Shown here one piece after another: positions 1 to 64,000 of a DNA stretch of 64,000 nt. How positions within the stretch are numbered: the first letter of the stretch is position 1; each line of letters begins with the position of its first letter. This DNA is from Paracoccaceae bacterium (GTDB lineage Bacteria; Pseudomonadota; Alphaproteobacteria; Rhodobacterales; Rhodobacteraceae), in contig OY282431.1 in NCBI GenBank assembly GCA_958296035.1, positions 1,119,001 through 1,183,000 of the forward strand. Direction: 5' to 3'. The position numbers were made by a program, and so were the translations under genes. Below the pieces are notes generated by a model. The model worked only from the letters and a program-made list of their open reading frames with translations, did no database searches and was not told where the DNA came from.

Positions 1-2
1 GC

Positions 3-77
3 TGGTGCCGCAGGGGAGGATTGAACTCCCGACCTCACCCTTACCAAGGGTGCGCTCTGCCACTGAGCTACTGCGGC
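3..77 (-). tRNA. tRNA-Thr (anticodon GGT)
   Basis: On the minus strand a full cloverleaf reads from base 77. The acceptor stem GCCGCAG pairs with CTGCGGC, the anticodon loop is TTGGTAA (GGT, reading ACC/ACT threonine codons), the T-arm carries GTTCAATC, and CCA is encoded at bases 5-3. All stems pair well, so the gene looks functional. Confidence 0.95.
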
Positions 78-389
78 TGACTGTTTGCCTCAATTAGAGA
101 AAATCCGGGCTACAGGCAACACTCAATTCCCTCGCCGCCGCTCGCAGAAGGACAGGACGTCATGGGACGAGGTCAGTTACATGATCCAGCTACTGTGGCC
201 CCGTATCCGCATCGTACACCCGTGGCCGTACCGGCGGTTGGCCGTCATGACCCGAAGGCGGAGCCGGATGCGTTGACGCGCACGTCCGGATCTGTGCGGG
301 GGCGTCGGGCAACCGACGGCCCGGCCGCGACGACAAGCGTCAGTTTACCTGGCAATAGTGTTGGCGGGGGTGGTGAAAGGGTGGTTTGA
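78..389. other. Intergenic, no gene seen
   Basis: About 310 bases between the 5' end of the divergently oriented tRNA-Thr and the sirtuin gene. The stretch must hold the promoters of both, but no clear -35/-10 pair or terminator stands out. Small overlapping reading frames here have no recognisable protein features. Confidence 0.5.
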
Positions 390-1082
390 ATGCGGATCAT
401 GATCCTTACCGGAGCGGGAATTTCCGCAGAAAGTGGACTTGGCACGTTTCGGAATTCCGGGGGGATGTGGTCAAGCTATGACTTGGCAGAAGTCGCAACA
501 CCGCAAGGATTTGCGACTGATCCGGATAAGGTTCATGACTTCTATAACGCCAGGAGGAAGAGTGTACTATCTGCCGAACCAAATGCTGCCCATATAGCTT
601 TGGCCCGTCTCGAACGCATGTTGTCAGGTAACGTGACCATCGTTACCCAAAACATCGACAATCTCCACGAAAGAGCCGGTTCCAGGAATATCATTCACAT
701 GCATGGCGAAATTGTTCGGGCACTTTGCAACATTTGCCGGAATAGGTGGGACGCTCCGAAAACCATGCGACCAGACGATGCCTGCCCCAAATGCGGCGAG
801 GCTGCAATCCGGCCGGACGTAGTCTGGTTCGGTGAAATACCCTACCATCTGGACCACCTTGACGAGTTGCTCGGCACAGTCGAACTGTTCGTCGCAATTG
901 GCACCTCGGGGCAGGTACACCCAGCGGCTGGATTTGTACAAATGGCAGCTGCCTCTGGAGCGCGGACGCTCGAAATCAATCTTGAGCCGACCGAGATTAC
1001 GCCGTACTTCGATGAAGTGAAGTTTGGGACCGCCACAAGCACTGTTCCCGCGTGGGTCGCAGACCTTGTTTCCAGACTATAG
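390..1082 (+). CDS. cobB: NAD-dependent protein deacylase, Sir2 family (CobB/SIRT5-like)
   Basis: A 230-residue sirtuin, normal length for bacterial CobB. It removes acyl groups from protein lysines, using NAD+ and releasing nicotinamide and O-acyl-ADP-ribose. The N-terminal NAD-binding GAGISAESG is at residues 8-16, TQNIDNLH at 86-93 and the catalytic His at 105 in MHGE. The zinc ligands are C113/C116 and C132/C135. The FYNARR segment gives Tyr52 and Arg55, the Y-x-x-R pair that in SIRT5 and E. coli CobB recognises succinyl and malonyl groups, so desuccinylase activity is likely. The ATG at 390 puts the protein start where the family begins. It stands alone, with large empty flanks. Confidence 0.93.
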   Translation: MRIMILTGAGISAESGLGTFRNSGGMWSSYDLAEVATPQGFATDPDKVHDFYNARRKSVLSAEPNAAHIALARLERMLSGNVTIVTQNIDNLHERAGSRNIIHMHGEIVRALCNICRNRWDAPKTMRPDDACPKCGEAAIRPDVVWFGEIPYHLDHLDELLGTVELFVAIGTSGQVHPAAGFVQMAAASGARTLEINLEPTEITPYFDEVKFGTATSTVPAWVADLVSRL

Positions 1083-1861
1083 GGCCTGTCCGGATTCGAC
1101 TTCAACTGCTCGGGCCTTCCCAAAATACAGCCAGGCTGGTTAGGTTTTTCGTCGATTGCAATGAACTCCGCGGGCACCAAACAGGGCAGATTGTGTATTG
1201 CTCGGTTCCCTGATGTCCATCTGCCCGGGGACAGGAGAGTCATGTCTCATGGCCCAATCAGAGATTCGGCCATTGCTGGCCCTGACACGAGCACCACCAA
1301 CGAGATCAATGAAACGGCAAATGTCCGCAGAGTCTTCATTCCCTGGGTGCTCAGGTCGAGAGGCCGCCGGCCGGAGAAGCGCAACCGGATGCAGGAAGCC
1401 ATTGGCCCGCAAGGCGCGCGATATTAGTGGACCGTATGAATATGACCAAGGGCGAGATACCTTTCCTGCACCTGTCGCCCAGTCAACAGAGAGACCAGAA
1501 TATGATCTACCACAGGCCTGTCGCTGGAAACCTGCAATGCGATTCGCCAGGGTGCGAATTCAAGACGCCCTGGCTGAGAGACCATGTGTTATACAGGCAT
1601 CGTTCCTGTATGCCGCGTTGCGTTCACCTCGTTGCCGATTTCCAGACCCGCCAATAGTAGGATAAGTAGCATGTTCTCGTGTCGGCATTCCAATGGACAG
1701 GGATTGATTCGGAGCCCGACCCGGTTCTCTTGTTCTCGCCGTATAAGAGGCAAAAGAACAGGGCAGTTCGCGCGGCGCAAGCAGGCACGTTCGAGCACAA
1801 GTCAACTGTTACTGGTAAGAAGAGGCTTCACCAACTGAGCAGAACTGATGCGGAATTCTTG
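1083..1861. other. Long intergenic stretch, no recognisable gene
   Basis: About 780 bases between the sirtuin and the small ORF before murA. Overlapping reading frames exist on both strands but none has a convincing ribosome binding site, domain or amino-acid composition. It may be decayed coding DNA; I cannot name a parent gene. Confidence 0.45.
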
Positions 1862-2014
1862 ATGAAACCAAACAAGGGGCTGCAACCGGGAACCGGCAAA
1901 CGCCGACGGGCATCCGATCGCCGGGAGCGCTTGGGAATGGCACTGCGTGCTAACCTCAAGCGACGCAAGCAACAGATTCGGAAACGCCGGAAGAGCGGCA
2001 ATTCAGAAGGTTAA
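1862..2014 (+). CDS. Small basic protein upstream of murA
   Basis: A 50-residue, highly basic protein starting at ATG 1862. A longer in-frame start at 1679 exists, but its extra N-terminus looks like non-coding translation. The C-terminal half has the pattern RxERLGMALRANLKRRKQ followed by more arginines and lysines. Rhodobacterales often carry a small protein of this kind (ALKANLxRRKAQ) directly before murA, which is why I call it real. It ends 15 bases before the murA start, so it is probably cotranscribed. Function unknown; the charge would suit nucleic acid or ribosome contact, but that is a guess. Confidence 0.55.
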   Translation: MKPNKGLQPGTGKRRRASDRRERLGMALRANLKRRKQQIRKRRKSGNSEG

Positions 2015-2029
2015 GAGGGGCAAAAGTAC

Positions 2030-3298
2030 GTGGACTCGATAGAAATTCAGGGTGGTATTCCTCTTAAGGGAAGAATTCAGATTTCGGGTGCCAAGAACGC
2101 TTGCCTAACCTTGATGCCGGTCGCATTGTTGTGCAATGAGCCGCTGACACTGACGAATGTACCCCGCCTGTCGGACATCCTTTCGATGTCGCATTTGCTG
2201 GAATCGCTTGGTGCGGAAGTACAGATGCTAAACGAAGGCAGGGTGCTGACAATCAGCGCACACAAGATAGCAAATGTACTGGCCCATTATGATATAGTGC
2301 GCAAGATGCGAGCGTCCTTCCTGGTACTGGGTCCGCTTCTTGCCAGGATGGGAAAGGCTGAGGTGTCCCTGCCCGGAGGCTGTGCCATCGGCGCACGCGC
2401 TGTCAACCTTCACATTTCCGCGATGCGCGATCTTGGTGCCGAAATCGAACTCGAAAATGGTTATGTTATCGCCAGAACCGGATCAAGAGGGCTGTTCGGC
2501 AACCGGGTTTCGTTTCCTGAGACGTCTGTTGGAGCAACTGAGAACACAATCATGGCTGCAACCTGTGCCAGAGGCGAGACGACTATAGAGAATGCTGCGC
2601 GAGAACCAGAGATTGTAGACCTGGTGCAATGCCTGCGGGCGATGGGCTGCGAGATTTCCGGTGAAGGGACAAGGACCATCAGGATTCAAGGATCACCAGG
2701 TTTGACTGGCGCAACGCATGGTGTGGTTCCCGACCGCATCGAAATGGGCACATTCATGCTGGCGGCAGCGATTACGCGCGGTACTGTCGAATTGGTTGGC
2801 GGAGAGGCCTGTCTGGTGTCGAATCTGATCAACGTATTGGAGAAGGCAGGAATAGCCATAGACAAGAGCGCTGCTGGAATTCGGGTGTCTTCCAGCGATC
2901 AACGATTGCAGCCGGTAGACGTGCAAACAGCGCCATATCCAGGGTTCCCCACCGATCTTCAGGCCCAGTTGATGGCTGTCCTTGCAACAGCCAATGGCAC
3001 AAGCGAAATTGTCGAGAACATATTTGAGAACCGCTTCATGCACGTGAGCGAGTTGCGACGGATGGGCGCCAGGATCAGTTTGCACGGGCGAAAGGCGACG
3101 GTGGAGGGTGTCGAAGAACTCAAGGGCGCCCCCGTAATGGCCACCGACCTTAGGGCATCGGTTGCACTGGTATTGGCTGGACTTGCTGCAGCAGGAAAAA
3201 CCGTTGTCAGCAGAGTGTATCACCTTGACCGAGGATATGAGAGCATTGAGCATAAATTGCGCGGCTGCGGCGCAAACATAACACGGGTTCCCACGTGA
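2030..3298 (+). CDS. murA: UDP-N-acetylglucosamine 1-carboxyvinyltransferase
   Basis: A 422-residue MurA, normal length. It transfers enolpyruvate from PEP to UDP-GlcNAc, the first committed step of peptidoglycan synthesis in the cytoplasm. The N-terminus holds the usual SGAKNA motif (residues 20-25). The active-site loop GGCAIGAR carries the Cys at about residue 118, the residue alkylated by fosfomycin, so the enzyme should be drug-sensitive. It starts with GTG at 2030 behind a GAGGGG box at 2015-2021. The stop TGA overlaps the GTG start of the next gene (GTGA), showing translational coupling. First main gene of the block running to yacG. Confidence 0.97.
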
Positions 3299-3774
3299 AC
3301 CGCAGGGATGCAAGGTACGAGGATGCCGCCTATACGCCTCTGCGGCTAATCGCGGTCGATGCCGAGGACCTGCAGGTTCTATCTGCACTGACCCAGGACT
3401 CCCTCTTCCTGCCGGGTGACATCAAGTACATGCCTGACAAACGACAGCTGGCTTTGTTGTTGAACCGGATACGCTGGGAAGACACGGAGCGTCGACAGGA
3501 AGGAATGTCCTACCAGCGAATAGGCACGGTTTTGCTGGTGCGAGACGTTCTTGCGTTGTCGTCCAATCTCAGGGACCCAGGAGACCCGACCGTGCCCTAT
3601 AGTTTACTAGCCCTGGAGTTCATGCCGGATAGCGACGGTGCCGGCCAGCTGAATTTCAGGCTGGCAGGCCACTGGGACATTGCTGCTGATATCGAGTGTA
3701 TCAACCTGTCACTCGTCGATGTCACTCAACCCTACACGGCACTGGCAGGTGAACTTCCGAAACACAGGGTGTAA
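3295..3774 (+). CDS. DUF2948 family protein
   Basis: A 159-residue protein of the DUF2948 family, known mainly from Rhodobacterales and relatives and encoded between murA and hisD. Features typical of the family are [18 protein letters not shown] near residue 16, followed by [21 protein letters not shown]. It starts with GTG at 3295, overlapping the murA stop. Function unknown. No signal peptide or membrane segment is visible, so it is probably cytoplasmic. The stop codon at 3772-3774 is followed at once by the remaining tail of hisD, so a deletion has fused this gene's 3' edge to the hisD stump. Confidence 0.88.
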
Positions 3775-4133
3775 CCCGTGCATATGACATCGTTAATGAT
3801 CTTGCTTCCGAGCATGTGTAACACATGGTCTGCGATACTGAGAAATATGCCGCAAGAATGCGAACTAGCGGAACAATTCTGAAGGGATCCTGGGTAGCCG
3901 CGGCAATTCCGGGCTATGTTGCCGGACCGAACCATGGTCTTCCAACTGCCGGTTCAGCCCGTTATCCGGCTGCCTTGTCGGTGCAGGATTACTCGAGGGG
4001 CGTAACTCTACCGTGCATTGATGAAGGTGCTTTCAGGATGTTGGGCCCAAATGCAGCAATCCTTGCCCGTGCAGAGGGTCTGGTAGGACAGGCACGGTCG
4101 ATCGAGACCAGAATAAACCGGTACGAGGCATAG
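3775..4133 (+). pseudogene. hisD: hisD remnant (histidinol dehydrogenase, C-terminal stump)
   Basis: Only about the last 118 codons of histidinol dehydrogenase remain, from the first base after the DUF2948 stop. The frame reads RAYDIVNDLASEHV, then TAA (3819-3821), then HMVCDTEK, and on to YVAGPNHGLPTAGSAR and ALSVQDY. These match the well-conserved HisD segments around the catalytic EH pair and the YVAGPNHVLPTAG motif. The Rossmann-like N-terminal two thirds (roughly 320 residues) are gone and an in-frame stop interrupts the rest. The enzyme makes histidine from histidinol with two NAD+, so this copy cannot work. The stump sits exactly where intact hisD lies in relatives, between DUF2948 and UPF0262. 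A start codon at 3825 could give a 102-residue fragment, but it would lack most of the active site. Confidence 0.92.
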
Positions 4134-4137
4134 CACC

Positions 4138-4626
4138 ATGTCATCAACAGATCGGCTTTGCGACGTCAGAATCGATGATTCCGGGTTGCCGGCCCCGTCT
4201 GCGGAGGTTTCCCAGGAACGAAATGTGGCGATCTATGATTTACTGGAGCACAATACCTTTGCGCTGGTAGGCCGGGAAGGTCTCGAGCTGAAGGAAGGGC
4301 CTTACAGTCTGGTCCTCAGCATCTGGGAAGGCCGCGTCGTTTTCGACATTGCATCTAGCGACGGGATTAGAATTGTCGAGTTTTATCTTTCTCTTACACC
4401 ACTCATGCAGACCATCAAGGACTACTTCTCGATCTGTTCCAGTTACTACAACGCCGTCAGGAAGCTCCCGCGTGCTCAAATAGAGACCGTCGATATGGCA
4501 CGTCGGGGAATACATGATGAGGGTGCGAGATTGTTGCAGAAACGGCTGACAGGAAAGATTGTCGTAGACACGGAAACTTCAAAACGGTTGTTCACACTGG
4601 TGTGTGCCCTGCAGCCACGGCGATAG
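4138..4626 (+). CDS. UPF0262 family protein
   Basis: A 162-residue UPF0262 protein, the expected neighbour downstream of hisD in Rhodobacterales. Family features are an early IYDLLEHNTF (residues 32-41), LSIWEGRVVFDI, and a helical C-terminal half with YYNAVRKLPRAQIETVDMAR. Function unknown. No transmembrane segment is visible. It begins four bases after the hisD remnant and is followed 12 bases later by the phosphatase gene, so it still sits in the operon although its upstream partner is dead. Confidence 0.87.
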   Translation: MSSTDRLCDVRIDDSGLPAPSAEVSQERNVAIYDLLEHNTFALVGREGLELKEGPYSLVLSIWEGRVVFDIASSDGIRIVEFYLSLTPLMQTIKDYFSICSSYYNAVRKLPRAQIETVDMARRGIHDEGARLLQKRLTGKIVVDTETSKRLFTLVCALQPRR

Positions 4627-4638
4627 GAGGCTCTGTGG

Positions 4639-5100
4639 ATGGCAATCTTGCGACCATCCTCGGTGCTCTATTGTTGCGATTACAATGCCGTGCGATCGCC
4701 TATGGCAGAAGGCATTACCAAGAAGATCTATGGCAGCGAACTCTACGTTCAGTCGGCGGGTGTTCGACAGGAATTGGAGATCGACGGGTTTGTTGTAGCG
4801 GTCTGCAGTGAAATCGGCGTCGAGCTGTCTCGCCATCGCGCCCGTTCACTTGAGGAAATGAGCGATTGGGGAGATGATCTGTCCAGCTTTGATCTGGTGG
4901 TGGCACTGTCTCCCGCTGCGCAGCGAATGGCCTTGGATCAGACCCGCTACTACGCCCTTAGGGTCGAGTACTGGCCGACCTTGGACCCGACTGGAATGGG
5001 CCGGTCAAGGGAAGAAATGCTCTCCTTTTACCGCCAGACACGTGACCAGATAATCGAGAGGATTCGCCAGCGATTTGGCGACCCCCAGGCGACTCGTTAG
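4639..5100 (+). CDS. Low-molecular-weight phosphotyrosine phosphatase family protein
   Basis: A 153-residue member of the LMW-PTP/ArsC-like family. The P-loop C-x5-R-S is CDYNAVRS at residues 13-20, and a WPTLDPT segment near residue 114 supplies the general-acid Asp of the family. It hydrolyses phosphate esters, most likely phosphotyrosine; the real substrate is unknown. Some databases label this position in Rhodobacterales as arsenate reductase, but the sequence supports only a phosphatase-like fold. It follows UPF0262 closely and precedes infA after a gap of about 320 bases. Confidence 0.82.
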   Translation: MAILRPSSVLYCCDYNAVRSPMAEGITKKIYGSELYVQSAGVRQELEIDGFVVAVCSEIGVELSRHRARSLEEMSDWGDDLSSFDLVVALSPAAQRMALDQTRYYALRVEYWPTLDPTGMGRSREEMLSFYRQTRDQIIERIRQRFGDPQATR

Positions 5101-5417
5101 TCCTTGCGACCGGTCCGAGATGGCCGGTGTTCTACCTGATTTGGGATTGACTGCAGGCTGATACCTTTCCAGGGGCGTTGAATCAGCAACAATTTGTAGC
5201 CTGAGTATATTCGGAGTTGATTGGAAGACATTTCAACACAGGATTGTCAGGACAACTCAAGCCACAGTACAGAAGCGTTTCCAATGCGAAGGGCCGGACT
5301 TCAGAAGTTTGAAGTCGATTGCAACGTGTGATAGCGCAGTATACGCGCGCGGCAGTTGGTACAGGTTACAGTGCCGTCGGCCGGATCGCGTCTACAAGGG
5401 GCCAAGAAGGAGAATTA
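5101..5417. other. Gap before infA, probable promoter region
   Basis: About 317 bases with no credible gene, separating the hisD-side operon from infA. A fresh promoter for infA-maf-rng-yacG is expected here. I cannot pick out a convincing sigma-70 element or terminator by eye. Confidence 0.4.
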
Positions 5418-5636
5418 ATGGCAAAAGAGGAACTACTAGAATTTCCGGGTGTAGTTAAGGAACTGCTCCCCAATGCAACTTTCAGGGTAGTGCTGGACAC
5501 AGGGCACCAGATAATTGCTCATACCGCTGGAAAGATGCGTAAAAACCGAATTCGAGTTCTCGCTGGTGATCGTGTTCAGGTCGAAATGACTCCGTACGAT
5601 TTGACCAAGGGAAGGATCAACTACCGCTTCAAATAG
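5418..5636 (+). CDS. infA: Translation initiation factor IF-1
   Basis: A 72-residue S1/OB-fold protein, exactly the usual length of IF-1. It binds the 30S A site and helps IF-2 and IF-3 select the start codon. The start is ATG 5418 with AAGGAG at 5407-5412; an in-frame upstream ATG at 5319 would add 33 unrelated residues. [13 protein letters not shown] and the [19 protein letters not shown] core (about residues 35-53) are diagnostic. maf starts four bases after the stop. Confidence 0.97.
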
Positions 5637-5640
5637 CGCC

Positions 5641-6216
5641 ATGCGCCTGGTCCTGGCATCAGCCAGCCCACGCCGGAGATTACTGCTGAAGCAGGTCGGA
5701 TTTGAGCCCGACGATATCCGGCCGGCAGACATAGACGAGTCTGTCAGGCCCGGGGAAACCCCTAGCCAATACGTAATGCGGATGGCCTGTGCCAAGGCAG
5801 CAACCGGAGTGGTGGCGCCTCATGAGGTGCTTCTGGCCGCAGATACGGTTGTTTCGGTTGGACGGCGTATTCTAGGCAAGGCAAGCGATGCCAACGACGC
5901 GCTCAAATTTCTTCAACTGCTATCGGGCCGTCGTCACCGGGTCTTGACCGCGATTGCCTTGCGCAGCACCTGCAAGACACGTTGCAGATTGGTGGTCACG
6001 GTCGTCAAGATGAAGCGCCTTGGCGAGGAAGAAATCACCGCCTATATTCAATCGGGTGATTGGCAGGGCAAGGCCGGTGCATACGGGATTCAGGGAATGG
6101 CAGGACGCTTCGTACCCTGGATAAGGGGATCCTTTACGGCCGTAGTGGGTCTACCCTTGGCAGAAACCGCTGACCTGCTCGCCTCATTCGGAATACGACC
6201 GAAGTTCGGCGCTTGA
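5641..6216 (+). CDS. Maf-like nucleotide pyrophosphatase
   Basis: A 191-residue Maf/YceF-YhdE family protein. It hydrolyses non-canonical or modified nucleoside triphosphates (dTTP/UTP or m7GTP depending on subgroup) to monophosphate and pyrophosphate. Hallmarks are the start LVLASASPRRRLLLKQ (residues 3-18), AADTVVSVG near residue 66 with the catalytic Asp, and GKAGAYGIQGMA near residue 143. The subgroup is not decided by eye. The stop TGA overlaps the TTG start of the RNase gene, so the two are translationally coupled. Confidence 0.92.
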   Translation: MRLVLASASPRRRLLLKQVGFEPDDIRPADIDESVRPGETPSQYVMRMACAKAATGVVAPHEVLLAADTVVSVGRRILGKASDANDALKFLQLLSGRRHRVLTAIALRSTCKTRCRLVVTVVKMKRLGEEEITAYIQSGDWQGKAGAYGIQGMAGRFVPWIRGSFTAVVGLPLAETADLLASFGIRPKFGA

Positions 6217-7280
6217 AGGGAAGAACAGTAGTTGTTGACAGGCTGGCTGACATCAAGCTGGCTGCACTGATAGTCGACGGGGCTCTCCATGATATGTTTG
6301 TCGAGCCTGTTTCTGCACGACAGCTGACGCCAGGTACGATAGTTTCCGCGCGCGTCGAACGTCGGCTGGAATCCACAGGTGGATGCTTCGTCAAGCTTCC
6401 CTCGAACGGGGCTGGCTATGTGCGCAGGGCATCGGGACTGCAGGTCGGAAGCTTCGCTCTTCTTCAGGTCAGTGCATATCCAGAGCCCGGCAAGGCGATT
6501 CCATTGACTGCGAATCCTCGACTGCGAGGTTCTTACTGCGTGCTCACACCCGGCAGCCGGGGAATTTCGGTGTCCCGCAAGATCGTCAGCAAGGACGAAC
6601 GCAAGCGCCTGTTGAATTGTGCCAGCGAAGTCCTGCGAGGAGAGCCTGAAGACTATGGTGCAATCATTCGTACGGCGGCCCGAACGAGGGAAAGTTTGTT
6701 GCGTGACGAAATGGCCTATCTCTTGCACCTCAGCAAGAGATTGTATCTTGCTGCCCCTAGGAGTGAATCGGCCATCGTCTTGCCCGGCCCCGATCCCGGG
6801 CAGCTTGCTAACAGCGAATGGATAGCCGATGGAAACTGCGAAGTAGCGGATTACGAAGGAGCCGCGCAAGAGCACTATTTGCCTGACTGGATTGACGAAG
6901 CGAATAAAACCGAATTCGAAATTGGGGGAGGGGGGCACCTGTACATCGAGGAGACACGTGCCCTCGTGGCCGTAGATGTGAATACAGGCAACCGAGTGAC
7001 AGGCAATGCCGCGGTTTCTGCCTCACTGAATGCCGCAAGCATGCTGCCGCGCCTGCTCCGGGTTAAGGGAATTGGTGGCCAGGTACTGGTTGACTTCCCT
7101 TCCGTTCGCCGGAGTTTGAAACATGTTATCGAGAAGAAGGTCATTGCTTCATTTGCAGAAGACTACGTGCCGACAACAGTGGTTGGATGGACCAGGATGG
7201 GGCTCTTCGAATTACACAGGAAGCGAGACAGGATACCACTTGGAGTTGCACTGAATGCAAAATCGTTGCCCGATCTGTAG
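6213..7280 (+). CDS. Ribonuclease E/G family protein
   Basis: A 355-residue RNase G-type endoribonuclease of the short Rhodobacterales form that lies between maf and yacG. It has an N-terminal S1-like part and an RNase H/DNase I-like catalytic core. The two metal-binding aspartates are in VAVDVNTGN (about residue 252) and VLVDFPS (about residue 295). It lacks the long degradosome scaffold and the zinc-link cysteines of full RNase E, so it is probably a second, minor RNase of the family. The start is TTG at 6213 overlapping the maf stop; no better start follows before conserved sequence. Confidence 0.85.
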   Translation: MKGRTVVVDRLADIKLAALIVDGALHDMFVEPVSARQLTPGTIVSARVERRLESTGGCFVKLPSNGAGYVRRASGLQVGSFALLQVSAYPEPGKAIPLTANPRLRGSYCVLTPGSRGISVSRKIVSKDERKRLLNCASEVLRGEPEDYGAIIRTAARTRESLLRDEMAYLLHLSKRLYLAAPRSESAIVLPGPDPGQLANSEWIADGNCEVADYEGAAQEHYLPDWIDEANKTEFEIGGGGHLYIEETRALVAVDVNTGNRVTGNAAVSASLNAASMLPRLLRVKGIGGQVLVDFPSVRRSLKHVIEKKVIASFAEDYVPTTVVGWTRMGLFELHRKRDRIPLGVALNAKSLPDL

Positions 7281-7470
7281 TGGCGTTCCGGATCGGAAAT
7301 ACAGGCCCTTTTGTTCAAGGCGATGTGCGGATGCCGATCTCTGTCGGTGGCTGTCCGGGGATTATGGGTTGGACCTGGGGCCAGTTGCCGATGAAGTGAT
7401 TGTACCGGAGCTGGCTTCGGGCTGTCATCCAGCCAACTGCACTTTGACGAGGGGTTCCGAAAACTCCTGA
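7255..7470 (+). CDS. yacG: DNA gyrase inhibitor YacG
   Basis: A 71-residue zinc-finger protein. Ligands are C5 and C8 (CPIC) and C20 and C24 in FCSRRCADADL, the YacG signature. In E. coli YacG binds GyrB and blocks DNA binding by gyrase. The N-terminus overlaps the RNase gene by 26 bases in another frame, as is usual for this pair. It closes the murA-yacG block. Confidence 0.93.
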   Translation: MQNRCPICSGVPDRKYRPFCSRRCADADLCRWLSGDYGLDLGPVADEVIVPELASGCHPANCTLTRGSENS

Positions 7471-7671
7471 CTGGACTGATTTGCAGCATCGGATTCCCAG
7501 GGAGGCAGACTCTTGTGGATGCCGATGGCAACTAGACTCGTTGTCGCACAGGTTGACTCCCCCATTCACTGACAATATGCGGTTTCGCACTGCAGACATG
7601 CCACACGCGCAAGGAAATCACGCGCCGACTGGATGGACATACGGGAATTGCTGGTCACACGCGACATAGTC

Positions 7672-8652
7672 ATGCAACAGGTTGGTGTCCTAAAGACTAG
7701 CCAAAAGAGAGTTCTGCTTTCTCTGGCTTCGATTGTGTTTATCATTCAAGGTTGTGACACGGCCACGGCACCTTCCCAGAAGTACAGTAGCGAAGAGGTC
7801 TCGTCGATCTATTCGAAGATTGCAAAGAGATACCTGGAAAGAGGATATCTCAAGTCTGATGCTTCGTTTCAGGATGCTTCGCTCACAGCCGACATTCTGG
7901 CCAGGAACTTCGAACTGATAGCACTGCACGACGAATATCAGCTTCGCCGCGGTCGATTTGTAGCCAGCCAAACGCCGGCGAAAGTACGCCGCTGGCATGT
8001 ACCAATACGGATGAAGCTTCACTTTGGCGCCTCGGTTTCTGCCCGGCAAAAGAGCGAGGACATCAAGGACATCCTGGAATATACAGCTCGGTTGGAGAGA
8101 ATTACAGGCCATCCGATATCGTTGGCCGAGGATGACATCAATTTCAACGTATTCATAATCAATGCCGAGGAACAGCAAGCTGCGGGTCCCATGTTGCGGG
8201 AGACCCTTCCAGGAATACGCGAAGCTGTTGTCAGAGCTGTTACAAACAGTCCGGTAGAAATCCTCTGTGCTGCGTTCACATTGCCGAATGCAAGGACCTA
8301 CGAGTATGCTCAGGCAATCGTCTTCATCAAGGCAGAGCACACAGGAATAATGCGCAGGTCATGCATCCATGAGGAGTTTGCACAGGCAATGGGACTGGTC
8401 AGTGACAGTCGTGAAGCTCGACCCTCTGTCTTCAATGACGACGAAGAATTTGCCATGCTAACCTATCATGATGAGCTGTTGCTCAAAATTCTCTATGACA
8501 AAAGGCTTAAAACCGGCATGTCGATTTCTGAAGCTCGTCCCATTGTGCGTCTCATTGCCCACGAACTGGTGGATGAAATCTACGTGCAGCCAATTCCAAG
8601 CGAGGGCAAGCAAAGCCCCGCACGCGTGGCACAGGAAGAAGCTTCCTCATAA
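7672..8652 (+). CDS. DUF2927 domain lipoprotein
   Basis: A 326-residue protein with a lipoprotein signal: a hydrophobic run [13 protein letters not shown] followed by Cys at about residue 28 (lipobox IIQGC). The ATG at 7672 gives a proper signal; an upstream in-frame start at 7633 would place 13 extra residues in front. The DUF2927 domain fills the rest, with [14 protein letters not shown] near residue 238, resembling a peptidase-like HEE motif. Function is unknown; it is probably anchored in the periplasm. Its 3' end overlaps the convergent hutU gene by 73 bases. Confidence 0.85.
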
Positions 8653-10259
8653 CCCGCGTCGGCGTGCCGCATTACACCTGAAGCCGGATCATTCCACAAC
8701 ACCCGGCGCAGCTTGACATCAGCCTCCCTCGAGCCATCGGCCACGACCACCATACCAGCATGCTGTGAGAATCCCATTCCCACACCACCTCCGTGATGAA
8801 TCGAAACCCATGTTGCACCCGAAGATGCGTTAAGCAAGGCGTTGAGCAAGGGCCAGTCAGATACGGTATCGGAGCCATCCCGCATTGCCTCGGTTTCCCG
8901 ATTTGGCGAGGCGACGGAGCCCGAGTCGAGATGGTCCCTGCCAATCACGATCGGTCCATCCAGTTCACCACGCCGCACCATCTGGTTGAATGAAAGCCCG
9001 AGGCGATGACGGTCGCCAAGTCCAACCCAGCAAATGCGCGCCGGAAGCCCCTGGAATCGAATACGCCCCCGAGCCATGTCCAGCCAGTTGTGGAGATGTA
9101 CGTTGTCCGGAAGCAGCGACTTGACCATCTCATCGGTACGGTAGATGTCCTCTGGGTTGCCAGACAGTGCAACCCAACGGAATGGTCCGATGCCTCGGCA
9201 AAACAGTGGTCGGATATAGGCCGGGACAAATCCTGGAAAACTGAAGGCACTCTCCAGCCCTTCCTGCAATGCGACCTGGCGAATATTGTTGCCATAATCG
9301 ACCGTTGGCACGCCGGCACGTGCGAAGGCAACCATGGCTTCGACATGAACGCGGATCGACTGCCGCGCAGCTGTCTCGACTGCTTTTCGGTCACGAGAAA
9401 TCAAGTCCCGCCACCGGGTCAGATCCCAGCCCTTAGGCAGGTATCCGTTGGCCGGGTCGTGCGCCGATGTCTGGTCGGTCACCAGATCCGGCCGCACGCC
9501 GCGGGCCAGAAGCTCGGGAAATACGTCGGCTGCATTTGCCAGCAGTCCTACCGATCGTGCCTCTCCTGCTGCTGTCCACCGCTTGATACGTGCCAGGGCA
9601 TCTTCCAGAGAGGTGGTACTTTCATCAAGGTAGCCAGTGGACATACGGAATGCGATGCGTTCTGGATCACACTCCACGACCAGGCAGCAGGCACCGGCCA
9701 TAACGGCTGCCAGCGGCTGCGCACCACCCATTCCACCCAACCCTGCGGTCAATATCCACTTGCCCTGCAAGTTTCCGCCATAATGCTGGCGCCCGGCCTC
9801 GCAAAATGTTTCATAGGTACCTTGCACAATGCCCTGTGTGCCGATGTAAATCCACGAGCCGGCGGTCATCTGACCGTACATCATGAGACCCTTGCGGTCG
9901 AGTTCGTTGAAAGTATCCCAATTGGCCCAGTGAGGAACGATGTTTGAATTGGCTATCAATATGCGGGGCGCAAATTCATGGGTCCGAAAGACGCCGACCG
10001 GCCGACCGGACTGAACAAGAAGTGTTTCATCGGATTCCAGAGACAGCATGGCTGCCAGCATGCGGTCAAAGTCCTGCCAGGAGCGTGCAGCTCGTCCAAT
10101 TCCGCCATAGACGATGAGTTCTTGCGGGTTCTCTGCGACTTCCGCATCCAGGTTGTTCTGAATCATTCGGAAGGCGGCCTCGACAGGCCAGCTTTTGCAA
10201 TTCAACTCCGGTCCTCGGGGAGCGCGGATACGCCGTGCATTTGCTTGTCGAGTGTTCAT
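8580..10259 (-). CDS. hutU: Urocanate hydratase
   Basis: A 559-residue urocanase, normal length. It adds water across urocanate to give 4-imidazolone-5-propionate, the second step of histidine breakdown, with NAD+ as an electrophilic cofactor. Seen: [11 protein letters not shown] near residue 52, the Rossmann-type [10 protein letters not shown] near residue 173, [10 protein letters not shown] near residue 265, and [17 protein letters not shown] near residue 489. The ATG at 10259 overlaps the hutH stop (ATGA), so it is coupled to hutH in the minus-strand operon hutI-hutH-hutU. The last 24 codons overlap the end of the convergent DUF2927 gene. Confidence 0.97.
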
Positions 10260-11785
10260 GTTACTGCCTCGAGTTGAGGACCGTTCTCTGGAACCAGCCT
10301 TCCTTCTCTCACCAAATTGGCCACGGCCGATATGTCGGGCGCCAAATGGCGGTCGCGGTCAATGCTCTTGGAAACGTGTCGAACGCGCGCCAGGAATTTC
10401 ACCAGGACGGGGCTCGATTTAAGAGGCTTCCGGAACTCCAATCCCTGTGCAGCACACAGGGCTTCCACCGCGATTAGCTTCCTGAGATTGGTATTCATTT
10501 CCAATAGGCGATGTGCTGCATGACATGCCATGGAAACGTGATCCTCCTGGTTGGCCGAGGTTGGCAGGGAGTCCACGACGCGCGGGTTAGCAAGCGCCTT
10601 GTTTTCCGATGCCAGTGCTGCAGAGACAATCTCGGCAGCCATCAGGCCGGAATTGAGACCGGGCTCCGATGCCAGGAAGGCAGGAAGCCCGAAAGATACA
10701 GCCGGGTCGACAAGCATCGCAATCCGCCGCTGCGAGATTGATCCGATCTCGGCAATGGCCATAGCGATCTGGTCTGCAGCAAATCCAACCGGCTCAGCAT
10801 GGAAATTGCCGCCCGACACGATGCTACCGTCGCTCAATACAAGCGGGTTGTCAGTAACGGCCCCGGCCTCGATCTTCAGCACAGCTGCTGCCTGACGTAA
10901 AACGGTGACGCTCGCTCCCAAAACCTGTGGCTGGCAACGAATGCAATAGGGATCCTGCACCCGATCATCATCATATCGGTGACTCTGGCGGATTTCCGAA
11001 TTTTCAAGCAGGGCCCTCAACGCGCCGGCGACTTCGATTTGCCCGGCATGCCCGCGTAAGACATGCAATTCAGGTCGGAAGGGAGCCGGAGTCGCCAGGG
11101 CGGCGTCGGTAGACATTGCTCCCGTCGTCAACGAAGACATCGCCAGGAGCCAGGATTCAAACAGTGCTACAAGCGTAATTGCTGTTGATACCTGCGTCCC
11201 GTTGATCATGGCAAGGCCTTCCTTGGGTGCCAGAGTCAAGGGAGCACAGCCAATGCTCTGCAGGGCATGTGCAGCGTAGCAGGCCTTTCCACGATAACTG
11301 ACCTGTCCCTCGCCGAGCATGCCCAAAGCAAGATGAGCCAAGGGCGCCAGGTCACCAGATGCCCCCACTGATCCTTGCGAGGGAATGTGTGGATAGATGC
11401 CATGTTCGAGAAATTTCATGAGCATTTCAACAACACGCCACCTAACCCCGGAGGCCCCACGTGCCAGCGACAAGATCTTGAGTACAATAATCATGCGAAC
11501 AATATCGTCAGGCAGTAATTCACCCACGCCACAACTGTGGCTAAGGATCAGATTGCGCTGCAGTCGGCTCGTTTGCTCCGGCTCGATACGCACGGATGCA
11601 AGCTTGCCAAAACCCGTATTCACTCCGTAAACGGCCTGTGAACCTGCGGCGATCCGCGCTACGAATTGAGCTGCGGTCTCTACCGCGGACTTGCAACCGG
11701 GTGGCAGCTCAAGCGGTGCTCCCTGTTGCAACTGTCGCAACTGCTCCAGAGAGACTCTGTCGGGATCACACAACAAGTCTGCCAC
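10256..11785 (-). CDS. hutH: Histidine ammonia-lyase
   Basis: A 509-residue enzyme that converts histidine to urocanate and ammonia, the entry step of the hut pathway. The Ala-Ser-Gly triad that cyclises to the MIO prosthetic group is at residues 142-144 ([13 protein letters not shown]), matching Ser143 of Pseudomonas HutH when translation starts at GTG 11785. That start gives the family length; a longer frame to 11971 would add 62 residues belonging to hutI in another frame. [12 protein letters not shown] near residue 52 and NQEDHVSM near residue 414 are family motifs. The 5' end overlaps hutI by 20 bases and the 3' end overlaps hutU. Confidence 0.96.
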
Positions 11786-12983
11786 CTCGGTAGAGAGATA
11801 GAAGTGGGCTGAAGCCCATGCGATAAGACAGTTCCGAGGGATGCTCGATGTCCCAGACGGCAATGTCGGCGCGTTTCCTAACCTGCAGTACACCAAGATC
11901 GTATTGCCGCCCGAGTGCACGCGCTGCATTACGGGTTGTACCCACCAAAGCTTCTTCGGGTGTGAGGCCAAACAGATTACACGCCATGTTCATGGCCAGA
12001 AGAAGCGATGTCAATGGAGAGCTTCCCGGGTTGCAATCTGTGGCAATTGCTACAGGTACACCTGCTCGGCGAAGTAGATCAACCGGGGGTTGCCGATACT
12101 GTCCGAGGGTATAGTAGGCGCCGGGCAAAAGGACGGCGACTGTTCCTTTTGCTTTGAGCGCCTCGACGTCCGCTTCCTGGATATATTCGAGGTGATCGGC
12201 AGAGCAGGCGCCGAACTCCGCGGCGAGCGCCGTTCCTCCGCAATGCGAAAGTTGCTCCGCATGAATCTTGACCGGGAGACCGAGCTGGCCTGCTTTTTCG
12301 AACAGTGGCCTGATTTCTTCTGTGGAAAACGCGATCCCTTCACAAAATGCATCCACGGCATCGACCAATCCCAGTTTGCATGCTGACACGAGACCTGCAA
12401 CGGCAACTTCGTCAATATAGTCGCGGGCTCGTCCGGCATACTCCGCAGGCAGAGCATGGGCAGCCAACCATGTGGTGGCTATGTCGACATCGCAACGTGA
12501 CCGCAGTTGACGGGCAACGCGCAACATCTTGGTTTCCGTATTGATGTCGAGACCATATCCTGATTTGACCTCGATTGTAGCGACTCCGTCCTGGCGTAAT
12601 CGGAGAACTCGGGCCGCGGCCTGATCCAGAAGTGCTTCCTCTGAAAGCCCGCGCGTCGCGGCAACGGTCGACACAATCCCACCCTTTTTTCGGCTGGCCT
12701 GCTGGTAATCTATTCCCCGTAATCTGTCCTCGAATTCAGCCGCGCGGTTGCCGCCAAACACAACGTGCGTGTGACAATCAATCAGTGCCGGGGTCATGGT
12801 AGCACCATCAAGATCTATCCACATGACGGCATCTTGTTCGATGTTTTCGGGAATGTTGTCTGAGCTGCCAACCCAGACAATGTGCTCATTCTGGACAGCC
12901 AGCGCGGCATCCTCGATCAGTCCATAGGGAGCTGCAGAATTCTGCATGGTTGCAGCATTGCAGTTTCGATAGATGCAAACCAT
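11766..12983 (-). CDS. hutI: Imidazolonepropionase
   Basis: A 405-residue metal-dependent amidohydrolase. It opens the ring of 4-imidazolone-5-propionate to N-formimidoyl-glutamate, step three of the pathway. The metal site HTHVVFGG is near residue 75, KSGYGL near residue 143, KIHAEQLS near residue 242 and ATDCNPG near residue 321. I place the start at ATG 12983, where similarity to the family begins; 53 upstream in-frame codons look non-coding. First gene of the minus-strand operon. The promoter should lie in the 12984-13219 interval shared with divergent hutF. Confidence 0.94.
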   Translation of the reverse strand: MVCIYRNCNAATMQNSAAPYGLIEDAALAVQNEHIVWVGSSDNIPENIEQDAVMWIDLDGATMTPALIDCHTHVVFGGNRAAEFEDRLRGIDYQQASRKKGGIVSTVAATRGLSEEALLDQAAARVLRLRQDGVATIEVKSGYGLDINTETKMLRVARQLRSRCDVDIATTWLAAHALPAEYAGRARDYIDEVAVAGLVSACKLGLVDAVDAFCEGIAFSTEEIRPLFEKAGQLGLPVKIHAEQLSHCGGTALAAEFGACSADHLEYIQEADVEALKAKGTVAVLLPGAYYTLGQYRQPPVDLLRRAGVPVAIATDCNPGSSPLTSLLLAMNMACNLFGLTPEEALVGTTRNAARALGRQYDLGVLQVRKRADIAVWDIEHPSELSYRMGFSPLLSLYRGGRLVV

Positions 12984-13219
12984 AGAGGGAAAACTTTCCA
13001 GTATGAACGTCTGGCAGGTCCTTTTGGTGTTGCCGTCGGCCTGCCTGGGGTGTCCATTGCACAGATGAAGAGCAGAACAAACCCCGAATATGCCCCCTAA
13101 TGCGCCCAAACGCAACAGCCGACCGCGACACTGTAGATGCAACCCGAATTATGCGCCAGTTCAGTCGGTGGTATTCGCTCCGCACCCTGCCATGAAATGA
13201 GATTGTGGAGGATCTGTCG

Positions 13220-14593
13220 ATGAGACCATGCAAGCAGATATGGGCGGAAACGGCCCTCACATCGGAAGGTTGGCAGGACAAGGTGGAGATCACAATCAAT
13301 TCCGTAGGCCGGATCCTGTCGGTTGATTCGGGTAAAGCACCTCGGGGCGAGCGTCATATGGCCATATTGCCGGCCCCTGTGAATTTGCACAGCCATGCCT
13401 TCCAGCGCGCGATGGCAGGTCTTGCGGAAGTAAGGCTCAAAGGAATAGCTGACGATTTCTGGGGATGGCGGCAGCTCATGTACCGCTTCCTGGAGAAACT
13501 GTCGCCAGGTGATGTCGAGGTCATTGCCGCCCTCGTTCAAGTGGAAATGCTGGAAGCCGGTTTCGGAAGCGTCGTGGAGTTTCACTATCTGCACAACAAT
13601 GTGGATGGCAGCCTATACGCAGACCCTGCCGAGATGCTGGTCCGAATTGCCGCTGCCGCCGACACCAGCGGCATTGGATTGACACTTCTTCCCGTTCTTT
13701 ACGAACAGGCAGGATGTGACGGTAGAGAACTCACAGGTCCTCAAAAACGCTTTCATGCTGATCAAGACCTCTATGCCAGGCTCTGCGTCGGGGCCGGGCA
13801 TGTGGTTAAGGATCTGCCAGCCGATTGTGCCTACGGAACAGCGGTTCATTCGTTACGGGCTGCTTCTCCTGCGTCGGTATCAGAAGTTGAACAATGGGTG
13901 CCGGATCGCCCCTTCCATTTGCACGTTGCGGAGCAACCAGCAGAGGTAAGGGAAGTAGAAGCGGCCTATGGTGCCACGCCCGTGGCGTGGCTGCTTGCCA
14001 ATCTTGAAATCAGCAGTCGCTGGTGCCTGATACACTGCACGCAGATGACCCCGAAGGAGACTATTGATCTGGCAAGGAGCGGAGCGGTCGCGGGACTATG
14101 CCCGATTACCGAAAGCAATCTTGGAGACGGTGTATTTGACGGCGCCAGGTATCTGGCGATGGATGGATGTCTTGGAGTGGGATCGGACTCGAATATCAGG
14201 ATTTCACAGTGCGAAGAGTATCGCACGCTAGAGTACTCGCAGCGCCTTCAAGGTCTCAGTCGATGTGTATTGTCCTCTGGGCACGAATCAGTAGGTCGCC
14301 AGATATTCGAATGCAGTTGTGCCGGAGGTTCCAAGGCAGCAGGCAGGGATTGTGGTACAATAAAGCCAGGTAGCTGGGCCGACCTGATGGAACTTGATAC
14401 GAGCGATATTTGTCTGCAAGGGCTTGAAGGTGATAATTTGTTGGATGCCTGGATATTTGCGGCTAGCGACCGGGTGGTTCACAATGTCTGGTCTGCAGGT
14501 CGCCACCTGGTACAAGATGGAAAGCACATCAACAGGGCTGCTGTCGAGACCAAGTTTCGCGAATTGCGGTGGAAGCTTGGGCGAGCGACTTGA
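13220..14593 (+). CDS. hutF: Formimidoylglutamate deiminase
   Basis: A 457-residue amidohydrolase that turns N-formimidoyl-L-glutamate into N-formyl-L-glutamate plus ammonia. It marks the five-step (HutF-HutG) version of the pathway rather than the HutE/HutG one-step route. Metal-binding NLHSHAFQRAMAGL is near residue 57, LHVAEQPAEV near residue 235, the HCTQM site near residue 274, and GVGSDSNIRIS near residue 319. The start is ATG 13220 behind GGAGG at 13207-13211. It is divergent from hutI with about 240 bases between. The final enzyme, N-formylglutamate deformylase (HutG), and a HutC repressor are not in this window. Confidence 0.93.
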   Translation: MRPCKQIWAETALTSEGWQDKVEITINSVGRILSVDSGKAPRGERHMAILPAPVNLHSHAFQRAMAGLAEVRLKGIADDFWGWRQLMYRFLEKLSPGDVEVIAALVQVEMLEAGFGSVVEFHYLHNNVDGSLYADPAEMLVRIAAAADTSGIGLTLLPVLYEQAGCDGRELTGPQKRFHADQDLYARLCVGAGHVVKDLPADCAYGTAVHSLRAASPASVSEVEQWVPDRPFHLHVAEQPAEVREVEAAYGATPVAWLLANLEISSRWCLIHCTQMTPKETIDLARSGAVAGLCPITESNLGDGVFDGARYLAMDGCLGVGSDSNIRISQCEEYRTLEYSQRLQGLSRCVLSSGHESVGRQIFECSCAGGSKAAGRDCGTIKPGSWADLMELDTSDICLQGLEGDNLLDAWIFAASDRVVHNVWSAGRHLVQDGKHINRAAVETKFRELRWKLGRAT

Positions 14594-14660
14594 GCCGAAC
14601 GCTCGACCAGCCGAAGAACCCTTTTACCTTCGACCGACTGACTACAAGTATGTTCGGGAG

Positions 14661-14735
14661 TGGTGCCTAGGGGCGGAATCGAACCACCGACACGAGGATT
14701 TTCAGTCCACTGCTCTACCCCTGAGCTACCTAGGC
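14661..14735 (-). tRNA. tRNA-Phe (anticodon GAA)
   Basis: Minus-strand cloverleaf: acceptor GCCTAGG/CCTAGGC, D-arm GCTC/GAGC, anticodon loop CTGAAAA (GAA), T-arm GGTGG-TTCGATT-CCGCC, and encoded CCA at 14663-14661. The anticodon stem GTGGA/TCCTC has a T-T mismatch at positions 28/42, unusual for tRNA-Phe and possibly a mildly damaging change. Everything else pairs. Confidence 0.9.
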
Positions 14736-15543
14736 CCAGTTCTCCCGAGCGGTTGCGGCGCGCCCATAAAGTATCGGCTGCAAAAAGTCCAGCATCCTGG
14801 AAGCAGGCCACCTGTTCAGGTATGCATACCAGTCGGCAATTGATGCCGATTGACAGTCAACATCCAGGACGGGCGAATCGATGGATTCACCTGGGTCCCC
14901 AATTCTCGATTGTTGCGGGCGAATTCTTGCCGACTGATCTATATTTCTCTCGAAATTCTGACACCAGGCACGCTGTGTCCATACGAAATCGCCAGGTATC
15001 CCAAGCACTCCCTCAATAGCGTTAACCTTGAGACTCGTTCATAAGTATAACGAAGTGTACACTCAGACGCCTGCCCGCAAGAAAGTAAGACAAATATGCC
15101 GAGGGGTGTGATTCTCGTACTGTGACATTTTGGAACCTACACTGTCCTGCCATCGGCGCTTATGAGGCTCCTGTCAACGCAAGATTGGCCTGGTCTTGGG
15201 TTACACCCGCATGATGCATCCTTTCTTGTCGGTTGAACGGCTTCCGGCGATGGTCGCGGCAGGACTGTCGGGTCGGAACGTCATGTTTTCAGTGCGCTTC
15301 AGCGAGGCAGCTATCTTCTTATCCGCACCATAGGCACGCGGCGCAGGGCCAGCCTGATTCCCCTCAGCAACCCTAATACCGATCCAGTCGGTGCGACGTG
15401 CCAAAGGACGGGACCCATCTGTAATCCGGTAATGCATGCTGCAGCCCAAGGTCCGTTTCGGTCACACATCCACCCGGCATCCCGCGCTATCCCCGTCGGG
15501 TCGCTCGGGAATTCGATTTACGGCTGTTACTTGCGACTTGACG
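14736..15543. other. Decayed intergenic stretch
   Basis: About 800 bases behind tRNA-Phe with no intact gene. On the minus strand, 15201-15449 codes for a short segment containing SRPLARRTDWIGIRVAE. The ending resembles the C-terminal GFRVA pattern of formylglycine-generating (SUMF1-type) enzymes, and an in-frame stop lies just upstream. That identity is weak (about one chance in four). The remainder shows nothing recognisable. Confidence 0.35.
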
Positions 15544-15783
15544 TCAGGACGCCAGCTGCGCCCCGGTCGGCACCAGCCCCGAGGTGACATGACGCCACAA
15601 GGCAACCAGCAACTTGCGCGCCAAGGCAACAATCGCACGCTTGCGCGAGCGACCATCGCGGGCCGAGACATAGCGCCCATACCACAGCGACAGGGCACTG
15701 TCCGGTTGCCATCGTAACCACCGCCAGGCCAGCTGTATCATGGAGCGGCGCACCAGCTGGAAATTGCCTAATGTGGACAGGCC
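15544..15783 (-). pseudogene. IS110-family transposase, C-terminal fragment
   Basis: Minus-strand frame reading GLSTLGNFQLVRRSMIQLAW, then RWLRWQPDSALSLWYGR and KRAIVALARKLLVALWRH. This matches the C-terminal (Transposase_20/IS116) domain of IS110-family DEDD transposases, where a GNxxVRRxMIQLAWRWLR block precedes the conserved A-R-K/R-L-L helix. An in-frame TGA at 15786-15784 cuts it off, and no N-terminal catalytic domain is found upstream. It is a dead remnant. IS110 elements lack clear terminal repeats, so the ends cannot be drawn. Confidence 0.7.
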
Positions 15784-16294
15784 TCATACTTGTACACGCA
15801 CAAATGTTAGCGGGAATTGCTGCTTCTAGACTAAACCTGACGTTTTGCCATCGGCACGTAGCTCCCCTTCCTGAGGTCCCGCAACCTTTCCCCAAGCCAG
15901 CACTCCATACCATTCACCTCGATACTGTCGCATGTCTCCCTGTCCATCCTGCCAATTCTGCCCCTGCTACGTACTCTGGTCCAGGCTCCGTACTGAATGT
16001 TCAGGCGCCAATTCTCCTATGAGCCCCCTGATCAAGCGATTCCTGTCATCGGCTTTCTCCTGCTCTGTGCGCTGCTCTCTCTCACTCTTACCTTCCGGCT
16101 GCCAGAGTCTTCTGCAACGGAATTGGGCTGAATCGGCTTTCGTCAATCTTCGCCCCAATCATCGGGGTGCAGAATTATTCGGGTCAACCGTGAGACCACC
16201 AGTTGGACAAAGGCAAATGTCTTGGTAAGGCAACCATAGTCTTCGTTGCTGAGGCGTAGAGTTGCCTTCAGCATGAATGGTTCAGAACTAGGCC
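15784..16294. other. Intergenic, no gene seen
   Basis: About 510 bases between the transposase fragment and the 3' end of rluB. Short reading frames on both strands lack any domain. It may include more of the degraded insertion element, but nothing is recognisable. Confidence 0.4.
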
Positions 16295-17026
16295 CTAGGA
16301 ATTGCGCTGGTAACCTATCCGGTTATCACCAAGCCGATCGCGAAGGATTTTGCGCCGGACCTCCGCAACCGCACCGGGCCGCAGGTCGCCGAGAACGAAT
16401 GGGCCGAAGGAAACCCTAATAAGCCGATTGACCTGAAGGTTTACAAATTCGAATGCGCGCCTAACTTCCCTGTTTCTCCCCCGACGAAGAGTTACCGTGT
16501 ACCAGGCGTTGGCTCGAGTCTGGTGGTCCAGAGAAACTTGCAGCGGGCCGAGTTTCTGGCCCTTGACACGAACGCCTCGCTTCAGCAGTTGAATCTGCGA
16601 GTCTTTCAACCGACCTCTGGCACGAACCCGATATCGTCGAAGCCAACCTGTTGCCGGTCGTTCCATCCATTGTTTCAATTCGCCATCATTGGTGAGCAGA
16701 AGCAAACCCTCTGAGCCAAGGTCAAGCCGCCCGACGGAAAGAACCCGAGGCAAACCTTCTGGAAGGTTGGAAAATACTGTATCGCGGCCCTTTTCGTCAC
16801 GTTCGGTCGTAACGAGTCCCGCCGGTTTGTGGTAGCGCCATACTCTCGTCGGCTCGGGGCGGGGAATTCGCTTGCCATCGACTTTGATTTCATCGTTCAA
16901 GCCAATTTGGACGCCTGGACTTTTCAGTACTTTACCGTTGACTGAGATACGTCCTGCCTGAACCATTTTTTCGGCGACACGTCGGGAAGCCACGCCAGCG
17001 CGGGAAAGAATCTTGGACACCCGCAT
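16295..17026 (-). CDS. rluB: rRNA pseudouridine synthase, RluB type
   Basis: A 243-residue RsuA/RluB-family enzyme; in E. coli RluB converts U2605 of 23S rRNA to pseudouridine. An N-terminal S4 RNA-binding domain (ILSRAGVASRR, residues 6-16) is followed by the catalytic domain, with the nucleophilic Asp in SVGRLDLGSEGLLLLTNDG near residue 100, then a GRNREVRR helix near residue 187. The start is ATG 17026; the longer frame to 17086 adds 20 residues before the S4 domain. RluF, RsuA or RluE function cannot be excluded, but domain layout and the tadA neighbour favour RluB. It is divergent from tadA. Confidence 0.88.
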   Translation of the reverse strand: MRVSKILSRAGVASRRVAEKMVQAGRISVNGKVLKSPGVQIGLNDEIKVDGKRIPRPEPTRVWRYHKPAGLVTTERDEKGRDTVFSNLPEGLPRVLSVGRLDLGSEGLLLLTNDGELKQWMERPATGWLRRYRVRARGRLKDSQIQLLKRGVRVKGQKLGPLQVSLDHQTRANAWYTVTLRRGRNREVRRAFEFVNLQVNRLIRVSFGPFVLGDLRPGAVAEVRRKILRDRLGDNRIGYQRNS

Positions 17027-17221
17027 CGTGGCTGACGGGTACTCTGAATTGTCAATCCTGTTCACAGTTAAGGGCTCCCAAACCAATTGCCGCTTGCAGA
17101 GTAGCCCTGTTCAGGCATAATTTCCACAGCCAAACCGGAGCCGAAAGTACAGGTTGGTCGAAACACCGGTACTGAAGTCGCGGTTGGCTGAATCAAGACT
17201 TAGGGAGAAACCACAAGAGAC

Positions 17222-17671
17222 ATGCGTGATTTCATGAGCATGGCATTGCGGCAAGCAGAAGTCGCGGCAAGGAACGTCGAGGTACCGGTGGGAGCGATTG
17301 TTGTCTCACCGGATGGCAGGGTTGTATCTTCCGCCCATAATGAAGTCGTGGCCCGGAGTGACCCGACCGCCCATGCCGAGATTCTGGCGATCCGAAGGGC
17401 CTGCCGCCAGATTGGATCCGAACGCCTTCCGGGACATAGTATTTTCGTAACTCTGGAACCCTGCGCAATGTGCGCATCGGCGATTTCGCAGGCGAGACTA
17501 GGGCGACTGTATTTTGGTGCTTACGATGCTAAGTCAGGCGGTGTCGAACATGGTCCCAGAGTCTTTGCCCATCGCCAATGCCACTTTCGGCCCGAGGTGT
17601 ATGGCGGATTTAGTGAAGGTGGCTCCGAGGCACTGCTGAAAGCGTTCTTTTCCGAGCGCCGTCGCAAATAG
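17222..17671 (+). CDS. tadA: tRNA-specific adenosine(34) deaminase
   Basis: A 149-residue zinc deaminase that converts A34 of tRNA-Arg(ACG) to inosine. The zinc and proton-shuttle motif HAE is at residues 51-53 and PCAMC at 80-84. Length is normal. ATG 17222 is used here; ATG 17234 is an equally possible start. It is divergent from rluB, an arrangement common in Rhodobacterales. Confidence 0.94.
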   Translation: MRDFMSMALRQAEVAARNVEVPVGAIVVSPDGRVVSSAHNEVVARSDPTAHAEILAIRRACRQIGSERLPGHSIFVTLEPCAMCASAISQARLGRLYFGAYDAKSGGVEHGPRVFAHRQCHFRPEVYGGFSEGGSEALLKAFFSERRRK

Positions 17672-17805
17672 TGCGGTCAAGCGGTTCCCGGCGATTCTTG
17701 CAATGCGCAGAAGCCACAATGCCGCCTGCTAAGTTCTGATCAAGGCGTTTCCCCTGGAAAGGGTTTACAGGGAGCACGGCGTCAAGACAAAAGGAGACAA
17801 TCTAC

Positions 17806-18483
17806 GTGGAAAACTGGAACAGTTATGTAGACTTGTACTGCGAAAGGACCATGCCAGGGCTTTGGAACGAGCCGCTAAACGCAGTCACCAATCTGGCTTT
17901 CATCATTTCGGCACTCGTCGTGTTGCGACTGTTCCGTAACGAGCACATTTTCGTCGTGAAGATTCTTATGCTCAATCTCGCGGCGATCGGAATTGGTTCT
18001 GGATTGTTTCACACATTTGCCAGCAGGTGGGCGTCCTTGCTTGATGTGCTTGCAATCGCGTCATTCATATTTGTTTATCTGTATGCAGCCAATCGCCATT
18101 TTCTGGGACTGTCCACGATGTGGTCGACGGCTCTTACCGTGTTGGCGATTCCCTACACACCTCTCACAACATTCGGGCTCCTGCAACTCTTGCCTGAACT
18201 CGGAGGATCAGCAACCTATGCCTCAATAAACCTGCTCATATATGGTTATGCCTTGCTACTGTGGGGCCGCTTTCCCGTCCTGGCCAGGCAGCTACTGGTG
18301 GGTGCCTTGTTGTTAAGTGTATCGATTGGCTTCAGAATTGTCGACGGTCCAGTATGTACCAGTTTGCCGGTCGGAACACACTGGGTTTGGCACCTCCTGA
18401 ATGCCGTCATGCTGGGATGGATGATAATTGCATTGAGGAGTCATACTGTTGCCAATAGACGCGGACCAACACCCACTACGTGA
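17806..18483 (+). CDS. Ceramidase-domain membrane protein
   Basis: A 225-residue polytopic membrane protein of the alkaline ceramidase/PAQR-like (CREST) superfamily. About seven hydrophobic segments are visible. Conserved polar residues are in the N-terminal WNEPLNAVTNLAF (residues 20-32), SGLFHTFASRW near residue 66 with the metal-binding His, a following Asp in SLLDVLA, and GTHWVWHLLNA near residue 194 with two more His. Eukaryotic relatives hydrolyse ceramides in membranes; the bacterial substrate is not established. The start is GTG 17806 with AAGGAG about 10 bases upstream. It lies before gatC with a 32-base gap. Confidence 0.82.
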   Translation: MENWNSYVDLYCERTMPGLWNEPLNAVTNLAFIISALVVLRLFRNEHIFVVKILMLNLAAIGIGSGLFHTFASRWASLLDVLAIASFIFVYLYAANRHFLGLSTMWSTALTVLAIPYTPLTTFGLLQLLPELGGSATYASINLLIYGYALLLWGRFPVLARQLLVGALLLSVSIGFRIVDGPVCTSLPVGTHWVWHLLNAVMLGWMIIALRSHTVANRRGPTPTT

Positions 18484-18515
18484 ATTGATTGTTTTGAGGG
18501 ATACGGATTTTCGGC

Positions 18516-18803
18516 ATGTCAATAAGTCGTAGCGAGGTTCGTCAGGTGGCACACCTGGCCCGGCTTTACATAGATGAAGACAGGCTTGATGACATAGCTA
18601 GCGAGTTGTCGGCAATCATCGAATTCATGGCCCAGCTTGAAGAGGTGGACATCGAGAATGTCGATCCAATGACCTCTGTCACTCCGGTGGAACTGAAAAA
18701 GCGTGTTGACGAAGTTACAACCGGTGGCTTCCCCGAAAGGATTCTAGCGAACGCACCAGCTGCCGAAGAGGGTTTCTTTACGGTTCCCAAGGTAGTTGAA
18801 TAG
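18516..18803 (+). CDS. gatC: Asp-tRNA(Asn)/Glu-tRNA(Gln) amidotransferase subunit C
   Basis: A 95-residue GatC, the small subunit that stabilises GatA-GatB in the enzyme that amidates misacylated Glu-tRNA(Gln) and Asp-tRNA(Asn). Diagnostic features are VRQVAHLARL (residues 6-15), then MTSVTP and the C-terminal VPKVVE. The stop at 18801-18803 is directly followed by the gatA ATG. Confidence 0.96.
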   Translation: MSISRSEVRQVAHLARLYIDEDRLDDIASELSAIIEFMAQLEEVDIENVDPMTSVTPVELKKRVDEVTTGGFPERILANAPAAEEGFFTVPKVVE

Positions 18804-20297
18804 ATGTCGCTTGCTGAATTGACAATTTCAGATGCACGCCGGAAATTGCAGCGGCGGGCCATTTCCTCGGTGGAGCTCGTGCGGGCCTGCTTCGAAAAGA
18901 TTGAAAAGTCCAATCAACTCAATGCGTATTGCTGGACCGACAAGGAATTTGCTCTCAAGCAGGCATGCAATGCCGACAGGCGCCTCGCTGCAGGCGACGC
19001 TTCAGGCATGTGCGGAATACCGATTGGAGTCAAGGATCTGTTCTGCATGCGCGGCGTGCCAACGCAGGCGGCTTCAAGAATCCTGAAGGGATTTCGCCCT
19101 GAATATGATTCTACCGTAACCCGAAATCTTCAGGATCATGGTGCGGTGGTGATTGGCAAGCTCAACATGGACGAATTTGCCATGGGTTCATCCACTGAGC
19201 ACTCGGCATATGGTGCATCGGTCAATCCATGGAAAGCCAGGGGCTGTACCAAGCCTAGAACCCCTGGTGGATCCTCCGGGGGTTCAGCAGCAGCAGTTTG
19301 CTCGGATTTGTGCCTGGGTGCAACCGGCACCGACACCGGCGGCTCAATCCGCCAGCCGGCGTCATTTACCGGAATAGTTGGCATCAAGCCGACCTATGGT
19401 CGCTGTTCCCGCTGGGGAATTGTAGCATTTGCATCTTCGCTCGACCAAGCTGGTCCGATGACCAAGTCCGTGCGTGACTCGGCAATCATGCTGGGCGCCA
19501 TGGCAGGCCACGATGCAAAGGATTCAACCAGTGCAAACCGTCCCGTAGAGGATTTCGAGGCATCCCTGACCGGTGATATCCGAGGCAAGAAAGTAGCTGT
19601 GCCAAGGGAGTATCGATTGCCGGGCATGCCGAACGACATTGAGAACATGTGGGACAATGGCGTTGCAATGTTGCGCGATGCTGGTGCCAAAGTGGTCGAA
19701 GTTTCACTTCCCCACACCAAATATGCGCTTCCTGCCTACTATGTGATTGCGCCCGCCGAGGCATCATCCAATCTGGCAAGGTATGACGGTGTCAGATACG
19801 GTTACAGGGCAAGCCTTGACAGCGACAGCGGCATCACCGAACTTTACAAGCGTACACGGGCAGAAGGATTTGGCGCCGAAGTCAAGCGCCGGATCATGAT
19901 CGGTACCTATGTATTGTCACAGGGGTTCTACGAGGCCTATTACCGTCGAGCCCAACGGGTTCGCTCGCTGATCAAGAGGGACTTTGAAGTGGTCTTCGAA
20001 CAGGGTGTCGATTTCCTGCTGACGCCTGCATCACCCAGCGCAGCTTTTCCGCTGGGAGCAATCAGCGATTCCGACCCCATCAAGATGTATCTCAATGACG
20101 TTTTTACCGTTACTGTAAATCTTGCTGGACTGCCCGGGGTGTCGGTGCCAGTTCAGCTGGATGCCGAAGGACTTCCTCTCGGTCTGCAGTTGATCGGTCG
20201 ACCTTGGGACGAGGCATCGCTGTTAAACTGTGCCTATGTGCTTGAGCGACAGGCGGGGTTTTCGGTCAAACCTCAAGTGTGGTGGCTAGAACGATGA
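18804..20297 (+). CDS. gatA: Asp-tRNA(Asn)/Glu-tRNA(Gln) amidotransferase subunit A
   Basis: A 497-residue amidase-signature enzyme that releases ammonia from glutamine for the GatB kinase/transferase. The catalytic Lys is in IGVKDLF (near residue 75), and the Ser-cisSer pair lies in [10 protein letters not shown] (near residue 155) and [11 protein letters not shown] (near residue 175). Length is normal. gatB is not in this window, so the operon is split. The 3' end overlaps the next gene by ATGA. Confidence 0.97.
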
Positions 20298-21007
20298 CGA
20301 GCACACCAGAGTTGTTGATCCGCATTCTGTTTTTTGTGAGTTTGCTAGCCGTTATTGCAGGATGCGAAGTGCCGGAGTCTGCGCAGACAGAAGGCGCAAC
20401 CATAGAGCAGCGAGACCTGCCGGAACAACAGACCGACAGCACTCCCGAGATGTTAGGCAGCCCCGGAGATACCAACAGCGAAGAACAAGCTTCCGATTCA
20501 GGTGATGAGGTTGAAACACCCGATGTGACGGAGGAGGACGAGACATTCCCTTCTCAGGAGGAAAGCTCTCTACCCACTTCCCAGGATCAAGAGGAAGATG
20601 AGACTGGTCAGCGGCAAGAAGATACTGAAGAACAGATTGAAGACAACGTCGGGCAGGAAGTCAAGCAGCCTGACGATGAAGAAACGGCAAAGGAAGTGTT
20701 GCCCGCGCCGGTCAAGATATTCGAGCCCCTGGATCACTTCGAACCGCTGGTCAAGAGCAGCACCTCACGTTATGCCCTTGAAACACAACACAAGATTGGC
20801 TCTGCTGTTTATGACCGTCCCCGAGCCTTTGTATCAAGCAAGGAAAGTGTGGCGTCTCGTTGCAAGGCGTACGGTGACGCGATCGCGGCGCAGCAAGCGT
20901 TTCTCGACAAAGGAGGGCCGGATGTAGATCCACTCAGGCTTGATCCGGATGGCGATGGATTCGTGTGCGGATGGAATCCGGAGCCCTACCGCCGTTGGTT
21001 AAAGTGA
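20294..21007 (+). CDS. Acidic lipoprotein with excalibur-like C-terminal motif
   Basis: A 237-residue protein. A hydrophobic N-terminus [13 protein letters not shown] ends at a lipobox Cys (GC, about residue 24). Residues 25-140 are a low-complexity stretch very rich in Glu, Asp, Gln and Ser, probably disordered. The C-terminal 80 residues contain a Cys-Tyr pair, [16 protein letters not shown] and [11 protein letters not shown], resembling the calcium-binding-like excalibur motif of secreted bacterial proteins. Function unknown. ATG 20294 overlaps the gatA stop and the stop overlaps the amidase GTG, so it is locked in one operon with both. The pairing with an amidase suggests a role at the cell wall. 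Confidence 0.72.
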
Positions 21008-21702
21008 AATCAGGCAAATTCGGGCAAAGGCATGTGCCTTCCCCGAATTTCGGGAAACGCCGAGGTGGTGGCAAGCCTGAACTCATCGTAATCCACTATA
21101 CCGGCATGGAGTCGACACGTGAGGCGCTCGAAAGACTTTGCGCACCCGAGCATGAAGTATCTGCTCATTACCTGATTTCCGGAAGTGGCTTGGTCTACAA
21201 GCTTGTAGACGAGGAAATGCGTGCCTGGCATGCTGGCGCCGGGGCATGGCTGGGGCAGTCCGATGTCAATTCTCGATCGCTCGGCATTGAACTGTCGAAT
21301 AATGGCCGAAGACCGTTTTCTGCAGTCCAGATGGCGTCACTTGAACAACTGCTTTCTGAGCTCATCAAGCGGTGGTCAATCCCGCGCCGAGGCATTCTGG
21401 GTCACTCGGACATGGCTGTCGGCCGAAAACTTGATCCTGGACCCAGGTTTGACTGGAAAAGGCTCGCGCTGTCAGGCCTTTCAATCTGGCCTGACGGGGG
21501 ATGCGCAACAACGCCATGTTGGCGAGCATTCGCCGCCGCGGCGCGTTCGATTGGATATACGCCGCTGCAGAAGGAAAATCCTAGGTGGAACGAGCCGCTC
21601 CTGTGGAGTGTGCGCGCGCGGTTTTGTCCATGGTCAGCCGGGGAACTGAATAGCGAAGACATGAAAGTTGTGGACGGATTGTGCAAGGTTCTTGCAATAT
21701 GA
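21004..21702 (+). CDS. N-acetylmuramoyl-L-alanine amidase (amidase_2, AmiD-like)
   Basis: A 232-residue zinc amidase that cuts the bond between muramic acid and the stem peptide. The zinc-binding His is in VIHYTGM (near residue 34), a second in the AWHAGAG segment and a third in GHSDMA near residue 142, followed by KLDPG with the Asp. No signal peptide is visible, so it may act in the cytoplasm on recycled anhydro-muropeptides, as AmpD does. The GTG at 21004 overlaps the preceding stop (GTGA); an in-frame ATG at 20965 lies inside the upstream gene and is less likely. Confidence 0.88.
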   Translation: MKSGKFGQRHVPSPNFGKRRGGGKPELIVIHYTGMESTREALERLCAPEHEVSAHYLISGSGLVYKLVDEEMRAWHAGAGAWLGQSDVNSRSLGIELSNNGRRPFSAVQMASLEQLLSELIKRWSIPRRGILGHSDMAVGRKLDPGPRFDWKRLALSGLSIWPDGGCATTPCWRAFAAAARSIGYTPLQKENPRWNEPLLWSVRARFCPWSAGELNSEDMKVVDGLCKVLAI

Positions 21703-22815
21703 ACAGATTCCGTCACTGCGAATTGTTCAACCATCGAACATCAGCACCTGGATAGTGGGTTCGCCTGTTTCAGGTTCGATGCAAATTCGATAAATCGAGA
21801 GTTACTAAACGAACCCGTTACGCCGACATTGGGCCGGGGGTGGAGAACAAGACCATAGACATATGGGGACGATGTTTCGCGGTACTCGTCAAGTGGAGAC
21901 TTTGTGTACAGCGAATGGCAGTACTGGAGGTCCGAGCGAGCCGACCTACGGCGATTGTGAAGCACTTCCAGGGGCTTGCGAGTACGTATCGGAATTTCCT
22001 GTCAATACCGTCTGCCTTGCTCCAGAAGTCGCAATGCGGCAAATCAAAATAAGCCATGCTGGCGAACGGCTCTTAAGTATTGGGGCCACATTCCAAACCA
22101 TAGCTGCTAAATCAATCAAGCTGCTTCTACAGTATCGTGATGACGGCAATGTCTCTCAATGCGGTGACTGCGGCTCATCAACTAGTGACTTTCGCTTGTT
22201 GAACGTGGATTTACACCTTTGTCCCAAGAATGTCCTGCCCAAAGGGCGTGCTTGATCGCACTGTCCTCGCCAGGAGGACGGTGGCGGTCAAGTTGACAAA
22301 CGGCGTCCAGTCAGGAGGTGCGGGTCAGTCGGGAGCTTCCAATTGCATCAGTTGCTCGGCGGCCATGTCCAGAATGCGAACATCAGGTCGCAAAGCACCT
22401 TTGCATGGCCGCGGAACCTGATTTTACGACCACCGATTCTGTCTTTCAGGTCTATCCGTGCCTCATGAATGCGTGCAGTAGCCCCTTGTTCTGCATCCGC
22501 GCCGGGCGAAGGCCGCCCTGGTCTGAACAGGCCGTTGCCACGGACAGAATGCTCTGGAGGAGCAAGGTTAATCACCGCAGCCAGGCGGTGGCGATAACGC
22601 CCTGGGTAGTTGTTTTTGGGTTGATTGACTCCATGCAGCATTCGACCAGGGTGTAGAGGCAGGAAAATCCGTGTCACCGGATATTTTGACGACATGACCC
22701 ATTTCCCGACTTTGACCTTGCCTTTCCCGGCATGAACGAATTTGCCAGAACACAAGGAAAATGGTACAGCCGGGGACGCTAATACTAGAACCAGATAGCG
22801 GGGAGGGATCAGGCA
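21703..22815. other. Longest gene-free stretch (1.1 kb)
   Basis: Between the amidase and the isochorismatase-like gene. A 130-codon frame at 21863-22255 and a 135-codon minus-strand frame at 22348-22755 exist, but neither has recognisable motifs or a plausible composition. A small 6-bp hairpin (GTCCTC/GAGGAC) is at 22263-22279. The best reading is decayed DNA whose parent genes I cannot name. Confidence 0.45.
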
Positions 22816-23412
22816 ATGGCGGCGGTAGAAGCAGGCAAGTGCGCCCTTGTACTGGTTGATATGGCACGTGATTTCGTTGAGGAGGGCGGTTTCATTGCCA
22901 GCGCAGGTGGACCGGAATACCGGGAAAAGGCCAACGCCATTATTCCTCCTCTCGCAAAGCTACTTGATGCCGCCCGCAAGGCCGGTGTGAGTGTAGTTTA
23001 CTCGACCGACTGCCACACACCGGAAGACAGCGAGTTGCAGAAGTGGCCTCCCCATTCAATGAAGGGAACGGAATGGTCCGAAATCGTTGCCGCACTTGCA
23101 CCGCAAAGCGGAGATCTGGTGATTCCGAAGACCACGTATAGCGGGTTCCAGAGTTCCGATCTTGAGGACCAGCTCCGGGCCCGCGGTATCGAAACACTTT
23201 ATATCACGGGATTGCACACGGATTGCTGTTGCCGCCACACGTCGGGTGATGCGTTTCAGAAGGGATTCGATCTCGTTTGGGTGACGGATGCGCTGCAGGC
23301 GTTTTCCGACGAAGCCCATGAAGGCGGACTGGAATACTTCAAGGTTTGGTACGCCACTGATCCCGCCAGGCAGTTCAAGACATCTGATCAGGTCGCCACT
23401 GACTGGGCATGA
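22816..23412 (+). CDS. Isochorismatase-family cysteine hydrolase (nicotinamidase-like)
   Basis: A 198-residue cysteine hydrolase of the isochorismatase-like superfamily. The catalytic triad is visible as Asp in LVLVDMARDF (residue 15), Lys in VIPKTTYSGF (about residue 99) and Cys in TGLHTDCCCRH (about residue 137). Members hydrolyse nicotinamide, N-carbamoyl amides or similar C-N bonds; the exact substrate cannot be read from sequence. A GGGAGG sequence at 22799-22805 (cggggaggg) precedes ATG 22816. It stands alone between two decayed stretches. Confidence 0.85.
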   Translation: MAAVEAGKCALVLVDMARDFVEEGGFIASAGGPEYREKANAIIPPLAKLLDAARKAGVSVVYSTDCHTPEDSELQKWPPHSMKGTEWSEIVAALAPQSGDLVIPKTTYSGFQSSDLEDQLRARGIETLYITGLHTDCCCRHTSGDAFQKGFDLVWVTDALQAFSDEAHEGGLEYFKVWYATDPARQFKTSDQVATDWA

Positions 23413-23954
23413 ACCTAGGCAGTCGGAGTTGGGCTCCAAATCAATATTGATCGGATCCGATCAGCGCTAACCAAAACACGGGCACATCGGTGGCATCAAT
23501 CTAGCGGTCGGCAACACCTTGATTGCGGTCATTGGTTGCCCGATCTGACCCAAGTCCAACTGCTCGTTGAGTAAGGGACATTCGGTACAGCACCCGGTCA
23601 GCCGCGAAGAAACTTCAAGACAACGGTCGGCTTCCCGCACAAGCAGGATATCACCTTCAGGTGTCATCGGTTGGCAGTTGGCAGCTGAACCTGGCAACTA
23701 TTTTGCAACCGGCGCAGGATTGAAGCACCGTTACATTCGGTTTATGGCCGATGGTTATCGGACTGGCCTCCTGGACTCTCATCGGTCCGGAAATCTCACC
23801 AAAGAATTTTCCCGTTAGACCCAACAGCACCGTCGCAGTGCATTGAGTTCGTTTGAGCCCCGGGTCAGCATACCATCCGACTGGTCGCCTCCGGCGAGCA
23901 GCATCCTCTGCACATCGTCTGGCTTTGGTTTGCTGCCCGGCGGTTCTGTGACTA
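23413..23954. other. Intergenic, mostly unrecognisable
   Basis: About 540 bases between the hydrolase and the reverse-transcriptase scrap. No motif-bearing frame. Parts may be the decayed body of the same group II intron, but I cannot align anything to it. Confidence 0.4.
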
Positions 23955-24050
23955 TTGATGTTCAGACTGAAGCTGGCGGTCAACCCGCACAAGACGCGAT
24001 GCCTACGGTGTCCTGAGGAGTCTTTTGAGTTTTTGGGCTATAGCATTGAG
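23955..24050 (+). pseudogene. Group II intron reverse transcriptase/maturase fragment
   Basis: A short frame reads FRLKLAVNPHKTRCLRCPEE, then SFEFLGYSIE. This matches the block just after the RT thumb-proximal region of group II intron proteins (LKLxVNxxKTR, then FxFLGY). An in-frame stop lies directly upstream (23949-23951), and similarity stops after FLGY. No YADD box or X/maturase domain is found, so the element is dead. It ends about 45 bases before the RNase P RNA. Confidence 0.7.
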
Positions 24051-24094
24051 TCCTTACCATTGACTCGGTCATCGGGTAGCCTAACATGGGAAGC

Positions 24095-24464
24095 GCACGG
24101 ACAACCGGGTGGCCGCGTGGTGGATAACATCATGAGGAAAGTCCGGACTCCACAAGACGACGGTGCCGGGTAACGCCCGGCCAGGGTAACCTGAGGGAAA
24201 GCGCCACAGAAAGCAAACCGCCTTTATCAGGCAAGGGTGAAAGGGTGAGGTAAGAGCTCACCGCGCCTTCGGTAACGGAGGTGGCAGGGCAAGCCCCACC
24301 GGGAGCAATGCCGAATAGGGACCGCTGTGTGAAAGCACGGGTAGTCTTTGACCTCGCGGTCCGGGTAGGCAGCACGAGCGCCGCGGTAACGTTGCGCCTA
24401 GATGGATGGTCATTGAAGAAGAGATAATCTTCCGAACAGAATCCGGCTTACAGGTTGTCCGTGC
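24095..24464 (+). ncRNA. rnpB: RNase P RNA (type A)
   Basis: The catalytic RNA of RNase P, which trims the 5' leader of pre-tRNAs. The ends form helix P1: GCACGGACAACC at 24095-24106 pairs perfectly with GGTTGTCCGTGC at 24453-24464. Conserved landmarks are GAGGAAAGTCCGGACTCC at 24132-24149, CACAGAAAGCAAACCGCC, GGTAAGAGCTCACCGC and the 3' ACAGAATCCGGCTTACAG. About 370 nt, a usual size. Confidence 0.96.
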
Positions 24465-25227
24465 CCCCGTAGAAAGAAAAAAAGGTCTCACCAGGGCCAC
24501 GCAGAAATGTGAATTGTGGCATTGCCTGAATCCCGCTTGCAAGCTGCTCTCGAACCTTTGGCACATCGCTGGAAGGAATCCATACCAGGACGACTGGCTG
24601 GAGTGTCCCTTCAGATTGCAACTTGCTAATGATGCAACCCAACCGTCCCATTCGGTTGTCAGGAGTCGTAGTCCGTCTAAACCTGGTTGTCCGGTTTCAA
24701 ACTGTTACACTGCCGAACAGCCTGGACAGGAAGGAGCAGAGGACAAACAATGTTCTCTGGATGACCAAGAGACAGCTCAAAGACATCCAAGCCTTCTGTT
24801 ACCCATGCACATTCAGCAACCTGGCATTGAGCCAAGGTGGAAGGGCTTGCCGGAGCCTGCACATACACTCTCAATGCAATGTTCAAGACGGCAGCGGGCA
24901 GGTCCCTTGCAAATATTGCAGGAAACCTATCGTGTTGGAGTGACGGGTCTTGTTTGGCACAGGATTCCGATGTGTTCAAGGCCAGCCGGTGGCCAGACCC
25001 CAACTTCCCGGCTCCGGTATTCATGTCAATGAATTTCTGTCTCGGCATCGGACACCCGTTCAACACCAGCATAATGGTTCAACACGCGCACGATTGGGTG
25101 ACTGTTCCGGAAACATGCTACTTTAGTCGACATTCCGATTGACACGAAATCCATCACGACTAAGTGTGCCCTTGGTCCACGGGCAAGGCCTGGATCGACA
25201 TTATGAAAGCAAGCTGGAACATCTGCG
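24465..25227. other. Intergenic, no gene seen
   Basis: About 760 bases between rnpB and rpmG. In relatives genes such as rnr or DUF983 can lie upstream of rpmG, but I cannot recognise their remains. No strong hairpin terminator was found directly after rnpB. Confidence 0.4.
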
Positions 25228-25395
25228 ATGGCAAAGCCCGCAAAAATCAAAATCAGGCTGAACTCGACAGCAAACACTGGTCATTTCTATGTAACCAGGA
25301 AGAACGCTCGAACCATGCCAGGGAAAATGGTGATGCGCAAGTTTGATCCGGTCGCCCGTAAGCACGTGGAATACAAAGAAGGCAAGATCAAGTAG
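25228..25395 (+). CDS. rpmG: 50S ribosomal protein L33
   Basis: A 55-residue protein starting [18 protein letters not shown] and ending [11 protein letters not shown], the L33 of the alphaproteobacterial cysteine-free type. Family features are the basic N-terminus, [16 protein letters not shown] in the middle and the [11 protein letters not shown] block. Length is exactly normal. It stands alone, with decayed DNA upstream and a strong hairpin about 190 bases downstream. Confidence 0.96.
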
Positions 25396-25724
25396 CGGTT
25401 GCCTCGCAAGGGGTTGCGCGGCCTTTTCGCAACTCCCGCCATTGGATTGAAGATCCGTGGCAAAATTGGATCTCGACCACGGGTTCCGAGATCTCGGTCC
25501 CGGGAAGAGCAGGGGCGTGACTGTCCTGAACGCCCGGTCTACCAAGCCTGCTGACTCATATCTCTCGGCAAAATAGTCAAGAGCAGTGCGACACCCGGAA
25601 GGTGTCGCACTGCCTCATGAATTCAGTTGTCGGGCAGGGCTAACTCGTCAACCCAAATCCGCCGGGTATGATATTCTGGCGGCCCTTGGTGATACCGCCG
25701 ACAGCTCGATTGCCAGTCGATTGG
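25396..25724. other. Convergent intergenic region rpmG / Bax-inhibitor gene
   Basis: About 330 bases between two convergent genes. It holds the strong 13-bp hairpin listed separately and a weaker GTTGCG/CGCAAC stem near 25415. No coding potential is recognised. Confidence 0.5.
25583..25613. terminator. Perfect 13-bp hairpin, possible bidirectional terminator
   Basis: GCAGTGCGACACC and its exact complement GGTGTCGCACTGC are separated by CGGAA. The position between convergent rpmG and the Bax-inhibitor-like gene suits a terminator for both. There is no T-run on either side, so it is not a classical intrinsic terminator; it may act as an RNA 3'-end stabiliser. Confidence 0.5.
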
Positions 25725-26465
25725 CTACTCTCTCTGCCCAAAGATTGTGAGCAGAAACATGAACATGTTGATAAAATCGATGTAGAGACTTAGCGCACCC
25801 ATGATCGCTGACTTTTCCAACCAGGTTGCGTTGCCCTGGTGCGCCATGGCCAGGTAGGTATTCTTGATATTTTGTGTGTCATAGGCAGTCAGTCCTGCGA
25901 ACACCAGGACTCCGATAATCGAAATACCAAACTGGAGAGCCGGCCACTGGATAAATATGTTAAAAATAGACGCCACGATTATGCCGATCACACCCATCAT
26001 CAGGAAGGTGCCCATTCCGCTAAGGTTCCTCTTTGTCGTGTATCCGTAGAGGCTCAACGCGGCGAAGGCTATCGCGGTAATCAGGAAGACCTGAACAATC
26101 GAGTAGCCGGTGAATACCAGGAAAATGTAGGACAGCGACAGTCCCATTAGTGACGCGAATATCCAGAAAGTGAGCTGCGCCGATGCAACGCTCATTTTGT
26201 TGATGCGGGCGCTGAGTAGAAAAACGACTCCAAGCGGTGCCAGCATGACGACCCACTGGAGTGGCGTTCCATAAATTAAGCTCAGCACAGCAGTGCTGGT
26301 GCTGGACAGGTACGCTACGACGGCAGTTATTACCATGGCCGCCGACATGTACCCGTAAACACGATTCATGTGGCTGCGGAGACCGGCATCGATATGGGCT
26401 GCAGGTCGCGCTGTCGTAGAATAGGGATTGGCAGTTCGAGCCTGGTTCGACCCTAGAATTCTCAT
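25725..26465 (-). CDS. Bax inhibitor-1/YccA family membrane protein
   Basis: A 246-residue protein with about seven transmembrane segments from residue 38 on. Family marks are the C-terminal VFAGLTAYDTQNIK (near residue 190), holding the pH-sensing Asp region, and LYIDFINMFMFLLTIFG at the end. Relatives (YbhL, BsYetJ) are inner-membrane calcium-leak channels or interact with FtsH. Single gene, transcribed toward rpmG. Confidence 0.92.
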   Translation of the reverse strand: MRILGSNQARTANPYSTTARPAAHIDAGLRSHMNRVYGYMSAAMVITAVVAYLSSTSTAVLSLIYGTPLQWVVMLAPLGVVFLLSARINKMSVASAQLTFWIFASLMGLSLSYIFLVFTGYSIVQVFLITAIAFAALSLYGYTTKRNLSGMGTFLMMGVIGIIVASIFNIFIQWPALQFGISIIGVLVFAGLTAYDTQNIKNTYLAMAHQGNATWLEKSAIMGALSLYIDFINMFMFLLTIFGQRE

Positions 26466-26788
26466 TTATACCTCCGGTCGCACGTGTCTATCTTATCGAC
26501 TTGTGTCCATCATATAAGGCCCTTGCTTCATCATTCAAGCATATCACAGACCTGTAACCATGCGCCAATGAGCGCAATATAGCGACCTTTCGAACGCGTG
26601 CGGCATCTGCGAGACTGTCTTGTTTGAGTAAGGAACGAGTGTTTGGCCGATTTCAGGCGGTTCCCAGGGCAACGCCCAATTGCTTGCCGAAGCGATGGAC
26701 CCGTAACCCTGGTCCGGTAGGAATAGACCCCGGCAAGCCATGTACCAATCTACACCACCCACGTGCCGGGCTTGCACGGATTCGCCGA
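26466..26788. other. Intergenic, no gene seen
   Basis: About 320 bases between the Bax-inhibitor gene start and the 3' end of the hydrolase gene. It must contain the promoter of the former. An 83-codon minus-strand frame here has no domain. Confidence 0.4.
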
Positions 26789-27769
26789 TCAGCAATTCAC
26801 GCTGGCATCTGCCGCGCTTTCGGAAACTCCGGTAAGCTGCCGTTCCAAGTAGCTCGCAATCCAGTCCAGCGCCAATTCTCGGGTAGCTGTATCCTCCATG
26901 AGAATCTCATGCCTGGCGCCTTCTATGAGTCCAATCCTTGATGCAGGCCAATTTGCACAGATGATGCGTATGGCCTTGGGATCAACGACTTTCTCGTTGG
27001 ACCCCATCAGTATGAGAGCTGGTGCAATAGGTGCCTTCTTGTTCAGCAGAGCTCGACTCTCCTTGAGGGCGGCATCAAGCCAGCCATATGAAGGTCCACC
27101 TAGCGACAATTCGGGCCGCCGGTCAAGCTGGGTTCGCAGATGGCTGAAGGTATCCAGATCCGAGGTTAGCACGTTCTTCCTTGATTTCGCAAAATGAACG
27201 TAGTTGCGATGATCGGTTCCGACTACAAATCTCTCCGACAGCCCCAACAATGTGGCCGTCCGTGCCGTTGCAAAGGTGACATGCCTCAAAATACGGCCGA
27301 GGTAAATCCGCCACATGGGTGCCAAGAATACTGTACCGATAACATCCAGCCCGTTCATCAGGGCGCGCAACCCAATGCAGCCACCCATGGAATGCGCCAC
27401 GAGGAACCAGGGACGCTGTGCTCCGATTTCGTTCAGCACGGCTTCAAGGGCCACAACATCAAGCTGGTACTCTTTGAAATCAGCTACATGGCAAATGTCC
27501 CGGTTGTGACTCAATCGGTCTGAAAGACCGTGACCCCGCCAGTCGATCGTTGCCATTCCAAATCCATGATCGGCAAGTTCGTTGGCAATGTCACCATATT
27601 TTTCGATGTATTCCGTTCGTCCCGGAAACAGCAGCACGGTTCCCTGGCCATTTACAGTCCAGTAGGCAACACGAAGCCTGACATTGTCCGATGTCCTTGT
27701 CCAGAACGCCTTTGCCGGCAGTGGCGTATTCACGATTGACGAATAATAGGGCGCCGGCGTAGAAGGCAT
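26789..27769 (-). CDS. Alpha/beta hydrolase (lysophospholipase/monoglyceride lipase-like)
   Basis: A 326-residue serine hydrolase of the PldB/monoacylglycerol lipase group (Hydrolase_4). The nucleophile elbow is AHSMGG (Ser near residue 125), with the lid-proximal DWRGHGLSDR near residue 79, a GSNEKVVDP acid segment near residue 256 and the His in EGARHEIL near residue 285. Likely substrates are lysophospholipids or monoglycerides. ATG 27769 overlaps the stop of the upstream SCP2 gene (ATGA), which fixes the start. Confidence 0.86.
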   Translation of the reverse strand: MPSTPAPYYSSIVNTPLPAKAFWTRTSDNVRLRVAYWTVNGQGTVLLFPGRTEYIEKYGDIANELADHGFGMATIDWRGHGLSDRLSHNRDICHVADFKEYQLDVVALEAVLNEIGAQRPWFLVAHSMGGCIGLRALMNGLDVIGTVFLAPMWRIYLGRILRHVTFATARTATLLGLSERFVVGTDHRNYVHFAKSRKNVLTSDLDTFSHLRTQLDRRPELSLGGPSYGWLDAALKESRALLNKKAPIAPALILMGSNEKVVDPKAIRIICANWPASRIGLIEGARHEILMEDTATRELALDWIASYLERQLTGVSESAADASVNC

Positions 27770-28071
27770 CACAGATACGTGCCGAGTGCGATGGCAATCC
27801 TGAAATCGCCGTCTATGAGAAGGTCGCCTGACATATAGGCGACTACAGGGTCCAGGTTGCCCGCCAGAATGGCAGCAAATGTATCGACGGGGGCTGTCAG
27901 CGTACAATCTGCTGCCTCGATTCCCTGATAGGCACGGCCATTTTTCAGCATGACGGTTCCATGATCGGCAATGACGAACTTGATGCTGTGAGGAAACCCT
28001 GGATCAACTCGTTGATGCAAAGCCTTGACCGCGTTTTCCACTGGAGACGCCAAATGGAACCCTCCACTCAA
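27769..28071 (-). CDS. SCP2 sterol/lipid-binding domain protein
   Basis: A 100-residue single-domain SCP2 protein: IKFVIADHGTVMLKNGRA, DCTLTAPVDTFAAILAGNL, and AYMSGDLLIDGDFRIAIALGTYL, in which SGDLLIDGD is the classic SCP2 ending. Such domains bind acyl chains or sterols. The start is TTG 28071 or GTG 28041; both are weak. It is coupled to the downstream lipase-like gene, suggesting the pair handles a shared lipid. Confidence 0.82.
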   Translation of the reverse strand: MSGGFHLASPVENAVKALHQRVDPGFPHSIKFVIADHGTVMLKNGRAYQGIEAADCTLTAPVDTFAAILAGNLDPVVAYMSGDLLIDGDFRIAIALGTYL

Positions 28072-28131
28072 TCAGCGCGCAGATCAAGGTGGCTAGATTT
28101 TCTGCCGGGTGAAGCCTCGAATCTTGCTTGC

Positions 28132-28671
28132 ATGATCAGAATGCTGATTGTCTCATTGTTGTTGTTCACACCTGCCGCGCTGACTTCCCAACTAGCTACG
28201 GTCACCTGACAGAAGATCTTCTCTTCCTGAGGTTGCAGATGGCCAGCGAAAGTGAGACCGAAGCGATCAGCGAGGACCTTCTCAAAAGGTAGATGATGGC
28301 GAGCTCCGAAGAAGTTGCTTTCGTGCTGGGATTGTCCGATCTTGCCGTTCGGCACGAAGACTTGGAAAGTGCAATGATCCTGCTGAATAGCGTCATTGAA
28401 TCGTCTCCAGGGGCTGCCATCGGGTTTTATCTTGGTCACTCCTTCAACAAGGCAAAAGGACCTGGACAGAGCCGTCGGCGATATCGCCACCATTTTGCAC
28501 CTGATTCCGCGACATGTCTATGCAATAGCGCACCTTGGGTACATTCTCGAGATAACTGGTGACAGGCAAGCAGCCCGACGCGTTTATTTCCAACTTGAAC
28601 AATTGATGCCGCAGTCCAGAATAGCGAAGTCTGCAAGAGCACGTTCAGGGAATCCCGAATCCGAAAAATAG
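28132..28671 (+). pseudogene. Broken tetratricopeptide-repeat protein (several frameshifts)
   Basis: Pieces in three frames line up as one secreted TPR protein: a signal-like MIRMLIVSLLLFTPAALTS (28132 on), then in another frame YGHLTEDLLFLRLQMASESE ending in a TAG at 28288-28290, then SEEVAFVLGLSDLAVRHEDL at 28299 on. At an A-run (28454-28457) one extra base shifts the frame to KDLDRAVGDIATILHLIPRH. The second half carries a clear TPR (AIAHLGYILEITGDRQAARR). Related roseobacter proteins have this layout. At least two frameshifts and a stop mean no full product. The 3' half from 28396 could still be translated alone, but that is unlikely. Confidence 0.82.
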
Positions 28672-28845
28672 CATGTCAGCGGATTACCCTGCGAGCGAAT
28701 TGCTCAATTCTATGGTCAATTCATCTTGTCTGGCACTGGAGTCCCGTGACGATATGAGATGGTTGAGCATAGTTCTCACTTAACAGGATATTATTGTAGG
28801 CGGGAAGCAGCCGTCACGCCGCTGCAATTTGCCGAATCGAGCCTA

Positions 28846-29610
28846 TCAGTCAATGTTGGATTGATCCCTGTACATGACCTTGTGCCGTTTGGTCTTGATC
28901 CAGTCGACAATCTGCTGATCGGTCATATGGTGAGCGTGATCAAACTCGTCCCAGCTAGTGATTTCTCCGATGTCCTTTTTCCAGCGTTTGTAGGGTTCCT
29001 GCGCCGGAGGTCCAAAAAGAAACAGGTCAAGCACCGAAATGTCCCCTGGAATTTTCAGGATTGGCCGTATGGCTCGCTGGGCTTTTTCCTGCCCGATTGC
29101 CGTAACCCACCACACACAGTAGCCAAGGGCTGCTGCAGCCAGGTGGGCTGACATCGTCGACGCTGCAACTGACTGCAGAAGTATGCGTTCGGCGTTCTGC
29201 CTGTACATCTGGTCAAGTTCATCACCCTTTTCTGATCCCTCTCGGAACACCGGGAATGCTTCGATCCATCGCATGTCCGAACACACCACCACAAATCCTG
29301 GCGCCGTTGCAAGGCCACGGTAGTCAGGGGTCGGAAACTTCATCTTGGCCTTGGCGCGAAACCTCTGCTCCGCAACAAAATAATCCGCGATTTGCTGTTT
29401 GGCGGTGCTATTTCGAACCACGATATACTGCCATGGCTGGGCATTGGCGCCCGACGGCGCATGTCGGGCGGCCTCGAGGATCAAGTGAAAATGATCATTG
29501 GGAACCTTGTAGTTCCTGTCGAACTTGCGCACGGTAACCCTGTTTCGGATCACACGCATGAGGTTTTCGTATCGGGTAGTTGTACCTATCTCTGCCATGT
29601 CAAGCTTCAT
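28846..29610 (-). CDS. Nitroreductase-family oxidoreductase
   Basis: A 254-residue FMN-dependent enzyme of the nitroreductase family. The FMN phosphate-binding RNRVTVRKFD is near residue 19, HAPSGANAQPW near residue 47 and ALGYCVWWV near residue 163. The substrate is unknown: nitroaromatics, quinones or a dehydrogenation reaction are all seen in this family. The start is ATG 29610 with GAGGA nine bases upstream; ATG 29619 would leave almost no spacing. It is divergent from the thiamine transport operon. Confidence 0.85.
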   Translation of the reverse strand: MKLDMAEIGTTTRYENLMRVIRNRVTVRKFDRNYKVPNDHFHLILEAARHAPSGANAQPWQYIVVRNSTAKQQIADYFVAEQRFRAKAKMKFPTPDYRGLATAPGFVVVCSDMRWIEAFPVFREGSEKGDELDQMYRQNAERILLQSVAASTMSAHLAAAALGYCVWWVTAIGQEKAQRAIRPILKIPGDISVLDLFLFGPPAQEPYKRWKKDIGEITSWDEFDHAHHMTDQQIVDWIKTKRHKVMYRDQSNID

Positions 29611-29953
29611 CAAGTTCATTCCTCGGCGTTTCCCAAAGTAGCTGCCACAACCGCGCAGCTTTTCACTACACCAATCAACCGGCTGCACTCAACGGAGTGC
29701 AATGACAGAACAGAACTGTCGGTCGCCAGAACAGGTTGGAAGACTGGTGCCCTGTGGCACCACGAAGCGGTGCACTCCGCAACGCAGCACCTTGTGTCGG
29801 GTACGAATTTGGAGTCCTGACACGAACAGTTGGTTCAATCCCGCAGGTTGTCTTGACCCCTGTCCGAGTCACACGTTAGGTGCTCGGGTGGCTGTCGGTG
29901 GCAAGGTATTCAACGCCGGTTGTCAACCTGCACACCGGATGGTATCCATGTCG
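29611..29953. other. Divergent intergenic region with several small hairpins
   Basis: About 340 bases between the nitroreductase and the TPP riboswitch. It contains consecutive short hairpins: TGCACTC/GAGTGCA at 29684-29701, GACAG/CTGTC at 29704-29720 and GGTGCC/GGCACC at 29746-29761. No coding frame is convincing. Both divergent promoters should lie here. Confidence 0.45.
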
Positions 29954-29954
29954 C

Positions 29955-30035
29955 TGCCTCGGGGGGCCATTTGGCTGAGATGCGTAGCGCGCAAACCCGT
30001 AGAACCTGACACGGATAATACCGGCGGAGGGAAGG
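29955..30035 (+). promoter_or_regulatory. TPP riboswitch (THI element)
   Basis: The conserved TPP aptamer core is readable: CTGAGA at 29975-29980, ACCCGTAGAACCTGA at 29995-30009, then GGATAATACCGGCGGAGGGA ending at 30032. The closing stem is formed by CCTC near 29957 and GAGG near 30027. It lies about 50 bases upstream of thiB. High thiamine pyrophosphate should switch off thiBPQ, probably by blocking translation because no terminator with a T-run is seen. Confidence 0.93.
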
Positions 30036-30081
30036 TTGCCTCTATCCGACCTGCCCCCGCTGGCAGCGTAAGGAAGTAATC

Positions 30082-31071
30082 ATGAAATCATTCTTTATCG
30101 CCACCGTCTTGGCGGCTGGCTGCACCGCGTTTGCTTCGGCTGACCAGCCGGTGTTGACCGTTTACACCTATGACAGCTTTGTTACGGAGTGGGGCCCTGG
30201 GCCAGCCGTGGAAGGTGCTTTCGAAGACGCCTGTGAATGTGACCTGAAGTTTGTCGCTGCCGGTGATGGCGCTGCGTTACTGGCTCGTATTCAAATTGAG
30301 GGAGAACGCACGAGGGCAGATGTAGTACTTGGTCTGGATACAAACCTGACTGCTCGCGCTGCTGCAACCCAGATGTTTGCACCTCATGGCGTCAGTGCAG
30401 ACTGGGACTTGCCAATTGGTTGGGACGACCCACTGTTCTTGCCTTATGACTGGGGCTATTTTGCGTTTGTGTACGATACGAGGCGTCTTGCCAGCCCGCC
30501 CGACAGCTTCGGAGCACTCGCACAGTCCAACACTAGTATCGTAATTCAGGACCCGCGTTCGTCCACCCCGGGCCTGGGGCTCCTGCTTTGGGTAAGACAT
30601 GTCCACGGAGATGAGGCCGCAAGTGTGTGGAAGGAATTGTCCGACAACATTGTGACAGTCACTGCGGGATGGTCCGAGGCCTATGGCATGTTTCTGGACG
30701 AACACGTTGACATGGTGCTGTCCTATACAACATCTCCAGCCTATCACCTTATTGCCGAGGGCGATGAAACTAAGAAGGCTGCGGCCTTTGTCGAGGGTCA
30801 CTACATGCAGGTCGAGGTGGCCGCCAAGTTGAAGACAACCGACCAGCCTGAGCTGGCCGACCGCTTTCTGGAGTTCATTGCGAGCGACGAATTTCAGGCG
30901 GTGATCCCGACTACCAACTGGATGTATCCGGCCCGAATTCCAGCAGTCGGGCTGCCGGCGGGCTTTGATAATTTGGTGCAGCCTTCGACTTCACGCTTGT
31001 ATTCGTCCCGGGAAGCGGCCGAAATTCGCGATGTTGCCTTGGCCGAGTGGCTGGAGGCACTTTCCAAGTGA
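30082..31071 (+). CDS. thiB: Thiamine ABC transporter, substrate-binding protein
   Basis: A 329-residue periplasmic protein with a Sec signal peptide (residues 1-20, ending AFASA). It binds thiamine, TMP or TPP and delivers it to ThiPQ. Family marks are LTVYTYDSFVTEWGPGP near residue 25, DVVLGLDTNL near residue 80, PYDWGYFAFVYD near residue 121 and the C-terminal VIPTTNWMYPA. The stop overlaps the thiP GTG (GTGA). First gene behind the TPP riboswitch. Confidence 0.95.
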   Translation: MKSFFIATVLAAGCTAFASADQPVLTVYTYDSFVTEWGPGPAVEGAFEDACECDLKFVAAGDGAALLARIQIEGERTRADVVLGLDTNLTARAAATQMFAPHGVSADWDLPIGWDDPLFLPYDWGYFAFVYDTRRLASPPDSFGALAQSNTSIVIQDPRSSTPGLGLLLWVRHVHGDEAASVWKELSDNIVTVTAGWSEAYGMFLDEHVDMVLSYTTSPAYHLIAEGDETKKAAAFVEGHYMQVEVAAKLKTTDQPELADRFLEFIASDEFQAVIPTTNWMYPARIPAVGLPAGFDNLVQPSTSRLYSSREAAEIRDVALAEWLEALSK

Positions 31072-32612
31072 TCCGATTGGCCAGCGCAGCATCGTTTGCG
31101 CTGGTGCTGGTCCTGAGTCTGGGCACCATGTGTGCCGTCGCTTTGCGGGCAGACTTTGTTGCCGGCATCGAAGCCTCGGACTGGGCGGCCCTCAAGTTTA
31201 CGATTACTCAGGCACTTTTCTCCTCGGTTTTCAGCTGTGTGCTCGCGGTTCCAGTGGCGCGCGCCATTGCAAGGCGACGCTTTCCGGGCCGATCATTCCT
31301 CATTACAATTCTCGGAGCACCGTTTATCCTTCCGACAATCGTCGCTATCACTGGCTTGTTGTCAATTTACGGTCCAGCCGGTTTGCTTGGTCGCGTGGCC
31401 AGTTTTGCAGGCTTTGCGGCTCCCCAGGTCTACGGGCTGCCGGGTGTCGTGCTCGCTCATGTATTCTTGAACTTGCCTCTGGCAACGCGCCTGGTCTTGC
31501 AGGGTTGGCTCGCCATACCGTCAGAACGGCTTCAAACAGCTGCGTCACTGGGATTTCGCCCATTTGATCTCTTCGTCCATGTTGAATGGCCCATGCTCCG
31601 CCAGGTGTTGCCAGGTGCGCACGTTGTGATTTTTCTGGTCTGCCTGTCGAGCTTTGCGGTTGCACTGATCATGGGCGGTGGCCCCCGCGCGACAACTGTT
31701 GAATTGGCCATTTACCAGTCGTTCATGTTCGAATTTGACCTGGGAAGAGCAGCGCGGCTGGCACTCTTGCAGTTCATTCTGGGAATAATAGCTGCGGTTG
31801 TTGCATGGAGGCTAGTGCTGCCCGCTGACTTCGGCGCCGGTCTTGATCGGCCCCCTGAACGGTGGGATTCACAGGGGCTGGGTCACAAGCTTCTCGACTG
31901 GTTGGTGATTGCAGCCGTTTCCACATTCCTGCTGTTGCCAATGGCGATGGTGATTGTCGATGGTCTTGATGCCATTGGGCAATTGCCAACATCAGTTTTC
32001 GAGGCAGCGTTGCGGTCGGTACTGGTTTCGCTGGCGTCAGTCTTACTGATGCTTCTACTTGCCTTGCCGATTGCCATCGCCGTTTCTCGGACCAGCCTCG
32101 CAAGCGCGGCGCTGGCAGAAGGAGTGGGACTCTTGATGATCTCGGCCTCGCCCATGGTTTTGGGATTGGGGTTGTACCTCCTGGTATTCCCCTATCTGGA
32201 CCCGGTGATGCTGGCCCTGGCAGTTACTGCCCTGGTTAACGCGGCAACCAGCCTTCCCTTCGCGTTACGTGCACTGATACCCGCACTTCGTGAAATCGAA
32301 GCCAATTTCGGACCGCTTGCAGATAGCCTGAATGTCACAGGTGTGGCTCGATTCAGGATGCTGGTCTTTCCCAGGGCCAGACGTTCCATGGGGTTCGCAA
32401 TGGGTCTGACGGCAGCCCTTTCAATGGGAGATCTGGGTGTAATCGTACTGTTCGGTTCAACCGACTCGCCGACATTACCTCTCATGTTGTATCGGTTGAT
32501 GGGTGCCTACCGCATCGAGCAGGCCGGAAGTGCAGCATTGCTGTTGCTATTGCTCAGTCTGTTCCTGTTTTGGCTATTTGACCGCGGGGGTCGCGTCAAT
32601 GCTGCGACTTGA
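31068..32612 (+). CDS. thiP: Thiamine ABC transporter, permease
   Basis: A 514-residue permease with two fused six-helix transport units, the usual ThiP layout. EAA-like loops are AASLGFRPFDLFVHVEWPML near residue 162 (shown in part) and ADSLNVTGVARFRMLVFP near residue 420. The start is GTG 31068 overlapping the thiB stop; an in-frame ATG at 31047 would lie inside thiB. The 3' end overlaps thiQ by 14 bases. Confidence 0.94.
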   Translation: MIRLASAASFALVLVLSLGTMCAVALRADFVAGIEASDWAALKFTITQALFSSVFSCVLAVPVARAIARRRFPGRSFLITILGAPFILPTIVAITGLLSIYGPAGLLGRVASFAGFAAPQVYGLPGVVLAHVFLNLPLATRLVLQGWLAIPSERLQTAASLGFRPFDLFVHVEWPMLRQVLPGAHVVIFLVCLSSFAVALIMGGGPRATTVELAIYQSFMFEFDLGRAARLALLQFILGIIAAVVAWRLVLPADFGAGLDRPPERWDSQGLGHKLLDWLVIAAVSTFLLLPMAMVIVDGLDAIGQLPTSVFEAALRSVLVSLASVLLMLLLALPIAIAVSRTSLASAALAEGVGLLMISASPMVLGLGLYLLVFPYLDPVMLALAVTALVNAATSLPFALRALIPALREIEANFGPLADSLNVTGVARFRMLVFPRARRSMGFAMGLTAALSMGDLGVIVLFGSTDSPTLPLMLYRLMGAYRIEQAGSAALLLLLLSLFLFWLFDRGGRVNAAT

Positions 32613-33312
32613 AGAGGTCAGGATTAGCCGACAGGAGTTTCGCATCGACGCCAACTTCGAGTTGTGCCCTGGTAGCCGCACGGCTTTGATTGGACCGTCA
32701 GGCGGAGGAAAGTCTTCTCTTCTGGCTGCAGTTGCCGGCTTCTTGCGTGTTCAGTCTGGTCGAGTCAGCATCGAAGGACGTCCGATGGAGGGTGTCAGTC
32801 CCGGTGAGCGACCGCTGTCGATTGTATTTCAGGACAATAATCTCTTTCCTCACATGACAGCTTGGCAGAACGTAGGTTTAGGCATCAACAGCAGTTTGAG
32901 GTTGGCATCAGACGATCGGATACGGGTGGATCGAGCCTTGAAGAAGGTTGGCTTGGGCGCCCATGCAGGCAAGAGGCCGGGGCAGCTATCTGGCGGTCAG
33001 CAGAGCCGCGTCGCCCTGGCCAGGATACTTGTGCAACGCCGTCCCTGGATTTTGTTGGATGAACCTTTTGCTGCTCTCGGACCTGCCTTGCGTACGGAGA
33101 TGCTTGAACTTGTTGGCGCATGTTGCAATGAAACCGATGCCGGACTGGTTATGGTTACACATGATCCTCGCGACGCCATCTCAATTTGCGAACAGACAGT
33201 CGTGGTTGCGAATGGTCACGCCGGTTACCCGGTTAAAACCACAGAATTGTTTGCCAATCCGCCGTCGGACCTGAGCACATATCTCGGCCCAAACTGGAAA
33301 TATGGAGGTTGA
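32599..33312 (+). CDS. thiQ: Thiamine ABC transporter, ATP-binding protein
   Basis: A 237-residue ATPase. Walker A is GPSGGGKSS (near residue 32), the Q-loop VFQDNNLFPH near residue 76, the signature LSGGQQSRVALAR near residue 132, Walker B WILLDEPFAAL near residue 150 and the switch His in MVTHD near residue 186. The start is ATG 32599 inside the end of thiP. It completes thiBPQ, letting the cell import thiamine. Confidence 0.94.
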   Translation: MLRLEEVRISRQEFRIDANFELCPGSRTALIGPSGGGKSSLLAAVAGFLRVQSGRVSIEGRPMEGVSPGERPLSIVFQDNNLFPHMTAWQNVGLGINSSLRLASDDRIRVDRALKKVGLGAHAGKRPGQLSGGQQSRVALARILVQRRPWILLDEPFAALGPALRTEMLELVGACCNETDAGLVMVTHDPRDAISICEQTVVVANGHAGYPVKTTELFANPPSDLSTYLGPNWKYGG

Positions 33313-33558
33313 TCTCCCGCGATCGTGTGTGGATACGCAATTCCTCTGGCCAGGTCTGGCGATATGCAATCTAATCACTATGTTGAACGCGGTGAAAACG
33401 CCCCGTTTCCTGGCCCGGCAAGTCCCAAATTGTACTCTTGCTGTTACAAACGATGTGTGAACACGCTGCCCGCATGCAACGGGACCTGCGGGTCCACTCG
33501 ACATCAAGTATGTAGCCGCCGCGAAATCAAGACAATTGTGTGAGGAAAAGGACGTCAA

Positions 33559-34026
33559 ATGACAAGTTCAACAGGGAAACGACTGCTTACTGCCGGTCTA
33601 TATGGATTCGGTGACGTTGAGGTCGGTGACACGATTGCGACTGGTAAGACGATAGTTGATGAAGCCCAGATAGATCTATTTGCGGCGCTTACAGGAGATT
33701 CATACGGGATTCACATGGAACGTGAGGCAGCAATTAGGCACGGCTTTACAGGAAGGGTGGCGCATGGCTTGCTGGTGCTGTCGCTTGTTGACGGTCTCAA
33801 GTTCAAAGCAGATGCCCAGTTCAAGGCGCAAGCTTCGCTTGGCTGGGACTGGAAATTTGTGGCTCCTGTCGTAGCCGGCGACTTTGTCTCGGCCAGTATC
33901 TCCGTTGCGAATAAACGTCGCACCCGCGACCCAAGGCGCGGGATTCTCACGCTGGACATCGAAGTACGAAACCAACACGGAACAGTAGTTCAGCTTGGAG
34001 AAAACAGGCTTATGGCCTATATTTGA
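33559..34026 (+). CDS. MaoC-like hot-dog fold dehydratase
   Basis: A 155-residue R-hydratase-like protein. The active-site Asp and His fall in LFAALTGDSYGIHMEREA (residues 37-54), followed by RVAHGLLVLSLVDGL near residue 69. Members hydrate trans-2-enoyl-CoA or act on related acyl thioesters; the specific substrate is unclear. AGGAAAAGGA (33543-33552) serves as binding site before ATG 33559. Single gene. Confidence 0.86.
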   Translation: MTSSTGKRLLTAGLYGFGDVEVGDTIATGKTIVDEAQIDLFAALTGDSYGIHMEREAAIRHGFTGRVAHGLLVLSLVDGLKFKADAQFKAQASLGWDWKFVAPVVAGDFVSASISVANKRRTRDPRRGILTLDIEVRNQHGTVVQLGENRLMAYI

Positions 34027-34108
34027 TTAGTGGCCAATAACATATCTCAGTGATGCACCTAGGAAGCGTGGTTCATTGTCAGCCGCCACAGTACTGCGCA
34101 TCGGTTTT

Positions 34109-34150
34109 CGTGCTGTAACATGGCTTAGACCTGACGGGGCTTACAGCACG
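34109..34150. repeat. 10-bp inverted repeat upstream of the helicase gene
   Basis: CGTGCTGTAA at 34109-34118 and its exact complement TTACAGCACG at 34141-34150, 22 bases apart, centred about 65 bases before the helicase start. It could be an operator or part of a 5'-UTR hairpin. No T-run follows, so termination of the MaoC gene is less likely. Confidence 0.5.
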
Positions 34151-34194
34151 GCTGCCCGCCAGGTGAGCCCCGGCAAAATGATCCAGAGAGTCGA

Positions 34195-37044
34195 ATGAAC
34201 TTGAGCAGGCCTGTGATCAGGGCGACCCTGGGGCCGACCAACACCGGCAAAACGCATCTGGCGATCAATCGCATGCTGCGTCATGAAACCGGAATCATCG
34301 GATTGCCATTACGTCTCCTTGCAAGAGAGGTGTTTGACACGGTACGTGCCCTGAGGGGACATAGTTCGGTCGCACTCGTTACCGGCGAAGAGAGAATTGT
34401 TCCCAAGAAACCTCGCTACTGGATTTGTACGACGGAAGCCATGCCGGTCGGCAATGGTGCCGACTTTCTGGCAGTCGACGAGATTCAGCTTTGTGCTGAC
34501 CGTGAGCGGGGGCATGTGTTCACAAACAGGCTGCTCTATGCTCGCGGGCAAAAGGAGACTGTGTTTCTTGGTGCAGATACGATCAGTGGCGTCATTCGCG
34601 AGCTCGTGCCTTCGGCCAGGTTTCAGTACCGTAAGCGGTTTTCAAGCCTGTCATACGCCGGCTCAAAGCGAATAGATCGTTTGCCATCCCGTTCGGCGGT
34701 TGTCGGGTTTTCTGCGGATGAGGTGTACTTTACCGCTGAAGCAATCCGTCGCTTGCGCGGAGGTGCCGCGGTTGTGATGGGTGCCCTAAGCCCGCGCACG
34801 CGCAATGCCCAGGTTGCAATGTACCAGAATGGAGATGTGGATTTTCTGGTGGCCACGGATGCTATCGGCATGGGTCTAAATCTGGACCTCGCACACGTTG
34901 CGTTTTCAGGCCTGGTGAAATTTGACGGCCGCAAGGTTCGATCGCTGGAATCACACGAATTGGCGCAGATTGCCGGTCGGGCGGGCCGCTTTCGTCGGCC
35001 CGGTTCATTTGGTGTCACAGGAGATTGTGCTCAGTTGTCTCCTGGCGCGGTTTCTTCCATCGAGCAAAGCAGGTTCAGCAATCTTCGTCGCGTGCAGTGG
35101 CGCAACAGCGCGCTGAACTTCGGAAGCAGCAACGCCCTCCTCGCATCCTTGGCAACAGCCAGTGAGAATCCAATATTGGTGCTGACGCGGGAATCAGATG
35201 ATGTTCTCGCCTTGAAGGAGTTGTCGGAGCGCCAAGACATACAGGACTTGCTGGGTAGTCCATGCGACGTAAGGCTTTTATGGGAAGTGTGCCAGATTCC
35301 GGATTTTCGCAATGTGAGCGAGGGAGAACATGCCGCGCTGCTCTCCAGGATTTTCCGGTTTCTTCACGACAACAACGTTATCCCTGACGCCTGGCTGGAA
35401 AAACAGATGGTGCGGCTTGATCGCATTGACGGCGATATTGAGACTTTGTCGGCAAGAATCGCATTTGTACGCACCTGGACATATTCAGCTCAGAAACCGG
35501 GCTGGGTGAACGATGTTGCTTACTGGCGAAACCGAACAAGAGAGGTCGAGGACCGATTGTCGGATGCCTTGCATGAGCGGCTTACGCAGCGGTTTGTGGA
35601 TAAGCGGACCAGTGTCCTGTTACGACAGCTCAGTCAAAAGGAGCCAATGGCAGTGAATGTAGACGATGATGGGTTGGTAGAGGTGGAAGGCCATGAGATC
35701 GGCAAGATCGAGGGGTTTCTCTTTTCTCGCAAGCCTGGTTCCGGTCCGCAGGAAGAGCGCGCCCTGAAGGCCGCTAGCGCACAGGTGCTGGATCATGAAT
35801 ACCGCCTGCGGGCCAAGCGGCTATCTCGTGCTGCAGACAAGGAACTGGACTTCACCGAACAAGGCGGATTGATGTGGGGCAAGGCTGCTATTGGCAAACT
35901 TGTTGCCGGCCACGACGCCTATCGGCCACGACTGAACCTGTTCGTCGACGATGAAGCTGGCGCCGAAGTTCGGCAGCAGGTCGAACGTCGCATGCAGGCA
36001 TTTGTCGACGCCAAGCTCAATGACCTCCTCAAACCCCTGATAGAACTGCGAAGCGATGAGAAACTCGTCGATAACGTGCGTGGCTTTGCCTTCCGGTTGG
36101 TTGAACAATTCGGTGTCCTACGCCGGTCCACCGTAATTGAGGAAGTCAAGGCATTGGACAATGGTGCACGAAAATTGCTTCGCGTACACGGTGTCAGGTT
36201 TGGCCAGTTCTCCATTTATGTCGCGCCAGTCATCAAACCGGAGGCAACTCGGTTACGGTTGTTGCTTTGGTCTCTGGCCAACGAACATAACGAGCTTGTT
36301 GTTACTCCTCCGCCGGGGCTGACCACCTGCGACCTGGCTCCAGAAGTTCCGATCGGATACTATCCAATCTGCGGTTTCATGGATGTCGGCGAAAGGGCAG
36401 TAAGAGTGGACATCCTTGAGAGGCTCATGAACCTTATACGGGTCGAGGACACCTGGAATGGATTTGAGGCTAGCGCAGAAATGTTGTCCATCACCGGCAT
36501 GACGCATGCGGGTTTTGCCGGGCTAATGCAAGGTTTGGGCTACGATGCCAATCGTGGTGAGAGGTCCATGCAGATTCCACATCCTACCAAAAAGGATGCA
36601 ACCGAACAGACTGCGGAAAAAGCAGAAGGCGCCAGTTCCAGCGAGACCATGATCGAGAAGGCCCATTCGCCTGAAGTGAAAGAAAAGGCTGATGACGCCG
36701 GCCAACAGATTGAAGGCGCAAATGCCGAGGGAACAGAGGGCGATGAAGGAGCGCACGAAGAATCAAGGCAAACAGTCGAAACAACGGAAGTGTTTTACAC
36801 ATTCAAATGGAAACCCAAGCCAAAAAGACGATTCAAGACCCGTCGTTCCCGATCTACGGCCAAGGCCAATCCATCGCAAGCCCCGAGAAAGGGACGTGGC
36901 CCTCGCCCGAAGAAGGGCGAGTGGCAAAAAAGGACTCGCACGAGAGTTGGCAAGGCCCAGTCTCAAAGATCGCGCTCCCGGCAGCGCAAAATTGATCCTG
37001 ATAATCCCTTTGCAGCACTTCTGTCGCTGCATGATCGAGATTAA
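34195..37044 (+). CDS. SUV3-like DExH RNA helicase
   Basis: A 949-residue superfamily 2 helicase of the SUV3/alphaproteobacterial type. Walker A is GPTNTGKTH at residues 13-21, the DEIQ box at 95-98, motif V near ATDAIGMGLNLDL (about residue 219) and motif VI in QIAGRAGRF (about residue 260). The middle is a long helical region. Residues from about 800 to the end are low-complexity: first Glu/Ala-rich, then strongly Lys/Arg-rich (KWKPKPKRRFKTRRSRS), likely binding RNA. Mitochondrial SUV3 works with a 3' exonuclease in RNA turnover. ferredoxin fdxA follows after about 90 bases. Confidence 0.92.
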   Translation: MNLSRPVIRATLGPTNTGKTHLAINRMLRHETGIIGLPLRLLAREVFDTVRALRGHSSVALVTGEERIVPKKPRYWICTTEAMPVGNGADFLAVDEIQLCADRERGHVFTNRLLYARGQKETVFLGADTISGVIRELVPSARFQYRKRFSSLSYAGSKRIDRLPSRSAVVGFSADEVYFTAEAIRRLRGGAAVVMGALSPRTRNAQVAMYQNGDVDFLVATDAIGMGLNLDLAHVAFSGLVKFDGRKVRSLESHELAQIAGRAGRFRRPGSFGVTGDCAQLSPGAVSSIEQSRFSNLRRVQWRNSALNFGSSNALLASLATASENPILVLTRESDDVLALKELSERQDIQDLLGSPCDVRLLWEVCQIPDFRNVSEGEHAALLSRIFRFLHDNNVIPDAWLEKQMVRLDRIDGDIETLSARIAFVRTWTYSAQKPGWVNDVAYWRNRTREVEDRLSDALHERLTQRFVDKRTSVLLRQLSQKEPMAVNVDDDGLVEVEGHEIGKIEGFLFSRKPGSGPQEERALKAASAQVLDHEYRLRAKRLSRAADKELDFTEQGGLMWGKAAIGKLVAGHDAYRPRLNLFVDDEAGAEVRQQVERRMQAFVDAKLNDLLKPLIELRSDEKLVDNVRGFAFRLVEQFGVLRRSTVIEEVKALDNGARKLLRVHGVRFGQFSIYVAPVIKPEATRLRLLLWSLANEHNELVVTPPPGLTTCDLAPEVPIGYYPICGFMDVGERAVRVDILERLMNLIRVEDTWNGFEASAEMLSITGMTHAGFAGLMQGLGYDANRGERSMQIPHPTKKDATEQTAEKAEGASSSETMIEKAHSPEVKEKADDAGQQIEGANAEGTEGDEGAHEESRQTVETTEVFYTFKWKPKPKRRFKTRRSRSTAKANPSQAPRKGRGPRPKKGEWQKRTRTRVGKAQSQRSRSRQRKIDPDNPFAALLSLHDRD

Positions 37045-37132
37045 ACAAGTCAACGCAGAATCTTGAAAGGCTGCAGCAGCCTTCATATGTTCAACTACTC
37101 ACGCAACCAATGGCTGTTGGTTCGGAACCTCA

Positions 37133-37471
37133 ATGACTTATGTTGTTATCGATAGTTGCATAGCATGCAAATACACCGACTGTGTGGAGGTGTGCCCGGT
37201 AGATTGTTTCTACGAGGGTGAGAACATGCTCGTCATTCACCCCGATGAATGTATCGATTGCGGGGTTTGCGAGCCCGAGTGTCCAGTTGATGCAATTCGC
37301 CCGGATACCGAGCCCGGCATGGAGCCCTGGGTAGAGTTCAACCGCCAGTACTCGGAGGTCTGGCCGGTCATTCTGGAGCAAAGGGAAGCCCCTCCCGATG
37401 CCGAGATGCATGAGGGAGAGGAGGGCAAACTGGAAAAATATTTTTCCGAGAAGCCTGGCGAAGGTAGCTGA
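37133..37471 (+). CDS. fdxA: 7Fe ferredoxin FdxA
   Basis: A 112-residue ferredoxin carrying a [3Fe-4S] and a [4Fe-4S] cluster. The cysteines are in [20 protein letters not shown] (residues 8-27) and [12 protein letters not shown] (near residue 40). The rest matches Azotobacter FdI-type FdxA, ending in the acidic tail. In roseobacters it commonly lies beside this helicase. It may supply electrons to various redox enzymes. The usual neighbours (an S4-domain RNA-binding gene before it and a CarD-like regulator after it) are missing here. Confidence 0.94.
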
Positions 37472-37939
37472 GCAAAGGGTCTCTCTCACCTGCAGATCGG
37501 TGCTGTTGGCGTCCTTTTGGTTGTTGAGACAATCTTCGCCTTGGCAGTGCGGCAACTGCGACAGCGAACAAGGTCAAGAATTCTTGCAAGGTCGGCCGTT
37601 CGATGCCGGGCCAGATGCAGCCGCGAAGTTTGAAGTCTAGCATCGCATCCTGGCAGCATCAGCTACAATCAACGGTGCATCGGCCCTGCCGGGTAGTGAT
37701 ACTTCAGTTCACAAGATGCGCCGGAGGTGGCCCGAAACACAGCGTCTTCAACCAGTGGCCTTCACCGGAGTTTCGGTAAGTACACTGTTTCGCCGCAACA
37801 CCATCGCTGACGTCTCAGATATAGCCACAATTGCCAGTGCGCCGTGAAGCGCGCACTAAGATCTTCAGGTTATGGGTAGACTGTATGCCTGCAGGAGAGA
37901 GGTCCAATCAGGTGAAAACCCTTTCGGGCTGGCAATGAT
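37472..37939. other. Intergenic, no gene seen
   Basis: About 470 bases after fdxA, where relatives often have a CarD-family gene. No CarD-like frame can be read on either strand. Confidence 0.4.
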
Positions 37940-39754
37940 TCAGTGCAGATGTGTCGGGTCCGACATGAACCGGGGAGTGCTAGGTGCGTTGCTCTCGATC
38001 ATGGTTTGAATCTCGTCTAGGTCTGCCTCGAATGTTGAATTGTCGACTCGGAGATAGCGCCAACAGCTAGACTCCGTCCGGCCGCGCAAGGCACCTCGCG
38101 ATTTATTAGCATAGTTTACTGCCGATTCAGGTTCTCCTACAGCCCAATAGGCTATCGCCATGCACTGGAAATAATTTGCTGCTGTATTCTTGCGCCCGTT
38201 CGACTGATCAAGCTCGACCACCAGTTCAAATGTTTTCCGATCAATAGTTCCGTTCGTACCCCACATTGCCATTCCGAGGTTGAACGCACAGGCAATATCC
38301 TTGCCGTTGCCATAGGTTTCGCGGAAGAGTCGTGCCGCGTCTGCGAAGCGCCCAAGGCCGACGTACGACAACCCCAGTAGATTTCGCAACACGGACAGGT
38401 CCGCACCTGGATTGGACCAATCTTCTACATTCTCCAACAAGACTGCTGCAATCGATAAATCGTCTCTTGAGCGATTGAATGTTTCGGCGAGCCAAAGCTT
38501 GTCGGCGAGGTCCAGCGTCGCAACTGCCCTGGAGACCGAGATCTTCTGCGGATTCCATTCCTTGAGGCGCTTTAGACGCCCAACTGCTTCCCGTACCATA
38601 AAGGGAGAGAGTTGCTCTGAATCCAGTACGCGCCAAACATCCTCGGCTGCACCATCCGAATCATTATTGTACTCTCGGAATTGGGAACGTTTCAGAAATG
38701 CCTCCGGCTGATCAAATCCACTGGCGATTGCCTGGTTGACCAACTGCTCGGCGGAATCTGGTTGTCGGTCGTACTCTCCAGGTTCGGCAAGCCGATACAG
38801 GATCTCTCCATCACTCTGATGGGTTTGCTCGATTTCTTGGAGTCGATCTTCCCTTTCCTGGATCGAATTATCGTAACGCCACTTGTACCGTCTTGCTCCT
38901 CGCTTGATGTAATCGGGTGCACCGTCCCGATCCTTCCGGTTACAAGCTGTGAATTCGCGAACAATTCGGTTGTATTCCTTTGCCAGCCGGCTTCCGGGGC
39001 GGTCCTTCGTAAACACTGCCTGATTCAAGAGTGAGAGGGAGTCGTATCGGCGGACGATCATGTGCCGCCGGAAACCCAACTGCCGTTGAAATGCCAAGAT
39101 CTTGTTTTTCAGTATCAATTCTTCGTCATCAAGATCCGGCACGTTCGACATCACGAAATGAAGTAAAATCTTCTCTTGCCCGGTTTTCTTGTTTTCCGAT
39201 CGTATGTCCTTGACGACTTTGGTCAGCCCGCGAAGGTTCTGTTCATTCGGGAAAACAGGATAACTACAGAATCAGGAAGCTGCCTCGTACAGATTCCACA
39301 GGTGTCAGTGTGTCCAGTGCGAGAGTCAATCTGCACATAATCTGGTTCAATGGTATTGTGCCACTGCTGTTTAATGTCTTCGAACAGCAGGTCCCCGTGA
39401 TATTTCTCGTACAGGCTCATCCACAGTCAATATGTCAAATTGTTGCAACATAGGTATCGTTGCTCGCGGATGGCATTACCACAGTTTTCCACTTCGCTTG
39501 CCAATGTCTGGATACTGGCCGACGTAATCGGAGACATCAGGAGCAAGCCCGGACTTCAGGTAGCGTGCGACGAAGTCGATGAGTCCTGGAACCTCCTCGC
39601 TCGGGTGCAACACGTCAGGAGTACCGAGGCCCGGGGCCTCAATGTCGAAATCCACAACAAGCACGCCAAGGCCGCGTTGGGCCAGCGAGACTGCTGTATT
39701 CGCAAGAGCCAGCGTACAGCCGACACCACCTTGAAAGGAGTAAAACGTCTTAAT
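37940..39754 (-). pseudogene. ParA-like GGVG-motif P-loop ATPase with TPR-like C-terminus, shattered
   Basis: One ancestral gene is split over several frames. Piece one (39754 down) reads KTFYSFQGGVGCTLALANTA and LVVDFDIEAPGLG, a deviant Walker A like that of KGGVGR-motif ATPases. It has no ATG/GTG/TTG (ATT at 39754 follows TAA) and ends at TAA 39478-39476. Piece two (39420 down) has YVQIDSRTGHTDTCGICTRQ, the Walker B-like segment, then a one-base loss in a T-run near 39252. Piece three resumes with PNEQNLRGLTKVVKDIRSEN and runs to 37940. Its last 404 codons (ATG 39154) form an open frame with helical, TPR-like repeats and might still be made as a fragment. Partner of the MqsA-like gene upstream. 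Confidence 0.82.
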
Positions 39755-39832
39755 TTACATGCCAATCACGAAAACCCGCGCAAGCTGAAGGGCTGGGCCC
39801 TCTGCTGCCACGCAGCACCGATATCCAAAAAT

Positions 39833-40339
39833 CTAAATGGAGACATGCCTAGCAGCTGAGGGAGTCGCGGATTGGAAATCTGCGGCTCTGATCTGCAGCA
39901 TCGTGATGGCATCTGGATTCCCAGCAAGAATGCGAAGGAAATTGTCTTTTGAGCGTGACTGGATAGAGAGACCATTTTCCCATCGATTCAGCGATGCTTC
40001 GCCTAGTCCCGTCAATTTGGCAAAGGCTGCCCGTGACAATCCACGGTTCTCTCTGATTCGCCGAATTTCTGCTGGTGAAAGAACGTCAAGATGCCCGCAA
40101 ATCTCGTTGTGCTTCAGTTCTTCGGCTTCATGATCCAAGAATTCAAACCCGCAGCTCCGGCATTGACGCACTGGAACCTGAACCCTCAGTTCTACCCTGG
40201 ACGCCCCGGACCCATAGGCGAATGCGTCAGGATGCCAAGCGCTTGTGACGTCGTCTTGTTCGCATAGGGGACAAGACAGCGTTTGCTGCGTCTTCGATGT
40301 GTTGGTTGGTTGTCGCAATTGCGAGTCTCTCGGCTCCAT
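39833..40339 (-). CDS. MqsA-like zinc-finger/HTH antitoxin-type regulator
   Basis: A 168-residue protein with two zinc Cys pairs, CPLCEQ (residues 23-28) and CRSCGFEF (about residue 60), then an XRE-type helix-turn-helix LSPAEIRRIRENRGLSRAAF near residue 87. MqsA antitoxins have this N-terminal zinc plus C-terminal HTH layout; they bind the toxin and repress the operon. It sits between a small unknown gene and the broken ATPase, all on the minus strand, so it probably autoregulates that cassette. The gene itself looks intact. Confidence 0.82.
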   Translation of the reverse strand: MEPRDSQLRQPTNTSKTQQTLSCPLCEQDDVTSAWHPDAFAYGSGASRVELRVQVPVRQCRSCGFEFLDHEAEELKHNEICGHLDVLSPAEIRRIRENRGLSRAAFAKLTGLGEASLNRWENGLSIQSRSKDNFLRILAGNPDAITMLQIRAADFQSATPSAARHVSI

Positions 40340-40351
40340 TTCTCTATTCCT

Positions 40352-40678
40352 TCAATCATTCTTCACAGAGTAGTGAAAACTCCGACCGATGATCTTGCCT
40401 GATCCCAGCTGAAGTTTGCTGTAAAGCTGCGGCCTGTTGGGTTCTAGGTCAATCTTCATCACGTATCCTGTGGCTCCTCCTGGCTTGTACACAGTCACTA
40501 TTTCAATCGGCTGTCCGCCTTCAATCCTTGCTGCGATGAATTCCCATGCTGAAGCATCAGTAAAGTGGGTGTCGAGTATTCCGTCCGGGTTTCGCACCTG
40601 TCCCGGATTCCAGACCGTAGGTAGGGCAGAGGTGAACGCGGTGATGCGAGAACTTTTCCAGCTGGCGAGAAGCACCAA
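40352..40678 (-). CDS. Small protein, possible toxin partner of the MqsA-like regulator
   Basis: A 108-residue protein of unknown function, 12 bases upstream of the MqsA-like gene. Readable core: NPDGILDTHFTDASAWEFIA, VYKPGGATGYVMKID, LQLGSGKIIGRSFHYS. The start is doubtful: only TTG 40678 or GTG 40675 is in frame. The bases just upstream read QFDTKLVGASRQLEKF in another frame, which looks like a genuine N-terminus, so a one-base frameshift near 40650 may have damaged the gene. Position before an antitoxin-like gene suggests a toxin, but no known toxin fold is recognised. Confidence 0.6.
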   Translation of the reverse strand: MVLLASWKSSRITAFTSALPTVWNPGQVRNPDGILDTHFTDASAWEFIAARIEGGQPIEIVTVYKPGGATGYVMKIDLEPNRPQLYSKLQLGSGKIIGRSFHYSVKND

Positions 40679-41533
40679 CTAATTTCGTGTCGAATTGCAC
40701 GGAACAGTCACTAAGCGGCATCCTCAATGCTGCCAATCATATGAGTGCATAAAGCTTGCATTAAGGTCCATGCCTCTCAAGAGTGCTATATGATGTGTTC
40801 GTATGACAACATTTGATTGGACTGTCCATTTGATGCAGCAATTTGTCGGACCAATGATCGTATCCTTCCTGCGGCAAACTCACCGGTAGACCACGGAACG
40901 CGTAAAGTTCGTAACGGTTCCAAGAACTCGAATCCGGCCAACGACGTTTGGGCTCACCGTCTGCGGATTTACACAGCACTTGACTTCCTGGCCGCCCCGA
41001 ATTTTGGTCGCACGCATAGTGCAAACCGTACCGGCCGTCTCGTGGCGACAGCACGCTCCCGCACCGACCATCCATCGCCAGAGTCTGTATGAGTGCCGAT
41101 CACTCTCGGGTCGCTCCGGAGGAACCCGATATCTTGGAGCGGTGCCTTGTTAATCTCGTCTATGTCTCCAGCCGCTTCGTCCAACTGACAAGACCTTGAC
41201 CATTTCCTGGTTATTGCGACATGTACTTAACGCGTTGATCGATACGGACTGGAACGGCGTGATGAAGATTGGTCAAGCATAACTTTTCGGGTTGAACAAG
41301 CCCCTGCAGAAGCAGCAAACCGCCAAAGGAGATCTTGGGTTAGGCGTTGAATGTGGTGACCACAGTGGGTCTGGCGAGGGGCTGAAACCCAGGCAAAGTT
41401 GGTTCGTGCCCTTTGTTCTTGGAAACGTCTCATTGGATTGGTGCAATTGCCTTTAGCATTCAATTCCAATGAGATCGCGCCACTGGACGTTGAACTTGAA
41501 CAAGACCAACAGTTCTTTGGTGAAATGTCCCGG
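40679..41533. other. Intergenic, no gene seen
   Basis: About 850 bases between the toxin-antitoxin-like cassette and the end of betC. Frames on both strands up to about 105 codons lack motifs. It probably contains the cassette promoter near 40700-40800. Confidence 0.4.
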
Positions 41534-43081
41534 CTAGCGACACAGATGGCTATCCTTGCCCCTTGGAGGCACCCGGGTTCGTTGCGCAGCCACGTCCCAG
41601 TCCATGTGAGATCTCACATATTCCTGGCTTGCGTCCCGGTCTGGCTGATAGTCCCACGATGATGTTTTCCCGCGCTGCAAGGCAGAATATATGGCATGAC
41701 GCTGTTTCTGCTTGGCTAGGACATCGCGGCGCACCTTTTCGCTGTCCCATCGTTCGGCGGTTTCTTGCCTGAATGTCTGAGCCACCTGGCGGTAGGCCGG
41801 GTCTCCAGCTACGTTTCTGAGTTCGGCCGGGTCTTCCTGCAGGTCGAAAAGAAGATCCGGGTCATTTTGAGAGTGAATGTACTTGAACCTTCCCCTTCTG
41901 ATCATGAACACCGGGTAGGGCGTCATTTCAGCACAATACTCTCCTATTGCCTCACCCCCATCTTCGAGTTCTCCCCGAGCAAGCGGCAGCAGTGACCTGC
42001 CATCGATGGCGTGTGCCAGTTCGGGAACCGTTAATCCGGTGGCAGAAGCGACATCCAGCAACGTTGGCAGCATGTCCACCAGAGAGCAAATACTGGCGAC
42101 GCGTCCCTGCCTTACGTCCGGACCTGACATGATCAGGGGCACACGCGCCGAAGGCTCGAAAAAGTTCATCTTGTACCAGAGTCCGCGTTCACCCAGCATT
42201 TCGCCGTGATCGGCAGTGACAATTATGAACGTATTCTCGAGTTGACGGGTTTCTTCCAGGGTGCGAATTATCATTCCTATCTGGCTGTCGAAATAGGACA
42301 TGTTGGCATAGTAGCCACGCCTGGCCCGCCTTACGACATCGTCGGGAACTTCGACCTGACTCGCCTCGATGCCGTCCATGATGCGCTGCGAAAAGGCATC
42401 CTGCTGGCCCCGCCCAAGCACCGTCCCGGGAAGGTCGATTTCTACGCCCTGATACAGGTTCCACCATTCCGGACGCGCGATGTAGGGGTCGTGCGGATGA
42501 ATGAAACTGGCAACAAGGCAAAACGGATGTTCAGGGACCTGGGCGTACTCGACGAGTTTTCGCCTGGTAGCGAAGGCAACTTCTTCATCGTACTCGATTT
42601 GAAATGTTGATGAGGCACAACCCGCTTCGAACACTGAATCCATGTTATGATACCAACGATCGATTCGCTCGTCAGGGAGTTCCCAGTTTGCGGTCCAGCA
42701 AAAGTCGGATGGATAAATGTCGGTGGTCACGCGTTCTTCAAATCCGTGCAACTGATCTGGTCCCACGAAGTGCATCTTGCCGGCCAGGCAGGTGCTATAC
42801 CCCATCAAGCGGAGATAGTGGGCAAATGTCGGGATTGATGAAGGAAATTCGCTGGCATTGTCATAGGCTGCGATGCGCGTAACAAGCTGGCCTGACATGA
42901 AACTGAATCGAGACGGCGCACAGAGCGGTGAATTGCAATAGGCGGAATCAAAGCTTGCCCCAATGCTTGCAAGCCGGTCCATGTGTGGTGTCTTGACCAA
43001 GGTGTGTCCATAGGCGCTCGTGAACATCGGGGCCAACTGGTCAGCCATGATCAGTACTATATTGTATGGTTGTCTATTCAT
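41534..43081 (-). CDS. betC: Choline-sulfatase
   Basis: A 515-residue type I sulfatase that hydrolyses choline-O-sulfate to choline and sulfate. The formylglycine motif is CAPSR with Cys54, requiring conversion by a formylglycine-generating enzyme. Metal ligands are in IMADQLAP (residues 11-18), VTADHGEMLGERGLWYKMNF (about residue 286), and the BetC-specific C-terminus has SSWDYQPDRDASQEYVRSH near residue 476. Unlike many alphaproteobacterial copies, it has no betI/betA/betB beside it here. It would feed choline into glycine betaine synthesis or catabolism. Confidence 0.92.
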   Translation of the reverse strand: MNRQPYNIVLIMADQLAPMFTSAYGHTLVKTPHMDRLASIGASFDSAYCNSPLCAPSRFSFMSGQLVTRIAAYDNASEFPSSIPTFAHYLRLMGYSTCLAGKMHFVGPDQLHGFEERVTTDIYPSDFCWTANWELPDERIDRWYHNMDSVFEAGCASSTFQIEYDEEVAFATRRKLVEYAQVPEHPFCLVASFIHPHDPYIARPEWWNLYQGVEIDLPGTVLGRGQQDAFSQRIMDGIEASQVEVPDDVVRRARRGYYANMSYFDSQIGMIIRTLEETRQLENTFIIVTADHGEMLGERGLWYKMNFFEPSARVPLIMSGPDVRQGRVASICSLVDMLPTLLDVASATGLTVPELAHAIDGRSLLPLARGELEDGGEAIGEYCAEMTPYPVFMIRRGRFKYIHSQNDPDLLFDLQEDPAELRNVAGDPAYRQVAQTFRQETAERWDSEKVRRDVLAKQKQRHAIYSALQRGKTSSWDYQPDRDASQEYVRSHMDWDVAAQRTRVPPRGKDSHLCR

Positions 43082-43460
43082 GGTTTGCGTCCAGGTGCGT
43101 TGTTGAATCTGTCTGTTGCCCTCTCCGCACAGTCCAAACCGCGGGCACTTCCTGCTGCAGAAGTATTCACCTTTCCGAAGGGCATGTGACTACCCGGGGA
43201 AAGACTTCTATTGCCGGCGATTTGTGGAATCACGGATTGAAAACAACCAACCGTTTAAGGGATTAATGACGTCGACCCCGGTAACATGGTACCCTTGGGT
43301 AGTCATGAAGGATCCTTCTCCAGATGCCGAACGCAGCGTCCTCCTGACAGGTTGTTGTCGAATGCTGCAATCCCTTAGCTGTGGAGGCAGTTCTGACCCC
43401 GCTGTAGAATGGATGCGGATGCTGCTGCCAAACGCCACACGCGGTATTGCCTGACCGGAG
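43082..43460. other. Intergenic, no gene seen
   Basis: About 380 bases between betC and cobS (both minus strand). It should contain the betC promoter. No cobalamin riboswitch consensus is recognised. Confidence 0.4.
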
Positions 43461-44234
43461 TTACTGAGCCGCGCTCAGACCAACGAGCACCGCCGTTTCG
43501 GATGCCTGCTGCGAGGCTCCAAGTATGTCGCCGTTCAGACCGTCGACCCGCCGCCAGGCAAGCAACAGGACAATTGCCGGCGCCGCTACGCCCAGAGTCA
43601 CAACGATCCAGGTGTCACTCCTGACAGCAATGATCACGATAGCAAGCGCTATCCCGGCGCTCGCCAAGACTGCAGTTGCGCTTGGCTTTCCAGCTTGCTT
43701 GGCGAGTTGGCTGTTTTCGGTTGAAGGTATCAAGTGCATTGCAACGACCATGATGAAGCGCGATAGCGCTCCCGCTGCGGCCATGTGTGCCATTATCTGC
43801 CAGCGGGCGACCACTTCGGCAACTGCCATCCAGCGAAACAGAACGACGATAATCACTGCCAGTACACCAAAGGTCCCGATACGGCTGTCTTGCATGATCG
43901 CGACGCGGGAATCTTTGCTGGTGCCTCCCAGTACCCCGTCTGCAGCGTCGGCCAATCCATCTTCATGCAGTCCACCGGTTAGCAAGATTGCCGTCGACAC
44001 GACGATTAGTGCGGAAACTTCTTCCGCCAGTCCGGTCTCAACCGCCAAGATGCCAGTCAGTCCCGCTGTTGCACCCACAAGTGCCCCAAGCAGCGGCCAG
44101 CACCAGACTCCTGCAGTTGCAGTCCGGATGTCCGAATGCTGCCAGGTAGGAATTGCAGTCAGTAGGCCGAGAGACGCAGCGATGTCGCGGTTGAGCCGCT
44201 TCAGCAAGTTTGAGACTTGAACTTCTCTCATCAC
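43461..44234 (-). CDS. cobS: Adenosylcobinamide-GDP ribazoletransferase
   Basis: A 257-residue inner-membrane enzyme (CobV/CobS family) joining adenosylcobinamide-GDP and alpha-ribazole (phosphate) to form adenosylcobalamin (phosphate). The metal-binding motif HEDGLADAADGVLGG is near residue 90, and at least five hydrophobic segments follow. It is divergent from cobT, whose product makes its alpha-ribazole-phosphate substrate. The two complete the lower-ligand assembly of B12. Confidence 0.93.
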   Translation of the reverse strand: MMREVQVSNLLKRLNRDIAASLGLLTAIPTWQHSDIRTATAGVWCWPLLGALVGATAGLTGILAVETGLAEEVSALIVVSTAILLTGGLHEDGLADAADGVLGGTSKDSRVAIMQDSRIGTFGVLAVIIVVLFRWMAVAEVVARWQIMAHMAAAGALSRFIMVVAMHLIPSTENSQLAKQAGKPSATAVLASAGIALAIVIIAVRSDTWIVVTLGVAAPAIVLLLAWRRVDGLNGDILGASQQASETAVLVGLSAAQ

Positions 44235-44320
44235 GTTGAGCTTGTGTACAATTGTGTGCAGTCTATTGTAGATGAAAGGTTGACATCAATAAATTTGCAA
44301 CCAGTGTTTGGCGGAATTCC

Positions 44321-45346
44321 ATGGAAGTCGCAATCAAATCGCTATCGGAGTTTCGTAAAATGTGCCGCGTGTGTCCCGCTGCCGACGAGGAGGCACGCCA
44401 GCGCTCCAGGCAACGAGAACGCCAGTTGACCAAACCGGCCGGCGCTCTCGGAAGGCTGGAAGAATTGGCAAGCTGGTACGCCGGTTGGCGGGGGAGCGCA
44501 CAAACATCGATTCGACATCCCCAGATAATTGTGTTTGCCGCCAATCATGGCATTTCCAGACATCCCGTGTCGGCATATCCTGCTGCTGTAACCGAACAGA
44601 TGGTGCACAACTTTCATTCTGGTGGTGCAGCAATCAACCAGCTTGCATGGCAGGTTGGCGCCCGGCTGGATATCGTCGAACTGGACTTGAAATCTTCAAC
44701 TCGTGATTTCACAGTGGCACCGGCAATGACCGAAAAGGATCTTGTTCGAGCTCTCAACACTGGCTGGAATACCGTGTCGCTCAACACGGACCTTCTGGTA
44801 GTTGGAGAAATGGGTATTGGCAACACGAGTTCGGCTTCGGCAATTTGCCATTCCCTGTACGGTGGCGTTGCGAAGGACTGGGTCGGGCGGGGAACCGGTA
44901 TCAACCGCAAGAGACAGGCCACCAAGACCAGACTGGTAGCGCAGGCAGTGGAATTGTTCGGAACAAACCTCGATCCCTTGCAAGTCCTGCGCCATTTCGG
45001 GGGCCGGGAAATTGCAGCAATGGCGGCCGCAATAGTTCGTGCCCGGCATATCAGGTCGCCTCTCATAATCGATGGCTTCATCTGCTCTGCCGCCGCTGCG
45101 GTCATTCACCAGTTGGCCCCGGGTGTCCTGGATCATGCCATTGCCGGACACCGATCAGCTGAAAAGGCCCATGACATGCTGCTCGCAAGAATTGGCAAGA
45201 AACCCCTGCTGGACCTTTCCATGCGTCTGGGTGAAGGAACGGGCGCTGCGGTTGCGATCAACATCGTGCAAAGTGCGCTGTGCTGTCATCATGGGATGAA
45301 CACTTTCGAACAGGCCGGGGTTGCCGAGAAATCCGATCGACGCTGA
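44321..45346 (+). CDS. cobT: Nicotinate-nucleotide--dimethylbenzimidazole phosphoribosyltransferase
   Basis: A 341-residue enzyme that makes alpha-ribazole 5'-phosphate from NaMN and 5,6-dimethylbenzimidazole. Seen: FAANHGISRHPVSAYP near residue 69, GEMGIGNTSSASA near residue 166, and the catalytic Glu in RLGEGTGAAVA near residue 305. The start is ATG 44321. The 86-base divergent gap to cobS should hold both promoters. Confidence 0.95.
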   Translation: MEVAIKSLSEFRKMCRVCPAADEEARQRSRQRERQLTKPAGALGRLEELASWYAGWRGSAQTSIRHPQIIVFAANHGISRHPVSAYPAAVTEQMVHNFHSGGAAINQLAWQVGARLDIVELDLKSSTRDFTVAPAMTEKDLVRALNTGWNTVSLNTDLLVVGEMGIGNTSSASAICHSLYGGVAKDWVGRGTGINRKRQATKTRLVAQAVELFGTNLDPLQVLRHFGGREIAAMAAAIVRARHIRSPLIIDGFICSAAAAVIHQLAPGVLDHAIAGHRSAEKAHDMLLARIGKKPLLDLSMRLGEGTGAAVAINIVQSALCCHHGMNTFEQAGVAEKSDRR

Positions 45347-45406
45347 GCACTTCGCGCCGAGGATCAATTGACAGGCTCCCGGCCGCAAGTTTGTTGGTTG
45401 TTCAAA

Positions 45407-47275
45407 TCACTTCTCGGAACGATATTCCTCGGCAGGAAGACCAAATGCCGGATCAATTTTCCGATTCAATTCTCGCAAGCGCCGCAAATATGCCGGGTTT
45501 TCTTCGGCTGACAGATTTGGATCCCATACCGCAGCCAACTCCTGAGTGACACGCCTGTTGAACTGAAAAAACCCTCGTTCTCTAAATCTTGCTTCCTCTT
45601 CAGGAATGCCAAGGCGCTGCAGCACATAGCGTCCGGCACGTAGCGAACTGTCGAATGTTTCTCTTACAATCTCGTCTGCTCGTGCCTGGTACAGTTCAAA
45701 GACATGCTCGCGGTCTCGCGCACGGGCAACGATGTAGAGGTCTGGGCGTTTGGACCTGGCGTAGTGAACAAGGCGAGTGATTATCGCCGGCTGGTCAATA
45801 GCAACAACCAGTATCCTTGCGCTTGCCAATCCTGCCGCGTCCAGCAGCTCGGGGCGGGATGTGTCTCCGAGGAATGCTCTTGTGCCCAGCTTGCGCATCA
45901 TGTTGATCGTGCGAATATCCGAATCAAGGATTGTCGTGCGAAATCCATTCGCAAGGCACATATCGTTGACCATCCGGCCGAACCGGCCGGTGCCTGCAAT
46001 TATCACCGGTTCATGAATGCTGATCTCGTCGCCGAAAAGTGAGTCGACCACCTGCGACCGCCTCGAGATATAGTCATAGGCCACGAACAGAGCCGGCGTG
46101 AACACCATCGACATGGTCACGACAAGTGTAAGCACATCGCTTGTGTTCGAGTTGATTACTGTGGTCTGGTGCATGAAGGCCAGCAACACGAACGAGAATT
46201 CGCCAGCCTGTGCCAAGCCAAGTGCAAACAGGAGCCTGTCACGTCCGGCAATATGAAACAGGAACGAGAGCATCAACAGAACTGCGGCCTTCATGATGAT
46301 TAGGCCGAGTGTAGCAGACATGATGATCCAGAAGGCATCGAACAGTTTGCCAAAATTGATTCCCGCTCCGACGGTTATGAAAAACAAACCAAGGAAAAGG
46401 CCTTTGAACGGCGCGATATTTCCTTCCATTTCGTGACGGAATTCAGAATTGGCGAGCATGACGCCAGCAATAAAAGTTCCGAGGGCTGGCGAGAGCCCGA
46501 CGATTGACATGAGCAGCGCAGGTAAGGCGACAATAAAAAGTGTTGCCGCTATCGATATTTCTGACATACCGCTGACATTGACATAGCGGAACATCGGTCG
46601 GACGACATACTGTCCGACCAGGACAATTGTAAGAATGGAGCCGAGTGTTACACCCAATTGGCCCCAGGGCGGCAACCCGTCAAAGAACTCCTTGGCACCT
46701 GTCAGGTCTTCTTGCCCGTGGTGACCCGCCGCAGCGGCTACAGTCGATGCGCCATGCGGGTCGGAAAGTGCGATCAGCGGAATCAGGATAAGCATTGGGA
46801 TGAATGCAATATCCTGAGTCAACAAGACACTCAGGCTGGACCTTCCGCCCTCAGTCCGAGTTAGTCCCTTTTCGGAAAGCGTTTGCAGGACCATGGCTGT
46901 GGACGAAAGAGTTAGCGCCATTCCAATCGCCAAACCCGTTGCCATGGTAAAGCCAAGCGCATAGGCGCCGAGAGCAACCGCCACGGTGGTAACGCTGATT
47001 TGCAATCCACCGAGACCGATAAGTTTGGTGCGCATCTCCCACAGGGATTTGGGATCAAGTTCGAGACCGAGCACGAAGAGGAGAATTATTACGCCAAATT
47101 CTGTGTAAAAGGCGAGATCGGTACCGGCGCGACCGAAGAGAACAAAGAACTGACCAACAACAATTCCGGCCAGAATATAACCTAGAACCGAACCGAGACC
47201 GAGCCGTCTGGCAAAGGGTACTGAAATGACCGCAGCAAAAAGATATAGTGTTGCTTCCACCAGGAAATTCAACAT
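45407..47275 (-). CDS. CPA2-family cation/proton antiporter with RCK domain (KefB/KefC-like)
   Basis: A 622-residue protein. About 12-13 transmembrane helices (residues 1-390), with the conserved LTQDIAFIP segment near residue 151, then a TrkA-N/RCK Rossmann domain starting at VIIAGTGRFGRMVND near residue 424. Such transporters exchange K+ or Na+ for protons and are gated by nucleotides or thiols. No KefF/KefG ancillary gene is adjacent, so glutathione gating is uncertain. The C-terminal tail after residue 540 is hydrophilic. Confidence 0.9.
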   Translation of the reverse strand: MLNFLVEATLYLFAAVISVPFARRLGLGSVLGYILAGIVVGQFFVLFGRAGTDLAFYTEFGVIILLFVLGLELDPKSLWEMRTKLIGLGGLQISVTTVAVALGAYALGFTMATGLAIGMALTLSSTAMVLQTLSEKGLTRTEGGRSSLSVLLTQDIAFIPMLILIPLIALSDPHGASTVAAAAGHHGQEDLTGAKEFFDGLPPWGQLGVTLGSILTIVLVGQYVVRPMFRYVNVSGMSEISIAATLFIVALPALLMSIVGLSPALGTFIAGVMLANSEFRHEMEGNIAPFKGLFLGLFFITVGAGINFGKLFDAFWIIMSATLGLIIMKAAVLLMLSFLFHIAGRDRLLFALGLAQAGEFSFVLLAFMHQTTVINSNTSDVLTLVVTMSMVFTPALFVAYDYISRRSQVVDSLFGDEISIHEPVIIAGTGRFGRMVNDMCLANGFRTTILDSDIRTINMMRKLGTRAFLGDTSRPELLDAAGLASARILVVAIDQPAIITRLVHYARSKRPDLYIVARARDREHVFELYQARADEIVRETFDSSLRAGRYVLQRLGIPEEEARFRERGFFQFNRRVTQELAAVWDPNLSAEENPAYLRRLRELNRKIDPAFGLPAEEYRSEK

Positions 47276-48017
47276 CGGTCCAAGAATGCTCCTTGAAGAT
47301 ACCTATTCGCTACCTGCAAAAGATATGGGCCGTTACAACTAGTGCTGTGTCACAAACTTCAAGGCACGAGAATCCAAAGCTAGTGGCCAGAGTCAGTCAT
47401 ATTGTGCCTGCTTATGCAGCATGTACCAGATTTAGGCAATGGAGTTTCGCGGCAGGTTCCCTCTGTCACCGATCCGACCCCCCTCCAAAGCAGACTAGAC
47501 GCTCTTACCTTGTGACAGGTCGCCCCAATAACTGGTCAGGAGCATTGGGTGATCCTACGGTCAACGGATTCATCCGAGCGAGTCCAACCCATCGTGAAAC
47601 AACGAATATTGGCGATTGGCACGAGACGAAGGATCGTACGCAGCGCTGATTGTTCTTCGGATTGCCGACCACATTGAGACTGTAGAGCCCGTGATCAATA
47701 TACCAAAGGCAGGAAATCACAGTAGTGGGTAATCCGCGACGCAACCATTGGAGCCGCTAACCGGGTAGCAGGCGGAGCCGAGTGGGCAGCCAACGCTGGG
47801 GACGGCCGCAGATACGCTCGATTCTGGTCGATCGGGAATTCAGGTCCTGCTGCAAGCCGGGCAAGGGTTGTGCGGGCCAGATGGATGCGTCAGTGCCAGT
47901 ATGCTTGTCAGTCAGTCCAGGCCCGCCGGGGCATGCGGTGCATATTGCGATTGAGGCCTCTTTCGCAATTGCATATGAAGGCAGTGCCCGCCTTCGGATG
48001 TGTGGACTGATAGTCGA
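47276..48017. other. Intergenic upstream of the reductive dehalogenase gene
   Basis: About 740 bases with divergent promoters expected for the antiporter and the dehalogenase. No regulatory gene, FNR/CRP-like box or riboswitch is recognised. Short frames on both strands are unconvincing. Confidence 0.4.
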
Positions 48018-51000
48018 ATGAAGCTCTTTTCTGGTCGAAGTCGACCGTGCCACCTAGGACCGTTCCCTCTGGAAAAGCTGGAAAGAGATCCGACCAGGGT
48101 GGGACCTTTCGGGGTAGAGCCAGCTGAGCAATTGAGAGCTAGCAAGCACGGCGAGCAGTCGATTGCCCACGCCATTCACCGCTTCCTGGCCATGATCGAC
48201 ACAATTCGTGACGGCGACGTAGCGCCGATCGAAGCAGAAATCCCGGCGTGTCCGGCCGAACGAGCCAAGCACCTCAAGGCGGCATGCTACTACTTTGACG
48301 CATCGATGGTCGGCATCTGCAAACTTGAAGACCATCACTTCCTGATTCGGCCCTGCCGAAATCCACAGGTCGACAATATTCGAAAGGAACTGGAGGCTGG
48401 CCAGCCGAAGACCTACTCTGCGGGTGTAGACTCGATTTATGCGGACATTTTGCAGGCGTCCCAAAAGGATTTCGGTAGTATTGAAGGTCATATCTCGGTC
48501 CTGCTGATAGCTGTCGAATACACTCGAAATCCAGGTGCAACCGAAATTGGGTGTGAATGGATACAGGACGTGCAGGCCGAACGAGCTGCATTACTTGCGG
48601 CCAATGCTGCGGTGGTAATTGCCAGCTATTTGCGCATGCTGGGATTCAAGGCCAGGAGCCACACTGCCACGACGACAGAGATTGACTTCAATGCCCTGGC
48701 GATCTCCGCCGGTTTGTGTGTAGCCGAGGAGGGTAGACCCGCAAATCCGTTTGTCGGTGACAGGCTTGGTTTTGCTGCAGTCACGTCAACAATCGAACTT
48801 CAGTGTGATTCGGTCCTGAGAGACGATGCGAGGCAACGTTTCTTGCGCCGCCACGGGTTGCAGTGGGCGTTTGGACACGGCTCGGAACGTCGTTCGAAGA
48901 CAGCGGTGCCGTTTGCCAGGCGGGAGTTCAGACGAGGTCCGCACCCCTTTGAGTCCCTGAAGCGGGTGCCTGAACCTACGACATTCATTGACGACAAGCG
49001 GGTTCCGAGGTTTCCAAAACGCGCCGATTTCTTTGCACGAGCTTTGTTCGGAGATATGGGAAAGGCTGTTCAGGAAGCGGCCAAGGGCGGCCACTACGTC
49101 ATGAAGAGTCCGATTGGCGCCTGTGCACGCCGCGCCCTGGGCGCACTACTCTTGCTTCAGTTCGGGGAGGCTCGCGGGCCGGTAGCGGCGGGCGCTGACG
49201 ATGCAAGACGAAACGGCGAGAATGTGCGCGCCGCCGCATACTTTTTGGCGACCGACGCGGTTGGCATCTCCCGGGTACCGGACTGGGCCTATTATTCCCA
49301 TGATGCAGGGGGCAATCCGATCAGGCCTTACCACAAGAACGGTGTGTCGATGCTGTTTGACCAGGGCTACGATACCATGGAAGGTGCCTCTGGCGATGAC
49401 TGGATATCGGTGGCACAGTCAATGCGTGCCTATCTTCGTTTTTCGCTGATCGGCGGTGTAATTGCCGAACAGATCCGGCGAATGGGTTACTCCGCACGCG
49501 TGCACTCGGTACTTGACAGCGAGGTGCTGCAACCACCATTGCTGCTGCTTTCTGGACTAGGCGAGGTAAGCCGGATCGGTGAGGTGATCCTCAACCCGTT
49601 TCTCGGCCCCCGGCTGAAGGCCGGCACGGTCACCACATCGATGCCCCTTGCCCATGACAAACCGATCGATTTCGGGCTTCAAAAGTTCTGCGATGCATGC
49701 AACAAGTGTGCTCGCGAATGCCCGTCGGGCGCGATAACGGCCGGGCCCAAGTTGATGTACAACGGTTACGAAATCTGGAAATCCGATGCCGAAAAGTGTG
49801 CTCGCTACAGGCTGACCAACTCTGCTGGAGGCATGTGTGGAAGGTGCATGAAGACCTGTCCGTGGAATCTCGAGGGTCTGTTCGCAGAGGCTCCGTTCAG
49901 ATGGGCAGCCTCCAACCTGCCGGCTCTTGCCAGGCCACTCGCCAAGCTTGACGACAAGATTGGCCGCGGGAGAATTAATCCGGTCAAGAAATGGTGGTGG
50001 GATATCGAACTCGATCGCACCAGCGGGCAGTATGTGGCCGCAAATGCAACACATACCCGCGAGCTGCAGACAGAGCTCAAACTGAGGTATGAAGAGCAGA
50101 CCCTAGCCGTCTATCCTGCCGACCTGATGCCGCAACCCTATCCCATCGTCCAGCCGCTGGACCGCGAGGAGGGTATCCGAAGATACCTGTCGATGTTGAC
50201 ACCTGAGGAATACAAGCAAAGGTTGCAAGAGGGCCCAGTTGACGGATTGGTACCGCAGGCACGGGAGCTTAGGGAGGTCCCGCCGACCCTGGCGGTCCAG
50301 GTCAGCAAACGCGTCCAGTATTCACAAAATGTCGCCAGTTTCGAACTCGTCGACGCCAAGGGTCGCCAACTTCCGGAATTCGAGGCTGGTGCACATGTAG
50401 ACGTGATAATTGCGCCGGAATTCCAACGACAGTTTTCGCTTGCCGGCAATCCCGCCGACCGCACGCGCTATGTGCTAGGTGTCCAGGAAGAGCGCGGTGG
50501 ACGCGGTGGTTCGCACCTCATGTTCAAGATCTTCAGAGAAGGTCGCCTGACTACCATATCACGCCCCCGGAACCATTTTCCGCTGCAGGAAGATGCGCGC
50601 AAGACTTTTTTCCTTGCCGGTGGAATTGGTGTTACGCCGCTTATTTCCATGGCGCACCGGCTGCATTCCCTCGGCCGCGAATTCGTACTGCATTACAGTG
50701 CAAGGGCGGCCCGAGGGGTCGCGTTCGAGCGCGAACTGAGACAATTCGAGTGGGCCAGGCAGGTATACTTCCATGTTTCCGATCGTGGTGGGCGGGCCAG
50801 ACTGGACGAAATCATTCCCGCCTACGAGTCCGGCTTTCACCTCTATACCTGTGGAGGAGAGCGATACATGGAGGAAGTGTATCAGACTGCGCAGGCCAGG
50901 GGATGGCCGGAGAAAGGCCTTTCGCGGGAGTTCTTTTCGGTTCCTGAGCCTCCCGAGAGAGAGAACTTTCCGTTTGTACTCGAACTGTCCCGGAGTGGAA

Positions 51001-51233
51001 GCACGGTGAATGTTCCCGCCGACCACAGTGCAGTAGAAGCACTGGCAGATGCAGGCGTCTTTATCGATACCAAGTGTTCGGATGGAATTTGTGGTGTTTG
51101 CGAAGCCAGATATCTTTCGGGAAAAATTGATCATCGGGACTATGTCCTTGCTGCCAAGGACAGGGAAGACAAGATGTTGCTTTGCTGTTCACGGGCAGCC
51201 GTTGCTGACGATCGAATTGTCATCGACCTGTAG
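48018..51233 (+). CDS. Self-sufficient B12-dependent reductive dehalogenase (RdhA fused to an NAD(P)H reductase)
   Basis: A 1071-residue enzyme of the aerobic, catabolic type (BhbA, NpRdhA), predicted to remove halogen from halogenated phenols or benzoates in the cytoplasm. No Tat signal is present, unlike respiratory RdhA. The N-terminus KLFSGRSRPCHLGPFPLEKL fits start ATG 48018. Two related segments (about residues 90-275 and 400-555) share AxYxxDAxxVGI, YLRxxGxxARxH and NPFxGxRL patterns: the pseudo-duplicated B12 module. Iron-sulfur motifs are CDACNKCARECP from C558 and CGRCMKTCPWN from C607. From about residue 750 a phthalate-dioxygenase-reductase-like part has FSLAGNP, FLAGGIGVTPL and the [2Fe-2S] ligands CSDGICGVC from C1020 plus a later Cys. 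A Rieske/diiron gene pair converges on its 3' end. Confidence 0.93.
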   Translation: MKLFSGRSRPCHLGPFPLEKLERDPTRVGPFGVEPAEQLRASKHGEQSIAHAIHRFLAMIDTIRDGDVAPIEAEIPACPAERAKHLKAACYYFDASMVGICKLEDHHFLIRPCRNPQVDNIRKELEAGQPKTYSAGVDSIYADILQASQKDFGSIEGHISVLLIAVEYTRNPGATEIGCEWIQDVQAERAALLAANAAVVIASYLRMLGFKARSHTATTTEIDFNALAISAGLCVAEEGRPANPFVGDRLGFAAVTSTIELQCDSVLRDDARQRFLRRHGLQWAFGHGSERRSKTAVPFARREFRRGPHPFESLKRVPEPTTFIDDKRVPRFPKRADFFARALFGDMGKAVQEAAKGGHYVMKSPIGACARRALGALLLLQFGEARGPVAAGADDARRNGENVRAAAYFLATDAVGISRVPDWAYYSHDAGGNPIRPYHKNGVSMLFDQGYDTMEGASGDDWISVAQSMRAYLRFSLIGGVIAEQIRRMGYSARVHSVLDSEVLQPPLLLLSGLGEVSRIGEVILNPFLGPRLKAGTVTTSMPLAHDKPIDFGLQKFCDACNKCARECPSGAITAGPKLMYNGYEIWKSDAEKCARYRLTNSAGGMCGRCMKTCPWNLEGLFAEAPFRWAASNLPALARPLAKLDDKIGRGRINPVKKWWWDIELDRTSGQYVAANATHTRELQTELKLRYEEQTLAVYPADLMPQPYPIVQPLDREEGIRRYLSMLTPEEYKQRLQEGPVDGLVPQARELREVPPTLAVQVSKRVQYSQNVASFELVDAKGRQLPEFEAGAHVDVIIAPEFQRQFSLAGNPADRTRYVLGVQEERGGRGGSHLMFKIFREGRLTTISRPRNHFPLQEDARKTFFLAGGIGVTPLISMAHRLHSLGREFVLHYSARAARGVAFERELRQFEWARQVYFHVSDRGGRARLDEIIPAYESGFHLYTCGGERYMEEVYQTAQARGWPEKGLSREFFSVPEPPERENFPFVLELSRSGSTVNVPADHSAVEALADAGVFIDTKCSDGICGVCEARYLSGKIDHRDYVLAAKDREDKMLLCCSRAAVADDRIVIDL

Positions 51234-51519
51234 CCGCGAACTGCGGATTCTGTTTGCTCGGCCAGGTTTCAGGCCCACCTATTCGCGGCGTGCTGTTCCA
51301 GCCGAAGTTCAACTGAGCCAGCGACGCGTTGGAACAGCGAAACACAAATCGTCGGCAAGATGCCCCAACAAAGGCTCTTTTCTGCCCGTATCAGCAGGAC
51401 AGCTTCAAGACCGGGGGCCGTTGCGCGGCCAGTGAGGCCAGGATCTCCTGTTGGCACAATGCGCATTCCGCGGCCAACCCGGCAATCCGAAGATGTGCGA
51501 CTAAGAGCCGATGAATCGG

Positions 51520-51837
51520 CTACCGCAATACCTGGACCATGCCATCTGCAATTCTGCAGTCAAGCATTCTGAGCTTCCGTGTCGCGGGTGCGGCCAAAGG
51601 CTTGCCCGTTCGCACATCGAAGAGTCCCTGATGTAGCGGGCACTCAATGGCAAAGCCGTCAAAGTATCCATAGCAAAGGTTGGCCCCTTGATGCGTACAT
51701 CTGGCGAGACTGACAAAAACACCCTCCTCGGTATCGTAAACCGCGAGGTCCAGGCGGCCTAGCCTTGCTGGTGTGACGTCTCCCGATACCAGGTCGCCCA
51801 ATGGCAGGATGTTGTGCCATTTCCGTTCCCTCTTCAT
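51520..51837 (-). CDS. Rieske-type [2Fe-2S] ferredoxin
   Basis: A 105-residue soluble Rieske protein. Cluster ligands are CTHQ (residues 47-49 region) and CPLHQG (about residue 66), the C-x-H...C-x2-H pattern. It would pass electrons to an oxygenase. ATG 51837 overlaps the stop of the upstream desaturase-like gene (ATGA), so that membrane enzyme is the natural partner. Confidence 0.9.
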   Translation of the reverse strand: MKRERKWHNILPLGDLVSGDVTPARLGRLDLAVYDTEEGVFVSLARCTHQGANLCYGYFDGFAIECPLHQGLFDVRTGKPLAAPATRKLRMLDCRIADGMVQVLR

Positions 51838-52799
51838 GCCTCGGAACCGGTAGCGTCAGCGCGTGGCGTTCGACCGACAATCTGGGAAATAATGTCGATA
51901 TGGGCACCGAGGTATCCGCGCTTCTCGACATGCACGAAACCTGTCAGACGGCGGTGCAAATCGGGCAGGGCATGGAAGGGCACTGACGATGCATAGTGAT
52001 GTTCGGCATGATAGTTCATGTTCCAGCACAACAGTCGCATCGGCCTGGTCACGAGGTTGGTTCGGGTGTTTTCCTTCATATCCGTAACATTCGGCCGGCC
52101 AACATGCTCGGTCATGCGTATTGCTCGCATGACAGGTTCGCCCAGGAACATGGGAATCCACCACAGCCACAAGGCGCCCCACCAGTCCAGAGCAACCGAT
52201 CCGGCAATGATGAGCAGGTAGAGCGCAAAGTAGGTTCTCGCCTCAACTATGACGGCTCTGCGCTCCTCGACCGGAATGAATTCTTCTTCTGATTTCGAGA
52301 TCCTTCCGAATACGTGGCGAATAAGTGCCTCGAACTGCGCATACCAATACGGAATCGAGCTCAAATACCACAAATACCGGCTCAGTGAGATTGGCAGTTC
52401 AATCAATTCCGGGTCGTAACCCTTCTGCTGCGTGAAAGTATGATGGTTGCAATGCTCATAGCGAAAGTACTTGTTGGGGATGACAAGCAGAAATCCGCAG
52501 TAGTTGCCCACGACTTCGTTTAGCCACCGGCTGCGAAACGGTGTGTAGTGGCAGCATTCGTGCTGGAGTGAGAAGTGGTGGACAACAATTATTCCGTGGG
52601 CGAACATTGCCGGAATCAGCCACAAGGTATCGAACGAGACAATGACAAGAGTTCCGGTAATCGCAAGCACTACGATAAACTTGAGCAGGTGCAGGAAACC
52701 GGCAAAATTTGAACGGCGCATCAATTGTCGCAATTCAGCTCTTGTTATCACGCCTTCCTTCATCGCCTGGCTAATTGGCGTCAGTACCTCGTCATTCAT
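51834..52799 (-). CDS. Membrane diiron oxygenase, fatty acid desaturase family
   Basis: A 321-residue membrane protein with the three histidine boxes of the FA-desaturase superfamily: HHFSLQHECCH (about residue 84), HCNHHTFTQQ (about 125) and NYHAEHHYASSVP (about 268), with hydrophobic segments between. These bind a diiron centre that hydroxylates or desaturates a substrate. The substrate is not readable; fatty acid, carotenoid-like or aromatic compounds are possible. The start is ATG 52799. It is coupled to the downstream Rieske ferredoxin and divergent from the M29-like gene at 53185. Confidence 0.88.
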   Translation of the reverse strand: MNDEVLTPISQAMKEGVITRAELRQLMRRSNFAGFLHLLKFIVVLAITGTLVIVSFDTLWLIPAMFAHGIIVVHHFSLQHECCHYTPFRSRWLNEVVGNYCGFLLVIPNKYFRYEHCNHHTFTQQKGYDPELIELPISLSRYLWYLSSIPYWYAQFEALIRHVFGRISKSEEEFIPVEERRAVIVEARTYFALYLLIIAGSVALDWWGALWLWWIPMFLGEPVMRAIRMTEHVGRPNVTDMKENTRTNLVTRPMRLLCWNMNYHAEHHYASSVPFHALPDLHRRLTGFVHVEKRGYLGAHIDIISQIVGRTPRADATGSEA

Positions 52800-53184
52800 C
52801 ACTAACTCGATGCAAAATTGAAATCCCAAGCTGCACTGCTACACCCGAAATCGTTCGATTTCCAGACCAGAAATCACGCCTACAGGTTCAGAGGTAGTGT
52901 TCAATCCTGCCACATGCAATCTTGAGACGCCATACCGGCGCAAGACAGTCATGATTGGCGCGATCTTCGACAGCCCGCCACTCGGTCTGGAGCCGCGCAA
53001 TACCCAACGCTGAGCGTTGCCGACAAACGGAGGCAAGCGGTCACAAACTCTTTCCCGAACCTGCCAATGGTTCTGCGTTCGCAGTGATTAGCTACGCTTA
53101 TGGGAGTCTTGCAGACAAATGCAAGTACTTTTGGCACGGTTTCGGGTAAATGGTAGGTTAGATGGAGTATACAAAGGATGGAAA
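52800..53184. other. Divergent intergenic region with an orphan short frame
   Basis: About 385 bases. The minus-strand frame 52839-53036 reads SKIAPIMTVLRRYGVSRLHV and SEPVGVISGLEIERF, which has a protein-like composition, but I cannot assign it. It could be a remnant of a longer gene. The divergent promoters should also lie here. Confidence 0.35.
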
Positions 53185-54264
53185 ATGTCTGAAGAAGTTG
53201 AGCTGGCGGCGGGAGCCAGCAATCTCCTTGAGCACTGCGCGGGCGTAACAGAAGGTGATCGCATCCTGCTCATCCATGAGGAAGAGGTACACGGATACAG
53301 TGAACTCGAAGCAGTTCAGGTCACCGCCGATTGTTGCCGCCAGAGGGGCGCCATCCCACAATTACACTATGAACCGTTTCGGCCCGAGTCACCGTCCATA
53401 ACCCGGGAATTGCAGCTTAGGATGGAACAGTCGGATGTGGTGATCTACTTTTCGCGGCTGGCCGACCAGCTCAGGTTTCAGCAGTTTCCTGAATGCATCA
53501 AGACGATTGTCAACTATGCTGCCAACAAGCAGCGCCTGGGAGCCCCTTTTGGTACTGCCGACTATCGTGCCTTTCAAACGATTCGCCGCTCGATAGACAG
53601 TATGATCGCCGCTAGCGAGCATATCGTCGTGACCTGTCCTCGAGGATCCAGGTTTTCCGGTTCAGGCGATCCAGAAATCGGCAAGGTTGGGGAAGTATTT
53701 ATCAGAAGATTTCCCATGCTTGTATTCGCGCCGGTTTCGGCACAACGCTTTAGCGGGCGTGTTGCCATGCCCCGAATCCTGGTTGGTACAAGCACCGATT
53801 TTTATAAACCCTATGGTCTCCAGACACGAGAGGTGCTGTTTGCCGACTTTGAAGCGGGACGGTTGGTGCGCTTCGATGGTCTTGAGGAAGACGTGGCTCG
53901 CGCCAATGCACATTATGACTACGTGGCGAGCAGATTTGATATCGATCGCAACCGGGTGTTTTCGTGGCATGCCGGGGTTCACCCGGCAAATGAGTACCGC
54001 CAGTCCGCACACGAAGACTACGAATTGTGGTGTAATAGCGCCTTCGGGAATCCAAGGATTCTGCATTTCCACACTTGTGGCAATATCTCGCCGGGGCAAA
54101 TTTCATGGAATGTGCTGGATCCGACAATTCGTATTGATGAGGTCACTGTCTGGATGGAAGGCAAGCTCTTGCTGGAAAACCTTGACTGTGGCTCCGAGGT
54201 CGCCCAGGCATATCCCGCCGTGGCTCGTCTGTTTGCCAATCCTTTGCAACAGTGTGGGCTGTAG
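53185..54264 (+). CDS. M29-like (aminopeptidase T-related) protein of unknown function
   Basis: A 359-residue protein distantly resembling peptidase family M29 proteins: an N-terminal ASNLLEHCAGVTEGDRILLI, a central GRVAMPRILVGTSTDFYKPYG (shown around residues 190-210) and a C-terminal SWHAGVHPANEY and RILHFHTCGNISPG, which hold candidate metal-binding His, Glu and Cys. Classic M29 residues cannot be confirmed by eye. The start is ATG 53185 with AAAGGATGG just before. It is divergent from the desaturase/Rieske pair, suggesting they serve the same pathway. Confidence 0.6.
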   Translation: MSEEVELAAGASNLLEHCAGVTEGDRILLIHEEEVHGYSELEAVQVTADCCRQRGAIPQLHYEPFRPESPSITRELQLRMEQSDVVIYFSRLADQLRFQQFPECIKTIVNYAANKQRLGAPFGTADYRAFQTIRRSIDSMIAASEHIVVTCPRGSRFSGSGDPEIGKVGEVFIRRFPMLVFAPVSAQRFSGRVAMPRILVGTSTDFYKPYGLQTREVLFADFEAGRLVRFDGLEEDVARANAHYDYVASRFDIDRNRVFSWHAGVHPANEYRQSAHEDYELWCNSAFGNPRILHFHTCGNISPGQISWNVLDPTIRIDEVTVWMEGKLLLENLDCGSEVAQAYPAVARLFANPLQQCGL

Positions 54265-54841
54265 CAAGAGTCAAGTTTGGCTGCCCACTCTGACGAAGAG
54301 TGATGGCCTCGTGCTCCGATTGTAGGGCTAGCTGCCGCAAGTACAGTTATGTCATCTTCACTACCCTGCCAATTGATCAGGCATATTGAATGGCCTGTCT
54401 TCCAGTCTGCAGTGATCACAAGACAGGCGCGGCCAATGCACAATGATCCACTGAGCCGGTGCCGTGTGTCGGCAATTCGGTGACAGGAAACTTCTGCCGG
54501 GCATCGCGCCCAGTCTGATCGGGCCTGCGCCGAACCAGTCCGCCGCCAGGCCATGCGCGAGGCGGCATGGCGCACGCCTGTCAGTTCGTCAGGAGCAGAT
54601 TCCAACGAGGAGGCAATTCCCTGGATCCTGCATTGACCTCGGTCCTGTGCAACAATCGGCTGATCTCTGTTACGCAAGGGGTTCGCGTTCAAACCGGTTG
54701 GAAAACCCGTCGGAGGGGATTCCGGGCAACCGCGGCGTGCACCCGGGCGATTCCAGGTCGAGCCAATGCCCGGTTGAGTGGCGCCTACCGACGGTAGACG
54801 CCCGACCTGCCGACCATTGCAGGTTTCCGCGCTTCAGTTGC
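54265..54841. other. Convergent intergenic region, no gene seen
   Basis: About 580 bases between the ends of the M29-like gene and the Rieske oxygenase gene. Frames on both strands are shadows or lack motifs. No clear terminator hairpin with a T-run. Confidence 0.4.
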
Positions 54842-55882
54842 TCAGGGGCGCGTGTCCGCCGCCCGCTGTTCTGCATCAATCAACCGTTGCAGGGAGCGAC
54901 GGAATATCTTGGCTCCGCCGTCCAGCCCCAGGTCGATATTGGGCGACTGCTTATGCTTCATGCCCTTGTGAACCTCGACCAGAATGTCTCTGTCTTCCTT
55001 GAAAGCCATCAATGCGCCTTCGTTCATTTTCTCGGAAACAGCTGTGTCGTCCGGGTCGGTATTGCGATGCTGGAACCAGTAATAGCGGGTCGTGTCTTCA
55101 TCTATTGGTGTCATGAAATTATACGAGATATTCACGTAGGTCAGTTTCGTTTCCGGCTTGCCATAGCCACCGGTGCCAGTCGGCGTATAGACGGATTTGT
55201 TCAACCCTATGGCCGGAAAACACATCTCGTAGTGTTGAAGACGATCGCACAATCCTTCGAACTTGACCAGATCAGCGTAGTAGGGGGAGGGGGCCTTTCC
55301 ATGGATCCATCTCGAAACCACGACGCCCCTGTCTGTCTTTTTGACTTTCAATGGTTCGTCGTCGGTCCCTGCACCAGCGAATGAGGAAACATGCACCCAG
55401 GCGACGTGGCTGGGGTCAAGGAGATTGTCTGCGACCCACAGGTAGTTGCAGTCGACGTCGAGAACGCCTCCATCGGTATAGCCCCAATCCGGGTTTTCAA
55501 AATTATCGATTGGGAAAACGGCTTCAGGATCCGCCAACTCTGCATCTCCCATCCAGATCCACAGCATACGATACCTGTCGACAACAGGATAAGACTTGAC
55601 CCGGGCACGTCGCGGGATCGCCTTGGGTTGGGTTGGCGCCGCAACGCATCTGCCGCCGCAGTCAAATGTCAAACCGTGATAGCCGCATTCGACAGTGTCG
55701 TTCTTCAGCCTGCCTTTGGAAAGCGGTAGTTTGCGATGCGGACAGGCATCCTCAAGCGCCACAGGTTGACCATCGGTGCGGCGAAAGATGACAATGTCTT
55801 TTTCTAGAAACTTGACGGCACTGAGCGAGCGGGAAAAGTCCTTGCTCCATCCGGCAACATACCAGGCGTTGTGCAGGTACAT
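54842..55882 (-). CDS. VanA-like Rieske non-heme iron oxygenase (O-/N-demethylase type)
   Basis: A 346-residue oxygenase alpha subunit. The Rieske cluster is bound by CPHRKLPLSKG (about residue 47) and CGYHGLTFD (about residue 66). The mononuclear iron site is in the DNLLDPSHVAWVH segment (about residue 152), where two His and the bridging Asp lie. Layout and N-terminus (MYLHNAWYVAGWS) are those of vanillate O-demethylase VanA and related demethylating monooxygenases. Substrate unknown. No VanB-type reductase gene is adjacent, so electrons must come from elsewhere. Confidence 0.88.
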   Translation of the reverse strand: MYLHNAWYVAGWSKDFSRSLSAVKFLEKDIVIFRRTDGQPVALEDACPHRKLPLSKGRLKNDTVECGYHGLTFDCGGRCVAAPTQPKAIPRRARVKSYPVVDRYRMLWIWMGDAELADPEAVFPIDNFENPDWGYTDGGVLDVDCNYLWVADNLLDPSHVAWVHVSSFAGAGTDDEPLKVKKTDRGVVVSRWIHGKAPSPYYADLVKFEGLCDRLQHYEMCFPAIGLNKSVYTPTGTGGYGKPETKLTYVNISYNFMTPIDEDTTRYYWFQHRNTDPDDTAVSEKMNEGALMAFKEDRDILVEVHKGMKHKQSPNIDLGLDGGAKIFRRSLQRLIDAEQRAADTRP

Positions 55883-56300
55883 GTCTGGCCTCTTGCTTTT
55901 GAATGTGGTTCGCGGCGATATACAGGCTGCAGCCGAACAAGCTCTGCAGCGGAATGCGCCTCAGACAAAGCGTTAGTTCTTAACGCTGTTACAATCCGAT
56001 TTCTTGCAAGGCGCAATGTGCATCATGCAACTTCCGGGCGCTCAATTCCAGTACGCGCAGTCGCGGCAGCTTCGAATTTTCGAGTTGAGACCCGTCTCCT
56101 GGTCAGAACTCCTCCTTGGCATTCCGGGAATTCCACCAGTCTGAAACGTGGAGCAATGAAAATCGTGACCGACAATGGGTAACTAACCAGGGGTGGTGGG
56201 CCGGATCGGCACTTGCTGAGCGACGGCTGCAATAGAGCACGCGGCGTTGAATCCTTTGCCAGACTCAGGGACGAACAGGTCGCGGTCCGGAATTGACCGT
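55883..56300. other. Intergenic, no gene seen
   Basis: About 420 bases between the oxygenase start and the 3' end of the LysR gene. It should contain the oxygenase promoter. No LysR-type T-N11-A palindrome is confidently identified. Confidence 0.4.
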
Positions 56301-57251
56301 CTACACTGATGCATTCGACGCAGGTCTAACATGGGGAGGTAGTTGGGCCTGTTGCTTCGATTGATCAACTAGCCATTCTCTGAGGACCATGATTCGATGC
56401 TGATCAAGGTTGTATCTGGGGCACACGCACCAGTATGAGTATTCCGACCGGACTGCTTTTCGAAACGGTCGCACGAGCCTGCCATCAACCAATGCATCAA
56501 TGACCAGGGGCTGTCGACCAAGTGCAACACCGAATCCCTGGATGGCCGCTTGCACGGCCATGTTGGCCTGGGAGTAGCGGAGTTCTCGCCGACCTGCCGG
56601 AAGGTGGACTCCAACCCTTCGAGCCCAGTAATGCCAGTTCGGCTGGTTTCCTTCCTGCACAGTAATATCGTCCACAAGGAAGGTGATATTCGAGGCACCC
56701 TGACCGTCCATCAGGCATTTGACGGTATCAAGAAGCAAGGGTGAACATACAGGAAAAACCGTCTCACTCATTAGTCGGTCCACCTGCATGCCCACAAATC
56801 TTCCTAGCCCGTAGCGGATCGCCAGGTCCTCAATACCCGACAGTTGTCCATCAGCCGGAATAGCCGTGGAAATCGAAACCGGAATGTCTGGATAGCGCTG
56901 ATCGAAATCGATCAGTCGCGGGAACAGCCAGTTTACGGCAAAACCGGGTGGACAGGATATGACAACTGACGAATCAGTGAATTCTCTTGAACGAATCTGG
57001 TCGCATACGGATGAGACCTGCCCCAGTCCTCCTGCTACGGCATCTGCCAACTGACGTCCTACGCTCGTGGGTATGGTTGCGCTGTGCCCCCTGATGAGTA
57101 GTTTCTGATTTGTCCATTCTTCAAGATTGCGGACATGCTGAGAAACCGCGCTCTGTGACATGCCGAGTTCGTTGGCTGCGCGGCCGAACTTTCGCAGCCG
57201 GGCAACTGCTTCAAAGGCGCGCAACGACGTATAGGGCAGGTTCTTGAGCAT
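56301..57251 (-). CDS. LysR-family transcriptional regulator (GcvA-like)
   Basis: A 316-residue regulator. The N-terminal winged HTH SLRAFEAVARLRKFGRAANE (from residue 9) includes AANELGMSQSAVSQHVRNLE, and the rest is a periplasmic-binding-protein-like effector domain beginning near residue 90. The N-terminal PYTSLRAFEAVAR pattern is of the GcvA/AmpR subgroup. It is divergent from the AhpD-like gene, a common regulator-target layout, and could also control the Rieske oxygenase downstream of it. Confidence 0.9.
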   Translation of the reverse strand: MLKNLPYTSLRAFEAVARLRKFGRAANELGMSQSAVSQHVRNLEEWTNQKLLIRGHSATIPTSVGRQLADAVAGGLGQVSSVCDQIRSREFTDSSVVISCPPGFAVNWLFPRLIDFDQRYPDIPVSISTAIPADGQLSGIEDLAIRYGLGRFVGMQVDRLMSETVFPVCSPLLLDTVKCLMDGQGASNITFLVDDITVQEGNQPNWHYWARRVGVHLPAGRRELRYSQANMAVQAAIQGFGVALGRQPLVIDALVDGRLVRPFRKAVRSEYSYWCVCPRYNLDQHRIMVLREWLVDQSKQQAQLPPHVRPASNASV

Positions 57252-57392
57252 ATCGGGCAGACTAGGACAGATGCGGCGTCCACATCAACCCAATATGTAC
57301 ACTTCTGCTGTTGCAGGTTGGTTGCCAATTCTGCATCGTGTGCAAGACATCGGGTCACTGCTGTTTTGGTCAATGAGTGGAGGAAGAAGGAC

Positions 57393-57986
57393 TTGGCTTC
57401 CTGGATAAAGATGATTGCCGACGAGAATGCGGACGGTCCCCTTGCGGCTGCACTTGAACAGGCAAGAACCCCGCACGGCACAGTCGACAATGTGATGAGA
57501 GTGCACTCATTGCGACCGGAAACAATGTGCGGACATATCGCCCTTTACCGTTCCATACTTCACAATAAGGCGACCTGCGTACCGAAGGCATTTCTGGAGA
57601 CTGTCGGAAGCTTTGTGTCGCGGCTTAACGCTTGCCCATACTCCTACAGCAATCACTGGAAAAACGCCCGACACCTTATCAACGACCCTGTCCTTTCAGC
57701 ACGCATCGAGGCATCGTTCGATCATCAGGAGTTCAGGCGAGTCTTCTCGGAAAAAGAAGCGGTAATGCTTGAATATGCGAGAAAGCTGACAGCCGAGCCC
57801 GGCGACATGGAGCAGGATGATGTGGCAAGGTTGCAAGCTCTTGGTTGGAAGGACGTTGAAATCCTGGAGATCAATCAGGTGATTTGTTACTTTAACTATG
57901 CCAACCGGCTTCTAAACGGTCTGGGGGTGACAACAGAGGGTGATGTGATAGGCTTTTACCCTGGCGATAGGGAAGCTCCAGCTTGA
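57393..57986 (+). CDS. AhpD-like/carboxymuconolactone decarboxylase-family protein
   Basis: A 197-residue protein of the peroxidase-related AhpD-like family: SWIKMIADENADGPLAAALE at the start, NVMRVHSLRPETMCGHIALY near residue 34 (shown in part) and a C-terminal VICYFNYANRLLNGLGV. Active members have a C-x2-C pair; here the site reads ACPYSYSNHWKN, with Ser in place of the second Cys, so peroxidase activity is doubtful. The start is TTG 57393 behind GGAGG; ATG 57411 is an alternative. Divergent from the LysR gene. Confidence 0.8.
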   Translation: MASWIKMIADENADGPLAAALEQARTPHGTVDNVMRVHSLRPETMCGHIALYRSILHNKATCVPKAFLETVGSFVSRLNACPYSYSNHWKNARHLINDPVLSARIEASFDHQEFRRVFSEKEAVMLEYARKLTAEPGDMEQDDVARLQALGWKDVEILEINQVICYFNYANRLLNGLGVTTEGDVIGFYPGDREAPA

Positions 57987-58145
57987 CTTGCCTGGTGATG
58001 AACAGAGGCGCGCCGGCGGACGCATCGTTGACCGAATTCGTACATGCCGTCCGATTCCTGGCAACAAACCCATGCCTGCGGCTGTCAACTGCGCGTTTCG
58101 ATCTTGTGCCGACAATAAAGTGACTGGTGGGGTGCAGTCAGGGAT

Positions 58146-59399
58146 ATGAAGACTCGGTACTCCTTCTGGTCTCTTGCAAGGAATGCCCTGACAGGACATC
58201 GCAACTGGCAACCTGCGTGGCGCCAGCATGCGCTGAAGCCCAGATACGACATGGTGATCGTGGGTGCGGGAGGGCACGGTCTGGCGACCGCCTATTACCT
58301 GGCATCTCGTTTTGGAATGAAACGGATAGCGGTCCTTGAAAGAGGCTGGCTTGGCGGCGGAAATGTTGCACGAAATACGGTGACAATTCGTTCCAATTAT
58401 CTTCGTGACGAGAGCATCCCGTTCTTCGTGCGCTCGGTAAAGATGTATGAAGGTTTGTCGCGTGAGCTGAACTTCAACCTCATGCATTCGCGTCGAACAA
58501 TGATCGACGTAGTCCAGACCTATCCGAAGTTGCGTGACCTGACACGCAGAATGAAGATCATGGACATGTACGGGTCCCACTACGATAGGATTTCGGTCGC
58601 CGAAGTCAGGAAACGAATTCCCGCCCTGACCGGTGGCCAGCCTGGCTCCCGGCTACCCGTGTTGGCTGGCATGGTGCACCGCGAGGCGGCTGTCAACAGA
58701 CATGATGCAGTGGCTTGGGCATATGCCAGGGCAGCGGACGCGCTCGGGGTCGAAATTCACCAGAACACCGAAGTCACGGGTTTGACAGTGGATAAAGGCA
58801 CTGGGATATGCGGAGTGGCAACCAGCAGGGGGCCGGTCAGTGCCGACTCGGTGGCGTTGGCAGTCTCCGGGCATACCTTTCAGTTGGCCAGGTCTGCCGG
58901 ACTGAAGTTGCCTCTCCAGACATTCAACCTAACGGCGTTCGTTTCGGAACCTGTGAAGCCGATTGTTGATGTCGTGGTGAACTGCCCTGATTTGGGCGTG
59001 TACTTTTCGCAGACGGCCAAGGGGGAGCTTGTTATCGGGGGGATGCCGGATGCCGGATTGTCCTACAGACGAGACATAAAGCAGCATGTTTTCGAGAATA
59101 CCGTGTCAGGCTTGCTGGAACTGTTCCCGACCTTTCGGCGACTCAAAATGCTGCGGCAATGGGCCGGTCATCTCGATATCACGCCGGATGGCTCGCCGAT
59201 TATCGACCGCACTCGTATCCCCGGCCTCTATGTAACGGCTGGCTGGTGGGGTGGATACAAGGCAATCCCGGCAGGCGGCCTATGCTTTGCGAAGCTGATT
59301 GCAACCGGCGAGCCACATACGCTTGGGGCACCCTTTAGCTTGAGTCGTTTCGACAGTTTCAACTACATCATGGAAACCGGAACGACGACTGTCGTCTAG
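58146..59399 (+). CDS. soxB: Sarcosine oxidase subunit beta
   Basis: A 417-residue flavoprotein, the catalytic subunit of heterotetrameric sarcosine oxidase. It oxidises sarcosine to glycine; the methyl group goes to tetrahydrofolate as methylene-THF, and H2O2 is made. The FAD-binding VIVGAGGHGLATAYYLA begins near residue 38, and covalent FMN is bound by a conserved His in this family. The C-terminus GLYVTAGWWGGYKAIPAGG (about residue 359) is typical. First gene of soxBDAG. Confidence 0.96.
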   Translation: MKTRYSFWSLARNALTGHRNWQPAWRQHALKPRYDMVIVGAGGHGLATAYYLASRFGMKRIAVLERGWLGGGNVARNTVTIRSNYLRDESIPFFVRSVKMYEGLSRELNFNLMHSRRTMIDVVQTYPKLRDLTRRMKIMDMYGSHYDRISVAEVRKRIPALTGGQPGSRLPVLAGMVHREAAVNRHDAVAWAYARAADALGVEIHQNTEVTGLTVDKGTGICGVATSRGPVSADSVALAVSGHTFQLARSAGLKLPLQTFNLTAFVSEPVKPIVDVVVNCPDLGVYFSQTAKGELVIGGMPDAGLSYRRDIKQHVFENTVSGLLELFPTFRRLKMLRQWAGHLDITPDGSPIIDRTRIPGLYVTAGWWGGYKAIPAGGLCFAKLIATGEPHTLGAPFSLSRFDSFNYIMETGTTTVV

Positions 59400-59407
59400 G
59401 AGGCACC

Positions 59408-59671
59408 TTGCTGGTTATCAACTGTCCCTTTTGTGGTCCGCGAGATGAGCGTGAGTTCGACTACGGCGGGCTTGCCAAGGCCCCCCGCAGCAAGGTTGAA
59501 AGGGTGGCGAGTAATTCCGAATGGACCGCCTACCTTCTACACCCTGGCGATCAAGGCAGGATTGCTGATGAATACTGGTGGCATGCTCGAGGCTGCGGTG
59601 AGTGGGTCAGGGTAAGGCGCGATACAACGACGCACAGGATTGAGCAGTCGGAAGTGGAGTCGGATCGTTGA
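59408..59671 (+). CDS. soxD: Sarcosine oxidase subunit delta
   Basis: An 87-residue zinc-binding subunit. Ligands are CPFC (residues 6-9) and a later His and Cys in WWHARGCGEW (about residue 57). The start is TTG 59408 with AGGAGG directly upstream. The stop overlaps the soxA TTG (TTGA). Confidence 0.94.
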   Translation: MLVINCPFCGPRDEREFDYGGLAKAPRSKVERVASNSEWTAYLLHPGDQGRIADEYWWHARGCGEWVRVRRDTTTHRIEQSEVESDR

Positions 59672-62601
59672 GCGTCCATCGCTTGAATCAAGGTGGATGC
59701 ATTGATCGCAAGCAGCCGTTGCAGTTTGATTTCGACGGGCGAAGCTATAGCGGCTTTCAGGGTGATACGCTTGCATCGGCCCTTCTGGGAGCAGGTGTGC
59801 GGCTGACGGCACGCAGTTTCAAGTACCATCGGCCGCGCGGAATTGTGTCCAGCGGAGTCGAGGAGCCATCGTCTTACGTTCATCTTCGCAAAGGCAGGGA
59901 ATCAGGAAGCGAACCTGTCACTCGTGTCGAACTTGTTGACGGTCTTTCGGCCCGCTCTGTCAGGGGATGGCCATCGGCGTCATTCGATGTTGCGGCAGCA
60001 GTTCAGTTTCTCTCCCCGCTGATACCGGCTTCATTCTACTATAAGACATTCATGTGGCCAGGCTGGAGACTGTACGAACCGGCCATCAGAAACATGGCCG
60101 GGCTTGCGCCGGCACCAATTGATGTGGCCACGGACGACTGCTTTGAAGCCCGCGATCGGCACTGTGATGTTCTTGTAATCGGGGGAGGGCCAGCGGGTCT
60201 GTCGGCCGCGCTTGTGGCAGCTCGGGCCGGACTGGATGTGCTTGTCGTTGACCAGGAGCCGATGGTCGGTGGCGCACTGCTAGCTCGGAACCTGCACATT
60301 GAATCTGCTCCAGCCAGCCACTGGCTGGACACGGTGGTGGCAGAATTGACCGGTTTCAGCCGTGTTGAAGTGTTAACAGGAACCGTGGCGTGGGCTCACC
60401 GAGAGCATAATCTGGTCATGCTGGCCGAGAACAAGCGGAGCCCAGGTGTCAGTATGCAGCGTATATGGCGGGTTCGGGCACAGCAGGTTGTTCTCGCCAC
60501 CGGAGCCAATGAGCGCCTCCTGGTGTTTGCCAACAATGATCGCCCCGGAATCATGCTGGCCTCGGCCATTCAGGCGTATGCAATTCGGTATGCGGTTCGA
60601 GCCGGCAGACGCGCCGTTCTGTTCACCACCAACGACAGTGTCTACCAGTGTGCTCGAGATCTGCATGACGTCGGAATTGAGACTGCCGCCATCATTGATG
60701 TTCGAGACACTGTGCCGCCAGTGGTTCAGGCTCTGGTGCCCGGCGTAAAGGTAATGGCCGCACACGAGGTCTACAATACTAATGGTGGCCGGGAAATTTC
60801 CGGGGTTCTCGTTAGACCTGTAAAGGGTGGCCCTACGACGCGTATTGGATGCGATCTTCTGGGATTGTCCGGAGGATGGAATCCTGCCATCCAGCTTTGG
60901 TCGCAGGCCAGGCTTCCAACTCGCTATTGCAGGCGGCTGGCGACGCTAGTGCCTGAAGGTACATCATCCAAAGTTGCAGTTGCCGGTGCCTGCAACGGCA
61001 GGATGGCTTTACGAGAGGTGATTTCCGACGGCTTGCAGGCCGGTCTTGAAGCCGCACGAAGATGTGGACAGGAGCCCGACGCGATGTCTTGTCCGGAGTG
61101 CGAAAGCGACAGCTATACTATCGAACCCTATTGGCACAGCGGCAATGACTTGCGAGCCGACAAGGCATTTGTCGACCTGTTGCATGACGTAACCCTTCGT
61201 GACATTCATCTGGCAATCTCCGAGGGATTTGCCGAGATCGAGCACGTAAAGCGATATACGACTGCCGGCATGGCGCTGGATCAGGGAAGAACCGGAAACC
61301 TCAATGTTGCGGGTGCTGTTGCCATGCGACGTGACATGGAAGTCGCCGCAATCGGAACCACAACTTTTCGACCACCGACGGTTCCCGTCAGGTTTGGCGG
61401 CTTGGGACAGTTTGACGGGCTTAAAATTCTGCCCTACCGGACTACGCCGGTAACCCCTTGGCATCGGAACCACAACGCTGTGATGTATGAAGCTGGCGCA
61501 CGTTGGCGCCGGCCGGGTTACTACCCGCAAGCCGGGGAATCGATGCAGGGGTGCATCAATCGCGAGGCCAGGGCCGTGCGCAACGGACTAGGCATATACG
61601 ATGGGGCACCACTCGGAACGTTCGAAATTCAGGGACGGGACGCGTCTCGGTTCCTTGACCTTGTTTATACAAATGTCTTTTCCACACTCCACACGGGGCA
61701 AGGGCGCTATGGCCTGATGCTCACGGATGACGGGCTGATCCTGGACGATGGCGTCAGCTTTTGCCTGGGCAGGAACCGCTTTCTGATGTCCACATCTACG
61801 GCCAATGCCGGACTGGTCAGGCGTCACATGAAACGCCTGCTTGCGGTTGATTACCCTGAACTTGAGGTCCGTATTACCGACGTGACCAGTGTGTGGATGA
61901 ACGCAACCCTTTGCGGACCGCTGGCCAGATCGGCACTGGAGCGAATAGGCACGGACATTGACATCTCGCCGGAGGCTTTTCCGTTCATGGGCATTCGCCA
62001 CGGGATCGTGGCCGGCTTCGAGGCACGCGTGGCGCGAGTCAGCTTCACCGGCGAACTGTCATTTGAAATCAACGTGCGAGCGCGTCATTTGGCAGAGTTG
62101 TGGGAGCACATATTTGAGGTTTGTCGCGAATTCGACATCACTCCCATTGGATCCGAAACCAGCCATGTTCTGCGCGTGGAAAAGGGATTCCTGTCACTTG
62201 GCCATGAAGTGGATGGAACCGTCGATGCATTTGACCTTGGAATGGGCTGGGCAATGGCTTCAGGAAAGCCGGACTTCATTGGCAAGCGTGCTGTTTCAAT
62301 CAGAAGGTCAGGGGGGCGGTGCCGACGGGAGCTTGTCGGATTGTGGACCGAAGACCCGGCCAGGGTGGACATTGAGGGTGCTCCGCTGGTCGAGTCCCGT
62401 GACAGTAAGCGATCTGTGGGGCATGTCACCGCATCGGTGTGGAGTGTGGTGCAGGAACGTGCGATAGCACTCGCCTTGCTAGAAAATGGCAGGCAGCGTC
62501 ATGACGAGGTCATATTGATCCGCGATGGATCGGGCCTGCTAAAGTCCAGGGTTACCGCCCCCTGCTTTCACGACCCTAAAGGCAAGCTTCTACGGAGTTG
62601 A
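59668..62601 (+). CDS. soxA: Sarcosine oxidase subunit alpha
   Basis: A 977-residue subunit of normal size. An N-terminal 2Fe-2S-like fold region (GDTLASALLGAGVR, RSFKYHRPRG near residue 50) is followed by a NAD-binding Rossmann domain (GGGPAGLSAALVAARAG, residues 172-188) and a C-terminal GcvT-like folate domain from about residue 600, ending with FIGKRA and CFHDPKGKLLR. It binds NAD+ and folate. The start is TTG 59668, overlapping soxD; no in-frame ATG lies nearby. Confidence 0.96.
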   Translation: MSVHRLNQGGCIDRKQPLQFDFDGRSYSGFQGDTLASALLGAGVRLTARSFKYHRPRGIVSSGVEEPSSYVHLRKGRESGSEPVTRVELVDGLSARSVRGWPSASFDVAAAVQFLSPLIPASFYYKTFMWPGWRLYEPAIRNMAGLAPAPIDVATDDCFEARDRHCDVLVIGGGPAGLSAALVAARAGLDVLVVDQEPMVGGALLARNLHIESAPASHWLDTVVAELTGFSRVEVLTGTVAWAHREHNLVMLAENKRSPGVSMQRIWRVRAQQVVLATGANERLLVFANNDRPGIMLASAIQAYAIRYAVRAGRRAVLFTTNDSVYQCARDLHDVGIETAAIIDVRDTVPPVVQALVPGVKVMAAHEVYNTNGGREISGVLVRPVKGGPTTRIGCDLLGLSGGWNPAIQLWSQARLPTRYCRRLATLVPEGTSSKVAVAGACNGRMALREVISDGLQAGLEAARRCGQEPDAMSCPECESDSYTIEPYWHSGNDLRADKAFVDLLHDVTLRDIHLAISEGFAEIEHVKRYTTAGMALDQGRTGNLNVAGAVAMRRDMEVAAIGTTTFRPPTVPVRFGGLGQFDGLKILPYRTTPVTPWHRNHNAVMYEAGARWRRPGYYPQAGESMQGCINREARAVRNGLGIYDGAPLGTFEIQGRDASRFLDLVYTNVFSTLHTGQGRYGLMLTDDGLILDDGVSFCLGRNRFLMSTSTANAGLVRRHMKRLLAVDYPELEVRITDVTSVWMNATLCGPLARSALERIGTDIDISPEAFPFMGIRHGIVAGFEARVARVSFTGELSFEINVRARHLAELWEHIFEVCREFDITPIGSETSHVLRVEKGFLSLGHEVDGTVDAFDLGMGWAMASGKPDFIGKRAVSIRRSGGRCRRELVGLWTEDPARVDIEGAPLVESRDSKRSVGHVTASVWSVVQERAIALALLENGRQRHDEVILIRDGSGLLKSRVTAPCFHDPKGKLLRS

Positions 62602-62607
62602 ACACCG

Positions 62608-63105
62608 ATGGCCACAACCGCCAGCTCCGGCTACATGAAGGCAGTTCTTGACTGCAAGTGCTCGGCTGCAGAGTTTGATCGCTGGATACGTCCGGCATTT
62701 CCCGACACAGCACCTTCAAGCGGTGGAATCACAATTGTGGGTACGACGGAGATCATCCATGTCGGCCGCGAGCATTGGCTTGTTTGTGCGCCCCTGTCCG
62801 AAGAGGCAAACCTCATTGGCCGATTCCGTAAGCTGGAGTTGCCGGATTCGGTTTCACTTGTCGAGGTTTCGGACTCGCTGAGATTTTTCAGTTTCGGCGG
62901 GTCCGACCTGTATGAAAGGCTCTCGCGGATGACCTCTCTGGACGTACGCAACATGCACATGCCTGGCGCCACGTTGACGGAGGCGTTCGGTCTCAAGGTG
63001 CTCCTTGTGCGCAGACTCGACCAGTTCGAATTGGGATTCGATTCAAGCTATGCCCGCATGATTGAGGAGGTTCTGAAGAATTCTGGGAGCAGTTTCGACT
63101 GGTAA
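62608..63105 (+). CDS. soxG: Sarcosine oxidase subunit gamma
   Basis: A 165-residue gamma subunit, a short GcvT-like protein that helps hold the complex together. It begins six bases after soxA and closes the operon. Features include LVEVSDSLRFFSFGGSDLYE near residue 85 and the C-terminal SYARMIEEVLKN. No folD, purU or glyA follows in the window. Confidence 0.9.
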   Translation: MATTASSGYMKAVLDCKCSAAEFDRWIRPAFPDTAPSSGGITIVGTTEIIHVGREHWLVCAPLSEEANLIGRFRKLELPDSVSLVEVSDSLRFFSFGGSDLYERLSRMTSLDVRNMHMPGATLTEAFGLKVLLVRRLDQFELGFDSSYARMIEEVLKNSGSSFDW

Positions 63106-63482
63106 CCTATGGGTCGGTGAGCCGTTGGGCCTCTCCTTGAATTCAGTGCCTCCTGACAATGGTCCTGGGCCACAACAGGTTCGATTTATGACCGTTGCCG
63201 AGGGGAAAGTCTTGCTGAAAGTCAATTCAGACCTGGCGGGTGTCTGCTGATCGATAAATGTCGCCTTGTCGGCTGCAGCTGGACCCGTGTTAACAGCCCT
63301 TCAAACGGCGGACCGGCCGAGTCTTGTGGTCAACTCCCGAAAACCTGGACAGCTTTCAATCCAAGGCAGAACCCGGGTCGCCGGGATGTACAAATCGCCC
63401 TGGTGCATTACCGCTCGGTTATTGGACCGGCTCATGTATCTTTCTCGTCCGATGCTGATGTTATCACAAATCCCGACAAGTC
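63106..63482. other. Intergenic, no gene seen
   Basis: About 375 bases between soxG and the end of the convergent beta-barrel gene. No T-tailed hairpin is recognised and no coding frame is credible. Confidence 0.4.
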
Positions 63483-64000
63483 TCAGAATTGGCGAACGAA
63501 CGAAAACTCGACGCGCTTGCGTTTGAAATCCCCGCCTTGCGCATTGGACTCGCGCCGCGAATAGACGTACTCCAGTCTTGGGCTAAAGCCGGCCATGGTA
63601 TACCCCGGGCGAAATATTGATGCCCTGTACTCAACCGTTTCATCTTTGCGTGGTACGTCCTCAGGTGTGAACTGTATCCAGGGTCCCTTATAGTTGGTTT
63701 TCGAATAGTTGGCGCCTATCGACATCGTGACACCCAGCGGAGTGGCATAGGTAAAGGAAAGATCTGCGTTAGGCTGTTTGTAGGAATTTCGCAACGAGCC
63801 CAGTTGACGCTCATCAGCTTCCCCGACCGTCAATGCCAAACGCATGGTTGGTCTGATGAAGTAGTTTGCAGTCAGCGAGATGGACTTGGTGGGTCCTTTT
63901 GCCGAGCTGCCGGTCGCGGCTTTGTGGTAATAGGAAAAATTGCTGCTGAGAGACAACTTGTCAGACATCCTTCTCGACCATTCCGTACGAATCCCGGCGT
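63483..64000 (-). CDS. Surface lipoprotein assembly modifier-like outer-membrane beta-barrel, C-terminal part
   Basis: Partial gene: the frame is open to the window edge, so the start lies beyond base 64000. The 172 visible residues alternate hydrophobic and polar amino acids in beta-strand pairs (LSLSSNFSYYHK, SISLTANYF, LRLEYVYSRRESN-like segments), ending in VEFSFVRQF with the terminal Phe typical of outer-membrane barrels. The pattern fits the Slam/DUF560 barrel that exports surface lipoproteins, usually preceded by TPRs. Plain porin or other barrel is possible. Confidence 0.72.
   Translation of the reverse strand, partial: AGIRTEWSRRMSDKLSLSSNFSYYHKAATGSSAKGPTKSISLTANYFIRPTMRLALTVGEADERQLGSLRNSYKQPNADLSFTYATPLGVTMSIGANYSKTNYKGPWIQFTPEDVPRKDETVEYRASIFRPGYTMAGFSPRLEYVYSRRESNAQGGDFKRKRVEFSFVRQF

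Follow-up and report, generated by a model that had tools for sequence, protein, structure and literature searches.

The window analyzed here is a 64,000-nucleotide stretch of the genome of a Paracoccaceae bacterium (family Rhodobacteraceae in GTDB). On its forward strand it carries rdhA (48018-51233), a gene for a fused, self-sufficient catabolic reductive dehalogenase (RdhA) that was recognized by profile, phmmer and alignment matches; the open reading frame spans positions 48000-51233, and translation from the ATG at 48018 gives 1071 residues. The NCBIfam profile TIGR02486 (RDH) matches the protein with 199.1 bits (cut-off 160.35), whereas the QueG profile TIGR00276 reaches 27.4 bits (cut-off 200), and identity with QueG was accordingly rejected. 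Among Pfam domains, Fer4 and Fer2 were found; PF13486 gave no match to RdhA at E<=1 and none in the entire genome, a search in which the control genomes were silent as well. The genome contains one RdhA match at E<=1e-30.

Three modules, all encoded on the plus strand, make up the protein: an N-terminal duplicated B12-type module (residues ~1-300; 48018-48917), assigned by phmmer and VIA-align to NpRdhA over residues ~1-740; a catalytic module with B12 and two [4Fe-4S] clusters (residues ~301-740; 48918-50237), assigned by profile, phmmer and alignment; and, C-terminally in the same chain, a phthalate-dioxygenase-reductase-like module with flavin, NAD(P) and [2Fe-2S] parts (residues 754-1071; 50277-51230). 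The best solved relative of the N-terminal ~740 residues is NpRdhA (6zxu/4ras, E ~1e-154; two stretches, 6-111 and 163-743, numbered from the GTG start, +6 relative to the ATG), and that of the last ~310 residues is phthalate dioxygenase reductase (2pia, 1.5e-59; 764-1076 in the same GTG numbering). The N-terminal module is presumed to be vestigial by analogy with NpRdhA, as described in PMC10463259.

Alignment with NpRdhA shows that its residues Y426, K488 and R552 are kept as Y472, K534 and R598 (codons at 49431, 49617 and 49809, plus strand). The two sets of [4Fe-4S] cysteines (C558, C561, C564, C568 and C594, C607, C610, C614) and the plant-type [2Fe-2S] cysteines (C1020, C1025, C1028, C1056) are invariant in all 87 aligned sequences, the RdhA of the window included. 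No twin-arginine motif is apparent, by eye, in the N-terminus MKLFSGRSRPCHLGPF. An earlier, sequence-only reading of this gene as a fused, Tat-less, self-sufficient catabolic RdhA, rather than an epoxyqueuosine reductase-like protein, is thus borne out by the domain matches and the N-terminus, and the catalytic Tyr and Lys/Arg pair that it singled out for comparison with NpRdhA are retained.

Two other possibilities concerning the origin of the gene were discarded. The genome is a single 3.64 Mb contig, so rdhA does not reside on a separate plasmid; recent acquisition was rejected because the flank is conserved in the genus, and the GC content (0.569) and GC3 (0.61) of rdhA are within the range of the neighboring genes.

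Genes surrounding rdhA

The conserved upstream flank includes cobS (cobalamin-5-phosphate synthase; 43461-44234, minus strand; PF02654, 150 bits) and a gene for a cobT-type phosphoribosyltransferase of the lower cobamide loop (DBI_PRT; 44321-45346, plus strand; PF02277, 376 bits). A choline-sulfatase gene (41534-43081, minus strand; TIGR03417, 689 bits, above the cut-off) adjoins cobS and keeps this place in loci L017, L024, L097 and L099; on the Jannaschia plasmid L015, a choline-sulfatase/betaine cluster lies within ~10 kb of rdhA. Elsewhere in the window are a gene for an HTH protein of the MqsA antitoxin family (39833-40339, minus strand; PF15731, above the gathering score) and probable histidine utilization genes (8583-14590) encoding urocanase, an aromatic amino acid lyase (likely HutH) and a HutF-like amidohydrolase.

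Downstream of rdhA, the minus strand encodes a Rieske [2Fe-2S] ferredoxin (51520-51837; PF00355, 51 bits), which is kept near rdhA in relatives, and an FA_desaturase-type membrane di-iron oxygenase (51834-52829; PF00487, 133 bits; the TTG start is uncertain, with homologs aligning from residue ~11), which is co-distributed with the oxygenase described next. This is a DdmC/VanA-type Rieske oxygenase (54842-55882, minus strand) with both a Rieske domain (PF00355, 79 bits) and a VanA_C catalytic domain (PF19112, 142 bits), judged from its sequence to be a probable O-demethylase. Between them, on the plus strand, a 381-residue protein (53119-54264) yielded nothing worth naming in Pfam and NCBIfam; sequence searches of the PDB were unproductive for this protein and for the desaturase-like one, and a fold search then matched the former to NicX (2,5-dihydroxypyridine dioxygenase) and the M29 aminopeptidase fold. 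It has invariant H262, H294, H296 and D312, which may include counterparts of the NicX Fe(II) ligands H265, H318 and D320.

Farther along the island are a LysR-family regulator gene (56301-57251, minus strand), for which no homolog was found in loci L016, L017 or L024, and, on the plus strand, a gene for a peroxidase-related (AhpD-like) protein (57318-57986; TIGR01926, 104.5 bits, cut-off 81.8) that is 39.7% identical to the one adjoining rdhA in the Aminobacter locus L014. Next come genes resembling those of heterotetrameric amine oxidases, all on the plus strand: a SoxB-like flavoprotein (58146-59399; TIGR01373, 491 bits, below the cut-off of 529), a SoxD-like subunit (59408-59671; PF04267, 84 bits, above the cut-off), a SoxA-like subunit (59668-62601; TIGR01372, 1070 bits, below the cut-off of 1164) and a weakly matching SoxG-like subunit (62608-63105; TIGR01375, 20.9 bits, and PF04268, 16.4 bits, both below the cut-off). 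The soxB- and soxA-like genes score under the cut-offs curated for sarcosine oxidase, so they may serve a different N-methyl substrate. For steps farther down the pathway proposed below, the genome contains hmgA, pcaH and a pobA-like gene; it also has cobN for B12.

Distribution and phylogeny of RdhA

Full-length rdhA homologs are present in 16 of the 37 examined genomes of the same family (own genome included), in 7 of the 9 genomes of the genus and in 16 of all 61 genomes searched. An even sample of the class (385 genomes), searched at a cut-off of E<=1e-150, has full-length homologs in nine genomes (own genome included) and one match to the catalytic part only; unfused rdhA-like genes in genomes G037 and G043 are hidden by this stricter cut-off. 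A scan of genome contigs revealed at least 524 RdhA relatives among 595 candidate stretches, of which the best 80 were kept. G032, a genome of the same family without a fused rdhA, contains a shorter, 36% identical RDase-like open reading frame (396-aa frame) and a 58% identical DdmC-like oxygenase (contigs 65 and 25); the two functions may have been paired independently there.

A quick tree of 87 rows, with SH-aLRT support only, puts the window RdhA in a nine-row clade (SH-aLRT 97) together with L002, L016-L018, L020, L023, L024 and L079, separate from a 43-row clade that contains the Roseobacteraceae-labeled rows. The roseobacter-like affiliation suggested at first holds to the extent that the closest named relatives among the matches listed are Rhodobacteraceae metagenome-assembled genomes (MAGs), but the gene tree places the protein outside the clade with the Roseobacteraceae-labeled rows. 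The relatives closest to it appear to be sponge-associated: L020 corresponds to bin36 from Aplysina aerophoba (accession MPMP; PMC5649159, Table 2), and the labels COS4_bin_11, RHO1_bin_2 and SB0678_bin_1 suggest sponge MAGs, with Coscinoderma and Rhopaloeides among the sponges sampled in PMC8163846.

With a homolog in 16 of 37 same-family genomes and the already characterized JtRdhA of the marine bacterium Jhaorihella thermophila (PMC10463259), the gene is neither rare nor new to marine bacteria. Putative bhbA homologs are described as widespread across the Roseobacter clade in the available part of PMC13101508.

Proposed function

What is established here for the window RdhA is its fold, the order of its domains and the presence of the catalytic residues; its mechanism and halogen preference are inferred by analogy with NpRdhA and JtRdhA. 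Very likely, the protein is a self-sufficient catabolic reductive dehalogenase that works in the cytosol and tolerates oxygen. In the envisaged mechanism, NAD(P)H would give hydride to the C-terminal flavin, and electrons would reach base-off cob(II)alamin by way of the [2Fe-2S] cluster and the two [4Fe-4S] clusters; the reduced cobalamin would then remove a halogen ortho to the phenol, with the Y472/K534 pair supplying a proton and R598 helping to hold the substrate. By analogy, ortho-bromo- or ortho-iodophenols appear to be the most likely substrates.

The catabolic RdhAs characterized to date, as summarized in the accessible text of PMC10463259, work on ortho-halogenated phenols, and a methylated phenol should therefore lose its methyl group first. 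In the genus, the adjacent DdmC-like oxygenase might accordingly remove an O-methyl group to release the phenol on which RdhA would then work, a coupling that we put forward tentatively. A fuller scheme for sponge-associated Rhodobacteraceae, which we consider slightly more doubtful, would combine O-demethylation by the DdmC-like oxygenase, ortho debromination by RdhA, removal of N-methyl or amine carbon by the divergent SoxBDAG oxidase and, if the NicX-fold protein is a dioxygenase, ring opening. The island would then allow bromophenol natural products with O- and N-methyl groups, for instance 3,5-dibromo-4-methoxyphenethylammonium alkaloids, to be broken down aerobically. Sponge compounds that fit this pattern exactly are listed in a review (PMC10971822, in part), among them 2-(3,5-dibromo-4-methoxyphenyl)-N,N,N-trimethylethan-1-aminium of Verongula rigida, along with its 4-hydroxy form. 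The initial guess that sponge brominated phenolics could be the substrates finds backing in the sponge-type MAG clade and in the island.

Conservation of the island and alternative explanations

The gene order is cobS, cobT, kefB, rdhA, followed on the opposite strand by oxygenase-Rieske-desaturase, in loci L016, L017 and L024, with the oxygenase gene ~130 bp from rdhA; after the desaturase gene come a divergent gene of the 381-residue type (with a stop at matched coordinates in L024), an AhpD-like gene and sox genes. In L099 (G006) the gene set is the same, but rdhA is followed by a gap of 2.3 kb. The G003 contig stops beside rdhA, where it carries a Rieske fragment.

We assign an even chance to an alternative under which the island is unrelated to dehalogenation, degrades some other methylated sponge compound (betaine or an N-methyl amine) and has rdhA as a mere neighbor, both being common because both suit sponges. 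Such a function is compatible with the choline-sulfatase and sarcosine-oxidase-like genes nearby, whereas DdmC works on a halogenated methoxy aromatic. Proximity argues for a link to rdhA: the oxygenase gene is less than 7 kb from rdhA in seven genomes (own, G001, G002, G006, G007, G008 and that of L079, where the oxygenase frame contains one stop). However, the genomes of L018, L019, L020, L021 and L023 (= G022) carry the two genes on separate contigs.

Co-occurrence likewise cuts both ways. The DdmC-like oxygenase is present in 8 of the 9 genus genomes, and nine of the ten genomes with an oxygenase of at least 65% identity also have full-length rdhA, the exception, G005, being 79% complete; conversely, among 20 rdhA-carrying genomes (a sample overlapping that of the genus: G061 = G001, G062 = G007, G068 = G008), eight have the oxygenase at 67% or higher and six have none at E<=1e-40. 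Two of these eight close copies (G064, G080) contain one in-frame stop, which favors the unrelated function. The eight include the genomes of L019 (Rhizobiaceae; one stop in frame) and L021, in which the oxygenase gene is ~5 kb from a desaturase-like gene, away from rdhA.

In the class sample, the oxygenase is found in 6 of 385 genomes (E<=1e-100), rdhA in 10 (E<=1e-150) and both in three, own genome included. With the own genome excluded, two of the five genomes with the DdmC-like gene have rdhA, compared to 9 of 384 genomes overall (P 0.005), as do two of the nine with the NicX-fold gene (P 0.016). Neither P value accounts for phylogenetic kinship or a common habitat, and the nine rdhA genomes include one, G149, in which just the catalytic part is present.

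Five annotated plasmid records have rdhA beside genes other than those of the island, so the island alone does not name the substrate. Across the window and 85 loci, the recurrent neighbors of rdhA include a 152-residue family and a TRAP-permease-sized family, each at 10 loci. By comparison with the annotated locus L014, they probably correspond to a MarR regulator and to a TRAP permease, a hint that other lineages have a unit for the uptake of aromatic acids. In that Aminobacter plasmid locus (6546-9967), rdhA lies beside MarR regulator and TRAP transporter genes.

A preference of RdhA for chlorinated phenols or phenolic acids, implying a pollutant-degrading function, appears improbable: NpRdhA handles chlorinated compounds, but the fused JtRdhA was inactive on those tested, which bound as inhibitors (both from PMC10463259, in part), and the nearest relatives of the window RdhA look sponge-associated. 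It is hardly conceivable that the protein is an epoxyqueuosine-reductase-like or other B12/FeS reductase without dehalogenation activity: QueG and RdhA share the class III superfamily and TIGR00276 yields 27 bits, but the RDH score of 199 bits is above its cut-off, the fold and active site are those of NpRdhA, and a reductase is fused.

If debromination coupled to the demethylating partners is correct, it would be, as far as our searches showed, the first proposed pathway joining O-demethylation to B12-dependent debromination in air; in the limited literature searched, no demethylase-coupled debromination was found, and the island around rdhA appears to be undescribed. Sponges are rich in brominated natural products. 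The sponge debrominators reported in the available part of PMC12203066 are anaerobes; a conserved aerobic dehalogenase with demethylating partners in sponge-type bacteria would add an oxic branch of the marine bromine cycle inside an animal. The enzyme and its conserved island, with likely demethylating enzymes, suggest that methylated brominated compounds of natural origin are taken apart by some bacteria living with sponges. The reading makes a clear prediction, namely, that O-methylated, ortho-brominated compounds are the natural targets served by a marine fused RdhA. Lamellodysidea MAGs use a different, chlorocatechol-dioxygenase route (PMC7313196, in part), and transport and degradation of halogenated compounds are reported for the A. 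aerophoba metaproteome in the accessible text of PMC6081418.

Comparison with known systems

The best solved relative of the island oxygenase is the dicamba O-demethylase DdmC (3gb4, E 2.5e-39), followed by 7qwt. The Rieske and iron motifs of the two proteins are aligned and N230 of DdmC corresponds to an N, but H251 and W285, presumably the contacts of the dicamba carboxylate, have no like residues in the weakly aligned part of the island oxygenase; dicamba-type acids therefore look unlikely as its substrates.

The dehalogenase was initially assigned a BhbA/NpRdhA architecture, a label that mixes two subfamilies: BhbA is indeed fused, but NpRdhA of Nitratireductor pacificus (4ras, 6zxu, 6zy1) belongs to a clade that naturally lacks the reductase domain (PMC10463259, in part). 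BhbA of Comamonas sp. 7D-2 (plasmid pBHB, L011) has the same fused architecture and length as the window RdhA, is 49.3% identical over 100% of the query, keeps the active-site residues and is the outgroup in the RdhA tree. Its gene, unlike that in the window, is on a plasmid, where it adjoins insertion sequences and genes for protocatechuate 4,5-dioxygenase; the plasmid record lists no demethylase island.

By its published description (PMC10463259, available portion), JtRdhA (WP_104007082) of Jhaorihella thermophila, from a coastal hot spring, shares the fused, Tat-less architecture of the window RdhA, comes from a marine bacterium, keeps the equivalents of Y426, K488 and R552, and strips bromine and iodine from phenols in air, dependent on NADPH. 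Another catabolic, Tat-less, marine enzyme, Ros_A3X954 of Roseobacter sp. MED193, debrominates 2,6-dibromophenol (PMC13101508, in part); its [4Fe-4S] motifs are at 283-294 (CDICTKCADACP) and 337-345, the protein is therefore shorter than the window RdhA, and it apparently represents a different subfamily. The window RdhA is thus a well-supported further member of an already known enzyme type; what is new is its island setting, with the DdmC-like, Rieske ferredoxin, desaturase-like, NicX-fold, AhpD-like and SoxBDAG genes kept in relatives.
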